Source: Muricea muricata
Taxonomy: Eukaryota > Cnidaria > Anthozoa > Malacalcyonacea > Plexauridae
NCBI GenBank assembly: GCA_963855995.1
Contig: OY979716.1
Span: 45,527,213-45,591,212 of the forward strand
Reading direction: 5' to 3'
DNA length: 64,000 bases
The translations under genes and the position numbers were made by a program. The notes beneath the pieces were generated by a model. It did not search any database and had not been told where the DNA came from. It worked only from the letters and a program-made list of their open reading frames with translations. Every line of letters begins with the position of its first letter. Within the stretch, counting starts at the first letter, position 1. Below are positions 1 through 64,000 of the stretch, in pieces.

Positions 1-865
1 CTTAAAGAAACTAAAAGTTCATCCAAGTCAACAGTCGGAGGTGAAAAAGTCTCATTAAAATACTGTTCAGCACGATCTTTAGTGCCAGAATAAGGGGTGT
101 TGTTTTCATTCAAAACCTGACGAGCTGCTCTCTTCTTAGGTAACCGATAAAGAATCTGAAGTCTCTTAGCATCTCTTGGATTAAACTGCAACGGCCGACG
201 GTTACGAGTTGGTACTCTCCCATGAGGTCGATTTCTGGGGTTCGAAGCAGGTCTACCACGAGAGTTGCCAGACATGTCTTTACCTTTCATAACCACCTCA
301 TCTGCAAACTGACCACAAGATGCAGAGAAATCATCAAACGAAGCAGCCAATGAAATTCGCCCATACCAATGACAAACGAACTCCGACTATTTTCCACGGG
401 AATTCTGCGACTGTGAATTACTAGAAGCAGCATTAGAATCATCACTATCCCCAGCAGTGCAACCACTTAAGGCGACCGAAGGTTCAAGATTTGATACGTT
501 GTTAGGGTTATTAGCAAGGTTATCATGTACCAAGGAGGAACCATTAAGAGTACCGTGACTTGATTGAACCAAACATGACTCAGCAGTACAACCAACAAAG
601 GCGACCCCTGGATCAGCAGATGGTTGATGGAACACAGTCGGACTGGGGATGTTGATGGAATTGGAATCACCAGTTAGCGGTATCTCAGGGATACATGAAG
701 TAGGCGATTGTACAGCACCACACGTTGATTGAACCGTACATGACTCAGCAGTACAACCAATAAAAGCGACCCCTGGTTCAGATGGTTGACTAGGCTCAAT
801 CGAACTGGGAATAAGGATGGGATCAAACTCTCCAGTAAGTGGTACGGAAACACGATCAGCATTGC
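1..865 (-). pseudogene. B3: fragment of an R2/NeSL-like retrotransposon ORF (linker before the RT)
   Basis: Read on the minus strand this is the low-complexity linker and pre-RT region of a B-type ORF; the RT itself lies beyond the left edge. From about position 386 to 1 it aligns with B1 (28.2-27.8 kb). Shared features are a YNP/FNP-R-A-R/K-R motif, a basic K-K-R-A-A/G-R stretch and a T/D-A/R-A/E-Q-Y-F motif. The upstream part has three repeats of a V-A-F/L-x-G-C-T motif, also seen in B1. The frame is open across the fragment except for one in-frame TAG at 387-389. The N-terminal zinc fingers are missing because the sequence joins A1 ORF1 near position 865. It is a broken copy. Similarity is by eye; a protein search would settle the clade. 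Confidence 0.75.
455..774 (-). repeat. Three dispersed copies of a ~24-bp motif inside the B3 ORF
   Basis: The plus-strand motif CAGTACAACC, three to five variable bases, then AAGGCGACC occurs at about 455-478, 584-610 and 748-774. On the coding strand each copy encodes V-A-F/L-x-G-C-T. The same DNA motif recurs in B1 and, noncoding, in the 3' UTRs of C1 and C2. Confidence 0.7.
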
Positions 866-1423
866 GGAAAATCTCCCAACGTTGATAGTGTGTGGGATGG
901 CCTTAGTCACGACTATTGACACCCTACGCGTGCCAGATCGCACGGATGGAAACCCTTTAATTGTTAAATGTTGGATGGCAATAAGCCATCCATAGGGTGC
1001 CAATGCTTCATATAAATAATTGTCCTGCATATGGAGAGGAGCCTTCTCAACGAAGACCGACTTGACCTCCTCATACACAGGCAATGGCGTTAAATGCGCG
1101 TCTCTAAAACTTATGTTGTTGATTTCGGCGACGTGCCGGTCCGATGATCTTTTGAATTGTATGTTAGACTTAATGGGAGACAAGGCCTGCACAGCAACGA
1201 CGTTGCGCTCCCCAATGGCATTTATTAGTTCTTTGCGTAGCTGCAGAATTTTACTGGTCTTAACTAAACGCGAAGGAATATGGACCACCGAAGTGGTTTG
1301 ATTCCATCGCTGGAAATCCGCAGCTGTGAATTTTGTTGTCGTGCTAGCAGTCATGTTGTTATTGCTGCTAGCATTTGCATATGATTTAGTATTTAAATTA
1401 TTGGTATTCAGGCTCGTAGCCAT
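866..1423 (-). pseudogene. A1 ORF1, N-terminal fragment (RNA-binding protein of a Tx1-like LINE)
   Basis: The ATG at 1421-1423 lies in a MATS start shared with the ORF1s of A2, A3 and D. The first ~185 residues match the N-terminal domain of the other A ORF1s, including F-Q-R-W-N-Q-T-T-S-V-V, a conserved Y-E-E-V-K-S-V-F-V block and S-V-R-S-G-T-R-R-V-S. The match stops just before the CCHC knuckle, at the join with B3 near 865, so the nucleic-acid-binding knuckle and the proline/serine-rich tail are absent. In family members this protein would coat the LINE RNA. Here it is a truncated chimera and most likely non-functional. Confidence 0.8.
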
Positions 1424-2194
1424 GGAGATTTTGACAATAATATAAAAATATATACAATAAAAGACCTAAGGATCTCACACTAAAGCTCTATTCCAAATAG
1501 AGTCTTATAAACAATCGATAAATGACCCTAGGTCTTCGTAACACACAAATTTTGCCTAAAACCTACCTACTATTAAAGGTACATACTCCAAGCACAAGAC
1601 CTGATCTAAATAATGTCCTTTAATAGAAAATAGCAAGGATCGATACTATGACCCTTACTATGGCTACGTAGAGTACTTCAATCGTATGAAGCACCCCAAA
1701 GACGCGCTCTAAACCCGAAGAAAAAAGATAAGAAGGCCAAGAACCCCGACTTTGAAGCGTCAAAGAAGCCTGAAAAAGATAATCTGGTGGCCTTTGAGTC
1801 TCCTGACTTGACGAGCCCAACCACGGAAAATCTAGTAACCATTACCTAAACACGTGTATTTACACTATGGTGTATAAAATGCAGGGAAGTGCCCGGTTAA
1901 GCCGAGACACCGGAAGACAAGGTAGGCTAGCCCTACCACTGATCTCCGAAGAGACCAGCAAAGACAAGAAATATGGGAGTTGCTGGCAGTCGGACAAACT
2001 GAGGCTAACCCTCAGCCGAAATGTCCAGCGGAAGTAAACTACGAGAAGGGTAAGATTGGATACGTCCATACCAAGCACTAGGGGGCACGGCTAGTAGATT
2101 ACTTACACCCAGAGTTAGGGCCACCAGAACCCAGCATCAAAATCCTCAGGTATAAGGATGAAAAACCAAACGCGAGTACAAGTGACTCGCATCA
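866..2194 (-). mobile_element. A1: 5' part of a Tx1-like LINE (5' UTR and start of ORF1)
   Basis: The 5' end abuts a ggtaagt target copy at 2195-2201. It begins with the inverted repeat GCGAGT/ACTCGC seen at the start of D and A5. The 5' UTR (1424-2194) holds the CTATTAAA-type motif near 1571 and the CTGAGGG/CCTCAG hairpin near 2003-2019, but no coding sequence that I can support. ORF1 follows and is cut at about 866, where B3 sequence begins. Its protein is clearly more diverged from A2-A4 than those are from each other, so this is a separate subfamily. Confidence 0.8.
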
Positions 2195-2201
2195 GGTAAG
2201 T

Positions 2202-2512
2202 TTGTATTGCAAGCCCTGCTCCCGACACCAAGAGGGTCGTGCAATGGTCGCAGGGTGAAATGCAACTTGGAAGGCCTTCGTTCACGAAACCGCACTTTTC
2301 CGAAGAAAAGCTCGCTACAGGTAACGCACCTCCCAATTGCGCGAAACTAGTAGGCCATGAAGCACTACTAGCTAAAGTCTCCAAAAGAAGGACAAAAAAT
2401 ACAACCTGCTGGGCGTACCATACAGGAGGAAAAAACTGCTGGGCGAACCATACAGCAAAAAGGTGCCTGCTGGGCTAACCATACAGACAAAAAACTTAAC
2501 CTAAACGCGTCA
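2202..2512 (-). mobile_element. S0: SINE-like element, single unit
   Basis: This 311-bp unit lies between two ggtaagt copies (2195-2201 and 2513-2519), i.e. ACTTACC on the element strand. It starts TGACGCGTTTAGG and ends GCAATACAA before the target. It contains three copies of an NCTGCTGGGC-type repeat near 2405-2486 and the heptamer ATTGCAC (plus strand 2239-2245) in the tail. It is closely similar to the S array at 36.7-37.8 kb. No ORF is expected. It separates A1 from the next spacer, showing that S and A elements use the same site. Confidence 0.8.
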
Positions 2513-2638
2513 GGTAAGTATGAGTTTCAATAGCGCAGGCACTCACGTTTTATTCAGCCAACAAGAATGGAAACGGACATGGTTCTGCAGCCAGCAGCAC
2601 TCTAATTTGCATGGTTCGTCCTGCACCTTTGGGTAAGT
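2513..2638 (-). promoter_or_regulatory. Spacer between A2 and S0: diverged U1-type promoter and start
   Basis: Read on the minus strand it runs from the ACTTACC after A2 (2632-2638) to CATACTTACC at the S0 start. Much of the A2-proximal part differs from the other five spacers, but the octamer ATGCAAAT (plus strand 2605-2612) and the AATAAAACGTGAGTGCC block are kept. Preservation of the octamer in a diverged background suggests function. That it is a promoter is inference. Confidence 0.55.
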
Positions 2639-3061
2639 TTATACTTTTAAATTCGACATTGCCGTCCGGATTGAGGGATTGTGCAATGGCATGCCGAATT
2701 TCGGGGTGTGTACCCACACGCAAAACAACTGGGGAGTCGAGCCCCAACCCCGGCTAAATGCCTGTTAAGCACACATTTAGCGCTAATGGACACGACAACA
2801 CTCTGACGAACAGGACAGAAAACAAGGCAGAAAACAACATAAAACATATAACAAGAGAAACTTTTGCAAATGAGACATAAATAGCGCTATATAAACCCCG
2901 AAAATTAAATAACTAAATGTTAAAAAATGTATATATGTGCGTATGTTAAAATGCGTGTTTAATGTAAACAATATATATATACATGGACGGTGCTCCATGG
3001 AAGATAGCACCGGGATACCACCAAGAAGGGTAAAAAGAAGAAAAAGAGGGAAGAGAGACAC

Positions 3062-6000
3062 TTAGAAGGAGAAGACAAGGTCCGGACCCTCCAAGTGCCC
3101 CAAAGAACCGCGGCCAAGCCACTCCCGCTCAAACGCGCGAATTTGAGCAGGAGACTTGCACCGCTTAAATAATAAATTTAAAACAAATTTAATACGTCTA
3201 ATCGCTATGTGTAAGACGTTAGAAGCAACGGGTACCTTCTGACGAAATCGGAAGTCGCACTGAGCAACCCAAATGGCATGTTTCATGACCATGAGCATGA
3301 AAAGAAAGATGGAAGGGATTGCCCGGCGACAAGCTTCCGAAAACCCGAAAAGCAGCTCATCAACCGTAAACCGACCAGCGGTTGGGTTGATAGAATGTAA
3401 GTACATGTACACCCAGGCCACCAAGAGGCAAGCCAGCTCGCACTCGTAAAAAAGGTGTTCGAGCGTCTCGTCGGCAGTCGCACAAAAACAACGACTGTCG
3501 ACTCCACGCATTCTAAAATTGATGCCCAAGCGGGCACCGGTGTAGAGAACCCCATGAGCGATCTGCCAATTCAGATCGACCACCTTACGGTCCAGATCGC
3601 AAATATGCAACTGGCGCCATGTCTCGGGACAGTGCAAGGGACCGTAGGTGGGAAGGAATTTCGTGATGCAATGGGGCTCCTTGTAATTGTGTGCCCGCAG
3701 GAGGGTGTACGTAGTTCGCGAGGTGAGCTGCGAGATGTTGACCGGGTTGTCAGAAGATACCCTAATGCCCAGCTCGTCGCTACCCACTATCAAACCCCCG
3801 TCCAGGGCCCGCCATACCCTGAAAAGGAGCTGATAAAATGTGGGCAGAGATCGTAAAAGGCGACGAGGCTGGGCTGTTAAAAGAGCGCTGCGTGGCTCTA
3901 AATTAAAAGTACTTTTAAAGAAATAAACAAAAAAGATCCTCCAACGCCCGTCGGAGGACACGAAAAAACGCTTGAGCCACTGCAGCGCAAAAGCTTCGAC
4001 TTTATAGCGAAAGTTGACTACCCCAAAGCCACCCTGTGCTTTGGGGAGAGTTACTGTGGTCCGGGCCACTCGGTCACGTTTGCCAGACCAAAAGAAGGTC
4101 CAAACGGCCTTATCAATACGTTTCCCCGCCCAACCTGGTATGGGGAAAACGTGACACAAGTGATAAAGTTGACTTAGTGCAAGGGTGTTTATGACAACTG
4201 CCTTCCCCTGAAAAGACAGCTGTCGCCCGGACCACGAGGCAAGCCGAGTCTCCAAGCTGGAGACGACTGGCTCCCACGTTGGGGTGGTGTAATCACCAAC
4301 GCTGAAGGTCGCACCGAGCAGTGGCAGTTGTTTTACCCACTGTAACCCATACGGGGTATCGGTGCGATCCTTCCAGGAACCAGCCCACATAGCTTTCGAC
4401 TTGCCCCTATTTAATTTGGCGCCAGAGGCCCTCTCGTAGGTCGAATAAACTGAGAAGGTCTCCTCTATTGACTGCTCTGTAGTGACGGCTACGGTAGTGT
4501 CGTCCGCGTAGCCGGAGCACTTGTACCCCGCCACCGAGTGGGGGATGGTCACGCCCTTGATGTCCGGAGATGCATGAATGCATTCCGCCAGCACTTCGAT
4601 GGAGAGGACGTACAATAGAGGAGACAGAGGGCACCCCTAGCGCACACCCCTAGTGGGGTTAAAAAACGAGGACATCCAGCCATTTATAATGACAGCTGAC
4701 TGGATGTCCGTGTAAAATAGACGGACCCAGTTGCGAAACTGAGGCCCGAAATTAAAAGTCTCGAGTATGCGGAGCAGGAATCCCCAATCCACGCGATCGA
4801 AGGCCTTCTCTTGATCGAGAGAGAGAAGGGCGAGGGGGATATCTTCCCGCTCCACATACTCTAATAGATCTCGCACCCCGGCGAGATTTTCACTAATGGT
4901 CCGACCCCTGACGCCACACGTCTGGTCTGGACCAATTATGCTTGACATGACACCAAGAAGGCGCCCCGAAATAGCTCTCGTAGCAATTTTGTAGTCTACG
5001 TTTAACAGACTAATGGGGCGCCAATTCTTGGTGTCCAATGGGTCGTGCTTTTTATAGAGGACGATAATCAGTCCCCGGCGCTGAGAGGTGGAAAGCTGGC
5101 CGGCCTCAAAAGCTGCATTGAGGACGCGGACCAGATCAGCACCGAGGGACTGCCAAAAAGTTGTGTAGAACTCCATAGGGAGACCGTCCGACCCGGGTGT
5201 CTTACCGTGAGGCATGCCCGAAAGGGCGGCCCAGCACTCGTCAACGGTAAGACACCCCTCGCAACCAGCCCTCTCAGCCTGACTTAAGCGACGTGTCAGC
5301 TGAGAGAGCATGGTGTCCTGAGCGATGGAATCACACACCTGTGCGGTAAATAGATTGTCGTAATACGCCCGCCAGACCCCTAGGATCTCAAATGGGTCGT
5401 GGCGGACCAGTCCAGTTGCAGGATCGCGTATCGAGTACATCGTCTGCCGGGCATGATGTTTGGACTCCAGGTTCAAGAAGTAAGAGGAGGATGTTTCTCC
5501 CTCCTCTGCCCACTGACAGCGGGCACGAACCTGGGCCCCTTTGGCCTCGTACAGAGCGATGTCTCTCAACTCCTGCTGGACTGCGCACAGGCGTGTGAAG
5601 GCCGTTCGATCCCCCCGATCGAACGCCTCTTTAAGGGCGTGCATCTCTTTGGTGAGAGAGGCCTTCCTGCCGCGTTTGTCGGCGGCTTTTGCACGCTCGA
5701 ATGTTCGGGAGACCTCTCTCAAATAGAACTTGCCCTGGTCCCACCAGTCCATCAGGGATGCAAATCGGCGTGATTTTCCATGGACTGCCAGTGGGACCAG
5801 AACGAATTAATTAAATTAAGGTACTCGGGGTCCTGGAGGAGCGAAGCGTTAAGCTTCCACACCCCCGGCCTCGAGTCAAATTGTTGTTGCATATTGAATT
5901 CCACCAATAAATATTGGTGGTCGCTAAGGAAGGATGGATGGTACTCACACCCCTTGATGTAATTAGATAGTGCAGTTGGAGCCCATACCATGTCGATCCG

Positions 6001-6615
6001 CGACGCCTGGGTGCCATCCCCGTGCGTCCATGAATACGCCGTGCGCCCTGGATGTAATTGGCGCCACACGGGGTAGGTTTGCGTGAACGACATGAGGGAC
6101 TCCAACGCAGGGATGCTTTCCCGTTGCTGGGCAGCAGGCCCAGCAACATATGATGGATCTCTCATCCTATCCTTAGCGGGATCCAAGATGGCATTAAAGT
6201 CACCGGCCACAAAGGTTGGCCGAGACAAATCAATTAAGCCAGTTAGACTGGCGAAAAATACGTTACGCGCCGGGTTGCGGTTCGGCGCGTACAACGAGAC
6301 AAAACTAGCCTGGCCCTCCCCGAAGTCCACAACGGCCTGAACGTAGCGGCCATCTTCATCCTTGATGATTTTCTTGATTTTGTACGTGTCTTTAACAAGG
6401 ATGGCGACGCCTGCACTCTTTGATGTTAATGAAGAGGAGGCGACGCGATAGCCGCTGTTAGCGAACCACCCTCTGGCAGACTCGTGCGAAGGGGAGTGGG
6501 TCTCCTGGAGACACACCACGTCCGCCTTCATGCACCTAAGCCAGTCTACCAGGGCAGCTCGCTTTAGATGGTCGTTCAGACCGTTAATGTTGAGCGAGAT
6601 GATCTTGAGATCCAT
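3062..6615 (-). pseudogene. A2 ORF2: endonuclease-reverse transcriptase, two disabling mutations
   Basis: The ATG at 6613-6615 starts M-D-L-K-I-I-S-L-N-I-N-G-L-N, the first EN motif. EN motifs follow: LQETH, GDFN, SRIDM and SDH. The RT region carries LLNVDYKIATRAIS, AFDRVDW, GCPLSPLLYV and a YADD catalytic box. The C-terminal part has the CFC...H....C cluster typical of Tx1/L1-type ORF2. The EN would nick the target and the RT would copy the RNA onto it. A 1-bp deletion near 5765 shifts the frame after N-H-A-D, and a TAG at 4637-4639 replaces the Gln of the R-Q-G-C-P box (CAG in A3 and A4). Expected intact length is about 1184 residues. Confidence 0.88.
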
Positions 6616-9105
6616 TATCGGACTCCAAGGAAGGCGCAGGCAGCTCCATAAGGAGCTCCAGACAGTGCGGATCGGTGAGGATCGCCCTGTTTAATGCGTC
6701 AATCGTGTCCAGCGGCTCCGGCTCCGACTGGGACACCAAGGCCACAGGGGCCCCACCGATCAACGCCTCAAACCTCCCCGTTGATGATGCTGGGGAGGGC
6801 AAAAATTCAGGGGTGGACAGAACAGAGTCAAACGGTGACTCATCTCCCCCCACCACTGATGGAAAGGAGCTGCTGCGGAACGGGGGTGGCGTTTCCCATC
6901 CCGAGTTGGTATCCACAGCAGCTGCGCTTGAGGTCTGGGAGAGAGAGTGCAACAGTGGCTCTGTCTCCAAGCGATATAGAGGGGAGGAGACTGGCGGAAT
7001 CTCGCCCCCCTCTACTAATTTATTGTTATTGGGAACCGGGGTCGACGTGACCCCAGAACCAGGATTAAGGATATTACTTGGACCTGGGGTCGACGTGACC
7101 CCAGGACCAGTGCAGATGTTATTCGTGGGATCGGAGGTCAGCGTGACCCCAGATCCGCTATTAGTGTTTATTGTGGGGGAGGAGACTGGCGGCATCTCAC
7201 TCCCCTCGGCTGGTGCGTTAATGTGGCGTGCTGGGTCAGAGACCAACATGGCCTCGGTCCCAGAATCAAGCTGAGGGGAGGAGACTGGCGGCATCTCCTC
7301 AACCACAGCGATGGTATGGCTAGACGGGGGGAGGAGACTGGCGGCATCTCACTCCCCCCTTCGGATGTAAGAGCAGGGCAGCCCATGTTAAGGAGGTCCA
7401 CGACACTGGACCCCGACAAGCACTCGTCCACGGCCTCTACCGTTGGTGGTGCGTACAAACGCCGTCTCTTTCGATCCCGACTCCGCTGCAGTAAAGGGAT
7501 ATCGTCATCCTCCTGCAGCGAGTCGAGCTTAGATTTGCCAGGCCTCCGTGGGGGACAAGGGAGAGGGCTCGCAGCACCTCGATACGCCCTTGTCCACTCT
7601 GATTGTACTGAGGAGGCACTGGCTATTACGGTTGATGTTGCTGAGACGGTCGTTAGTTTAAAGGAGAACTGCTCGACCGAGGGAGCAGCAACCCCAGAGG
7701 CAACATCCTCTGGTGCGCTCACCAGGACCGACTTGGTCCTGGTTGGTCTTGAACTACTCGGACGAGCAGAACCCCTATACTGAAATGACGCTGGCGTGGC
7801 CGTGGCGAGCGTTGCCACATTGGCGATGGTATCCACCTTGGCGATGGACTGCGCCTGCTTAGCCAAAGACTGAAAATCAGTCTCCGGCTCTGAGTCTCGA
7901 ATTTCCCCCGGCTCCAGATCGTCCGACGGCGATGACATGCCAAACACCCGGCGAATAGCAGCCAGGTGATGAGCCGGGGGAGATGTTGATATAGGATTAT
8001 TATTAGCGAGAGACTGGACAGCTCTCAGACCAGCCTCGCCAGGGACGGAAGGGGCAACCTCATCCTGTGGATCCATGGCGGTTACCTTAACTCCTGCCCC
8101 CTTTGAAGACCGGCCCTTAGCTTTGCCAGCCTCTCTTTTGATTTTAGGAGGAGAAGGAGGAGAGCACGTATCCATGGAATCAGCCTCTGTATGGGCGCTA
8201 TGGACAGCGGCGGCTGCCTCAGCTCTTGCCTCTTTTGAGGACTGATCCAGTAATGTGTCAACCTCCTTCTCCTTAATATTATTTACTTGCAAGGTGGATC
8301 TCGACGCGGCAGCTTTCGAGGGAGCCAACTTGGCAGCCCTCGACGCGTTGATCTTTTCTCGGAGATCCACCTGCTGTTGTTGTTTTTCGAGGGCAGAGAC
8401 AGTACGCTCTGACCCTTTAATGTTAATGACAAGGTCATCTTGACCATGTTTGTTGTTGTTGTCATTATTGTTTTTGCCATCCTGTTGCTTTGGCGCTTTT
8501 TTCCGGGCCCTCCGCGACTTTGGACAGTCCTTGCTCGCATGCCCCACCTCCTGGCACACAAAACAAGTCGGTGGCTGCCCGCGGTAACGGAAGGACACCA
8601 GAAAGCCCCCGATGTTAATAGTCGCAGGTATGGCTTTTGTGAGCACCATTGACACCCTACGGGTGCCGGAGTGAACGGACTCGAAGCCCTTCACTTTCAG
8701 ATGTTGTACGAAGATTACTCTCCCGTAGGGTGCCAAGGTCTCATACAATATATTGTCCTGCATCTGTATAGGGGCTCTATCTACAAAAATTGACTTGACC
8801 TCCTCGTAAGCAGGTAGGGGCTGCAAATGGATGCCCCTAAAAGAAATACCGTTTATGTCGGCGGCGTGCTGATCGGAACTGTAACGGAATTCCACTCGGT
8901 ATTTGTAGGGAGACAAGGCTTGCACAGCTGCAACCTTGCGCTCCCCAATTGATTGAATTAGCTCTTTTCTCAGCTGCGGGATTTTGCTGGATCTTATAAG
9001 GCGTTGTGGAATCGAAACCACCGAAGTGGTCTGATTCCACCGCTGGAAATCCGCAGCTGAGAAGGTAACTGTTTTTTGGTTGTTAACGTTCTGGCTGGTA
9101 GCCAT
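6584..9105 (-). pseudogene. A2 ORF1: CCHC RNA-binding protein, one frameshift
   Basis: The ATG at 9103-9105 (MATSQNVNNQ) is chosen over an upstream in-frame ATG because the MATS start recurs in A1, A3 and D. The N-terminal domain (~180 residues) is followed by a CCHC knuckle, C-F-V-C-Q-E-V-G-H-A-S-K-D-C, then a long proline/serine-rich tail with repeated MPPVSSP motifs. A run of six G at 7325-7330 (seven in A3 and A4) shifts the frame; the tail continues in another frame from about 7306 to 6584. It overlaps the start of ORF2 by 32 bp. Its role would be RNA binding in the retrotransposition particle. Confidence 0.85.
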
Positions 9106-9875
9106 GGTTCGTATAAGTAAATGAAGGGAATTAAGAATATATATACAAAATATCCAGTACAACACGCACTTTCTCTAATGAAAATAAATTAGAGAAAACA
9201 AAAACAAGAAAAAATAACTGGATAAACAAACAAATTCCCACCGAAAACAAAACTTAAACAAAATGAACCTACTATTAAAAGGCGCTGTGCAATCGAGTAC
9301 GATTCCCACACAGACCAATCCGGCGTTTTAATAGAATACTACCAGTATAGTATTTAACGTAAATACTATACAAAAGACGCGCTCAAAACCTGAAGGAAAA
9401 GATGGACCAAGAACCCCAACAGGAAAGCGTCAAAGAAACCAGAAAAAAGTTAGCCCTGACCTTTGAGTCACCGGACTCGACAGGCCCAACCACGGAAAAA
9501 CTAGTTCCCTCTACCTATACACCTGTCCGCAATACGCTATGGTGCAATAATTATGTAAGGAGGTGCCCAGTTAAGCCGGTACACCGGAAGACAAGGTAGG
9601 CTAACCCTACCGCCGATCTCCGAAGAGATCGACAAAGAAAAGAAGTATGGGAGGTGCTGGCAGTCGTACCAACTGAGGCTAACCCTCAGCCCGACTGTCC
9701 CCAGCGGAAGTAAACTACTAGAAGGGAAGGGTGATGGAGTTGTCTACACCAAGCACAATCAAGGGGGTGTAGCTCGTTGATTCCGGCACAGCTGTGTTAT
9801 GAGAACCAATCTCAAGCATCGATCCACAACTGCCCGGTCGAAGACACTGAAACGCGAATCAAGTGATTCGCGCCA
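9106..9875 (-). other. A2 5' UTR, structured, no ORF on the element strand
   Basis: It starts with a perfect inverted repeat CGCGAATCA-CT-TGATTCGCG (about 9852-9871). Further hairpins include CTGAGGG-TTAG-CCTCAG (about 9675-9691), GGTAGGG-TTAG-CCTACC (9595-9611) and a long two-part hairpin at 9272-9334. In that hairpin the inner stem changes from CAATTG/CAATTG in the other copies to AATCG/CGATT, a compensated change. Confidence 0.7.
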
Positions 9876-10010
9876 GGAAGTATGAGTTTCAATAGCGCAG
9901 GCACTCACGTTTTATTCAGCCAACAAGAATGGAAACGGACGTGGTTCTGCCTGCAGACTCGTGCTCACTCATGTACCCCATTTGCATTTCATCTCTCAGC
10001 TTGGGTAAGT
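9876..10010 (-). promoter_or_regulatory. Spacer between A3 and A2: U1-type promoter and start
   Basis: It runs from ACTTACCCAAGCTG after A3 to CATACTTCCTGG at the A2 start. It has octamer ATGCAAAT (plus 9980-9987) and an AATAAAACGTGAG block about 30 bp before the start. It is nearly identical to the spacers at 17148 and 24410, including the ACTTCC variant of the target. Confidence 0.6.
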
Positions 10011-10424
10011 TTATACTTCTAAATTCGACATTGCCGTCCCGATTGAGGGATTGTGCAATGGCATGCCGAATTTCGGGGTGTGTACCCACACGCAAAACAA
10101 CTGGGGAGTCGAGCCCCAACCCCGACTAAATGCCTTTTAAGCACACATTTAGCGCTAATGGACACGACAACACTCTGACGAACGGGACAGAAAACAAGGC
10201 AGAAAACAACATATAATTCGTGGAACATAAATAGCGCTATAAACCCCGAAAATTAAATAACTAAAAGTTAAAAAATGTATATATATGTGTGTGTAATTAT
10301 CTATGTGTACTTGTATTATGTAGTGTACCTATCTATATATATATACATGGACGGTGCACCATGGAAGATAGCACCGGGATACCACCAAGAAGGTTAAAAA
10401 GAAGAAAAGAGGGAAGAGAGACAC

Positions 10425-13400
10425 TCAGAAGGAGAAGACAAGGTCCGGACCCTCCAAGTGCCCCAAAGAACCGCGGCCAAGCCACTCTCGCTCAAACGTG
10501 CGAATTTGAGCGAGAGACTTGCACCGCTTAAATAATAAATTTAAAAAAAATTTTATCCTAAGAATCGCTATGTGTAATACCTGCGAAGCAACGGGTACCT
10601 TCTGACGAAATCGGAAGTCGCACCGAGCAACCCAGATGGCATGTTTCATGACCATGAGCATGAAACCAAAAATAGAAGGGATTGCCCGTCTACGAGCTTC
10701 CGAAAACCCAAAGAGCAGCTCTTCAACCGTAAACCGACCAGCGGTTGGGTTGATAGAATGTAAATACATGTACACCCAGGCCACCAAGAGGCGAGCCAGC
10801 TCGCACTCAAAGAAGAGATGTTCAAGCGTCTCGTCGGCAGTCGCACAAAAACAACGACTGTCGACTCCACGCATTCCAAACTTGATGGCCAAACGGGCAC
10901 CAGTAGGAAGAACCCCATGTGCGATCTGCCAACTGAGATCGACCACCTTACGGTCCAGATCGCAAATGTGCAACTGGCGCCATGTCTCGGGCCAGTGCAA
11001 GGGACCGTAGGTGGGATGGAATTTCGTGATACAATGGGGCTCCTTGTAATTGTGTGCCCGTAGGAGGGTGTACGTGTGTCTCGAGGTGAGCTGCGAGATG
11101 TTGGTTGGGTCGTCAGAAGATACCCTAATGCCCAGCTCGTCGCTACCCACCATCAAACCCCCATCCAGGGCCCGCCATACCCTGAACAGGAGCTGATAGA
11201 ACGTGGGCAAAGAACGTAAAAGGCGACGAGGCTGGGCTGTTAAAAGAGCGCTGCGTGGCTCTAAATTAAAAGTGGATTGAAAAAAATAAACAAAAAAGGT
11301 CTTCCAACGCCCGTCGGAAGACACGAAAAAACGTTTGAGCCACTGCAGCGCGAATGCTTCGGCTTTCAGTCGAAAATTGATGACCCCAAAGCCACCCTGA
11401 GCTTTGGGGAGAGTTACTGTGGTCCGGGCTACTCGGTCACGTTTGCCTGACCAAAAGAAGGTCCACACGGCTTTATCGATGCGTTTCCTCGCCCAACCTG
11501 GTATGGGGAAAACGTGACACAAGTGATAAAGTTGACTTAGTGCAAGGGTGTTTATGACAACTGCCTTCCCCTGAAAAGACAGCTGTCGCCCGGACCACGA
11601 GGCAAGCCGAGTCTCCAAACTGCAGACGACTGGCTCCCTCGTTGGGGTGGTGTAATCACCAACGCTGAAGGTCGCACCAAGCAGTGGCAGTTGTTTTACC
11701 CACTGTAACCCATACGGGGTATCGGTGCGATCCTTCCAGGAACCAGCCCACATAGCTTTCGACTTGCCCCTATTTAATTTGGCGCCAGAGGCCCTCTCGT
11801 AGGTCGAATAAACTGAGAAGGTCTCCTCTATCGACTGCTCGGTAGTGACGGCTACGGTGGTGTCGTCCGCGTAGCCGGAGCACTTGTATCCCTCCACCGA
11901 GTGGGGGATGGTCACGCCCTGAATCTGCGGAGATGCACGAATGCACTCCGCTAGCACTTCGATGGAGATGACGTACAATAGAGGAGACAGAGGGCACCCC
12001 TGGCGCACACCCCTAGTGGGGTTAAAAAAGGAGGACATCCAGCCATTTATGATGACAGCTGACTGGATGTCCGTATAAAATAGACGGACCCAGTTGCAAA
12101 ACTGGGGCCCGAAATTAAACGTCTCGAGTATGCGGAGCAGGAATCCCCAATCGACGCGATCGAAGGCCTTTTCCTGATCGAGAGAGAGAAGGGCGAGGGG
12201 GATATCTTCCCGCTCCACATACTCTAATAGATCTCGCACCCCGGCGAGATTTTCACTGATGGTCCGACCCCTGACGCCACACGTCTGGTCTGGACCAATT
12301 ATACTTGACATGACACCAAGAAGGCGCCCCGAAATAGTTCGCGTAGCGATTTTGTAATCTACGTTAAGTAAACTAATGGGGCGCAAGTTCTTGGTGTCGA
12401 GAGGGTCGTTCTTCTTGTATAAGACTATTATCAGCCCCCGGCGCTGAGAGGTGGAAAGCTGGCCGGCCTCAAAAGCTGCATTGAGGACACGGACCAGATC
12501 AGCACCGAGGGACTGCCAAAAGGTTTTGTAAAACTCCATAGGAAGACCGTCCGACCCGGGTGTCTTACCGTGAGGCATGCCCGAAAGGGCGGCCCAGCAT
12601 TCGTCAACGGTAAGACACCCCTCGCAACCAGCCCTCTCAGCCTGACTTAAGCGACGTGTCAGCTGAGAGAGCATGGTGTCCTGAGCGATGGGATCACACA
12701 CCTGTGCGGTAAATAAGGTGTCGTAGTACGCCCGCCAGACCCCCAAGATCTCAAATGGGTCGTGGCGGACCAGTCCAGTTGCAGGATCGCGTATCGAGTA
12801 CATCGTCTGCCGGGCATGATGTTTCGACTCCAGGTTCAAGAAGTAAGAGGAGGATGTCTCTCCCTCCTCTGCCCACTGACAGCGGGCACGAACCTGGGCC
12901 CCTTTGGCCTCGTACAGAGCGATGTCTCTCAACTCCTGCTGGACTGCGCACAGGCGTGCGAAGGCCGTTCGATCCCCCTGATCGAACGCCTCTTTAAGGG
13001 CGTGCATCTCTTTGGTGAGAGAGGCCTTCCTGCCGCGTTTGTCGGCGGCTTTCGCACGCTCGTATGTTCGGGAGACCTCTCTCAAATAAAACTTGCCCTA
13101 GTCCCACCAGTCCATCAGGGATGGAAAATCAGCGTGATTTTCCATGGACTGCCAGTGGGACCAGAACGAATTAATTAAATTAAGGTACTCGGGGTCCTGG
13201 AGGAGCGAAGCATTCAGCTTCCACACCCCCGGCCCCGAGTCAAATTGTTGATTCAGTGAAAATTCCACCAATAAGTATTGGTGGTCGCTAAGGAAGGATG
13301 GATGGTACTCACATCCCTTGATGTAATTAGATAGTGCAGTTGGAGCCCACACCATGTCGATTCGCGACGCATGGGTACCGTCCCCGTGCGTCCAGGAGTA

Positions 13401-13979
13401 TGCGGTGCGCCCAGGATGGAGTTGGCGCCACAGCGGGTACGTTTGCGAGAACGACATGAGGGACTCCAATGCAGGGATGCTTTCCCGTTGCTGGGCAGCA
13501 GGCCCAGCAACATAAGATGGATCTCTCATCCTATCCTTAGCGGGATCCAGTACTGAATTAAAGTCCCCGGCCACAAAGGTTGGCCGGGATAGATCCATTA
13601 GGCCCGTTAGCTGGCCAAAGAAGACGTTACGCGCCGGGTTACGATTCGGCGCGTACAGTGATATAAAACTAGCCTGGCCTTCCCCGAAGTCCACAACGGC
13701 CTGAACGTAGCGGCCATCTTCATCCTTGATGATTTTCTTGATTTTGTACGTGTCTTTAACAAGGATGGCGACGCCTGCACTCTTTGATGTTAATGAAGAG
13801 GAGGCGACGCGATAGCCGCTGTTAGCGAACCACCGTCTGGCAGACTCGTGCGAAGGGGAGTGGGTCTCTTGGAGGCACACCACGTCCACCTTCATGCACT
13901 TAAGCCAGTCTACCAGTGCGGTCCGCTTTAGATGGTCGTTCAGACCGTTAATGTTTAGAGAGATTAACTTGAGATCCAT
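10425..13979 (-). pseudogene. A3 ORF2: endonuclease-reverse transcriptase, one nonsense codon
   Basis: The ATG at 13977-13979 gives a frame of 1185 codons. EN spans roughly residues 1-240, with LQETH (E38), GDFN (138-141), SRIDM (205-209) and SDH (231-233). RT spans roughly 500-760, with AFDRVDW, GVRQGCPLSPLLYV and YADD at 703-706. A Cys/His cluster (C-F-C-A-T-A-D-E-T-L-E-H) lies in the C-terminal third. The only break is a TAG at 13098-13100, where A4 has CAG, after M-D-W-W-D. The frame resumes directly, so translation would otherwise give a complete EN-RT. EN directs the target cut; the RT primes on it. Confidence 0.9.
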
Positions 13980-16395
13980 TATTGTACTCCAAGGAAGGCT
14001 CAGGCAGCTCCATGAGGAGCTGTAGACAGGTAGGATCGGTGAGGATCGCCCTGTTAATGGCGTCAATCGAGTCCAGCGGCTCCGGCTCCGACTGGGACAC
14101 GGGAGCCACAGGGGCCCCACCGATCAATGCCTCAAACCTCCCCATTGATGTTGCTGGGGAGGGCAAAAATTCAGGGGTGGAGAGTACAGAGCCAAACGGT
14201 GACTCCTCTCCCCCCACCACTGATGGAAACGAGCTGCTGTGGAACGGGGGTGGCGTTTGCCACCCCATGTTGGTATCCCCAGCAGCGACGCTCGAGGACA
14301 AGGAGAGGGAGTCCAACGTTGACTCTGTCTCCAAGCGAGATAGAGGGGAGGAGACTGGCGGAATCTCGCTCCCCTCAACTAAATTGTTATTATTATTTGT
14401 GGGGTCCTGGGTCGACGTGACCCCAGAACCAGGATTGATGATGTTACTTGGACCTGGGGTCGACGTGACCCCAGGACCAGTGCAGATGTTATTCGTTGGA
14501 TCTGAGGTCAGCGTGACCCCTGATCCGATATTAGTATTTATTGTGGGGGAGGAGACTGGCAGCATCTCCCTCCCCTCGGCTGGTGCGCTAGTGTGGCAAA
14601 CTGGGTCCGAGACCAACATGGCCTCGGTCCCGGAATCAACCTGAGGGGAGGAGACCGGCGGCATCTCCTCAACCTCAGCGATGGTATGGCTAGACGGGGG
14701 GGAGGAGACTGGCGGCATCTCACTCCCCCCACCTGATACAAGAGCAGGGCAGCCCATGTGAAGGGGGTCCACAACACTGGACCCCGACAAGCACTCGTCC
14801 ACGGCCTCGACCGATGGTGTTACATTGGAACGCCGTCTCTTGCGTTCCTGACGGCACTGCAGCAATGGGACGTCATCGTCCTCCTGCAGCGAGTCGAACT
14901 TACACTTGCCAGGCCCCCTGGGAGGGGGACAAGGGAGAGGGAGCGAATCACTTCGATACGCCCTTGTCCACTCTGATGGTACTGGGGAGGCGCTGGCGGA
15001 GACCGTTGATGTCGAGACGGTCGTTAGTGAAAAAGAGAACTGCTCGACCGAGGGGGGGGCGCAACCAGAGGCAACATCCTCTGGTGCACTGACTAGGACC
15101 GACTTGGCCCTAGTTGATCGTAAACTGCTCGGACGAGCAGAACCTTTGCATATAAATGACTCTGGTGTGGCCGTGGTGAGCGTTGCCGTGGCGATCGTTG
15201 CCACCTTGGCGATGGACTGCGCCTGCTTAGCCAGAGACTTAAAATCAGCCTCCGGCTCTGAATCACGAATTTCCCCCGGCTCCAGATCGTCCGACGGCGA
15301 TGACATGCCGAACACCTGGCGAATGGCAGCCAGGTGCTGAGCCGGGGGAGATGTTGATGTTTTGTTATTATTAATACCGAGAGACTGGACTGCTCTCAGA
15401 CCAGCCTCGCCAGGGACGGAAGGGGCAGTCTTGCCCTGCGGGTTTTTAGCAACTACCTTAACTCCCGCCCCCTTTGAAGGCTGGCCCTTAGCTTTGCCAG
15501 CCTCTCGTTTAACTTTGGGTGGTGAAGGAGGAGAGCACGTCTCCATGGAATCTGCTTCAACCTCCTTCACCTTGTTGGCATGCAAGGTGGACCTCGACAC
15601 GGCAGCTTTCGAGGGAGCCAACTTGGCAACCCTCGACGCGTTGATCTTTTCTCGGAGATCCACCTGCTGTTGTTGTGTGGTAAGGGCAGAGACAGTGCGC
15701 TCTGACCCTTGAATTTTTATCGTAAGGTCCTCCTGACCTTGTTTATTGTTTTTGCCACCCTGTTGTTGTTGTTGCTGGGCAGCTTTCTGGGCCCGCCGAG
15801 ACTTTGGACAGTCCTTGCCCGTATGCCCCACCTCCTGGCACACGAAACAAGTCGGTGGCTGCCCGGGGTAACGGAAGGACACCAGAAAGCCCCCGATGTT
15901 AATGTTCGCAGGGATGGCTTTTGTTAGCACCATTGACACCCTACGGGTGCCGGAGCGAACGGACTCGAAGCCCTTCACTTTGAGATGTTGCACGGAGATT
16001 ACTCTCCCGTAGGGTGCCAAGGTCTCAAAAAGTATATGATCGTTCATTTGCAGAGGGGCGCAGTCCACAAATACGGACTTCACCTCCTCATAGGCGGGTA
16101 GGGGTTGAAGATGTACACCTCGAAAGGATATACCGTTAATGTCAGCAGCTTGACGATCAGAGCTGCGACGAAACTCTACCCGAAATTTATATGGGGACAA
16201 GGCTTGCACAGCTGCAACCTTGCGCTCCCCAATTGCTTGTATTATTTCTTTTCTCAGCTGCGGGATTTTGCTAGATCGTATAAGGCGTTGTGGAATCGAA
16301 ACCACCGAAGTGGTCTGATTCCACCGCTGGAAATCCGCAGCCGAGAAGGTAACTGTATTCTGTGTGTTGATGTTGTTATTCTGGCTGGTAGCCAT
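13948..16395 (-). CDS. A3 ORF1: intact CCHC RNA-binding protein of a Tx1-like LINE
   Basis: The frame has 815 residues, with ATG at 16393-16395. The N-terminal domain (about 20-180) contains the F-Q-R-W-N-Q-T-T-S-V-V block and a Y-G-R-V-I-S-V-Q-H-L motif that could be an RRM-like fold (inference). A CCHC knuckle has C183, C186, H191 and C196. A Gln run follows the knuckle. The C-terminal half is rich in Pro/Ser/Thr, with repeated E-M/I-P-P-V-S-S-P and G-S-G-V-T-S-T units. It overlaps the ORF2 start by 32 bp, suggesting coupled translation. ORF1 proteins of this kind bind LINE RNA. Intact, but whether it is expressed cannot be seen. Confidence 0.9.
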   Translation of the reverse strand: MATSQNNNINTQNTVTFSAADFQRWNQTTSVVSIPQRLIRSSKIPQLRKEIIQAIGERKVAAVQALSPYKFRVEFRRSSDRQAADINGISFRGVHLQPLPAYEEVKSVFVDCAPLQMNDHILFETLAPYGRVISVQHLKVKGFESVRSGTRRVSMVLTKAIPANINIGGFLVSFRYPGQPPTCFVCQEVGHTGKDCPKSRRAQKAAQQQQQQGGKNNKQGQEDLTIKIQGSERTVSALTTQQQQVDLREKINASRVAKLAPSKAAVSRSTLHANKVKEVEADSMETCSPPSPPKVKREAGKAKGQPSKGAGVKVVAKNPQGKTAPSVPGEAGLRAVQSLGINNNKTSTSPPAQHLAAIRQVFGMSSPSDDLEPGEIRDSEPEADFKSLAKQAQSIAKVATIATATLTTATPESFICKGSARPSSLRSTRAKSVLVSAPEDVASGCAPPSVEQFSFSLTTVSTSTVSASASPVPSEWTRAYRSDSLPLPCPPPRGPGKCKFDSLQEDDDVPLLQCRQERKRRRSNVTPSVEAVDECLSGSSVVDPLHMGCPALVSGGGSEMPPVSSPPSSHTIAEVEEMPPVSSPQVDSGTEAMLVSDPVCHTSAPAEGREMLPVSSPTINTNIGSGVTLTSDPTNNICTGPGVTSTPGPSNIINPGSGVTSTQDPTNNNNNLVEGSEIPPVSSPLSRLETESTLDSLSLSSSVAAGDTNMGWQTPPPFHSSSFPSVVGGEESPFGSVLSTPEFLPSPATSMGRFEALIGGAPVAPVSQSEPEPLDSIDAINRAILTDPTCLQLLMELPEPSLEYNNGSQVNLSKH

Positions 16396-17147
16396 TGTAG
16401 GTAGAAGTTAAGATAAAGGGAATGCAAAAAATAGAGATATATACAATAATCCAGTTCAACACACACACACTTTCTCTAATAAAAATAAATTAGAGAAAAG
16501 AAAAACAAGAGAAAATAACTGGATATAAATAAACGAATTCCCAATTAAAACAAAACTTAACTTAGCTAACCTACTATTAAAAGGCCTCTGTGCAATTGAA
16601 TACAATTGTCCCACAGACTAACTAATCCGGCCTTTTAATAGACTACAGACGCGCTCAAAACCTGAAGGAAAAGATGGACCAAGAACCCCAACAGGAAAGC
16701 GTCAAAGAAACCAGAAAAAAGTTAGCCCTGACCTTTGAGTCACCAGACTCGACAGGCCCAACCACGGAAAAACTAGTTCCCTCTACCTATACACCTGTCC
16801 GCAATACGCTATGGTGCAATAATTATGTAAGGAGGTGCCCAGTTAAGCCGGTACACCGGAAGACAAGGTAGGCTAACCCTACCGCCGATCTCCGAAGAGA
16901 CCGACAAAGAAAAAAAGTATGGGAGGTGCTGGCAGTCGTACCAACTGAGGCTAACCCTCAGCCCGACTGTCCCCAGCGGAAGAAAACTACGAGAAGGGTA
17001 AGAAGAGTGGCGTGTCTACACCAAGCACAATGAAGGGGGTGTAGCTAGTTGAATCCGGCACAGCTGTGTTAAGGGCACCAATCTCAAGCATCGATCCACA
17101 ACTGCCCGGTCGAAGACACTGAAACGCGAATCAAGTGATTCGCGCCA
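16396..17147 (-). other. A3 5' UTR with conserved hairpins
   Basis: It has the same layout as the A2 5' UTR. The two-part hairpin lies at 16574-16641, with outer stem CTATTAAAAGGCC/GGCCTTTTAATAG (13 bp) and inner stems CTGTG/CACAG and CAATTG/CAATTG. The terminal inverted repeat CGCGAATCA/TGATTCGCG lies at about 17124-17143. No protein gene is seen. Confidence 0.7.
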
Positions 17148-17282
17148 GGAAGTATGAGTTTCAATAGCGCAGGCACTCACGTTTTATTCAGCCAACAAGA
17201 ATGGAAACGGACGTGGTTCTGCCTGCAGACTTGTGCTCACTCATGTACCCCATTTGCATTTCATCTCTCAGCTTGGGTAAGT
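17148..17282 (-). promoter_or_regulatory. Spacer between A4 and A3: U1-type promoter and start
   Basis: It has octamer ATGCAAAT (plus 17252-17259), an AATAAAACGTGAG block and CATACTTCC at the A3 start. It is almost identical to the spacers at 9876 and 24410. Confidence 0.6.
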
Positions 17283-17632
17283 TTATACTTCTAAATTCGA
17301 CATTGCCGTCCCGATTGAGGGATTGTGCAATGGCATGCCGAATTTCGGGGTGTGTACCCACACGCAAAACAACTGGGGAGTCGAGCCCCAACCCCGACTA
17401 AATGCCTGTTAAGCACACATTTAGCGCTAATGGACACGACAACACTCTGACGAACGGGACAGAAAACAAGGCAGAAAACAACATATAATTCGTGGAACAT
17501 AAATAGCGCTATAAACCCCAAAAATTAAATAACTAAAAGTTAAAAAATGCAATGTCCTATCGCTCGGGTGGCAATGTCCTCTTGCCAGGGTGGCAAGAAG
17601 GTTAAAAAGAAGAAAAGAGGGAAGAGAGACAC

Positions 17633-20600
17633 TCAGAAGGAGAAGACAAGGTCCGGACCCTCCAAGTGCCCCAAAGAACCGCGGCCAAGCCACTCCCGCT
17701 CAAACGCGCGAATTTGAGCGGGAGACTTGCACCGCTTAAATAATAAAGTCAAAACAAATTTAATACGTCTAATCATGATATGTAATACATTAGAAGCAAC
17801 GGGTACCTTCTGACGAAATCGGAAGTCGCACTGAGCAACCCAAATGGCATGTTTCATGACCATCAGCATGAAAATAAAAATGGAAGGGATTTCCCGACGA
17901 CGAGCTTCCGAAAACCCAAAGAGCAGCTCATCAACCGTAAACCGACCAGCGGTTGGGTTGATAGAATGTAAGTACATGTACACCCAGGCCACCAAGAGGC
18001 GAGCCAGCTCGCACTCATAGAAGAGATGTTCAAGCGTCTCGTCGGCAGTCGCACAAAAACAACGACTGTCGACTCCACGCATTCTAAAGTTGATGGCCAA
18101 GCGGGCACCTGTGTAGAGAACCCCATGTGCGATCTGCCAATTCAGATCGACCACCTTACGATCCAGATCGCAAATATGCAACTGGCGCCATGTCTCGGGC
18201 CAGTGCAAGGGACCGTAGGTGGGAAGGAATTTCGTGATACAATGGGGTTCCTTGTAATGGTGTGCCCGCAAAAGGGTGTACGTATGTCTCGAGGTGAGCT
18301 GCGAGATGTTGGTTGGGTCGTCAGAAGATACCCTAATGCCCAGCTCGTCGCTACCCACTATAAACCCCCGCCCAGGGCCCGCCATACCCTGAAAAGGAGC
18401 TGATAAAACGTGGGCAGAGATCGTAAAAGGCGACGAGGCTGGGCTGTTAGAAGAGCGCTGCGTGGCTCTAAATTAAAAGTACTTTTAAAGAAATAAACAA
18501 AAAAGGTCCTCCAACGCCCGTCGGAGGACACGAAAAAACGCTTGAGCCACTGCAGCGCAAAAGCTTCGGCTTTGTATCTAAAGTTTACTACCCCAAAGCC
18601 ACCCTGTGTTTTGGGGAGAGTTACTGTGGTCCGGGCCACTCGGTCACGTTTGCCTGACCAAAAGAAGGTCCACACGGCTTTATCGATGCGTTTCCCCGCC
18701 CAACCTGGTATGGGGAAAACGTGACACAAGTGATAAAGTTGACTTAGTGCAAGGGTGTTTATGACAACTGCCTTCCCCTGAAAAGACAGTTGTCGCCCGG
18801 ACCACGAGGAAAGCCGAGTCTCCAAGCTGGAGACGACTGGCTCCCACGTTGGGGTGGTGTAATCACCAACGCTGAAGGTCGCACCTAGCAGTGGCAGTTG
18901 TTTTACCCACTGTAACCCATACGGGGTATCGGTGCGATCCTTCCAGGAACCAGCCCACATAGCTTTCGACTTGCCCCTATTTAATTGGGCGCCAGAGGCC
19001 CTCTCGTAGGTGGAATAAACTGAGAAGGTCTCCTCTATTGACTGCTTCGTAGTGACGGCTACGGTAGTGTTGTCCGCGTAGCCGGAGCACTTGTACCCCT
19101 CCACCGAGTGGGGGATGGTCACGCCCTCAATGGCCGGAGATGCACGAATGCATTCCGCCAGCACTTCGATGGAGAGGACGTACAATAGAGGAGACAGAGG
19201 GCACCCCTGGCGCACACCCCTAGTGGGGTGAAAAAACGAGGACATCCAGCCATTTATGATGACAGCTGACTGGATGTCCGTATAAAATAGACGGACCCAG
19301 TTGCAAAACTGGGGCCCGAAATTAAACGTCTCGAGTATGCGGAGCAGGAATCCCCAATCGACGTGATCGAAGGCCTTCTCTTGATCGAGAGAGAGAGGGG
19401 CGAGGGGAATATCTTCCCGCTCCACATACTCTAATAGATCTCGCACCCCGGCGAGATTTTCACTAATGGTCCGGCCGCGCACACCGCACGTCTGGTCCAG
19501 ACCAACAATGGTAGGCATGACACCAAGAAGGCGCCCCGAAATAGTTCTCGTAGCGATTTTGTAATCTACGTTAAGTAAACTAATGGGGCGCCAGTTCTTG
19601 GTGTCGAGAGGGTCGTTCTTCTTGTATAAGACGATAATCAGCCCCCGGCGCTGAGAGGTGGAAAGCTGGCCGGCCTCAAAAGCTGCATTGAGGACACGGA
19701 CCAGATCAGCACCAAGGGACTGCCAAAAGTTTTGTAAAACTCCATAGGGAGACCGTCCGACCCGGGTGTCTTACCGTGAGGCATGCCCGAAAGGGCGGCC
19801 CAGCATTCGTCAACGGTAAGACACCCCTCGCAACCAGCCCTCTCAGCCTGACTTAAGCGACGTGTCAGCTGAGAGAGCATGGTGTCCTGAGCGATAGGAT
19901 CACACACCTGTGCGGTAAATAAGGTGTCGTAATACGCCCGCCAGACCCCTAAGATCTCAAATGGGTCGTGGCGGACCAGTCGAGTTGCAGGATCGCGTAT
20001 CGAGTACATCGTCTGCCGGGCATGATGTTTCGACTCCAGGTTCAGGAAGTAAGAGGAGGATGTCTCTCCCTCCTCTGCCCACTGGCAGCGGGCACGAACC
20101 TGGGCCCCTTTGGCCTCGTACAGAGCGATGTCTCTCAACTCCTGCTGGACTGCGCACAGGCGTGTGAAGGCCGTTCGATCCCCCCGATCGAACGCCTCTT
20201 TAAGGGCGTGCATCTCTTTGGTGAGAGAGGCCTTCCTGCCGCGTTTGTCGGCGGCTTTCGCACGCTCATATGTTCGGGAGACCTCTCTCAAATAGAACTT
20301 GCCCTGGTCCCACCAGTCCATCAGGGATGGAAAATCAGCGTGATTTTCCATGGACTGCCAGTGGGACCAGAACGAAGTAATTAAATTAAGGTACTCGGGG
20401 TCCTGGAGGAGCGAAGCATTCAGCTTCCACACCCCCGGCCCCGAGTCAAATTGTGGATTCAGTGAAAATTCCACCAATAAATATTGGTGGTCAATAAGGA
20501 AGGATGGATGGTACTCACACCCCTTGATGTAATTGGATAAGGCAGTTGGAGCCCACATTATGTCTATTCGCGACGCATGGGTACCGTCCCCGTGCGTCCA

Positions 20601-21185
20601 GGAATATGCTGTGCGCCCAGAATGGAGCTGGCGCCACAGCGGGTACGTTTGCGAGAACAACATGAGGGACTCCAATGCAGGGATGCTTTCCCGTTGCTGG
20701 GCAGCAGGCCCAGCAACATAAGATGGATCTCTGATCCTATCCTTAGCGGGATCCAATACAGAATTAAAGTCCCCGGCCACAAAGGTTGGCCGGGACAAAT
20801 CAATTAGACCAGTCAAACTGGCGAAAAAAGTATTACGCGCCGGGTTACGGTTCGGCGCGTACAGTGAAACAAAACTGGCCTGGCCTTCCCCGAAGTCCAC
20901 AACGGCCTGAATGTAGCGGCCATCTTCATCCTTGATAATTTTCGTAATTTTATATGTGTCTTTAACAAGGATGGCGACGCCTGCACTCTTGGATGTTAAT
21001 GAAGAGGAGGCGACGCGATAGCCGCTGTTAGCGAACCACCTTCTGGCAGACTCGTGCGAAGGGGAGTGGGTCTCTTGGAGGCACACCACGTCCACCTTCA
21101 TGCACTTAAGCCAGTCTACCAGTGCGGTCCGCTTTAGATGGTCGTTCAGACCGTTAATGTTGAGAGAGATTAACTTGAGATCCAT
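17633..21185 (-). pseudogene. A4 ORF2: endonuclease-reverse transcriptase, two frameshifts
   Basis: The ATG is at 21183-21185. The EN domain is complete, with LQETH, GDFN, SRID and a variant I-D-H in place of S-D-H. The RT region has AFDHVDW (R to H), GVRQGCPLSPLLYV and Y-A-D-N, a change in the last Asp of the YADD box that would by itself inactivate catalysis. One base is missing in the AAAAG-TTTTG run near 19735 and another near 18370. Reading therefore moves through three frames: to about 19638, then 19518-18358, then 18385-17633. Confidence 0.88.
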
Positions 21186-23658
21186 TATTGGACTCCAAGG
21201 AAGGCTCAGGCAGCTCCATGAGGAGCTGTAGACAGGTAGGATCGGTGAGGATCGCCCTGTTAATGGCGTCAATCGAGTCCAGCGGCTCCAGCTCCGACTG
21301 GGACACGGGAGCCACAGGGGCCCCACCGATCAATGCCTCAAACCTCCCCATTGATGTTGCTGGGGAGGGCAAAAATTCGGGGGTGGAGAGTACAGAGCCA
21401 AACGGTGACTCCTCTCCCCCCACCACTGATGGAAACGAGCTGCTGTGGATTGGGGGTGGCGTTTGCCACCCCATGTTGGTATCCCCAGCAGCTACGCTCG
21501 AGGACAAGGAGAGGGAGTCCAACGTTGACTCTGTCTCCAAGCGAGATAGAGGGGAGGAGACTGGCGGAATCTCGCTCCCCTCAACTAAATTGTTATTATC
21601 ATTTGTGAGGTCTGGGGTCGACGTGACCCCAGAACCAGGATTGATGATGTTACTTGGACCTGGGGTCGACGTGACCCCAGGACCAGTGCAGATGTTATTC
21701 GTTGGATCTGAGGTCAGCGTGACCCCTGATCCAATATTAGTGTTTATTGTGGGGGAGGAGACTGGCGGCATCTCCCTCCCCTCGGCTGGTACGTTAGTGT
21801 GGCAAACTGGGTCGGAGACCAACATGGCCTCGGTCCCGGAATCAACCTGAGGGGAGGAGACTGGCGGCATCTCCTCAACCTCAGCGATGGTATGGCTAGA
21901 CGGGGGGGAGGAGACTGGCGGCATCTCGCTCCCCCCGACTGATGGTAATACAGGGCAGTCCATATTTAAGGGGTCAAAGACACTTGACCCCGACAAGCAC
22001 TCGTCCACGGCCTCCACCGGTTGCGTGGAAGACAAACGCCGTCTCTTGCGTTCCTGACTCCGCTGCAGTAAAGGGATGTCATCATCCTCCTGCAGCGAGT
22101 CGATCTTCGATTTGCCAGGCCTCCTTTGGGGGGGACAAGGGAGAGGGCCCACGGCACCTCGATACGCCCTTGTCCACTCTGATTGTACTGAGGAGGCACT
22201 GGCCGTTACGGTTGATGTTGTTGAGATGGTCGTTAGGTTAAAGGAGAACTGCTCGACCGAGGGAGCAGCAACCCCCGAGGCAACATCCCCGGGTGCGCTC
22301 ACCAGGACCGACTTGGCCCTGGTTGATCTTGAACTACTCAGACGAGCAGAACCCCTGTACTGGAATGACGCTGGCGTGGCCGTGGCGAGCGTTGCCACCG
22401 TAGCTATGGACTGCGCCCGTTTGGCCAGAGACCGGAAATCTGTCTCCGACTCGGAATCTCGAATTTCCCCCGGCTCCAGATCGTCCGACGGCGATGACAT
22501 GCCGAACACCTGGCGAATAGCAGCCAGGTGATGAGCCGGGGGAGATGTTGATATTTTAGGGTTATTATTTTTGAGAGACTGGACTGCTCTCAGACCAGCC
22601 TCGCCAGGGACGGAAGGGGCAACCTCATCCTGCGGATCCATGGCGGTTACCTTAACTCCCGCCCCCTTTGAAGACCGGCCCTTAGCTTTGCCAGCCTCTC
22701 TTTTGATTTGTGGAGGTGAAGGAGGAGAGCACGTATCCATGGAAACAGCCTCGCCCGTGACGCTATGGACAGTCTTGGCTGCCTCAGCTTTTGCCCCCTG
22801 TGAGGACTGTCCCAGTAATGTGTCAGCCTCCTTCACCTTATTTGTACGCGAGGTGGACCTCGACGCGGCAGCTTTCGAGGGAGCCAACTTGGCAGCCCTC
22901 GACGCGTCGATCTTTTCACGGAGATCCACCTGCTGTTGTTTCTTAGTTAGGGCCGAGACAGTGCGCTCGGACCCTTGAATTTTTATTTTAAGGTCCTCCT
23001 GACCTTGTTTCTTGTTTTTGCCACCCTGTTGTTGTTGTTGCTGGGCAGCTTTCTGGGCCCGCCGAGACTTTGGACAGTCCTTGCCCGTATGCCCCACCTC
23101 CTGGCACACGAAACAAGTCGGTGGCTGCCCGCGGTAACGGAAGGACACCAGAAAGCCCCCGATATTAATGTTCGCAGGGATGGCCTTTGTTAGCACCATT
23201 GACACCCTACGGGTGCCGGAGCGAACGGACTCGAAGCCCTTCACTTTGAGATGTTGCACGGAGAGTACTCTCCCGTAGGGTGCCAAGGTCTCAAAAAGTA
23301 TGTTATCCTGCATCTGCAGAGGGGCCCTATCCACAAAAATTGATTTGACCTCCTCGTAAGCAGGTAGGGGCTGCAAATGGATGCCCCTAAAAGAAATACC
23401 GTTTATGTCGGCGGCGTGCCGATCGGAACTGTAACGAAATTCCACTCGGTATTTGTAGGGAGACAAGGCTTGCACAGCTGCAACCTTGCGCTCCCCAATT
23501 GCTTGAATGATTTCTTTTCTCAGCTGCGGTATTTTGCTGGATCTTACAAGCCTGGATGGAATCGTAACCACCGAAGTGGTCTGATTCCACCGCTGGAAAT
23601 CCGCAGCTGAGAAGGTAACTGTTTTTATGGTGTTACTATTATTCTGGCTGCTAGCCAT
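21154..23658 (-). CDS. A4 ORF1: intact CCHC RNA-binding protein of a Tx1-like LINE
   Basis: The frame has 834 residues, with ATG at 23656-23658 (M-A-S-S-Q). The domain order is as in A3 ORF1: N-terminal block F-Q-R-W-N-Q-T-T-S-V-V, CCHC knuckle C-F-V-C-Q-E-V-G-H-T-G-K-D-C near residue 180, Gln run, basic linker, then a Pro/Ser/Thr tail with at least four M/I-P-P-V-S-S-P repeats. It is longer than A3 ORF1 mainly by an A/T-rich linker segment around residues 280-310. The 32-bp overlap with ORF2 is kept. Confidence 0.9.
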   Translation of the reverse strand: MASSQNNSNTIKTVTFSAADFQRWNQTTSVVTIPSRLVRSSKIPQLRKEIIQAIGERKVAAVQALSPYKYRVEFRYSSDRHAADINGISFRGIHLQPLPAYEEVKSIFVDRAPLQMQDNILFETLAPYGRVLSVQHLKVKGFESVRSGTRRVSMVLTKAIPANINIGGFLVSFRYRGQPPTCFVCQEVGHTGKDCPKSRRAQKAAQQQQQQGGKNKKQGQEDLKIKIQGSERTVSALTKKQQQVDLREKIDASRAAKLAPSKAAASRSTSRTNKVKEADTLLGQSSQGAKAEAAKTVHSVTGEAVSMDTCSPPSPPQIKREAGKAKGRSSKGAGVKVTAMDPQDEVAPSVPGEAGLRAVQSLKNNNPKISTSPPAHHLAAIRQVFGMSSPSDDLEPGEIRDSESETDFRSLAKRAQSIATVATLATATPASFQYRGSARLSSSRSTRAKSVLVSAPGDVASGVAAPSVEQFSFNLTTISTTSTVTASASSVQSEWTRAYRGAVGPLPCPPQRRPGKSKIDSLQEDDDIPLLQRSQERKRRRLSSTQPVEAVDECLSGSSVFDPLNMDCPVLPSVGGSEMPPVSSPPSSHTIAEVEEMPPVSSPQVDSGTEAMLVSDPVCHTNVPAEGREMPPVSSPTINTNIGSGVTLTSDPTNNICTGPGVTSTPGPSNIINPGSGVTSTPDLTNDNNNLVEGSEIPPVSSPLSRLETESTLDSLSLSSSVAAGDTNMGWQTPPPIHSSSFPSVVGGEESPFGSVLSTPEFLPSPATSMGRFEALIGGAPVAPVSQSELEPLDSIDAINRAILTDPTCLQLLMELPEPSLESNNGSQVNLSQH

Positions 23659-24409
23659 AGTTAGTCTAAGTTAAGCACAAAGGGAATTGAACAAAATAGA
23701 AATATATACACAATATCCAGTATAACACGCACTTTTTCTAATGAAAATAAATTAGAGAAAAGAAAAACAAGAAAAAATAACTGGATAAACAAATTCCCAA
23801 CAAAAAACAAAACTTCACTTAACCTAACTAACCTACTATTAAAAGGCCTCTGTGCAATTGAATACAATTGTCCCACAGACTGACTAATCCGGCCTTTTAA
23901 TAGACTAAAGACGCGCTCAAAACCTGAAGGAAAAGATGGACCAAGAACCCCAACAGGAAAGCGTCAAAGAAACCAGAAAAAAGTTAGCCCTGACCTTTGA
24001 GTCACCAGACTCGACAGGCCCAACCACGGAAAAACTAGTTCCCTCTACCTATACACCTGTCCGCAATACGCTATGGTGCAATAATTATGTAAGGAGGTGC
24101 CCAGTTAAGCCGGTACACCGGAAGACAAGGTAGGCTAACCCTACCGCCGATCTCCGAAGAGACCGACAAAGAAAAGAAGTATGGGAGGTGCTGGCAGTCG
24201 TACCAACTGAGGCTAACCCTCAGCCCGACTGTCCCCAGCGGAAGAAAACTACGAGAAGGGTAAGAAGAGTGGCGTGTCTATACCAAGCACAATGAAGGGG
24301 GTGTAGCTAGTTGAATCCGGCACAGCTGTGTTAAGGGCACCAATCTCAAGCATCGATCCACAACTGCCCGGTCGAAGACACTGAAACGCGAATCAAGTGA
24401 TTCGCGCCA
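23659..24409 (-). other. A4 5' UTR with conserved hairpins
   Basis: The two-part hairpin lies at 23836-23903 with the same stems as in A3. CTGAGGG-TTAG-CCTCAG and GGTAGGG-TTAG-CCTACC hairpins lie near 24206-24222 and 24127-24143, and the terminal inverted repeat near 24386-24405. No gene is seen. Confidence 0.7.
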
Positions 24410-24544
24410 GGAAGTATGAGTTTCAATAGCGCAGGCACTCACGTTTTATTCAGCCAACAAGAATGGAAACGGACGTGGTTCTGCCTGCAGACTCGTGCTC
24501 ACTCATGTACCCCATTTGCATTTCATCTCTCAGCTTGGGTAAGT
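24410..24544 (-). promoter_or_regulatory. Spacer downstream of U2: inferred U1 promoter with U1-like start
   Basis: On the minus strand it begins ACTTACCCAAGCTGAG, directly continuous with U2 downstream DNA (no LINE at this side), so it shows the site before insertion. It has an octamer ATGCAAAT (plus 24514-24521, about 97 bp upstream of the start) and an AATAAAAC block 28-33 bp upstream. It ends CATACTTCCTGG; elsewhere the same position reads ATACTTACCTG, matching the invariant U1 RNA 5' end. Octamer enhancers are established in snRNA promoters. The rest of U1 is not present, so the U1 assignment is inference. Confidence 0.55.
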
Positions 24545-25056
24545 GTGAGCATCGCTTGCCGTTGTTGCTCGCAGTAAAAAGAATAAGAAAGAAATGTGTT
24601 GGAAGTGAGTTGCATTCACAATCAATGTGTGGAAATTACTAAAACCCGATTACTAAGCTAGAGTCTGACTAGTTCTGTCCAAATTCTCCATTACTCATTT
24701 CTTTATAATAAAGTTTCTTTCTAGTGATTTTTGAAAAGCATACGAGCTGTTTCATTCTTAATGCCTTTATCAACGTTCTATCATGAAGTATTGCTGTCTA
24801 CAGTGAGATCGCTATGCCTTATGGGAGAGCAACGGAAAATTTCAGCGTGACCCATAGCCCCCTTGCAAACAACAACAAAATATATATATATATATATACA
24901 CTATACAAGACATACATACATACATATGAATGAATAAAGAAAGATCTACAATAAAGAGAGTACTTATTCTTCCTAGTCTAGTATCTGTTCAGTTTTGCCG
25001 GAGCTGTTCATTTCATAGTTCATTTGTCATTTTATATTTCATATTTCAAAATAAAT
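24545..25056 (-). other. U2 downstream region, no gene seen
   Basis: This A+T-rich stretch follows the U2 3' end. Most of it is homologous to 50746-51163, so it belongs to the U2 repeat rather than to a transposon. It has a TA microsatellite (24881-24898), a hairpin GTGAGCA...TGCTC next to the U1-type spacer (about 24543-24568), and a conserved block around 24780-24835. I recognise no further RNA gene. Confidence 0.6.
24881..24898. repeat. TA microsatellite
   Basis: Nine TA units, followed by a short TACA/CATA-rich stretch. It is absent from the paralogous flank at 51 kb. Confidence 0.9.
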
Positions 25057-25215
25057 GGGTGGCCTGTTCTCGATGGTAGTGCAATGACCGAGACAACCCG
25101 TGGCCAGGGCAAAGCAAGCTTCAGTGATAAGTCCCATGGCCAAGCTCCAAAAACCAGTTTAATATATGAGTTAGGCATTGCATAACATATCAGATATTAA
25201 GCTGATAAGAACAGA
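25057..25215 (-). ncRNA. U2 snRNA, nt 39 to 3' end (locus 1, interrupted gene)
   Basis: From position 25215 downward the sequence reads TCTGTTCTTATCAGCTTAAT then ATCTGATA, identical in layout to U2 from nt 39. Next come stem IIa (GTTATGCAATGCCTAAC, one mismatch), a TATATTAAAC segment, an Sm-like site GTTTTTGG (one base off the usual ATTTTTGG), and a final stem-loop closed by TCTCG/CGAGA with loop ATTGCACTACC, matching U2 stem-loop IV. The end is placed at the CCACCC near 25057. The 5' 38 nt lie 5-11 kb away, separated by B1 and C1, so this copy cannot give U2 RNA. Confidence 0.93.
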
Positions 25216-25504
25216 GCCATTACCAATTATTTCTTAAAAACTTACAACAATGGTTATGATAATGAGATAAAGAGTGACCTAGTTACATAGGGGACCATAT
25301 ACAATGGAAGAAATTAATCTAGGGTAATAAAACGAACTGTTAATAATGTCTGAGATATCAACCTAACCACTAGCATAAACTACTCTATGAATAACCACTA
25401 ACAATACTAAATAATAAAAAGTGCGTAAAAGTCCACAGAAATGTCTGTACGTTTAAATATTTACACACTTGAGCCACCTTAAAATACGAGGTGAGCTCAA
25501 TACT

Positions 25505-28500
25505 TTAAACAGTCATATGGCTGTAATAAATGTCAGCAGATCCGCGAATAGCATCACTGCAACAAAGTTAACAGAAAAGTCTGCGATAACGTGGTGATAT
25601 CTTGATATGATCAAGCACCTTCTCATTGGGGGAATGCCACGTCCCTAGCAAACCGACAACAAAACCATACACGCGACAGCTCTTGCCCTGTTTTTCGACA
25701 TGATGGATGACGTGCTGGTATTTTTGTACTTTGCGATCTTCAGCAGTCTGGAGGGCTTTGACATCATTCTCAAATGGAAAGGTAACATCGATGACTGTGA
25801 CATCATCATCTTCAATAACAATGTCTGGCTGACACGCATCATTCATACCCACTACTTGTTGGCCTAGTCGGACGTGACCAAATCTGATTGCCTTTACCAA
25901 TCGATCAACAATCAGGTTGTGTCATTCACGGATTTTAAGCATGTTGGCGGGGCAATGTTAAAGGATATGGGGTAGGGTTTCAGGGTCGGTATTACAAACA
26001 CGGCATAAGGGGTTTTCATCATCAGCCCACCGGTTAATATTCTGTTGTGTGGGGACGACGTCAAGCCTAGCACAGTGAATGAATTGCCAGTCGCTGAACC
26101 GAAGGTTGAGGCCAGTGTAAATCCAAGAGGAACTGCTTCCAAAACGATCACATGTCAAGGCTCGAGCAACTTTACCCTGGTCTGGCAAAGCAAGAAGACG
26201 TTTGGACGAACATTCTTGGCTAAAACGATGGAGTTGAAAACACGCATCGGACGCTTTACACCGTCGGGGGTCATAATCAGGGACATGGAATTTAACACAT
26301 AGATTACGACAAGCTTTCCTAGCTCGGGTCCACAACGAATGGGTTCGATAACGAATACGGTCAGGGTGGAAATTACCAGTGGTGGAGCCAGGCAGGAAAT
26401 CGTTGATAGGGCTAACCGCAGGGTTGTTTCTCGCAGCAAAATGGACAGACTGACGAAGTTCAGCTTTTGAAATATTGGCAACAACAGGGTCAGACGAAGA
26501 CAGCATTTTAATGGCTTGGACGATCGTTTGAATGTCTACCTCGAGGATAGGATCTTGGAGACCAAAACCACCAACTTTCACTGACGCAAAGATGATATTC
26601 TGGGTTGCACGAGATGGTAACTTACAAATATTCCTGACGACTTCAATCAGCTTACGACGATATTTGATTAAGGAGCACTTGTCCGGCTCACCAGCTCGTA
26701 AAACAAAAGTTAAACAGGGTTGGACGAAAGTTCTTATGGCGTCCAACTTTTGCCACGGAGCCAGGAGGGAATCATTGATTTTGTCACGGTCATCACAGAG
26801 TCGAGTAACGAGACTATCAAGTTCATCAACGTCATGCATGATACCAATGAGAACATCAAGATAACGGTAATGCTCGTGTTCTTTAATAGCAGGGATAACT
26901 GTGCCCTGGACGACAAAGTCATTTAATTGAAGGTTCCCAGTGCTGACACGTTTCGAATAAGTACAACTTAGGGAAGCACACTTGTCAGGACAGAATTCCA
27001 GGCCAATTAGTGTGGTTTACTCACTAGCTGGGTCTAATAGCTGCTGTAACTTGCCTTTATCTCGGGCAATGAGAACTAGGTCATCGGCATACACCAGCAC
27101 CGAGGTAGGATGGTCATGGTGTTTCGCTGGGCCAACATCACTAGCTTTAACCAGGATGGAGCGGAGGATGATCTCAACGCTACGGTTAAAGATGATGGGC
27201 GACAAGGGACAGCCTTGCTTGACCCCTGATAAGATGGGGACTGCAGCAGTTTCACCAGCAGGCATACGAACCACCGTGTGAGCATCAGTGTATACGTTCT
27301 TGATTAGTTGAACAACGGACGGAGGGATGCCAAGGTGGGAAAGGGTAGTTTCGATGACGTCATGAGGAACACTACTAAACGCATCACGTAGATCTAACCA
27401 TGCCAGGGAAACATTTTTCTGCAATCTCTTGGCGTCCAACACCAAGGACTGCAACAAAAATGTATGTTCATAACAGCCTTCAGATGGGCGGGCACTCTTC
27501 TGGCAGTCTGATAGTAGATTGTTGTCAATTGCATACGTCACAATAGGGCTAGCCATAACACTCATGAACAGCTTATAAATGCAGCTCATAAGGGCTATCG
27601 GACAGAAGTTTGAGATCTCGTCGGCATCACCTTTCTTGTGGATCAGGACAGTCATCGATTGTTTCCAAGAAGCGGGCACATCATTTTTGTCCAAGCAATG
27701 ATTGAAAATTAATGCAAGGACCCCATACTTTGGATCGACAGCTCGAAGGTGGCGGTACTCGACACGATCTTTACCAGGGGCAGAGTTAGAAAGAGAACGT
27801 AGCTTCTTTAGGATTTCATCTGGTGAAAGGTGGTCACCAAGATGGTTATCAGCAGAACTAGTTGGTACGAAGTCCTGAAGTCCACGTTTAATACCCTCTA
27901 TATCACACGGCCGGGCGTCAAATACACGGGTGAAGTATTGCTCTGCTGTGTCCACAGATCCAGTGTACGATGGTTTATTGTGACCGATAACATTACGCGC
28001 ACCACGCTTCTTCGAAATTTGGTACAGGCTCTGAATTCGTCTCGCTTCAATAGGGTTGTATCTGAGCGGGCGGTGGTTGTTAGCAACTGGTCTGGCAGTG
28101 GGGCGATTAGGACGGCAAGGGGAAGGGTGGTTCTTCTTACCCACAAGGACAGTCGCACTGGTCTCGAGCACGTCCTTAGCAAACACTTTGCACTGATCAG
28201 AAAAAGCAGACCAATTACCAGGATCTGTGAAAATATCAGACCACTTATGATGGAAAGCCTGAACAGGGTTGATGTTATTATCAGCGTGGGAGACTTCATC
28301 AACAGGGATGGTGGAATTGGAATGGAATTGGGAGGATTGGGGCATATCATTATCTACGTCAGTACAACCACTGAAGGCGACCGATGAAGTAGAAGATGAA
28401 TTAGGGGTACCAGGTGGGAGAGATGAGGAAGGAAGGCTGGAATCCAGGGAATGGACAACTGGGCTAGATGGACTAGGAAACACTACATCAACGTAGGGCG

Positions 28501-29498
28501 GAATTGAGGGAGGGGGGTGGACAATGAAACTGCTTACGTCAACATCATTCACGTCAGTGCAACTACTAAAGACAACCGTTGTTTCAGGAGACAGGGATAA
28601 TAGATGGTACAGGACGGTGGATGGATGGGGAGCGACAAACTGGGGAGATTGGTTGAGTTGTAACGTTCCAATCAACGCACTCAGCTGAGGAAACCACCAA
28701 ATCAGCTAAACCATCACGGTCAGGAGATAAGGAGTGGCAAGGTCGAGGAGGAGACGGAGGCAGGACATCCATATCGTCAGGGTCAACATCAGATAGAACA
28801 GGTGGAGGAGTGGCACTACAATACTGGTTAATAAGGGACCGAGGAGGCACTGAGGGGCTGGAAGGGAGGGAGGTAATAGGACACTGGGGAATCTGAGGAG
28901 GAGGTTGGGAAAACGAGGTATTAACAAATTGAGAATCACATGTGTCATGATCAACGGTAGGAGATGTGATACACATCGAAGGGCGGGTAGTAATGCCAGA
29001 CAGTGGAGAGTTAACCAACGATATACGACTCGATCTCCGAGGTCGCAAGGAGGAAACTAAGGTCGAATTGTTCTGCGACAAAGTATAATCAATAAATGAC
29101 ATCACAGGCGAAGGAGAGAGGGGGTATAGTTGGTCTTTCCCAATATTATGAGTACGTTTAATGTGGACACCAGCGCCATTAGATGATGGAAATTCACGGT
29201 CACAAGTAACGCATTTGGCGAATACGTTCAGGGTAATTCCCCTGTGAGAAGTAGAAAAATGACGCTTGAAGTTTGGAAAAGAGCCAATACTGTTATTACA
29301 AAGGCAACAGTAATGGGATTTCCCTTCAGGGAAAAGTCTCACAATGTTAACAAACTTGATATTCTCTGGGACTGAACATTTATGCATCTTAGATCGATGA
29401 ATACCCAAATGGCCTTGCGAGGACGAGATAAAACTACAATCAGGACACTGTACACACGGGGACTGAGACATAATGGACAGGACTACACCAGTACGCAT
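25505..29498 (-). pseudogene. B1 ORF: zinc-finger, RT and restriction-like endonuclease polyprotein
   Basis: The ATG at 29496-29498 (or 29469-29471) precedes three zinc fingers: C-P-D-C...H...H, C-C-L-C...H....H and C-V-T-C...H....H. A Pro/Ser-rich linker holds two V-x-F-S-x-C-T-D-V repeats. RT motifs follow: GKDRVEYRHL, A-W-L-D-L-R-D-A-F, GVKQGCPLSPIIFN and VYADDLVLIA. Then comes a CCHC (C-R-V-C...H....C, its middle Cys codon now a stop). The endonuclease has P-D-I-V-I-E-D-D...D-V-T-F-P-F-E...K-Y-Q, the PD-(D/E)xK-type core. A frameshift lies near 28640, with in-frame stops at about 27017, 25958, 25919 and 25568; the natural stop is at 25505-25507. The zinc fingers and endonuclease would direct insertion into U2 DNA. 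Confidence 0.88.
28360..28577 (-). repeat. Two copies of the CAGTACAACC...AAGGCGACC motif in the B1 ORF
   Basis: Copies lie at about 28360-28383 and 28555-28577 (the second more diverged). They encode V-A-F-S-G-C-T and V-V-F-S-S-C-T. Confidence 0.65.
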
Positions 29499-30271
29499 GT
29501 CTGTTAATGAAAGACAATACAGCAACAGAACAAAATATGGGGATTCCCCATAATCTGGGAATATAATCCAAGGACAATTGACCGTTAAGAAATTAAAATA
29601 AAGATAATTCAAAAACCATCAAAGTCATTGACATCAAACTTGGTAACGTTAAAGATATACATGATGGCCAAGTCTGAGCAAAATTCCAAATAAATACGAC
29701 GAACGGATCCAGAATGACAGGACACAATAGCGATACAACCACAATGTAAACAATATATATTACATAGTACACTACGAATCCAAAATCACGATTTCACTCG
29801 AATAACTGTACAAAACGAGACAAAAAATATATAAAAATGTTCCAAATACAGATTCCAGTCCAGATCCGACAAGAACAAATGACCAATAAACGATATCAAT
29901 TATGTATGCGAAAATTCAAATTAATACCAACAGTCAAAATATACGGGACGGAGTAACACCCAAACAGGACAACAGTACGACTCAAAACTTTAACAGGACA
30001 GAACAACCATAAAACACGGTTTGCAGGCCAAATTTGAACTAAGGACACCAAGGCAAACCAGAGAAATAAGTATATCCAATATCCAGTGAGCAGAATAATA
30101 AATTAGGACACAGAGTCCCCAAAAAACAGCAATAAAACGTTCCAAATAGTGTAAATAAAATCCAAAAAGTATGCAATAGGTGCACGGAGCCTTTACAAAT
30201 GGTTTACAAACAAAATAAAGACAAAAAACAACTGAAATACGCTTCAACAATGACCTTTCAACGGAGCTCCG
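29499..30271 (-). other. B1 5' UTR, no gene seen
   Basis: A+T-rich sequence between the U2 junction and the first zinc finger. It starts with a perfect palindrome ACGGAGCTCCGT across the junction (30263-30274). I see no other feature. Confidence 0.6.
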
Positions 30272-30288
30272 TACTACACTTGATCTTA
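30272..30288 (-). ncRNA. U2 snRNA nt 22-38 between C1 and B1
   Basis: It reads TAAGATCAAGTGTAGTA, identical to U2 nt 22-38 and ending with the branch-point-pairing GTAGTA. Its first seven bases (30282-30288) are the target duplication of C1, matching 36533-36539. B1 follows immediately. Confidence 0.93.
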
Positions 30289-31284
30289 TTTTGAATGAAA
30301 CGACGAGGGACTTATTGACTCCGACGGTGCAATGGAGCCTGGACCCCGTGATATCGCCGTACCCAGGGGGGCCGCTACTTAGCGACGCAGATCTTCAGGG
30401 GGTATGATCCCCTCCCCCGTGCCATGATGACAACCGTGAATGGCCCGAGCGATTGGACCAGAAGGGCTCGCCTGCCCGGGGGTCCCTAACCTATGATGGT
30501 GAATGGCAAGGACAGATGGAACTGACGATTGTGGCGTCGACATGAACAGCACCCATGGGAATAACATAGATCAATAAACAATGGAATCTGCCGTGACCGC
30601 CACAGCGCAAGACTGTGGCGAGCCGACAGTCAAAAATTGATGAACCCCGGCGAAGACGGCAGTACAACCAATTAAGGCGACCCCCGCAGCACCGAGGCCA
30701 ATAGAATCAGCTACAAAAACACATGCTGAGACGGGACGGTACGATCGTAATGGATTGCTCCAAAAACGGAACAGATACTACGCTTCACGATATAAGTGGC
30801 TAGTCAAGCCATGTTTAACAGATAAATAAAACACATACCTGACAAGACAATGGACGGCACAGGACAAGTGCTCAGCATGCACCGGAAGTAGCAACCACCT
30901 AAGGCGACCCCCGGGCATACCAAGCGGACCAGACGTCACAACATTTAACAATAAGGCTGGAAAATGGAAGGACCAGCAGCGATACTCGTGCAAGCGCTGT
31001 AAGCAAATCCTAACTAGAACACGCTGAGAGAGAGGAGAGCCCGGGTAGACCACTCCCCTCCCCGGGGATGAGGTAGCGAACCCCAAGTGCGGCAAAGATG
31101 CAGGAGGGAAGGGAAACAGGTCTCCCCCCCCCCCGCTCAAGTCCTAAAGGAGAGAATACGGCCTAAGAGAGCCTCCCCCTAACGGCGAGGCGTTGCTCGT
31201 GAGACATCCCCCCTCAGGAATGCTACATAATTAGAATGCGAAGCAGCAGGCCTGTTGCCAGACCACCGAGCCTATTATCCATAA
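30289..31284 (-). other. C1 3' UTR
   Basis: About 1 kb without a gene. It is homologous to the C2 3' UTR (62046-62700). It holds two copies of the CAGTACAACC...AAGGCGACCCC motif (30660-30687; 30885-30914) and a C-run near 31122-31134. Near the 3' end ATTGCAC (plus 30327-30333) lies in a loop closed by CTCC/GGAG. Confidence 0.75.
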
Positions 31285-34200
31285 TTAAACCGACCCTAGA
31301 TGGGGTGGAGTGCGCTCATCTGGGACAAGGGCATCAAGCCGAGACAACAAAGGTACCAGCACTCCTCCAGCGAGCCACTCGTCCTCGTAAAAGGAGGCAG
31401 GAGTGATTCGCTGTTGGACTCTCGAGACAAATCGAAACGTTGCTTCGACCTTCTCGACCAAGGCCTGAGGATCCGGACGAAGACCCTCAAATTGCCACGC
31501 ATTTCTCGCGACCCAAACGTAATGGCGCAGGGTTGCCAGCAGGAATTTTAATCCGGCCGGGATTCCGGCCGAGGCCGGAAAACCAAACCGGACGTGTGCG
31601 TTCGAAAGGCGATGGTGTGGCCTTGATTGGGCCAGCAACCCCTCGAACCAGCGAACCGCGTGTAATAACAATGAACATTGTTCGAATAGATCTGCTTGGG
31701 ACTCCTGGGCCCCACAATGGCACAGGGGCTGATGTGTGGCAATACCCCACCGCTGCAGGCGATCGACTGTTGGTAGAATGCCGTGTGCTAGCAGAAAGTT
31801 CGTCTTCCAAATTGCTTTGTCTTGAAAAAAGAGTTCTAAATCGCGCCAGATTGCAGGCCAGTCGATATGGTAGTCGCGGAATCTTTCTGTGCAATGGTGT
31901 TCAGTAAGGCCTCGGAGCCTGAGGTATGCGCGATGGGCTGTTAGTTCATTGAGGGGTGACCCATTTCCGGCTTGGACAACCCAGGAGTTTTCGACGATGG
32001 TGGCCGACCCGAGCTTGAGCCAGGCGTCGAGGACTTGTTGGTAAAAAATAGGCAAACGACGCCTGGTGGATAGTCCGACGTATGTGAATGTAAAAACTCG
32101 TTCGACTGGTTCGGAGAGAAAGGCGCGGCGAAGGAAATGCCTAAAGAAGCATTTCCAAGGATGTTCATGACCGACAAGGAAGCGCTTAATCCACATCACC
32201 CGGAGTGATGCTAGCTTCGAAGCGATATCAACTGTGCCCAACCCTCCACGGGAGGGAGGTAAAGAGGCCGAAGACCGACTGAGCCGCTCCCTCTTATAGT
32301 TCCATACGAATGAAAAAACTGATGTGCTTATCCTAGGGGCCAGGTGAGAGCCTACCGGCACCGTGGAACCCAGGTACCAGAACCGACTAACACCCAGCAT
32401 GCATGCAACTAACGCGCGCCCCCGATATGATAATCTGCGGTGTTGCCAGGAAACGAAAACGCAGTCTAGTGCTTTAAGCGCAGGCTCCCAGTCTTGAGCA
32501 CCATCCGGAGAGATTCTCGCCCCCAGGACCTCGATGTAACTAGACGACCATTTTAACTCCACCGGGAACGAAGTATGAGTCCGCCAGGGGCCGAGCAAGA
32601 GACCGCAGCATTTGCCTTGGTTCAAGCGCGCCCCACTGGCTCGCTCGTACTTCGCGAACAGGCCAAACAGCGCATGCAAAGAAGCATCGCTACACACAAA
32701 GCTTGATGTATCGTCAGCATACTGCGAGAGCTTCACTACGTTGTTCCCCCCCGGAAGGGGGAAGCCGTCGATCTTAGGATCAGCTCGAACCGCGCATGCC
32801 AACGATTCCATCGCCAGAACGTACAACAAAGGCGAGAGTGGACAACCTTGGCGCACCCCCCTGGTCACCGGAAAAGGCTCCGTAACGTAACCATTCACGA
32901 CGACAGCGGAGTGCACCTCGGTATAGAGTAACCTAATCCATGCCCTAAAGGACGGGCCAAATCCCATGCGTTCTAAAACTTTCATCAAGAATGAAATTTC
33001 CACTCTGTCAAAAGCCTTCTCCTGATCTAAGGAGACGATCGCTCCTCCTATGTTGTTTTGGTCCGCATAACATGCTACGTCCAAAAGCAATCTAACGTTT
33101 TGAGCAGGGGACCGACCTGGGATACCACAGGACTGGTCGGGTGATACCACCGAGGCGATCACCTGCAGAAGACGGTTCCCTAGGGCCTTAGCGGCGATTT
33201 TGTAGTCCACGCACAGAAGAGTGATGGGCCTCCAATTCGCCGGATCGAGGCAATCTCCCTTCTTATACAAAAGAGTGATGGCCCCGTTTCTTTGGGATTG
33301 GCAAAGTCGACCGTGGTGAAAACAAGTGTTGTAAACTTCGACTAAATCTGGGCCCAACGTGTCCCAAAAACGCCGAAAAAATTCGGCTGGGAGACCGTCT
33401 ACCCCGGGCGATTTAGCTGATGGCATGTTCGAAAGAGCTTTCGAACATTCCTCAATGGTGAGGTCCCCCTCACACAACCTAGATTCGGCTGGGGTGAGTC
33501 TACGTTCGATGGAGTCGAGAAAGAGCCCTTGGTCACCTTCGGACAATTCCTGCGACGAGAACAACCGAAAATAGAATTCACTCCAGACATCCATAACGTC
33601 AGTTTTGCTCGTGACCACAGTCCCATCACTCCGCCGAATGGCATTGATCAGTTTCTGTTGGCCTCGAACTCTTTCCTTCCTGAGGAAATATGCCGTTGAC
33701 CTCTCCCCTTCAACAGCCTCCCGGACCTGCGCCCGTAACTTAGCACCCTGAGCTTGGTGAGATAGAAACTCCTCAAGCTCAGCCCTAGCCTTGTCTAGAA
33801 GCGCGGAGAGATTTTCACCACGCTGGACCCGTCGTTCTAAATCGGTGAGCCTGGAATTTAACCCGGCAAATTTGTCGCCGTTCTCCTGCGCAAGATTACG
33901 CGAGAAGTCGACAGCAAACCGTCGCAATCGTACTTTGCCGGCTTCGTACCAGTTTGAAAGGAGAGAAAACCCCCCTTCTCGTGGCGCCAATTGCACCAGA
34001 GTTCTTCGACTCCGGTGCAAAAGGCCTCACGTTGCAGTAGCGAAACGTTAAATTTCCACAGTCCGGGACCTCGCTCGACGCCCCAAGGGAGGTCGATCTC
34101 GAGATACACGCACTGATGGTCAGACCGAAGATACGATGTAATTTCTATCTGCCTGACCAGGCCCAAGTAACGCGCAGGCAACCAGATCATATCGATACGC

Positions 34201-34829
34201 GAACCCTGGGAAGCATTTGTCCTCCTCCAGGTGAACTCTTTGACGTTGGGGTGGCGAGCACGCCAAGCATCGCAGAGATCGAATGTACTCATCAACTGTC
34301 GATGAGTGGAGGCCCAATTGTTTGCCCAGGGGGATACAGGATTGCATCCATAACGATCGATATGAGGATCGACCGTTGCATTAAAATCACCACACATCAC
34401 GATTGGGATGTCTGGATCAATAGACTGATAAAGGGACTCAAAAAATTGACGCCCTTCATCCCTAGAATTCGGCGCATATAGGCACATGACTTGGAAGTCA
34501 AAATTGTTGCCAGAAAATTCGACAACAATGAGGCGTCCACAGTCATCCCTTCGAACATGTTTAACCTGAAAGAGGGGGCGAAAGAGAATGGCAACACCCG
34601 AGGAGCGCGCGCTACCCGGTGAACTTTCGCAACACAATTTCTTGTGCGGCGGGGCCTTATTATTATAATCCTCCACCCAGGAGGAGAATTCCTGGATGGA
34701 GTTTGCATGCGTTTCTTGCACACAAAGAAAATCAATATTTAAACATAAAACCCATGAAAAGAACAGTTCCCTAGCTGCCAGCCCACGCAAGCCCTGCACG
34801 TTTAAGGTGTAGAATTTAGAGGTCCTCAT
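31285..34829 (-). pseudogene. C1 ORF2: endonuclease-reverse transcriptase, one frameshift
   Basis: The ATG at 34827-34829 lies 33 nt after the ORF1 stop. EN motifs are CVQETHAN, CGDFNATVD, GSRIDMIW and RSDHQ. RT motifs are N-W-R-P-I-T-L-L-C-V-D-Y-K-I, AFDRVEI, GVRQGCPLSPLLYV and QYADD. A C-terminal C-H-C-G...C-S-L cluster is present. EN and RT are in different frames, joined by a 1-bp indel in a C/G run near 33970-33975; the RT frame is open to 31285. Intact length would be about 1180 residues, as in the A family. EN would cut U2 after nt 28. Only the single frameshift disables it. Confidence 0.9.
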
Positions 34830-34862
34830 CGTGAGCAGGTGGGATGCTGATCTTGCCGGTAA

Positions 34863-36098
34863 TCAGTGGTGCTTCGAGCCCGAAGTCGGGGGACGGGAGG
34901 GGGTGGTCCTTGTGCGACTACTCCCGTGAATGGTGTCGGCAGAGCTCTTGTATGCAGGCACGTCGTGGAGGTTTTTCGGGCCTTTCCCACGCTTCTTTTG
35001 GATGCGGTATTTGGACCCCTCCTGGACGACCGATTGAGACGAATCGGATGTTTCGGAAAGTTCGTCTGGTCGTGGTCGGAGCACCGGGGGTGTGGACGCC
35101 AGTTTTTGGAACAGCTCCTGCGTCGTTGGTAGGTGGAACGGTGGTGGATCTACAGGCACTGAAGATGTAGTATCCACAATGTCTGGCTGGGGTTGTGTGT
35201 CCATCTCGGAGGACTCGTTCGTGTCTTCTGCCGGCGGTAGTTGAGCTTCGCTGACAGGCGGGACGACCGTTGGGTCACTAGCGGGTTTTGACTGCCCCGT
35301 TTCGCTGGTTGGGACAGGCTTTACAGGCGGAGCAGGTGGCGGCGGTGGAGGGGGTGGGTCAGGTAAGGACTCCGAAGCCCCGGAATTCGACTCCGCTGTG
35401 GGCGGCGCTCCCCGGTTGCTCGTCTCCACCGTAGAGGGAAGACCGCTGATGGAAGCGTCAGACGCTGTGGAAGCTGTAGGTGGTTTCCCCCCGGCCGCTA
35501 TCTGTGCGAAGGAGGGCTGGGGATGGTGGTCTGTAGGCGGGATACGTGCAGGGCCCCCCTTGCGTGGACAATTTTTTGCTTCGTGACCAGCTTCCCGGCA
35601 CACGAAGCAAGACCTAGGTTGGTTTTTATAAAATACATTTATTGGGTTACCCTGTACGTTAACCCTGCTTGGAACGTCCTGTCGAAGCTCTATTTCAAGC
35701 CGCCACTTCGACATACCGTACCCTTTATGGGTAATTTGTTTCATGCTAGCGATATTGCCAAATTTTCCAAGCACGGCCGTGATGGCTTCTTTGGGTAAGC
35801 CATAGGGCACCCGATCGAGCATGACAATCGTTGATGACCTTACAGGGTCAATCTTTAATTGGTGGCCCCGGAACGTATACCCGTGGGCCACAAACTCAGG
35901 GACTTGTTCAGGTTTAGCCAAATGTAACAAAAAGGCTTTATTACTATGCTGCATTATATTGCAGATGAGCTTTCTCATGGCGTCTGCTCCAACTTGCCCC
36001 TCCAGGTCATCTAAGATGGCCGCCAAAGTTGGAGTGGGATCCATTGCCAAAGCGGGAATGGTACAAAGTACCGCGCGCTTATGTTCGTATATAGGCAT
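34863..36098 (-). CDS. C1 ORF1: intact CCHC RNA-binding protein
   Basis: The frame has 411 residues, with ATG at 36096-36098 (an in-frame ATG at residue 19 is an alternative start). Residues about 85-160 have an RRM-like feel (I-V-M-L-D-R-V-P-Y-G...G-N-I-A-S-M-K-Q-I), which is inference. A CCHC knuckle has C164, C167, H172 and C177. A Pro-rich linker with a run of ten Pro is followed by a basic, Ser-rich C-terminus. It is half the length of A-family ORF1 and lacks the MPPVSSP repeats. It would package C1 RNA. The frame is open throughout. Confidence 0.88.
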   Translation of the reverse strand: MPIYEHKRAVLCTIPALAMDPTPTLAAILDDLEGQVGADAMRKLICNIMQHSNKAFLLHLAKPEQVPEFVAHGYTFRGHQLKIDPVRSSTIVMLDRVPYGLPKEAITAVLGKFGNIASMKQITHKGYGMSKWRLEIELRQDVPSRVNVQGNPINVFYKNQPRSCFVCREAGHEAKNCPRKGGPARIPPTDHHPQPSFAQIAAGGKPPTASTASDASISGLPSTVETSNRGAPPTAESNSGASESLPDPPPPPPPPAPPVKPVPTSETGQSKPASDPTVVPPVSEAQLPPAEDTNESSEMDTQPQPDIVDTTSSVPVDPPPFHLPTTQELFQKLASTPPVLRPRPDELSETSDSSQSVVQEGSKYRIQKKRGKGPKNLHDVPAYKSSADTIHGSSRTRTTPSRPPTSGSKHH

Positions 36099-36532
36099 TT
36101 CCCCAATATAAAAGAAAAAATGTTATAAAGTTACCCAAGTTGGCCCCAATTTGGGAAGTGCCAACTGTTAGTGTCCTCGATGACCAGGGATCCTGTCCAC
36201 TCGAGACCACACACACACACGAACCACACCAATATGTACACACGAACCACACCAATATATTCACACGAAAGGATGGACCAGGCCAAGAACACACACAGGA
36301 CCAGGACCAACAGCAGGACCAAGCACCGGACCAAAGAACCAGGACCAGGCCAAAGGCCAGCCAGGAACCAACTGGACCAGGACAAGCGAGACCAAGACCA
36401 ACTGGAACAATCGGGCTCTTCAAGCGGGATCTTTAACTGGAACTTCAACAACTTCTTCCACTGGTTCTTCGATAACAGGATCTTCTTACTTGCTTTCTTT
36501 CTCAATCTATCACCACAAAAAAGGATAAGTTA
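36099..36532 (-). other. C1 5' UTR with low-complexity repeats
   Basis: It contains degenerate GGACCA-type repeats (about 36270-36410), a pair of ~21-bp ACACGAACCACACCAATAT-type repeats (36216-36260) and an AC run. No gene is seen. Confidence 0.65.
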
Positions 36533-36560
36533 GATCTTAGCCAAAAGGCCGAGAAGAAAT
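36533..36560 (-). ncRNA. U2 snRNA nt 1-28 (locus 1 5' end)
   Basis: It reads ATTTCTTCTCGGCC then TTTTGGCTAAGATC, the U2 5' stem-loop with two base changes at nt 3-4 relative to the common ATCGCTTC start. C1 begins right after C28. The rest of the same gene lies at 30272-30288 and 25057-25215. Confidence 0.93.
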
Positions 36561-36664
36561 ACCTTGGCTGGGATCGTCAAGTCTTTATTGCCCTCGCTTT
36601 GGCGTGCGTGCACGCGGTGCTTTCGTGTGTTGAGTTTGCATCAGAGTTGCTCGGGTGCTTGCTT
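36561..36664 (-). promoter_or_regulatory. U2 promoter region
   Basis: Immediately upstream of U2 nt 1. It has an AATAAAG block at -23 to -29 (plus 36583-36589) and an octamer-like ATGCAAAC at about -74 to -81 (plus 36634-36641). The U1-type spacers have a similar AATAAAAC block and an octamer. No other sequence is recognised. The upstream edge is where S-unit similarity begins, so some regulatory sequence may have been lost. Confidence 0.6.
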
Positions 36665-36876
36665 TCCGTGACGAAAAGCCCGCTACAGGTACCGCACCTC
36701 CCAAAGCGCGAAACTAGTACGCCGTTAAGCGCACTACCTAAATCTCCCAAGGGAGAACAAAAAATACAACCTGCTGGGTGCACCATACAGATGGAAAAAA
36801 CTGCTGGGCGAACCATACAGTATGAGGTGCCTGCTGGGCTAACCATACAGACAAAAAACTTAACCCAAACGCGTCA
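36665..36876 (-). mobile_element. Sa: SINE-like unit, 3'-truncated at the U2 promoter
   Basis: It starts TGACGCGTTTGGG next to ggtaagt (36877-36883) and follows the S consensus, including the three CTGCTGGGC repeats. Similarity stops around 36660, before the S tail and second target copy. A missing 3' end is unusual for a LINE-mobilised element and points to recombination. Confidence 0.75.
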
Positions 36877-36883
36877 GGTAAGT

Positions 36884-37194
36884 TTTTATTGCAAGTCCTG
36901 CTCCCGACACCAAGAGGGTCGTGCAATGGTCGCAGGATGAAATGCAACTTGGAAGGTCCGCGTTCGTGAAACCGCACTTTTCCGTGAAGAAAAGCACGCT
37001 ACAGGTACCGCACCTCCCAGAGCGTGAAACTGGTAGGCCGTGAAGCGCTACTAGCTAAAATCTCCAAAAGGAGAACAAAAAATACAACCTGCTGGGCGTG
37101 CCATACAGGAGGAAAAAACTGCTGGGCGAACCATACAGTAAAAGGTGCCTGCTGGGCTAACCATACAGACGAAAAACTTAACCTAAACGCGTCA
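36884..37194 (-). mobile_element. Sb: SINE-like unit
   Basis: A 311-bp unit between ggtaagt copies at 36877-36883 and 37195-37201. Tail heptamer ATTGCAC at plus 36921-36927. It is the most diverged of the three complete units in this array. Confidence 0.82.
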
Positions 37195-37201
37195 GGTAAG
37201 T

Positions 37202-37511
37202 TTGTATTGCAAGTCCTGCTCCCGACACCAAGAGGGTCGTGCAATGGTCGCAGGGTGAAATGCAACTTGGAAGGCCCCCGTTCGCGACCGCTCTTTTCCG
37301 AAGAAAAGCCTCGCTACAGGTAACGCACCTCCCAACAGCGCAAAACTAATAGGCCGTAAAGCACTACCAGCTAATGTCTCCAAAAGGAGGACAAAAAATA
37401 CAACCTGCTGGGCGTACCATACAGGAGGAAAAAACTGCTGGGCGAACCCTACAGCAAAAAGGTGCCTGCTGGGCTAACCATACAGACGAAAAACTTAACC
37501 TAAACGCGTCA
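37202..37511 (-). mobile_element. Sc: SINE-like unit
   Basis: A 310-bp unit between ggtaagt copies at 37195-37201 and 37512-37518. Almost identical to Sd. Tail heptamer at plus 37239-37245. Confidence 0.85.
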
Positions 37512-37518
37512 GGTAAGT

Positions 37519-37828
37519 TTGTATTGCAAGTCCTGCTCCCGACACCAAGAGGGTCGTGCAATGGTCGCAGGGTGAAATGCAACTTGGAAGGCCCCCGTTC
37601 GCGACCGCTCTTTTCCGAAGAAAAGCCTCGCTACAGGTAACGCACCTCCCAACAGCGCGAAACTAATAGGCCGTAAAGCACTACCAGCTAATGTCTCCAA
37701 AAGGAGGACAAAAAATACAACCTGCTGGGCGTACCATACAGGAGGAAAAAACTGCTGGGCGAACCCTACAGCAAAAAGGTGCCTGCTGGGCTAACCATAC
37801 AGACGAAAAACTTAACCTAAACGCGTCA
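37519..37828 (-). mobile_element. Sd: SINE-like unit next to the D 3' end
   Basis: A 310-bp unit between ggtaagt copies at 37512-37518 and 37829-37835, the latter directly following the D tail. On the element strand it has three ~30-bp repeats. The first, TTAGCCCAGCAGG, fits the tRNA A-box pattern TRGCNNAGYNGG; the second contains GGTTCG and precedes a T run. It may be pol III transcribed (inference). The tail CCTGC...ATTGCAC...CCC...GGGA-GCAGG resembles the A/D tail. Confidence 0.85.
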
Positions 37829-38227
37829 GGTAAGTTTATATTTTAAAGATGGCGATTCCGTCCCTACTGAGGGAGCGTGCAATGGAATGCCATATTTCAG
37901 GGTGTGCACCCGCACGCAAACGACTGGGGAGTCGAGCCCCAACCCTGACTAAATATGTGCACTGGCTACTTAGTTCCCTTTCGGCGACGCGGCACTGGCA
38001 CATATGTAGCACTAACATTTAAGACAAAAGGACATATTGACGAACGGGACAGTAAACAGGACAGAAAACAATATAGTTACAAAACAAACATAAATTGCGT
38101 GCCTAATTCAATTATGATTACATGCCCCTACAATTAAAAAGCTAAAATAAGCTAACTATACTAAAACCGTGGACGGAGTGACACGCCAAGGTCACACCGG
38201 GATTAAAAAGAGAATAAAAAAGGACAC

Positions 38228-41200
38228 TCAGAAGGCAAAGACCAATTCCGTACCCTCAAAGTGCCCCAAAGAACCGTGGGCAAGCCACTCCCGCTCAAAC
38301 GCGCGAATTTGAGCGGGAGACTTACACCGCTTACTAAGTAAGCCCAAGATAAATTTCAATTTAGCTATAGCCTGACTCAGGCATTTTGATGCGACTGGCA
38401 CCCTCTGACGGAAACGGAAGTCGCAACGGGCAACCCAGATGGTATGCTTCATGACTAACAGCATGAAGATGATGATAGAAGGGATTGCCCGCCGACGAAC
38501 TTCCGAAAACCCGAACAGCAACTCCTCGACAGTGAATTGACCAACGATGGGATCAATGTGATGTAAGTGTTGGAACACCCAGGCAACCAGGACCCGAGCT
38601 ATTTGGCATTCAAAAAATAGATGTTCTAAGGTTTCGTCAGCCGTTCCGCAAAAGCAGAGGCTTTCAACATGAGCCATATGAAACCTGTGTGCCAAACGAG
38701 CCCCGGTATACAAGATGCCGTGCGCAATTTGCCAATTTAGATCAATGACCTTACGGTCCAGATCGCAGATGTGCAGCTGACCCCAAGTTTGGGGCCAGTG
38801 CAACGGACCGTAAGTTGGCATGAATTTTGCGATGCAGTGGGGCTGCTTGTACTTGCGCGACTGCAACTGCTCGTAGGTGTTTCTGGAGGAGAGCTGCTCC
38901 AGGGAAATAGGTGCGTCAGAGGATGCTAATATACTTAACACCCCACCCCTCACTTCACCCCCATCCAAGGCCCGCCATACCCTGAACAGGAGCTGGTAAA
39001 AGGTGGGGAGAGTCTCGACCAGAGGGCGAGGTTGCGTGTTTAAAAGGGCAGCCCGTGGCTGTAAATTAAAGGAAGAAGTAACAAAATGAACAAAAAAGGA
39101 TTTCCATTTGCTCCTTGAGGGAGCAAAAAAACGCTTGATCCACTGGGCTGCAAAGGCCTCTGCCTTAAGTGAAAGGTTTATGACCCAAAAACCGCCTTGG
39201 GATTTGGGGAGGGTTACGGTGGTCCGAGCAACCAGATCTCTTTTGCCAGACCAGAAAAAGGACCAGATGGCTTTGTTAATCCTTTTCTCTGCCCACGTAG
39301 GGATGACAAATACGTGGCAGAGATGCCAGATCTGGGACAGGGCCAAGGTGTTGATTATGACCGTTTTGCCCTGGGAGGACAATTGCCTGCCCGACCATGC
39401 CGAAAGGCGTTTCTCTAATTTAGCTATGGCTGGCTCCCACGTTGGAATGGTGTAGTCACCAACGCTGAAGGTCGCACCGAGCAACGGGAGTTGTTTCACC
39501 CAACGCAACCCATGAGGGGCGTCGGTGCGATCCTTCCAGGAACCAGCCCATAGTCCTTTTGACTTGCCTCTGTTGAGTTTGGCCCCAGAGGCCCTCTCAT
39601 ATTGGGCATATGTGGTAAAAACCTCCTCTATGGAGTCATCGGTGGTGACCGCGGCAGTGGTGTCGTCCGCGTACCCTGTACCCCGAAGCTCCTCCAAAGA
39701 ATTAGGAAGTGTAATGCCAGTTATTTTTGAGGATGTCCGGAGACAGACGGCAAGCACTTCAATAGAGATTACATACAATAGCGGGGATAACGGGCACCCT
39801 TGCCGCACCCCGCGAGAAAGAGAAAAAAAAGAGGAAGTCCAACCGTTAATAACTACTGCCGACTCAATGTTACGATAAAATAGTTTGATCCATTTTATGA
39901 AATCGGACCAAAGTTAAAGGAAGAGAGTATGCGGATGAGAAAACCCCAGTCGACCCGATCAAAAGCCTTCTCTTGATCTAATGACAGAAGCGCTAGCGGG
40001 AGGTTTTCTCGATCCACATACTCCAGAAGGTCTCGTATCAACGAGAGATTCTCCGAGATGGTGCGCCCAGGGACACCACACTTTTGGTCTGGACCTATGA
40101 TGGAGCCCAGAACTCCTAGAAGACGACCCGAGATGGCACGGGTTGCGATTTTGTAATCGACATTTAGGAGGCTTATAGGCCTCCAATTCTTGGTTTCAAG
40201 AGGGTCGTCTTTCTTATATAGAACTATGATAAGCCCTCGACGCTGAGAGGTGGAGAGCTGGCCGGTCTCAAACGCAAGATTGAGGACGCGGACCAGGTCA
40301 GCGCCGAGAGCTTCCCAGAAGGCGACGTAAAATTCCATAGGGAATCCATCTGAGCCCGGTGTCTTACTGCGACTCATGCCCATAAGGGCTTGAAAACACT
40401 CGTCCACAGTAAGACACCCCTCACATGAAGCCCGTTCATTTGGATCGAGGCGACGCGTTAACTTGGCCAGGAGTTCATCCTGAGCCACAGGGTCGCACTG
40501 CGTCGCGGTGAATAGGTCTTGGTAATAGTTCCGCCAGACCCCCACAATGCCAAAAGGGTCGTGGCAGACTTCACCGGTGGTGGGGTCTCTGATGGACTTC
40601 ATTGCTTGTTTTCCATGCTTCTTCGTTGCCAGGTTCAGAAAAAAGCACGAGGAGGTCTCCCCTTGCTCCGCCCACTGGCAGCGAGCACGGACCTGAGCAC
40701 CCCGAGCCTCATGGAGCGCGATGGTGCGGAGTTCCTGCTGAATTTCACATAACTTAGCGAAGGAGGCTTGATCTCCGGCCTCAAAAAGGGCCTGCAGCGC
40801 TCGCATACGTTTGAGGAGCAACGACTTATGGTTACGTTTTTCTGCAGCCTTAGATTTCGAATAAGATCGTGTGACTTCGCGCAGGTAGAATTTGCCTTTG
40901 TCCCACCAATCTAATAAGGACGCGAAATCCTCGTGGGCTTTATAAGTGTCCCAGAAGGACCAAAATGATTTTATCAAAGCGATATACTCTGGATCCTGGA
41001 GGAGGGAGGTGTTGAACTTCCATACCCCCGGTCCAGCAATAATGGGATCACGGAAACGGCACTTAACTAGTAGGTACTGGTGATCCGAGAAGAAGGAGGG
41101 ATGGTAATCGCATTCTTGGATGCAATCTTGCATGACAGTGGGTGCCCATATCATGTCAATACGCGATGCGAATTCACCAGACCCATGTGTCCAGGAATAG

Positions 41201-41778
41201 GCTATGCGCTGTGGGTGAAGTGTGCGCCATAGCGGGTATGTCTGTGTGAAGGACATAAGGGCCTCAAGAGCAGGGCCACTCTCTTGGCCACGCGCACTCG
41301 CACTGTCGATGAACGAGGGACGGCGCTTGCGATCCAGAGCGCTGTCTAACACACAGTTGAAATCGCCTGCCACAAACACAGGTCGCGTCAGGTCAATAAG
41401 ACCGGTTATAGAAGTGAAAAAGGTGTTGCGATCAGGATTTCGATTAGGAGCATAGAGGGAGATGAAACTAAGAGAGTCATCCCCTAAGGATACTAGGGCT
41501 TGGACAAATCGTCCAGCATCATCACGGATGATTTTATCTATTTTGTGGGTATCCTTTACTAAAATGGCTGTGCCACCACTTTTGTTAGTGAAACAAGAGG
41601 AGGCAGCATGAAAGCCAGAATTTCGGAACCACCAACGAATAGATTCATGAGAAGGTGCATGCGTCTCCTGAAGACAGACGACATCCACCTTCATACAATG
41701 TAACCAATCTATGAAGGCAGTCCGTTTCCTATGGTCATTGAGACCGTTAATGTTAATTGATAATATATTAAAATTCAT
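38228..41778 (-). pseudogene. D ORF2: endonuclease-reverse transcriptase, one frameshift
   Basis: The ATG at 41776-41778 starts M-N-F-N-I-L-S-I-N-I-N-G-L-N. EN motifs LQETHAP, GDFNCVLD, SRIDMIW and SDHQ are all present. RT motifs are LLNVDYKIATRAIS, AFDRVDWGFL, RQGCPLSPLLYV and GYADDTT. The C-terminal CFCGTADETLEHLFFEC cluster is intact. The frame shifts once, near 39900, at F-N-F-G-P, and then runs open to the stop at 38228. The start overlaps the end of ORF1 by 11 bp. Function as for A ORF2. Confidence 0.9.
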
Positions 41779-43995
41779 TTTCGAGAAAATGAAACACAGG
41801 TAATGTTGGACACATTAACTGTAGGGCACGAGTATCGCTCAGCGATTCCGGCGAATTGGATGACTCATCAGAGTCAGTAACAGCACCTGCCTCGACACGG
41901 GGAGAAGCAGGGGAGATAGGTCCAAGAGTACTTGGATCATGATTGGAAGAGGAGGAAACTGGTGGAATGTCACTCCCTAAATTGATATCGTTGTTGTTAT
42001 TGTTGTTATTATCATGACTATCTTTGTCATGATAAGGCACTAGAGCTAAAGAGGAGACTGGCGGAATCTCACTCTCAGCAGATATATTATTATGCATTCT
42101 ATGAGTCGACTGAGAAGAGGAGCCTGGCGGGGACTCACTCTCCACAGTCATACTGTATATATTAGTTGTTGTGGCAGAAAAGTCCTTTTGGTTATTGGTA
42201 TTAGGCAGAGGGGAGGAATGAGGTTGGGCTGACGCCCAAGGCGCATACCCTTCTGCAAGGACTTCTACTGTAACTTCCTCACTAGATGGTACAGATGTAT
42301 CTCGCGAGGCAATCTCCGAAGTTGCCATCGTAGGTGAGGAAGGAAGAGGAGGCAGATCCGTTAAATGAAGGAGCGGATCAACGACCGTTGATCCCGCCAG
42401 GCAAAAATCTACGTCATCAGATGGCATAGAGCCTGTGGGACGGCGACGTTTCCGGCGGCGACGTTCCGCCAACGGGATATTTTCGAGATCATCGTCGGCT
42501 TTGAAAAGAGATGCTTTGCCTCCAAAGTGCCGATTTAACTGGCACGGATGTAGGTGCGGCAACCGCCGCATTGACATCAAACGCAAATGAAGGAGTGGCT
42601 GGCACAGAATAGGTACAGACTAAACGTTCCCGGTAAAAGGCTCGGGTGATAGACCGACTATGAATGAAAGAACTCGCACGGTTGGCCTCAAGGCCAGCAG
42701 CTGAGCAAGATTGTTGCGCCAGTGTTTGAAATTGTTCTTCGATGGAGGAAGAAGAGACGTCTCCACTCTGAGGCTCTTCCGATGTTGCGGGAAGATTAAA
42801 TATCTGGCGTAGCTCAGCCAGATGGCCAGCAGGAGGAGAAGTAGAAGTAGAGGCCATCACTGGTCCGTTCAATGCTGGGGAGGAAGCACCAGACGGTGAT
42901 AGTATTACTGCCTGCTTGCCGTCCCACCCAGTATATCGCTGGCTTTTCGCACTACGGGACCGTCTATGAGGAGGAGACGAGAAGCATTCGGTCTCCATTG
43001 ATGCAACAGGGGCAAGGGAGGAAGGTGCCTCAGTCAAAGGCTCTATAGCAGTACTCCCTTCCATGGGTTCTATCTGCTGACCCTGTGCCTTCTCTATTTC
43101 TTTTTGCAGAGGAAGAGGCTTTTGGGCGGAAGTTGCCGCCTGACCGTTAGAGGCAAGCTTGGCTGCCTTTTTGGCGTGGATTTTTATCCTTAAGTCCTCC
43201 TCTGACTTGGACGATGGCTGGGTTGTCGTAACGACCCGTGTTTTGCCATCAGCTTGAACCATTAAGTTAGCCTGAGTTGAAGGCTTACTAATACTTTTAT
43301 TTTTATTTTTATCATCCCTGGTAGTATGATGATTGTTGTCATTTTTTGTGTTCGTACTATTTTCGGCAGATTTCCGGGCCCGCCGCGACTTCGGACAGCC
43401 CCTGCCCGTATGCCCCACCTCCTGGCACACGAAACAGGTCGGTGGCTGCCCTCGGTAACGGAAGGATACCGAAAAACCACCTATATTTATATTGGCAGGG
43501 ATGGCCTTAGTGATAACCATGGACACCCTGCGTGTGCCGGATCTAACTGAAGGAAAGCCGTTGACCTTCAAATGCTGGATTGAAATGACCCGACCGTAGG
43601 GCGCCAATGTCTCAAATAAGTACTGATCCTGCATTTGGAGAGGAGCCCGGTCTACAAAGACGGACTTAACTTCCTCATATGCAGGCAGGGGGGTCAGTTG
43701 GATACCCCTAAAAGCTATGCCGTTAATATCGGCAGCATGCCAATCGGAGGAGTACCGGAATTCTATCCGATAGCGTGTGGGTGACAAGGCCTGAACAGCA
43801 GCGACCTTGCGCTCTCCAATGGCATGAATCAATTCTTTTCGCAACTGTGGAATCTTGGATTGTTTTGCGATTGGTGATGGAATATTCACTACCGAAGTGG
43901 TTTGGTTCCATCGTTGAAAGTCCACAGCTGAGAACTTAATAGTGTTGTTGTTTGTTTGAGGACTAGTGTTATTATTATGCTGGCTGGTAGCCATG
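41768..43995 (-). pseudogene. D ORF1: CCHC RNA-binding protein, one frameshift
   Basis: The ATG at 43993-43995 (MATSQHNNN) is preferred over an upstream open stretch because the MATS start is shared with A1-A3. The N-terminal domain with F-Q-R-W-N-Q-T-T-S-V-V is followed by a knuckle C-F-V-C-Q-E-V-G-H-T-G-R-G-C. A long low-complexity linker leads to an R-R-R-R-K-R-R basic patch and a Ser/Pro tail with three I-P-P-V-S-S motifs. A frameshift lies near 42540, between A-L-W-R and the basic patch. Role as in family A. Confidence 0.85.
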
Positions 43996-44745
43996 GTTCT
44001 TGTGTGATGGTAAAGAAGGGAATTAATAGGAAAAATTATATACAAGATCCAGTACAACACACACTCTCTAAATAATTCTAGAGATAAACAAGAAATTACT
44101 GGATCACAAACAAGCAAATTCCCAAAAGCAACAAAAACAAAAAACTTAGTACTTAAACAAAAAGTACTAAAAGAACCTACTATTAAAAGGCGCCTGTGCA
44201 ATTGCGTACAATTGACCCACAGACAACTAAAAACCTTTTAATAGGCTACCGATAGTATTTACAAAATGCAAATACTATCAAAGATGCGCTCAAAACCTGA
44301 AGGTGAAAGATGACCAAGAACCCCAACAGGAAGCGACAAAGAAACCAGAAATAAAGTGATCCCTGACCTTTGAGCCACCCGGCTCGACCGGCCCAACCAC
44401 GGAAAAACTAGTACCCTCTACCTAAAATGTATTTACACTATGTGCAAAAATGGAGGGAGTTGCCCTGCTAGTCAGGAACAACGGAAGAACCAGCGAACTG
44501 GTTAAGACAAGAAAAAGAGGGGGATTTGTTGCCAGTCGGACAAACTGAGGCTATGCCCTCAGCCGGACTGAACAACGGAAGAAAACTACAAGAAGGGAAA
44601 GCGGTGTGGCGTGTTTATACCCAAGCACAATGGGGGGTATAACTAGTAGAGTCCGGCACAGCTGTGTTAAGGGCTCCAATCCCTAGCATGGATCCACAAC
44701 TGCCCGGTCGAAGGCACTGAACGCGAGTACAAGTGACTCGCGTCA
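43996..44745 (-). other. D 5' UTR with conserved hairpins
   Basis: The two-part hairpin lies at 44180-44244 (inner CAATTG-CGTA-CAATTG). A CTGAGGG...CCTCAG hairpin lies near 44546-44562. The terminal inverted repeat CGCGAGT/ACTCGCG is at about 44722-44742. No gene is seen. Confidence 0.7.
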
Positions 44746-44881
44746 GGTAAGTATGAGTTTCAATAGCGCAGGCACTCACATATCATTCAGCCAACAAGAA
44801 TGGAGACGGACATGGTTCTGCCTGCTGACTCGTGCTCACTCATGTACCCCATTTGCATTTCATCTCTCAGCTTGGGTAAGT
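44746..44881 (-). promoter_or_regulatory. Spacer between A5 and D: U1-type promoter and start
   Basis: It has octamer ATGCAAAT (plus 44851-44858) and ends CATACTTACCTGACGCG at D, with the complete U1-like start. The AATAAA block is altered to AATGATATG here. Confidence 0.55.
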
Positions 44882-45167
44882 TTATTCTTTCAAATTCGAC
44901 ATTACCGTCCCAATTGAGGGATTGTGCAATGGCATGCCGAATTTCAGGGTGTGTACCCACACGCAAAACAACTGGGGAGTCGAGCCCCAACCCCGACTAA
45001 ATGCGTGTTAAGCACACATCTAGCGCTAATGGACACGACAACACTCTGACGAACAGGACAGAAAAAGAGGCAGAAAACAACATAAAACATATAACAAGAG
45101 AGATGAACTTGCAAATTAGACATAAATAGCGCTATAAACCCCTACAATTCTATAAAAAAGTTAAAAA

Positions 45168-45240
45168 ATGTATATATGTGTGTGTGTGTATACTTTTTAT
45201 GTGTGTGTGTGCACAACACCACACACACACACACACATTC
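45168..45240. repeat. TG/AC microsatellite in the A5 3' UTR
   Basis: TG runs (45177-45190 and 45202-45212) followed by an AC run (45219-45236). Together they can fold back on each other. Confidence 0.85.
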
Positions 45241-45311
45241 ATGGACGGTGCACCATGGAAGAAGATTGCACCGAGAAACCACCAAGAAGGTTAAAAAGAA
45301 GAAGGAGACAC

Positions 45312-48300
45312 TCAGAAGAAGACCAGGTCCGGGCCCTCCAAGCGCCCCAAAGAACCGCGGCCAAGCCACTCCCGCTCAAACGCGCGAATTTGAGCAGGGC
45401 TCTTGCACCGCTTAAATAATAAAGTTAAATTAAATTTTAAACAACGAATTGCTATGTGTAATATTTGCAAAGCGACGGGTACCTTCTGACGAAATCGGAA
45501 GTCGCACCGAGCAACCCAAATCGCATGTTTCATGACCATAAGCATGAAAATAAAGATGGAAGGGATTGCCCGATGACAAGCTTTCGAAAACCTGAAAAGC
45601 AGCTCATCAACCAGTGGTTGGGTTGATATCCACTAAATTTGTGTATACCCAGGCCACCAAGAGGCGAGCCAGCTCGCACTTGAAGAATAGATGTTCCAGC
45701 GTCTCGTCGGCAGTCGAGCAAAAACAACGACTGTCGACTCCACGCATTCTAAAGTTGATGGCCAAACGGGTACCGGTACAAAGAACCCCATGTGCAATCT
45801 GCCAACTCAGATCCACCACCTTATGGTCCAGGTCGCAAATGTGCAACTGGCGCCATGTCTCAGGCCAGTGCAAGGAACCATAGGTGGGAAGAAATTTTGA
45901 GATACAATGGGGTTCCTTGTAGTTGTGCGCCCGCAAAAGGGTGTACGTTGTTCGCGATGAGAGCTGCGAGATGTTAACCGGGTTGACCAAAGATACCCTA
46001 ATAAAGGGTGGGCAGAGATCGTAAAAGGCGACGAGGCTGGGAAGTTAAAAGAGCGTTGTGTGGCTCTAAATTAAAAGTAGATTTAAAGAAATAAACAAAA
46101 AAGGTTTTCCAACGCTCGTCGGAAGACACAAAAAAACGTTTGAGCCACTGCAACACAAATGCTTCGGCTTTAATGCAAAAATTTACCACCCCAAAGCCAC
46201 CCTGTGCTTTGGGGAGAGTTACTGTGGTCCGGGTCACTTGGTCATGTTTGCCAGACTAAAAGAAGGTCCAAACGGCCTTATCAATGCGTTTCCGCCCAAC
46301 CTGGTATGGGGAAAACGTGACACAAGTGCCATATTTGTGATAATGCTAGGGTGTTTATGACAACTGCCTTCCCCTGAAAAGACAGATGTCGCCCGGACCA
46401 CGAGGCAAGCCGAGTCTCCAAGCTGGAGACGACTGGCTCCCACGTTGGGGTGGTGTAATCACCAACGCTGAAGGTCACACAGAGCAGCGGCAGTTGTTTT
46501 ACCCACTGCAGCCCATACGGGGTATCAGTGCGATCCTTCCAGGAACCAGCCCACATAGCCTTCGACTTGCCTCTATTTAATTTTGCACCAGAAGCCCTCC
46601 CGTAGGTCGAATAAACTGAGAAGGTCTCCTCTATTGATTGCTCCGTAATGACGGCTACGGTAGTGTCGTCTGCGTAGCTGGAGCACTTGTACCCCTCCAT
46701 TGAGTGGGGGATGGTGACGCCCTGAATTTGCAGAGATGCACGAATGCACTCCGCGAGCACTTCGATGGAGAGGACGTACAATAGAGGAGACAGAGGGCAC
46801 CCCTGGCGCACACCCCTAGTGGGGCTAAAAAACAAAGACATCCAGCCATTTATGGTGACTGCTGACTGGATGTCCGTATAAAATAGATGGACCCAGTTGC
46901 AAAACTGGGGTCCAAAATTAAAAGTTTCGAGTATGCCGAGTATGAATCCCCAATCAACCAGGTCAAACGCCTTCTCTGGATCTAAGGAGAGAAGGGCGAG
47001 GGGAATGTCTTCCCGCTCCACATACTCTAACAGATCTCGTACGCCAGCGAGATTTTCACTAATGGTCCGGCCAGGTATTCCACTCATCTGGTCCGGACTG
47101 ACTATACTTGCCATGACACCAAGAAGGCGCCCCGAAATAGCTCTGGTAGCGATCTTATAATCTACATTTAGTAACCTAATGGGGTGCCAATTCTTGGTGT
47201 CAAGAGGGTCATTCTTTTTTATATAAAACTATGACACCCCTCACAACCAGCCCTTTCAGCCTGACTTAAGCGACATGTCAGCTGAGAGAGCATGGTGTCT
47301 TGAGCGATAGGATCACACACCTGTGCGGTAAATAGGTTGTCGTAATACGCCCGCCAGACCCCTAAGATCTCAAATGGGTCGTGGCAGACCAGTGCAGTTG
47401 CAGGGTCACGTATCGAGTACATCGTCTGCCGGGCATGATGTTTGGACTCCAGGTTCAGGAAATAAGAGGAGGATGTCTCTCCCTCCTCTGCCCACTGGCA
47501 GCGGGCATGAACCTGGGCCCCTTTGGCCTCATACAGAGCGATGTCTCTCAACTTCTGCTGGACTGCGCATAGGTGTGTGAAGGCCGTTCGATCTCCCTGA
47601 TCAAACGCCTCTTTGAGCACCTTTAGTTGTTAGGTGAGAGAGACCTTCCTGCCGCGTTTGTCAGCGGCTTTGGCACGCTCGTAGGTTCAGGAGACCTCTC
47701 TCAAATAGAATTTGCCCTGGTCCCACCAGTGCATCAGGGATGGAAAATTGGCGTGATTTTCCATGGACTGCCAGTGGGACCAGAACGAAGTTATTAAAGT
47801 AATGTACTCGGGGTCCTTGAGGAGTGAAGCATTCAGCTTCCACACGCCCGGCCCCGAGTCAAATTGTTGTTGCAATGTGAAAACCACCAATAAATATTGG
47901 TGGTCGGATAGAAAAGAAGGATGGTATTCACACCCTTTGATGTTGTTGCTCAAGGCTGTTGGAGCCCACACCATGTCGATCTGCGATGCCTGGGTACCAT
48001 CCCCATGTGTCCATGAGTACGCTGTGCGCCCTGGATGGAGCTGGTGCCACAGCGGGTAGGTTTGCGTGAACGACATGAGGGACTCCAATGCAGCAATGCT
48101 TTCATGTTGCTGAGCTGCTGTTTCAGCAATATATGTTGGATCACGCATGCGATCTAATAGCGGATCCAGAACAGAGTTAAAATCACCGGCCACAAAGGTT
48201 GGCCGGGATAAGTGGATAAGTCCAGTTAGACTGGCAAAAAACGTATTACTCGCTGGATTGCGATTCGGCGCGTACAACGACACAAAACTAGCCTGGCCTT

Positions 48301-48598
48301 CCTCGAAGTCCACAACGGCCTGAATGTAGCAACCATCTTAATCCTTGATGATTTTAGTGATTTTATAACTGTCTTTAACAAGGATGGCAACACCTGCACT
48401 CTTTGATGTTAATGAAGAGGAGGCGACGCGATAGCCGCTGTTAGCGAACCACTTTCTGGCAGACTCGTGCGAAGGGGAGTGGGTCTCCTGGAGACACACC
48501 ACGTCCGCCTTCATACACCTAAGCCAGTCTACCAGGGCAGTTCGCTTTAGATGGTAGTTCAGACCGTTAATGTTGATTGATATGATCTTGAGATCCAT
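45312..48598 (-). pseudogene. A5 ORF2: decayed endonuclease-reverse transcriptase
   Basis: The ATG is at 48596-48598. Recognisable blocks appear in changing frames: EN start (to 48338, stop at DxxK-D), EN body with GDFNSVLD, a variant S-Q-I-D-M and SDHQ (48313-47687), pre-RT linker (47620-47219), RT with GVRQGCPLSPLLYV and SYADD (47114-46281), and C-terminal pieces to 45312. The stretch around the first RT motifs is deleted at about 47230, and some C-terminal residues are missing near 45610. At least five frameshifts are present. Not functional. Confidence 0.85.
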
Positions 48599-49908
48599 TA
48601 TTGGACTCGAAGAAAGGCACAGGCAGCTCCAGAAGAAGCTGTAGACATTGCGGATCGGTGAGGATCGCCCTGTTAATGGTCTCAATCCTGTCCAGCGGCT
48701 CCGGCTCCGACTGGGACGCGAAGGCCACAGGGGCCCCACCGATCAACGCCTCAAACCTCCCCGTTGATGATGCTGGGGAGGGCAAAAATTCTGGTGTTGA
48801 GAGGACAGAGCCAAACGACGACTCATCTCCCCCTTCCACCAATGGAAACGAGCTGCTGTGAAAGGGGGGGGGTGGTGTTTCCCATTCCGAGTTGGTATCC
48901 ACAGCAGCTACGCTTGAGGACTGGGAGAGAGAGTCCATCGGCGACTCTGTCTCCAAGCAAGATAGAGGGGGGGAGACTGACGAGATCTCACTCCCCTCAA
49001 CTAAAGTAATGTTGTTATTATTGGGGACTGGGGTTGAGGTGACCCCAGAACCAGTATTGGTGTTATAACTAGGAACTGGGCTCGACGTGACCCCAGAACC
49101 AATGTTATTATTAGTTAAGGGAACTGGGACTGACGTAGCCCCAGAACCAGAAGAGATGTTATTATTAAATTCGATGGAAACTGAGGTCGGCGTGACGGCA
49201 GTTTCCGAGCCTAATGTGGGGGAGGAGACTGGCAGTATCTCACTCCCCTCAGTTAGTGCGTTGGCATGGCAAACAGGGTCTGAGATCAACATGGCCTAAG
49301 GCTCAGAATTAGGCTGAGGGGAGGAGACTGGTGGCATCTCCTCAACCACAGCGATGGTATGGCTAGACCGGGGGGAGACTGGCGGCATCTCACTCCCCCC
49401 ACTTGATGTAAGAGCAGGACAGCCCATGTTAAGGGGGTCCACGACACTGGACCCCGACAGACACTCATCCACGGCCTCCACCTGTTGCGTCAAGCTCGAA
49501 CACCATCTCTTGCGGTCCTTTCTCTGCTGCAGCAAGGGGACATCATCGTCCTCCTGCAGCAAGTCGAATTTGCATTTGCCAAGCCGTCAGGGGGAACAAG
49601 GGGGAGGGCTTGAAGCACCTTGATATACCCTTATCCACGCTGATGTTACTTTAAAGGCACTGGCACTAGTAGACGACGCAGAGACGGTCGTGAGCGTAAA
49701 AGAGAACTGCTTGACCGAGGGAGCGACACCAGAGGCAGCCTCCTCTGGTGCACTGACTAGGACCGACTTGGCCCTAAATGATGTAAAACGACTTGGACAA
49801 GCAGAACCCTTAGAGAGGAATGATGCTGGCGTGGCTGTGGCGAGCGTTGCCACATTGGCGATAGACTGCGCCTGCTGGGCCAGAGACTTAAAATCTGTAA
49901 TATAAATC
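48567..49908 (-). pseudogene. A5 ORF1: C-terminal remnant
   Basis: It begins abruptly within the linker (D-F-K-S-L-A-Q-Q-A-Q), fused to 5' UTR sequence at about 49908; the start codon, N-terminal domain and CCHC knuckle are deleted. The basic R-K-R patch, MPPVSSP repeats and G-S-G-V-T-S repeats remain but in two or three frames. The overlap with ORF2 is kept at 48567-48598. Confidence 0.82.
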
Positions 49909-50609
49909 TGAAATATATACAAAATATCCAGTTCCAACACACACTCTCTAATAAAATAAATTAGAGAGAAAAACAAAAACAAGAGAAATTACTGGATAAA
50001 CAAACAAATTCCCAACAAAAACAAAACTTAACTTAATGAACCTACTATTAAAAGGCCTCTGTGCAATTGCAAACAATTGACCCACAGACAACTGCGACCT
50101 TTTAATAAACTACCTATACTATTTACCTAATGTAAATGCTATTAAAGATGCGCTCAAAACCTGAAGGTAAAAGATGACCAAGAACCCCAACAGGAAGCGT
50201 CAAAGAAACCAGAAGAAAGTGATCCCTGACCTTTGAGTCACCTGACTCGACCGGCCCAACCACAGAAAAAACTAGTACCCTCTACCTAAATGTCTTACAC
50301 TATGTGCAATATATGGAGGGAGTTGCCCTGCTAGTCAGGAACAACGGAAGAACCAGCGAACTGGTTAAAAAAGAAATAGGGGGATTTGTTGCCAGTCGGA
50401 CAAACTGAGGCTATGCCCTCAGCCGGACTGAACAACGGAAGTAAACTACGAAAAAGTGTAAGAAGTATGGAGTGTCTACACCAAGCACAATGAAGGGGGT
50501 GTAGCTAGTTGACTCCGGCACGGTCGTGTTAAGGGCTCCAATCCCTAGCATGGACGTCCACAACTGCCCGATCCAAGACACTGAACGCGAGTACAAGTGA
50601 CTCGCGTCA
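49909..50609 (-). other. A5 5' UTR with conserved hairpins
   Basis: The two-part hairpin lies at 50045-50108 (inner CAATTG-CAAA-CAATTG). A CTGAGGGCATAGCCTCAG hairpin lies near 50405-50422, and the terminal inverted repeat CGCGAGT/ACTCGCG at about 50586-50606. No gene is seen. Confidence 0.7.
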
Positions 50610-50745
50610 GGTAAGTATGAGTTTCAATAGCGCAGGCACTCACGTTTTATTCAGCCAACAAGAATGGAAACGGACGTGGTTCTGCCTGCAGACTCGTGCT
50701 CACTTATGTACCCCATTTGCATTTCATCTCTCAGCTTGGGTAAGT
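50610..50745 (-). promoter_or_regulatory. Spacer downstream of U2 locus 2: inferred U1 promoter and start
   Basis: It is continuous with U2 downstream DNA at ACTTACCC (50739-50745), as at 24544. It has octamer ATGCAAAT (plus 50715-50722), an AATAAAACGTGAG block and a complete ATACTTACCTG at the A5 start. It is the second uninterrupted view of the upstream site. Confidence 0.58.
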
Positions 50746-51163
50746 GTGAGCATCGCTTGCCGTTGTTGCTCACTGTAAAAAGAATAAGGCAGAAATATGT
50801 TAGAAGTGAGTCCCACTCGCGATCATGTGTAGAAATTGCTAAAACGTTAATAAGCTAGAGGACTAGTTCAATCCAAATTCTCCGTTATTTATTTCTTTAA
50901 AATATAGTTTCTTTCTACTGATTTTTGAAAATCATACGAGCTATTTCATTCCTAATGCTTTTATCAACGTTCTATCATGAAGTATTGCTGTCTACAGTGA
51001 GATCGCTAAGCCTTATGGGAGAGCAGCCGAAAATTTCATTGTACATAGATTAGTCTATAATAAACGAGTTCGTTATTCTAAGTGCATAGTATCTGTTCTC
51101 AGTTTTGCAGCTGTTCATTTCATACTTCATTTGCCATTTTATATTTCATATTTCAAAATGAAT
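50746..51163 (-). other. U2 downstream region, locus 2
   Basis: Homologous to 24545-25056, lacking the TA microsatellite. It holds the hairpin GTGAGCA...TGCTCAC next to the spacer (50744-50772). No gene is seen. Confidence 0.6.
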
Positions 51164-51321
51164 GGGTGGGCTGTTCTCGGTGGTAGTGCAATGACTGAGA
51201 CAACCCGTGGCCAGGGCGAAGCAAGTTTCAGTGATAAGTCCCATGGCCGAGCTCCAAAAATAGTTTAATATATGAGTTAGGCATTGCCTAACATATCAGA
51301 TATTAAGCTGATAAGAACAGA
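51164..51321 (-). ncRNA. U2 snRNA nt 39 to 3' end (locus 2)
   Basis: It reads TCTGTTCTTATCAGC then TTAATATCTGATA, a perfect stem IIa hairpin GTTAGGCAATGCCTAAC, a canonical Sm site ATTTTTGG, and stem-loop IV with loop ATTGCACTACC closed by TCTC/GAGA. It is better preserved than locus 1. B2 lies directly upstream, so the gene is interrupted. Confidence 0.93.
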
Positions 51322-51529
51322 GTTCTTATGCTAGATAACCAAAGTGATGGGACCAATCCAAATAGATGAAGATACCACATGCACTATATAAACAAAAAAG
51401 GTCACTTGGAGAAATATAACACATAACACAAAACAAACATAGAGCTGGGAAAAGAAATAAGAAACATGTACCCACATGTACCATGTAGAGTAATAAGAAA
51501 AGAAAAGGCAAAAACTATTGGAGAGACAG

Positions 51530-51632
51530 GCACATATTGACGAACAATATGACATATTGACGAACAATGGGACAAGAGGACATATTGACGAACAATAGGA
51601 CATATTGACAAACAATAAGACATATTGACAAT
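51530..51632. repeat. Short tandem repeat in the B2 3' UTR
   Basis: Five imperfect copies of GACATATTGACGAACAAT with short variable joins. One copy of GACATATTGACGAAC also occurs in the D 3' UTR (about 38030-38045). Confidence 0.8.
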
Positions 51633-51844
51633 TTCGGATGAATGACGCAACCTACTACGGCATCCAAGAAGCAAGCACAAAGCAATACTCCTTCTTCAGG
51701 TGGCAAACAAAGGGGAGCACACCCGGCACAAGAGCGAGCGCAATGCTCAGCACCCGAACAACACACACATACACACACAACACATCCTAAAGAGAAGTTA
51801 AGAAGCAGATGGAACATCAGGGACCCGATCATCCATCCCAGGTG

Positions 51845-54800
51845 AACCCTGTAGATGTCAGTTGATCCCTGAATAGCATCCGTGCAGCAAAGCTTCCGGA
51901 ATAATGACTTATAACGACGAGTCATGCCAAGTTGCGAGAAGAGCAATTCATTCTTCGGATACCACGAGCCAAGCGCCCCGAGGACAAACGGGAAAATGTC
52001 ACACTTAAACCCGCAGGAGATGAAATGTTCCTTAAGGTGAATGTTATGGTCTGGTAAATTTATGCTCAGCAGCGTACGTCAATTATCAACACATTCTTTT
52101 GATCTTTCACAACAATATCCAGCCGCAAACGCAGCCCCGACTCATGAACAGCCTGATTGGTAGTAATCTCCCCAAAACGGACAGCCTTCACAATACGCTC
52201 AACGATCTTGTTATGGCGATCACAGATCAGAGTCATCTCAGGACGGCAATGGCAGAGTACATGAGGCAACGTCTCGGGATGACAACAATGATGACAGGTG
52301 GGATCCGCATGGGAGAACCGACTCTTGTTGGCATTTAACGGCAACACGCTGAGCCTAGCACTATGAATGAACCGCCAGTCCTTAAATCGAATATTGAGGC
52401 CATTCATGTGCCAGGAGGAACCGTTGCCATACTGGTTCGCAACCATACAACGTGCCACTTTCCCTTGGTCTTTAAGGGACATCAAATCCGCAGCCAATCT
52501 CTGCTGCACCAGGCGATGTAAAAAAGCAGAAACGCCATCAGATCTATCGACCGAGACATGCGGCGGACTCGTTTTGGAGAAGACAAAACCAACACGCTGC
52601 CGACGACAGGCCATACGGACTCGTGACCACAACGAGGAATGGGTTGAATAACTCAAGTGGTCCAAACGGGGATCTTGTGCAGCTGACAGGTATTTGGAGA
52701 TACGTTCAGCGGTGGGTGCTGACTGGGTGGTAGATCGCACAAGTGCTTTCAGCTCCGCCTTTGCGATGGTAGAAACGGTAGTGTCCGGGGAGGAGAGAAT
52801 GCGGAGAGCCTGGACAATAGCTTGTAAATCAGATTCAACCGTAGGATCCTGGAAGGCCAAGCCACCAGCACACTTCCCAGCGAAGATGTAAGTCACCGAC
52901 GCCCGAGTTGGTAGAGAACAAATGTCACGAACCGCTTTAAGAAGAGCCCGATAATCATGCAACGATTTCTTCAGCGGGTTGCCAGCACGAAGCGCATAAG
53001 TGAGACACATCTGGAGAAACGTCCGAATCGCATCCAACTTCTGCCAAGGAGCAAGGAGCGACACACGCAAAACCTCCAGATCACAAATCAAAAGCGGAAC
53101 AATGTTCGGAATGTCATCGATATTGTGTATCAGGCCAATCGGAACCCCAAGATACCGGTAGGATTCCTCGTTCTCCAAAGCAGGGAAGTGTTCACCCTGA
53201 ATAGTAAAGTCCGTAGTCGCCGTTCAAATTGTTGCTCAACCATCCGTCACGAGCGATAACGAGGCACATTTGTCCGGTCGAAAGGACAAACCAAGAATGG
53301 TTGCACCATCAGAGGCTTGGTCAAGGAGATCCTGCAGAGCATGAGCACTCCGAGCAATGATGACGACATCGTCCGCATACGCAAAACAAGAAATGGTGGA
53401 GCCATGATACACGCACGCACCCGACTTCAGTTTCGAAGCTTTCGCTTTAACCATACGGATAATTAACTCGATACAAAGGTTAAACAGGATTGGACTCAAA
53501 GGACAACCCTCTTTAACACCAGCACGGAGAGGGATAGCAGGAGTATCACCTTGCGGGGTACGAATAACTGACGTGGCACCAGTATAGGCATTCAAAATAA
53601 GAGTGACGAGGTCAGGAGGCATACCAATATGCCGCAACACCGAGCGAATCATGGCATGCAGAACACTACCAAAAGCATTCCGAATGTCCAGCCATCCTAA
53701 AAACAACTTCTGTTTACGCCGTCGAGCATCAGCGACGAAGGATTTCAAAAGATACGTATGTTCGTAACATCCCTCCAAGGGACGAGCACTCTTGTGCTCA
53801 TCAGAGAGAACACCCGCATCAATAGACCATCTTGTAAGTCGCTTCGCCATTACACCCATGAAGAGCTTGTAGATGACGGACATTAGGGAGATAGGTCGGA
53901 AATTGCTAACATCAGCATCATCCCCTTTCTTATATATCAAAACAGTCGTAGCGAGCTTCCATGCTGCAGGGACATTTTTTTCACACTGACAACGATTAAA
54001 CAAAACAGCTAAAATCTTTCCACCAGGATCAACCCGCTTTAAATGGGCATATTCACAACAGTCAGCGCCAGGTGCCGTACTCGCAGCTGATTGTGATTTC
54101 GCAGCAATTTCCGCTTTAGAGATGTCATCATACAAAGCAGCCGACGATTCATGATCTTTTGCATTCTTAACATATTTAGGCCTTCACCAAGAACATTAGG
54201 ATTAGCATGTTTCTCGTCAAACACATTGGTAAAATACTGTGTAGCAGCGTCAACTGTCCCAGAGTACTGAACCTGATTGTTACTCAACAACTTACGAGCA
54301 GCCCGCTTCTTTGAATGCCGGTATAGGCATCGATCTTACGAGCGGCCACTGGATCAAAACGTCTCGCAGGGCGACCCATAGCAGGACGACGAGGGGCTGG
54401 TGGAGGGGGCAGACCGGGCAGCCCCAGCTGGGTTAGGATGATGCGCTAGAGGTCGACTTAAGTCAGATGCCAAATTCCGAGACTCAGTTGCAAAGTCTTG
54501 AGAGAAATCAAAAGCGCTGAGAGAAATCATCCCACGACAAATCACTCGAAAATGTCTCAATCCAGCGCTCCCTAAACTGCACGAATCTCTGCTGATCAGC
54601 GCCTTCAACAGGGAGTTGTTGGGAGTCATTAAATACATCTATGTCATCATCATCAACAGCACCCCGATCATCAAAATCACTTTGAGGAGGTGGAGTCACT
54701 CTCGGGTTGAAACGGCCAGGCGGGGGTTTATTGGGTGGACGAGGCAGACGAGGCTGAGCGGATGGGATAGCTGTATCATCATCCAAATCATGTGGATGGG

Positions 54801-56721
54801 AATCAGTTCGAGATGGTAACACAAGAGCAGTGGTTCGGGATGTTCGGGATTGAACGCACTCAAGGTTACACACATCAACCGCGCAGTCCTCATCACCGGA
54901 GTGGTTGGACAACTCAGGAGAAGGTGGAGCAGGCGAACAAGGGTGGAAGCGCGAGTCCTCATCACTCTCTGACTGAGGTCGGTGCGAAGTTTACGTAAGG
55001 CAGAGGCTATCAACTGGGACGAAGTCACACGAGTGTTGCAGACGTCAGGAGCATGAAGTGAAACATTCCGACGCCAAGTAGCCGAAGGTGGAGGGGCAGC
55101 GACATTGTCATGGCGGGCACTGACCACCGACGTAGACACCAAGCAAGCATCAGAATGATTCAGAGACAATGCAGAAAGGTTGAGACGGGGGAACTGAACT
55201 GGTGGGAAAGGTCCGACGTAGGATAGCCAAAGCATTATGCCTGTTCTCTTCAGCTTGAACTCGTTTCTAGTCATCATCAGTATAAAAAACAACCCGACGC
55301 TCATCACGAGTTGTGGAAGGGAGCAACGAGGGAGTCTGGGGGAGAATACACCCAGATGAGGGAAGGGATTGAATGGAAGGGCACTCGTCCTTGGAGCAGT
55401 CAGCATTAATGCAAACATGTTTCATGTTCTCTAAGTCTTTGATACGCACATCAAGGTAACCACCCAGATTACACGAAATATCACTACGATCACAAGGACC
55501 CACACTGGTCATCAAATAATGACGAAGATCATTACGTGCCAGGCCTTTAGTCAACTTGAGCAAGGGTGGAACAGGAGGCATAGCACATGAAGACGCAAGA
55601 GGGTCAGGGGCCACAGAGTGCGAGTCAGAATACGTGGAGGAGAAAGTATTCCCAATTGGAGATTCAGCAACACATTGGCGACCAACAACAGGCGAGGATA
55701 GGTCAGAGGGAGTAGCATTTGACGCTGCAGAGGGCTCAACAACACGACCCATAACACTACAAGGCTGATCCTCATGCAAAACAGGATTACCCGAATCACA
55801 TGGCACGGCGCCATGGATGATACGATGCCGCAAATCATTGTTCGCCAAACGAGAAATCTGTGGGGGAATCTGGCGGCAAACTCGAGGAGGCAGCACCGGA
55901 GTAGCGGTCAACGATGGCGGTGGGGACCCCAACAGCAACATATGCGCAGAGGGAGAGTCACAAGGGGAAACTGATAAGGGAGTAACAGGCTGGGACCATG
56001 GCAACGGAAAGGGACTCGTAGTGGGAGGACGCAGAGGAGGAGGGGAAGGATGACACTGATCCGATGAAGGAACGGAAGGACCAGTGGGGAGGTTAGCGAC
56101 CCCAGGCGGCAGGGAAGCACCATCCAAACACGGCGAGGAGGGAGGGAGAGGAAAAGAGGATATTGGCAAGTCGCTAAGAACACTTGAACCCAACAAAGGG
56201 ATTTGCGAACACGACTGGGAGGGATCAACAAAAATGGGGGGAAGGTGGAGATGGAATATCAACGTCACAGGTGAGGGAGCCAGGTTGAGTAGAGGTGGAT
56301 GGCGAGGACCACAAACATCAGCGACATCTTGCGGGGGAGCCAGGAGGGAGAGGGACGCAGAGGAGGAGGAAACACCACCAGGTGGAAAGTCGGGGACGTT
56401 CTCCTCATCATAAACCTGTCCCGAAGCATCCAAAAACGAGAGAGAGCCATCACTAGGGTCAATCTGGGGGGTAGGAGGGGAAAAGGGTTGGCCAGCACAG
56501 TGATGTAAAACATGGGCACGGATATGAATAGCAATCTCTGCCGGGTCAATGTGAGAGTCGCACCACTGGCAATGGTACGACACACAGAGTTCATGGTAGG
56601 GGTGGATCTTGCGGAAATGGGCAGCAACGAAGTTAATGTTCTTGCACCTCTCGCGCTCAAACGGGCAGAGCGGGCACTTTAGGGGTTGCTGGACTAAGTT
56701 AATAAGGTAAGGAAGGGACAC
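51845..56721 (-). pseudogene. B2 ORF: zinc-finger, RT and restriction-like endonuclease polyprotein
   Basis: The frame opens before 56721 but has no in-frame ATG there (first candidate codon is GTG), so the true start is uncertain. Two C2H2-type fingers (C-P-L-C...H...H; C-Q-W-C...H...H) lead into a long Pro/Ser linker. The RT has G-W-L-D-I-R-N-A-F, GVKEGCPLSPILFN (Q to E) and FAYADDVVIIA. A complete CCHC follows (C-H-H-C-C-H-P-E-T-L-P-H-V-L-C-H-C), then L-D-I-V-V-K-D...I-I-D-V of the endonuclease core. After D-V the P-F-E/K part is lost by deletion or frameshift near 52066. The C-terminal R-R-Y-K-S-L-F block resumes in another frame. Stops include 55267, about 53237 and 53224. Confidence 0.85.
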
Positions 56722-57237
56722 GCTGATGGGGGAGTGGAGTCGTCCATACTTTTGCCGTCATGGAATAGCCGCCGGTGCTTGGCCAAGGTTCCACGGGTCT
56801 TAAACGAATGGGAGTACAGGATACAGGTGGGCATCATCCGAATGGAACAGAAACACCCAGGGAATAATGTACAACCAAAAACCAGTCGAAAACTGTCAAA
56901 AAAATGGAGAAAAACAAATTCCGATCAGCGGTACAGCATAGAAAAGTACAGTCAAATTCTGAAGGGGTGAGCCAATCCACGTACCACTGAGCTCTATTAA
57001 TATATCTGGAGATCGGGCTCTAGTATATTTCCTATCAAGAAAGTGTTGGCAAAAACATGGCGATTTGTGACGCGTTTTACGTCACAATCTTCCTATTTTC
57101 ATGGCGAACACCACTGGCCTAATAGTACTAACGTGGAAAAACCCGATCTTCAACCCCCCCTTTTACTTTCCTATCTTCTTGAAAGTAGAAATATAAATTT
57201 TCGCTGCATTGAAAACATCTATTTGTTTCTTAAAAAA

Positions 57238-58135
57238 ATGCCATCTTTTTGTTCAGTTCCTGGGTGCAGGAATAGTGGAGGAAACGACGCATCGTCGCAC
57301 GGGTAAGGAGTTGTATGATTTTGTTTTTGTTAACCAATTTAGCCTGCATCTGTATCAGTGATCTGTACCATTGATCTGTACCTTTGCTATGGACTTTGAG
57401 TTCCATGCAGTTTGCAGAGCATGCCGAGGCGTGCTCTGACCAAGCGATTAGCTTTATTTGCATTATTCCATACAGGTCATTTCACAGTTAATTTGTCCCA
57501 TTACTTTAAACGAAAACACGCCTAAATTCAAAATTATTAGGTCACGATTTGTTGTTGACGTTTTTTCACTTTTTTGTTTCGCATGTTCAAATGACAATAT
57601 AAACGTGCACGTGTGTGTACTGTATCCAGCCATTCAGTGGCCAATGGTTTGTGGAAGAAGTTAAAGGAACAACAGCCATACTTTAAGCCATACTTTAATT
57701 TTCTTTTAAATGAATTACAAAACATTTTTACAAATCACAGATCTTCTGCAGTTTCAATAGACATAGTTAAATTAATCAATATTTTAACAAAGCAGACCTA
57801 TATGTAATTTTTAGTAAATAGAAATATAAAGCAATAAGTAATTAAGGATTCTTTTTCTTTGTCTGAGATAAAACAATGCAAATTTTTTTCTGTCCTTCAA
57901 AATATTCTTTGTTTAATTTGAAGATTTCCAGATGTGAAGAAATTCCCTGGGCTGCACAGCCAATGGGTTGACAACATAGGCAAGCTGATGCCAGTAGCCT
58001 TTTGTTCCTACAAAAAGTAGTCGTGTGTGTTCAAAGCATTTTGGTGTAGAAATGTTTGAGAAGTCCGGTTACAGCGAGAGAGCAGCACTGAAGCCATACG
58101 CTGTGCCAACAATCTTTAATGAATGCTCTGATCAG
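57238..58135 (+). pseudogene. THAP domain coding region in two exons, one frameshift
   Basis: Exon 1 (57238-57302) encodes M-P-S-F-C-S-V-P-G-C-R-N-S-G-G, the start of a THAP domain with its first two Cys, and ends at donor GTAAGG. Exon 2 begins after AAG at 57924, in phase, with F-P-D-V-K-K-F-P-G-L-H-S-Q-W. A 1-bp shift near 58005-58015 leads into P-T-K-S-S-R-V-C-S-K-H-F and ends A-V-P-T-I-F, all THAP hallmarks. It ends at donor GTCAGT (58136). A possible acceptor at 58865 would give a stop after four codons. THAP domains bind DNA, in P elements the transposon ends. Confidence 0.82.
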
Positions 58136-60063
58136 GTCAGTTGTGTGATTTATAGTTTAGAGTTTAATTAATATTTGGACTCTGTTTAATTACATAGGGT
58201 ATCAAGATGGTATTTAAAATACTTAATCATAGAATTACAGCTGTAATATTTTTTAAAATATTGTCTAAAATGAATGTGCATGCATAGGCTGGATAAATGC
58301 CTTTTCTGGCAGTCTTGCTTCAATACTTTATGCTATTAGTGACCTTAAGTTTATCAATAACCATAAGTCATGAAAAAAGCAAACTATAGGTATCCCTAAG
58401 GTATATTGATAATACTTTTGAAGAGCACGCTCCCAGCTAAATGATCCATTCCAGTTATTAATGAATCAAAACTGCTACATAACATCACAAACTGTAGCTC
58501 CCATTTTACATGTCATGTTGGTTTAAGTGGTCTTTACAGGCAGGTGTGTACAGAGGTTAACATAACTGTAGCAAACCCACCTCATAACAATTCCCCTTAC
58601 TCTCCTAAAGTTGAAAAAATAATTCTTAATTATGCAGCGCAAGAGTAGTCTTAATTGAAAATAACAGCAAATGTAGTAAAATATTCAACTCATTACCATA
58701 TGAGGACAATAACTTTATAGAGTTTTTATAATGCTTTCTTTAAAAGTCATTTATAATGCTTTTGACCAGGGTGATTTGACTAATTTTAATTTGACTGTAG
58801 TACTGTACATATTTGTGCATATGGACCTCTGTATCAGTTATTCATATTGTATGTTTCTTTTTCAGAATTGTAACATGTAAGCTGGGTGCACCAGAAGAGA
58901 CGGGCATTAAAATCAAGTTCCCAAAATGAAGGAAAGAGGCCAAAAAATTAAAATGTTCATGTTAATATGACATTTTTAAAATAGATTAAATGTGTTGTGT
59001 GAATGTTGTGTGTTTAATAACAAATTAAGGCACAATAAAATCAATCCTCATTTGAGGTTTCTTATCCATAAAAAACATCATCAACCACCAATATTTAATC
59101 AAGCAGTCAGAATGTTTTCTATGATGAATAAAATAACCATCAAATTGTGTCCAAGGCATATGCCATGTCACCAGGCTGATTTTTTTGCAGGCTGTTTCTT
59201 TTCAAATAAACAGTGAACAATACAAGCTTTTTCAACCAGACCAAAAAAGCTTATACACATAACTACATTATAGTAATTTATAGTACATTTTTTGCACAAT
59301 CCCAACCCAATGTGGCCATGAAACCTGAAATGAAAGACTTTCTATTATGCAATTTAGTTATGTTATTATGTAAAGTATTTTTGTAATTGAATATTTTCCA
59401 AATTAGTGTTGTTTAAATTCTTTTTGTTTATTTACATTATTGGCGCTCCCTAGTAGGTGCTTTTCAGTGACAAAATTACATAATAAAATGACTAAATTAT
59501 CTTTATGATTTTTTACAATGTTATATTTTTGAATGGGTTATCGTTGGGGTGGGTATAGTTCATTTGAACATTCATATCATTTGACCTGCCATATAAATCT
59601 AACTGCTGGAAAATTATATGCTTAATTAGTTCAGCTAGTATAAATACTAGAATTATTGTTAATATTGTAGTCTTTCCTGATTTGATTTCTTGTCATGGTG
59701 AACGTCAACAAAGTTGAGGCCTAAAAATGAAACCAAACAGTTGTAAGTTAAACATTTTGTTCCAATATGATAAGCAAAAGTCCTGTAATGCTGTATGTTT
59801 ATTTCATTTAATTTATTGCCACTGAGTACAAAAACAACATATGTTAAGTAGGTCAAATTATCTCGCTCAACTCTTAATATATAATACTGCAAATTTATAA
59901 GCATATATTTTGTCAAATGAGATGACACTGAATGAAATTATGAAACACAAGCATTAATATTCCTTCTGGTTTGATAAAATTTAACGACTTCGCCATCCTA
60001 CACAATCTTGCATAAAGTGATAAACAAGTTATGAACACTGGAGTAGTGGCTCACCTGTTCACA

Positions 60064-60192
60064 AGGGTGCATTTGAAGTCCCGTACGCCGAAGATCATCG
60101 GCGTGGGGTTTCAAAAATCATAATGTAATCTATAATAAAAGTCGGCGTACAATCATGAATCTTCGGCGTGAACTTTACACAGAATGCACCCT
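60064..60192. repeat. Small fold-back inside the P-like transposon
   Basis: Arms AGGGTGCATT...ACGCCGAAGAT and the inverted ATCTTCGGCGT...AATGCACCCT flank about 50 bp. No clear duplicated flank is seen, so it may be a degenerate MITE or an internal structure of the host transposon. Confidence 0.55.
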
Positions 60193-61353
60193 GGCTCATT
60201 CAGTCATTCGAAGAGTTCCACAATAGTCGTTTAAAGTTTGTCGTACGTGTTTTTCCCCATCATTACAACTGTTTCTCACAGGTTCAGTTACTTTGTGTGA
60301 TACGTTGTTCCAGCTTCTTGACTTTTCTCCAAATACAGTCATAGAAAACCATTGCAGTACAAACTGTATAAAGATTCGATCTTTGTTTTCTCTTAAATTT
60401 CAGGGGGGATGGATATTTGCGCCCACGTTCTCTTCAGCCGAGGTCAGTGGAAGATAGCATTAAAATAGGAAGATTGTGACGTCAAATCCGCCATGTTTTT
60501 GCCAACACTCTGAGGTTGAGAGCCCGATCTCCAGATATATTAATAGAGCTCAGTGCCACGTACCCACAGAAAAAACCAGGTGAGAAGAGACAATAATAGC
60601 AGAGAAAACCGCCAAAAAGCCAGGATGCACAATCCAATCAAGTGGAAACACCACAGACTTCCAGTACAATAATATAGTAAAATATATACAATCGTAAATG
60701 CCCCAAAAAGGCACAAAACGCTGTCCAGATACTACAAAGGCAGCAGCAGTAGATAAAAATCAACAAAACGAGAATAGATAAGTATAAATATGTACAATAG
60801 CGCCGTCCAGAACACCAGAAACGAACGCCGAAATTCAAAGTCTTGTTGCCAGGCAACACGCAGAAAACCAACGGTTTTCTACAAAATCGTCAATAACTCT
60901 CGAATGGAGAGTCCAACAAGCACCAAACTTCACCAGTAGCAAGATATAAATAAGAGGCTACCACAAGCCAAAAATAAGATGACAGGCACACGTAGTTTCA
61001 CCAAAAACCGGCCCCAAAAATGGCCGCCGAATTTCGCCGATCGGCGTGAAATTCAAACACGAATAACACTTGTAAAATCACATGGTTGGTCTCCAAATCA
61101 AAAACGCAATAAAATGTCAGTAAAATACAGCCAAAATAAGAATAAAGTCCACATAAAACCAGCAAGAACCAAAAATATAACAACCAAAATATGGTGACCA
61201 GGAGCGATGATATAACCAAATAAAGCGAGCCAAAAATCTCAGAAATAAACGGAGCCAACCAAAAATAAATATCACAGAAAAGATCTCGGTACTCTTAGGA
61301 GCAACTTGATGTATTGTGGGCCTGTATTGATCAAGTGTAGCACTGAAACAGCA

Positions 61354-61388
61354 ATTAAGCTGATAAGAACAGATACTACACTTGATCT
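61354..61388 (-). ncRNA. U2 snRNA nt 24-58 between C2 and B2
   Basis: It reads AGATCAAGTGTAGTA then TCTGTTCTTATCAGCTTAAT, identical to U2 nt 24-58. Nt 39-58 repeat those at the start of 51321-51164 and form the B2 target duplication. Upstream U2 sequence is replaced by the C2 3' end. Confidence 0.92.
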
Positions 61389-61400
61389 GGTTTTGAGTTA

Positions 61401-62045
61401 GGCCACTATTTGTTGTATATTAGTTTCTCATCCGGGACTTCACCTAAAGTTGATGCAGGCAGGCGGCCATTACCATTATGGCCTTATTGGCCGACTTTCC
61501 CCTTTCCACAAAAACTATTTTGGGAAAGTGCACATTATAGCATTTTATATAGTGCGTTTCGAAAAATACAGGAATCGTTGTGTTTGTTTTATAGAGCTGC
61601 AACTTTCTGAATGTTTTCACGCGATTTTGATGTGCTCCACGCCAACATAACAAAGTTCAAGGTGTATTGTGAGTTTTATAACATGTACCTCTATAAACAC
61701 CACAGTACAGGCAAATTTCACCTCCGTCACAAATTTCACATACGGCCCAAACAACGAAATTACATCTGTCACACGCATTCTCCCCAGGACTTCCGGTAGA
61801 ACTTAGCTGGCTTTGAATATTAAAGCGTACAACTGTAATGCGGGAAAACTGACAGTTTTTTTAACAATAACAATTGGTTTGGGAACGTTTCTAATTGTCC
61901 TTCTTTCAATATTTCACTTTGAAGACATCCAAAAATTTAAAATAATGGTCAAAAATGGCAATAAGGGCAATAATGGTGAAAAAGACCATTTTCTTAAAAT
62001 GCATGCGGGCGGGGATCAGAAACTAATATACAACAAATAGTGGCC
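61401..62045. mobile_element. Harbinger-like MITE with TTA duplication
   Basis: The element is 645 bp. The 28-bp perfect terminal inverted repeat starts GGCCACTATTTGTTGTATAT. TTA lies on both sides (61398-61400; 62046-62048). The 3-bp TWA duplication and GGCC ends fit PIF/Harbinger. No transposase ORF. The equivalent place in the C1 3' UTR (near 30295) is uninterrupted. Confidence 0.82.
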
Positions 62046-62714
62046 TTATATGACGAAGGGCTTGATGACTCTGACAGTGCAATGGAGCCTGGACCCCATA
62101 CTATCGCCGTACCCAAGGAGGCCACTACCCAGCAATGCAGACCTTCAGGGGGTATGATCCCTTCTCCTGTGCCATGATGACTACCATGAGTGGCCCGACA
62201 TTTGGACGTGAAGCGCCCGCCTGTCAGGGGTCCCTCACCTATGATGGTGGATGGTGGAACGACATGATAATTGGCTAGAATGCGCCGTCAAATGCACCCT
62301 CGAATGGGTTCCGAACACCGAAAAAAATTGTTAACCTGACGTGACCACTGCAGCGAGCCACCAGTCAAAAATTAACCTAAGAACCCCAAACCCCCGACCT
62401 CCCGGGACTATGGCAGTACAACCAATGAAGGCGACCCCCACATCCCAGGGACCGAGAGTCCAGGGCCAATAGGCTCAGCTACACGCTGAGACAAACAAAA
62501 AACTCAGCTACAAACACCTGCTGAGACGAGATGGTGCAATTGAAATGACATGGAATCGAAAAAACAGAGCCGCCAACCGGAACAGATAGTACACTCAGAA
62601 TAATAACTCTGCTGGCCGCGAGGAGGCCACAGGTCACGCTGAAAACCTAATGCATGCTAAATTTATCTAGAGCATGCAAGACAGAAAGACGAAAAACGTA
62701 AAACCCTAATAAGG
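62046..62714 (-). other. C2 3' UTR
   Basis: Homologous to the C1 3' UTR. ATTGCAC (plus 62077-62083) lies between CTC and GAG near the 3' end, and one CAGTACAACC...AAGGCGACCCC motif lies at 62414-62440. No gene. Confidence 0.72.
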
Positions 62715-63970
62715 TCAAGTACTATGGTATGCGATAATAAAACATACAAGACAAAAGGACAATGGACAGCGCAGGACAAAAAGACACACAAACACACAAA
62801 AACAGGACAACACCAAGACGGAAATAACATGAAAACGATATAAATCATGATAACACATCCTGATGTTCTCCACTGACATGTAACCAAGGAGGCCACCGGG
62901 CAGCCACGACTCAATGAACAGGTCGCGTGGGCAGTGCCGCTGCTGGATTTTCACCACAAAGCGCAAAGACGATATTACGGATGCCAGAATCGCCGAGTAG
63001 AGCACCGGTGTCCGATCGAAGCGAACTCTGTTCCGGCCAATCCACAGACGATGCCTAATAATGCCAAGCAAACAGGGAATAACGGGAGGGATCGACATGG
63101 ACCGGCCATAACCAACTAGGAGCTGGGAAGGAGACGGTTGGGTAGTCAACGAGACAGCACGCTTAACAAGAGACTGGTACAAAGCGAAAATCTGCCGCCC
63201 CACTGGGCACTGGGTAAATAAATGCACTAACAATTCAGCAGCACCACAGTGATACAACGGGTCGACCGTTATCCCAAAACGGACCAAGCGATCAGCGGTG
63301 TGAAGAATCCCGTGCACGATCAACCAATTAGTATCTCGGACGGGTCTGATGAAGCGCCATAGATGGAGGTTCGACCAAACCATCGACCATTCGACGTCCA
63401 GACCCCACGAACGATATCTGGAGACACATCAGTGTTCAATACGGTCCATTCGTGAAAATTGATCATACAAAAAACGAACAGACAGCGATAAAATTGGGTG
63501 TGAAGATACGTCGGATTGGCCAACGTGGATGATGCCGTGTTCCAGCCGTCGTGAAAGCGCAAGCCACGAAACCATAACCGATCGATAAAAAGAAGGCAAC
63601 AGATTGAGCGCGGTTTGAGACGGAGCAGCAAGAAGTACCTGTTCCAGGGAACGTCCCGCGAACGCAACACGTAATGAATGGCGAAAGAAGAAAGTGGATG
63701 GGTGATCCACATTTTCAACCAACCGACGCACCCACATAACATGTAGCGCAGAAATTTTGTGGTGAAGATTGACCACATTAAGGCCACCTCGGTTAATACG
63801 TTGCGTGACAGAGGAGCGCGCCAAACGCTCGCGTCGCTGCTGCCACACAAAAGAAAAAACCCACGAATTGATGGTCTGCTGGAGATGGCACGGCAGTACA
63901 AGGAAAGACGCCAGGTACCAAAAAAAGACTCAGTCCAAAGGCCCACCGAGGCCCGGCCATGGTAGGACAA
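62715..63970 (-). pseudogene. C2 ORF2: C-terminal part of the RT protein, broken
   Basis: The post-RT (thumb and C-terminal) region aligns with C1 ORF2: F-S-F-V-W...R-R-E-R-L-A-R-S-S, then G-G-L-N-V-V-N-L, and H-V-M-W-V-R-R-L. Then come V-H-G-I-L-H-T-A-D-R-L and a Cys/His cluster Y-H-C-G-A-A-E...H-L-F-T-Q-C, ending near W-L-P-G-G-L-L-G. One in-frame stop lies at 63429 and a homopolymer frameshift near 63900. The RT catalytic part would be to the right of the window. Confidence 0.8.
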
Positions 63971-64000
63971 CCGCCGTGTCAGCCACTGAGATAAAACAGC

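Follow-up and report, generated by a model that had tools for sequence, protein, structure and literature searches.

Two types of site-specific retrotransposon in one U2 gene of Muricea muricata

INTRODUCTION

R1 and R2 co-occupy 28S rRNA genes. Keno, another site-specific element, belongs to the Tx1 clade, and its description reportedly dates from 2004. Keno is U2-specific and APE-type, and its 3′ flank is at U2 nt 39, the same as that of Utopia, the U2-specific RLE non-LTR retrotransposons of the NeSL clade (PMC4640811). The same source gives Utopia one to three N-terminal zinc fingers, a central reverse transcriptase (RT) and a C-terminal zinc finger plus restriction-like endonuclease (RLE), and reports no target-site duplication (TSD) in arthropod families and a 20-bp TSD in reptile families (PMC4640811). 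Here we compare with these systems the U2 genes in a window of 64,000 nucleotides (the whole stretch of DNA analysed) of Muricea muricata.

RESULTS

On the minus strand U2 gene I runs in the order native 5′ flank, U2 1-28, element C1, U2 22-38, element B1, U2 39-end and native 3′ flank (Table 1), confirming that one U2 gene of Muricea muricata is split by two retrotransposon types; the coordinates and near-exact U2 matches bear out the sequence-only reading, which had three U2 pieces in order on one strand. Within the first piece nt 5-28 are exact and nt 3-4 altered, and from nt 58 onward the last piece differs from a native copy by 6 mismatches and 4 gap positions. The 5′ flank is 80-87% identical to the flanks of three further U2 genes (L079, L094 and L100) and the 3′ flank (24945-25216) matches gene II (51054-51322) at 89.8%; since both flanks are homologous to those of other U2 genes, gene I is one gene unit and not a set of loose fragments. 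Copies of the 7-bp duplication TAAGATC lie on either side of C1 (36539-36533 and 30288-30282) and the B1 junction is clean at U2 38/39, both as that reading had claimed, and the U2 22-38 piece between the elements holds the branch-point-pairing GUAGUA that the two sites had been said to flank. The claimed spacing of 10 nt stands in U2 coordinates; in the actual DNA the sites are 17 nt apart because of the duplication. At E up to 1, Rfam returned ten rows for the window, four of them U2 and six repeat-like miRNA below cut-off.

Table 1. Positions of U2 pieces, elements and U1-associated sequences in the window
Feature	Positions	Strand	Basis
Elements A1-A3, head to tail, split by pieces with U1 promoter and (altered) U1 start	2639..24400	-	
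U2 nt 39 to end, gene I	25215 to about 25057	-	
Element B1, RLE-type R2-like (Utopia-like) non-LTR retrotransposon, decayed	25216..30271	-	RT, motifs by eye, 3′ ends
B1 C-terminal part: CCHC + PD-X-D restriction-like endonuclease, in-frame stops	25570..27016	-	By eye
B1 reverse transcriptase	27020..28705	-	RVT_1 5.5e-24; R2 5e-32
B1 N-terminal part, three C2H2-like zinc fingers	28587..29618	-	By eye; weak Pfam C2H2 matches
U2 nt 22-38, second TSD copy at start, GUAGUA inside	30272..30288	-	Exact
Element C1, EN-type L1-like non-LTR retrotransposon, decayed	30289..36532	-	Pfam, RT similarity, related 3′ ends
C1 3′ hairpin GGCUCC[AUUGCACCGUC]GGAGUC, loop resembling U1A site	30317..30339	-	Fold, other 3′ ends compared
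C1 reverse transcriptase + zf-RVT	31288..34026	-	Pfam RVT_1 1.5e-31
C1 apurinic-like endonuclease	33861..34862	-	Pfam Exo_endo_phos 1.5e-14
C1 ORF1 frame, weak zinc knuckle	34866..36122	-	zf-CCHC E 0.047, under cut-off
U2 nt 1-28, TSD TAAGATC at its end	36533..36560	-	
Native 5′ flank, U2 gene I, octamer-like ATGCAAAC	36561..36660	-	Flank homology
S: about 3.7 repeats of 317 bp in tandem, each beginning at U1 ACTTACCTGACGCG	36673..37835	-	
Element A4, EN-type, starts after U1 start ATACTTACCTGACGCGAG	37836..44737	-	
U2 nt 39 to end, gene II	51161..51321	-	
Element D1, RLE-type, Utopia-like, 20-bp TSD (U2 39-58)	51322..61353	-	
U2 nt 24-58, gene II	61354..61388	-	
Element C2, 3′ part, at U2 nt 24	61389..64000, on to about genome contig coordinate C1:45595809	-	

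With solved RTs, among them L1 and R2, as references, the C1 RT is nearest to L1 ORF2p (8.7e-65, R2 only 2.4e-17), and the B1 RT is closer to R2 (5e-32) than to L1 (4.1e-15). Together with the Exo_endo_phos domain of C1 and the CCHC motif and restriction-like endonuclease recognised by eye in B1, this upholds the claims that two unrelated non-LTR types share one U2 gene and that B1 is RLE-type and R2-like. Assigning B1 to R2 proper was rejected, as the 28S rRNA gene target is missing and 6/6 copies lie at U2.

U2 gene II, about 15-25 kb upstream of gene I, is also doubly occupied, independently and by other families, which had been overlooked. Its C2 element, into which a MITE-like sequence is inserted at 62045-61401, resembles C1 in the 3′ UTR (83% similarity), in the best RT segment (52% identity) and in endonuclease segments (40-45% identity). 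D1, in which a DNA transposon is nested at about 56987-60553, has an RT recognised by Pfam that is 52% identical to that of B1 and nearer to R2 than to L1; two zinc fingers and, across frame breaks, a CCHC + PD-X-D region were read by eye, with no Pfam support for the zinc fingers of the N-terminal piece. The 3′ end of D1 joins U2 nt 39 at 51321, and from nt 58 onward the gene II 3′ piece differs from a native copy by 2 mismatches and 6 gap positions.

The arrangement is no lone curiosity: the two kinds are present side by side as claimed, and they recur in the genome. Counted as exact patterns, by which altered junctions are missed, 28 U2 24-38 sites comprise 13 doubles, 6 occupied at the C site only, 6 at the RLE site only and 3 empty, a class undercounted because parts of many intact U2 copies are N. 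Chance is excluded because 13/28 exact sites repeat the arrangement. At exact U2 39-58 sites, 43/53 U2 pieces start precisely at nt 39 after non-U2 sequence. All six B1-type 3′ ends run into U2 nt 39 (four alignments reach the last base, two stop 3 and 11 nt short of nt 39). Of 27 C1-type 3′ ends, 20 run into 10 nt or more of U2 starting at nt 22/24 and the other 7 into just 4-7 nt of the site, of which L124 keeps TAAG alone. These counts refute random insertion: the copies at random sites that the sequence-only reading had named beforehand as fatal to its claim were not seen. Protein-level examination covered B1, D1, C1 and C2, and other loci were typed from junction sequence; the 5′ end of L083 matches no recognised type. 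It is thus confirmed that the U2 gene has been cut repeatedly by two kinds of site-specific retrotransposon in Muricea muricata.

The two insertions show no association over the 28 exact sites (Fisher p = 1.0, with empty copies undercounted), and so there is no sign that one attracts the other. Doubles are commoner on contig 1 (12/16 occupied sites) than on contig 16 (1/8; Fisher p = 0.008, leaving out the single contig-2 site). Since a third double (genome contig coordinates C1:45815232-45809014-45803929) has a U2 3′ piece with 0 mismatches to native from nt 58, the doubles include more than old rearrangements. Some doubles may share one event via segmental duplication, as judged from sequence identity: L016 and L017 agree at 97.5% across 2.3 kb. 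This pair was also compared for the order of insertion, together with L081 and L085 (84.5% identity in the C parts, 88.5% in the B parts), and either element may have come first.

The site, order, orientation, domains, recurrence and decay of the gene I elements are matters of observation, and we consider it very probable that two independent lineages of site-specific non-LTR element each inserted by target-primed reverse transcription into the U2 gene at 25057-36560. The C1 lineage would nick the bottom strand of U2 around nt 21-23 and its top strand after nt 28, which would produce the short duplication of 5-7 bp, and the RLE of B1, an element of the Utopia kind, would nick between nt 38 and 39, with a clean join for B1 and a 20-bp duplication for its cousin D1 as the outcome. 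The elements would be transcribed from the U2 promoter. The target would stay available because both sites adjoin the highly conserved GUAGUA, and a second element could be added because an interrupted U2 copy would be a neutral target. Damaged copies outside the tandem array would decay because homogenisation no longer reaches them; the element copies in the window are decayed, and U1/U2 genes are tandem on another contig, contig 16.

That tandem arrangement, and near-identical duplicates (L022/L023 at 100%, L005/L006 at 99.8% over 3.1 kb), favour a model in which recombination or gene conversion joined C-bearing and B-bearing U2 genes and no single gene was hit twice. In such a model the crossover must fall within the 17-nt U2 22-38 piece time and again, yet in genes I and II the U2 sequence is complete, no base occurs twice outside the expected short duplications, and the native flanks are there on both sides; the 13 doubles combine 3′ and 5′ end types in varied ways; we regard it as very improbable. 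An assembly artefact, with long repeats collapsed or wrongly chained, is scarcely credible: the region is highly repetitive and the junctions were read from the assembly, but junctions that are exact and make biological sense (TSD, nt 39) are found again at many places, in different families and on several contigs, the error would need repeating at many loci, and the RTs of B1 and D1 (52%) and of C1 and C2 (52% in the best segment) are too diverged for a mix-up. Two insertions into one gene remain our preferred reading.

The sequence-only reading had also missed that the neighbouring A elements have U1 as their target. The A lineage, which sits in U1 genes, is related to C (RT 36% identity), and no report of a U1-targeting non-LTR retrotransposon was found in the titles and abstract starts of the open-licence literature.

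The 3′ ends of these elements carry a common motif, AU(U/A)G(C/U)A(C/U), present in 23/25 distinct 3′ ends at 44-64 nt from the end and closed by a C-G pair in 21 of those 23, on stems whose sequences differ among C, E and A. U1A/U2B″ bind AUUGCAC, closed by a C-G pair, in stem-loop II of U1 and stem-loop IV of U2. If the EN-type elements (in U2 the C and E ends, in U1 the elements A and S) were one spliceosomal-RNA-gene radiation that finds or stays with its targets via a shared 3′-terminal hairpin mimicking the U1A/U2B″ site, then a host snRNP protein would belong to the retrotransposition complex. We judge this improbable: shared ancestry of the 3′ end would account for the motif with no protein needed, and several stems are too short to carry much meaning. 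Hairpin energies are unremarkable (z -0.25 to -1.58 over 8 stretches folded, the L065 stretch being uninformative).

DISCUSSION

The splicing-RNA locus of Muricea muricata hosts at least three site-specific retrotransposon lineages, two in U2 10 nt apart and one in U1, and the splicing-RNA gene cluster is a crowded home of targeted retrotransposons. The locus adds an EN-type U2 target unlike that of Keno and a U1-targeting non-LTR lineage (A). C and A are related yet occupy separate genes, and so offer a natural experiment in target change. The doubles also bound the target, as the later-arriving element had just 17 nt of U2 upstream (if B) or 10 nt downstream (if C). Dada-U1 likewise targets the U1 snRNA gene, but Dada is a DNA transposon with a 6-7 bp TSD (PMC8869645), whereas A is a non-LTR retrotransposon.

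C1 has in common with Keno an apurinic-like endonuclease, an L1-group RT and the U2 target, which would suit a Keno descendant whose target shifted by about 15 nt upstream within U2. The 3′ flank of Keno is at nt 39 (PMC4640811), whereas C1 occupies nt 22-28, its TSD measures 5-7 bp and 0/27 C1-type 3′ ends examined lie at nt 39, so the link to Keno that had been proposed fails by site; descent from Keno with a shifted target is possible but doubtful. By its site, C1 appears to be an EN-type element with a U2 target distinct from Keno's.

B1 and D1 share with Utopia (PMC4640811) the 3′ junction at U2 nt 39 and the N-terminal zinc fingers, RT, CCHC and RLE, and B1 without a TSD and D1 with a 20-bp TSD reproduce its two patterns. 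Judged from sequence with R2 and L1 as the RT references, B1 and D1 agree with Utopia in every feature tested (site, domains and TSD). Multiple families coexisting in U2 arrays and many disrupted U2 copies are a further likeness (PMC4640811). In contrast to Utopia, the two TSD modes are found here within a single genome, and a second insertion often lies upstream in the same U2 gene.

No mention of R1/R2 co-occupancy was found in the passages of PMC2718515 that were searched. The U2 pair resembles R1 and R2 in that two endonuclease types use two neighbouring sites in one multicopy RNA gene, and differs from them in that the gene is that of a spliceosomal snRNA, the sites are 10 nt apart and a third lineage occupies the linked U1 gene.

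Two distinct retrotransposons split one U2 gene

The sequence-only reading had proposed that a single U2 gene (gene I) is split by two unrelated retrotransposons, and the three U2 pieces do lie in order on the minus strand of the window (genome C1:45527213-45591212 of a 453 Mb, 74-contig assembly; C1: and C16: before coordinates denote contigs 1 and 16). Its junctions also stand, as the EN-type element C1 is flanked by a 7-bp duplication, TAAGATC, and the RLE-type element B1 joins cleanly between U2 nt 38 and 39. Native U2 flanks bound the gene on both sides, the 5′ flank sharing 80-87% identity with those of three further U2 genes, and both elements are oriented in the U2 sense. C1 has Exo_endo_phos and RVT_1 domains, while B1 carries three N-terminal C2H2-like fingers, a CCHC motif and a PD-X-D endonuclease, all read by eye. 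The two are of distinct types, as had been claimed: their RTs are 26% identical, and among solved structures the C1 RT is closest to L1 ORF2p and the B1 RT to R2. Frame breaks or stops interrupt both.

A second gene in which both U2 sites are occupied (gene II) holds C2 and D1. D1 lies between two U2 pieces, is flanked by a 20-bp duplication, and shares 52% RT identity with B1, and 45% over the C-terminal piece. C2 extends upstream from U2 nt 24 to a U2 nt 1-24 piece whose flank is native-like and whose nt 1 lies 4.6 kb outside the window, and it shares 52, 34 and 36% identity with C1 over RT segments and 45 and 40% over EN segments. A MITE-like insert (inverted ends of ~28 bp, TAA duplication) interrupts the C2 3′ tail. 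Nested in D1 is a DNA transposon of ~3.6 kb with inverted ends and GGTACGTGG repeated close to both.

Positions of features in the window (unprefixed) and elsewhere in the genome
Feature	Position	Strand
Gene I, U2 nt 1-28	36560-36533	-
Gene I, U2 nt 22-38	30288-30272	-
Gene I, U2 nt 39-end	25215 to ~25057	-
Gene II, U2 nt 1	C1:45595833	
Gene II, U2 nt 24-58	61388-61354	
Gene II, U2 nt 39-end	51321-51161	
MITE-like insert in C2	61401-62045	
DNA transposon in D1	56987-60553	
Antisense-U2 stretch, D-class 5′ end	61353-61329; L061, L063, L068, L069, L070, L073, L099, L102, L103	
GTAGTATCTGTTC-like spacer strings	24979-24990; 51087-51099	+
Similar string, C1 3′ UTR	30781-30757	-
A elements and S units in U1	2639-24400; 36673-50618; L086, L097, L106, L144	
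Short element, C site	C1:45689377-45689641 (L080); L067; L122	
snRNA clusters	C1:44.4-45.9 Mb; C16:6.1-6.6 Mb	

Both U2 sites are occupied across the genome

We read the context of every exact match in the genome to U2 39-58 (n = 53), U2 24-38 (n = 28) and U2 5-28 (n = 13), patterns that favour intact pieces. For U2 39-58, 34 of 53 have U2 on the right and on the left non-U2 sequence ending precisely at nt 39; nine are flanked by non-U2 on both sides, being tandem RLE-type elements that share the 20-bp piece, seven by U2 on both sides, and in the remaining three U2 lies to the left and non-U2 to the right. RLE-type 5′ ends vary, since the junctions of L094 and L116 lie two nt earlier, at nt 36. 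Insertions around U2 24-38 occupy both places in 13/28 (doubles), the C site only in 6/28, the RLE site only in 6/28 and neither in 3/28, with element type beyond C1, C2, B1 and D1 judged from junction sequence alone. Among the 13 doubles, the C site of L080 is filled by a short element of roughly 285 bp, three (L087, L090, L099) have another 3′ end type, E, and in L083 the 5′ end after U2 58 matches no recognised type. The short element lies at C's U2 nt 28 site at three loci and has AUUGCAU close to its 3′ end.

The 3′-terminal 180 nt of B1 match six places, four reaching the final base and abutting U2 nt 39; the other two alignments end 3 and 11 nt before it. With the last 120 nt of C1 as query, the 3′ flank was read for all 27 matches: in 20, U2 can be recognised for 10 nt or more starting at nt 22/24, with a single substitution in L019 and in L123, and in seven (L114, L115, L117, L119, L120, L122, L124) a TAAGATC-like stretch of 4-7 nt is all that precedes other sequence. 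In L119 and L120 that other sequence is the 5′ end of a further C element (head-to-tail C), and in L122 it is the 285-bp type; L124 retains TAAG only.

Contig 1 has the higher share of doubles

Of two large snRNA clusters, that on contig 16 is a tandem U1/U2 array including native copies, with U1 matches in runs spaced 1,634-1,638 bp (42 scored of 5,883 candidates) and U2 in between, and that on contig 1 is largely decayed and full of elements. More U2 pieces lie elsewhere on contig 1 and on contigs 2 and 22. For U2, 46 of 34,400 candidates were scored; many intact copies are partly N, and these counts give no occupancy rate. Compared with native U2 from nt 58 onward, 14/14 of the occupied contig-16 copies examined have no mismatches or gaps, versus 5/24 on contig 1; gene I has 6 mismatches and 4 gap positions, gene II 2 and 6, and the young double L085/L017 has 0. 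Doubles make up 12/16 occupied 24-38 sites on contig 1 versus 1/8 on contig 16 (p = 0.008, single contig-2 site left out). We read this as second insertions building up in U2 copies that were dead beforehand and lie outside the array.

A related lineage occupies U1

A third lineage, the EN-type A elements, with an RT 36% identical to that of C1, and 317-bp S units lie in U1 snRNA genes. The A site is U1 nt 3, or a U1-start-like ACTTACC copy that immediately precedes the U1 octamer, and the insertions are often arranged head to tail; S units, also head to tail, use the same site. A4 and A5 begin after U1 ATACTTACCTGACGCGAG, and A1-A3 have an altered form. The junction of the U1 start with A's TCACTTG occurs 23 times among the loci read, some overlapping. 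Scoring covered 40 of the 91 candidate A 3′ ends, every one from a region of contig 1 or 16 containing U2 pieces, and 20 of the 40 were read. In L144 the junction is with genuine U1 at nt 3; in the remaining 19 it is with the ACTTACC-like copy preceding the octamer (16 ACTTACCC, three variants). The nt 3 junction also occurs in L086, L097 and L106.

Terminal hairpins and antisense U2 stretches

C1 ends in a 3′ hairpin, GGCUCC[AUUGCACCGUC]GGAGUC. Among 36 3′ ends gathered (25 distinct; matches within D-type 5′ ends excluded by prior rule), the degenerate motif AU(U/A)G(C/U)A(C/U) is present in 23 of the 25, the exceptions being C2, whose split tail has CCATTGCAC before the insert at 62085, and L062, which has TTTGCAC. 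L078 lacks the hairpin region, which makes its match probably a chance one. E-end stems of different sequence span 9-11 bp in L065, L090 and L099 and 3 bp in L087, and in A the heptamer sits in an internal loop. Because several stems are just 2-4 bp and 32% and 15% of control positions reach 4 and 5 bp, we regard only the stems of C and E and the longer ones of A as convincing. For U1A, the contacts are AUUGCAC and the closing CG pair (PMC2203988).

U2 nt 25-36 recurs in antisense (CTACACTTGATC, or a sequence close to it) at D-class RLE 5′ ends, in 10/12 of the non-U2 sequences read from U2 nt 58 onward. In a read-through U2 transcript this stretch could pair with upstream U2, and it may act in 5′ processing or in target pairing. 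The spacer 3′ of U2 holds an antisense GTAGTATCTGTTC-like string, followed in L045 by CTCCGTTTTTGGAGC, and the C1 3′ UTR holds a nearly identical one; the spacer string looks like two adjoining U2 motifs.

Comparison with known snRNA-targeting elements

Target-primed reverse transcription is established for elements of the R2 and L1 kinds. We infer the cut positions at U2 from the junctions, and the elements would be co-transcribed from the U2 promoter. In the open-licence literature searched, we found no report of a U2 gene carrying both element types or of a U1-targeting non-LTR retrotransposon. A passage in a 2015 paper names no snRNA-targeting elements beyond Keno, Utopia, Dada-U1 and Dada-U6; in that paper, Utopia has U2 nt 39 as its 3′ flank, in common with Keno, and inserts without a TSD in arthropods and with a 20-bp TSD in reptiles (PMC4640811).
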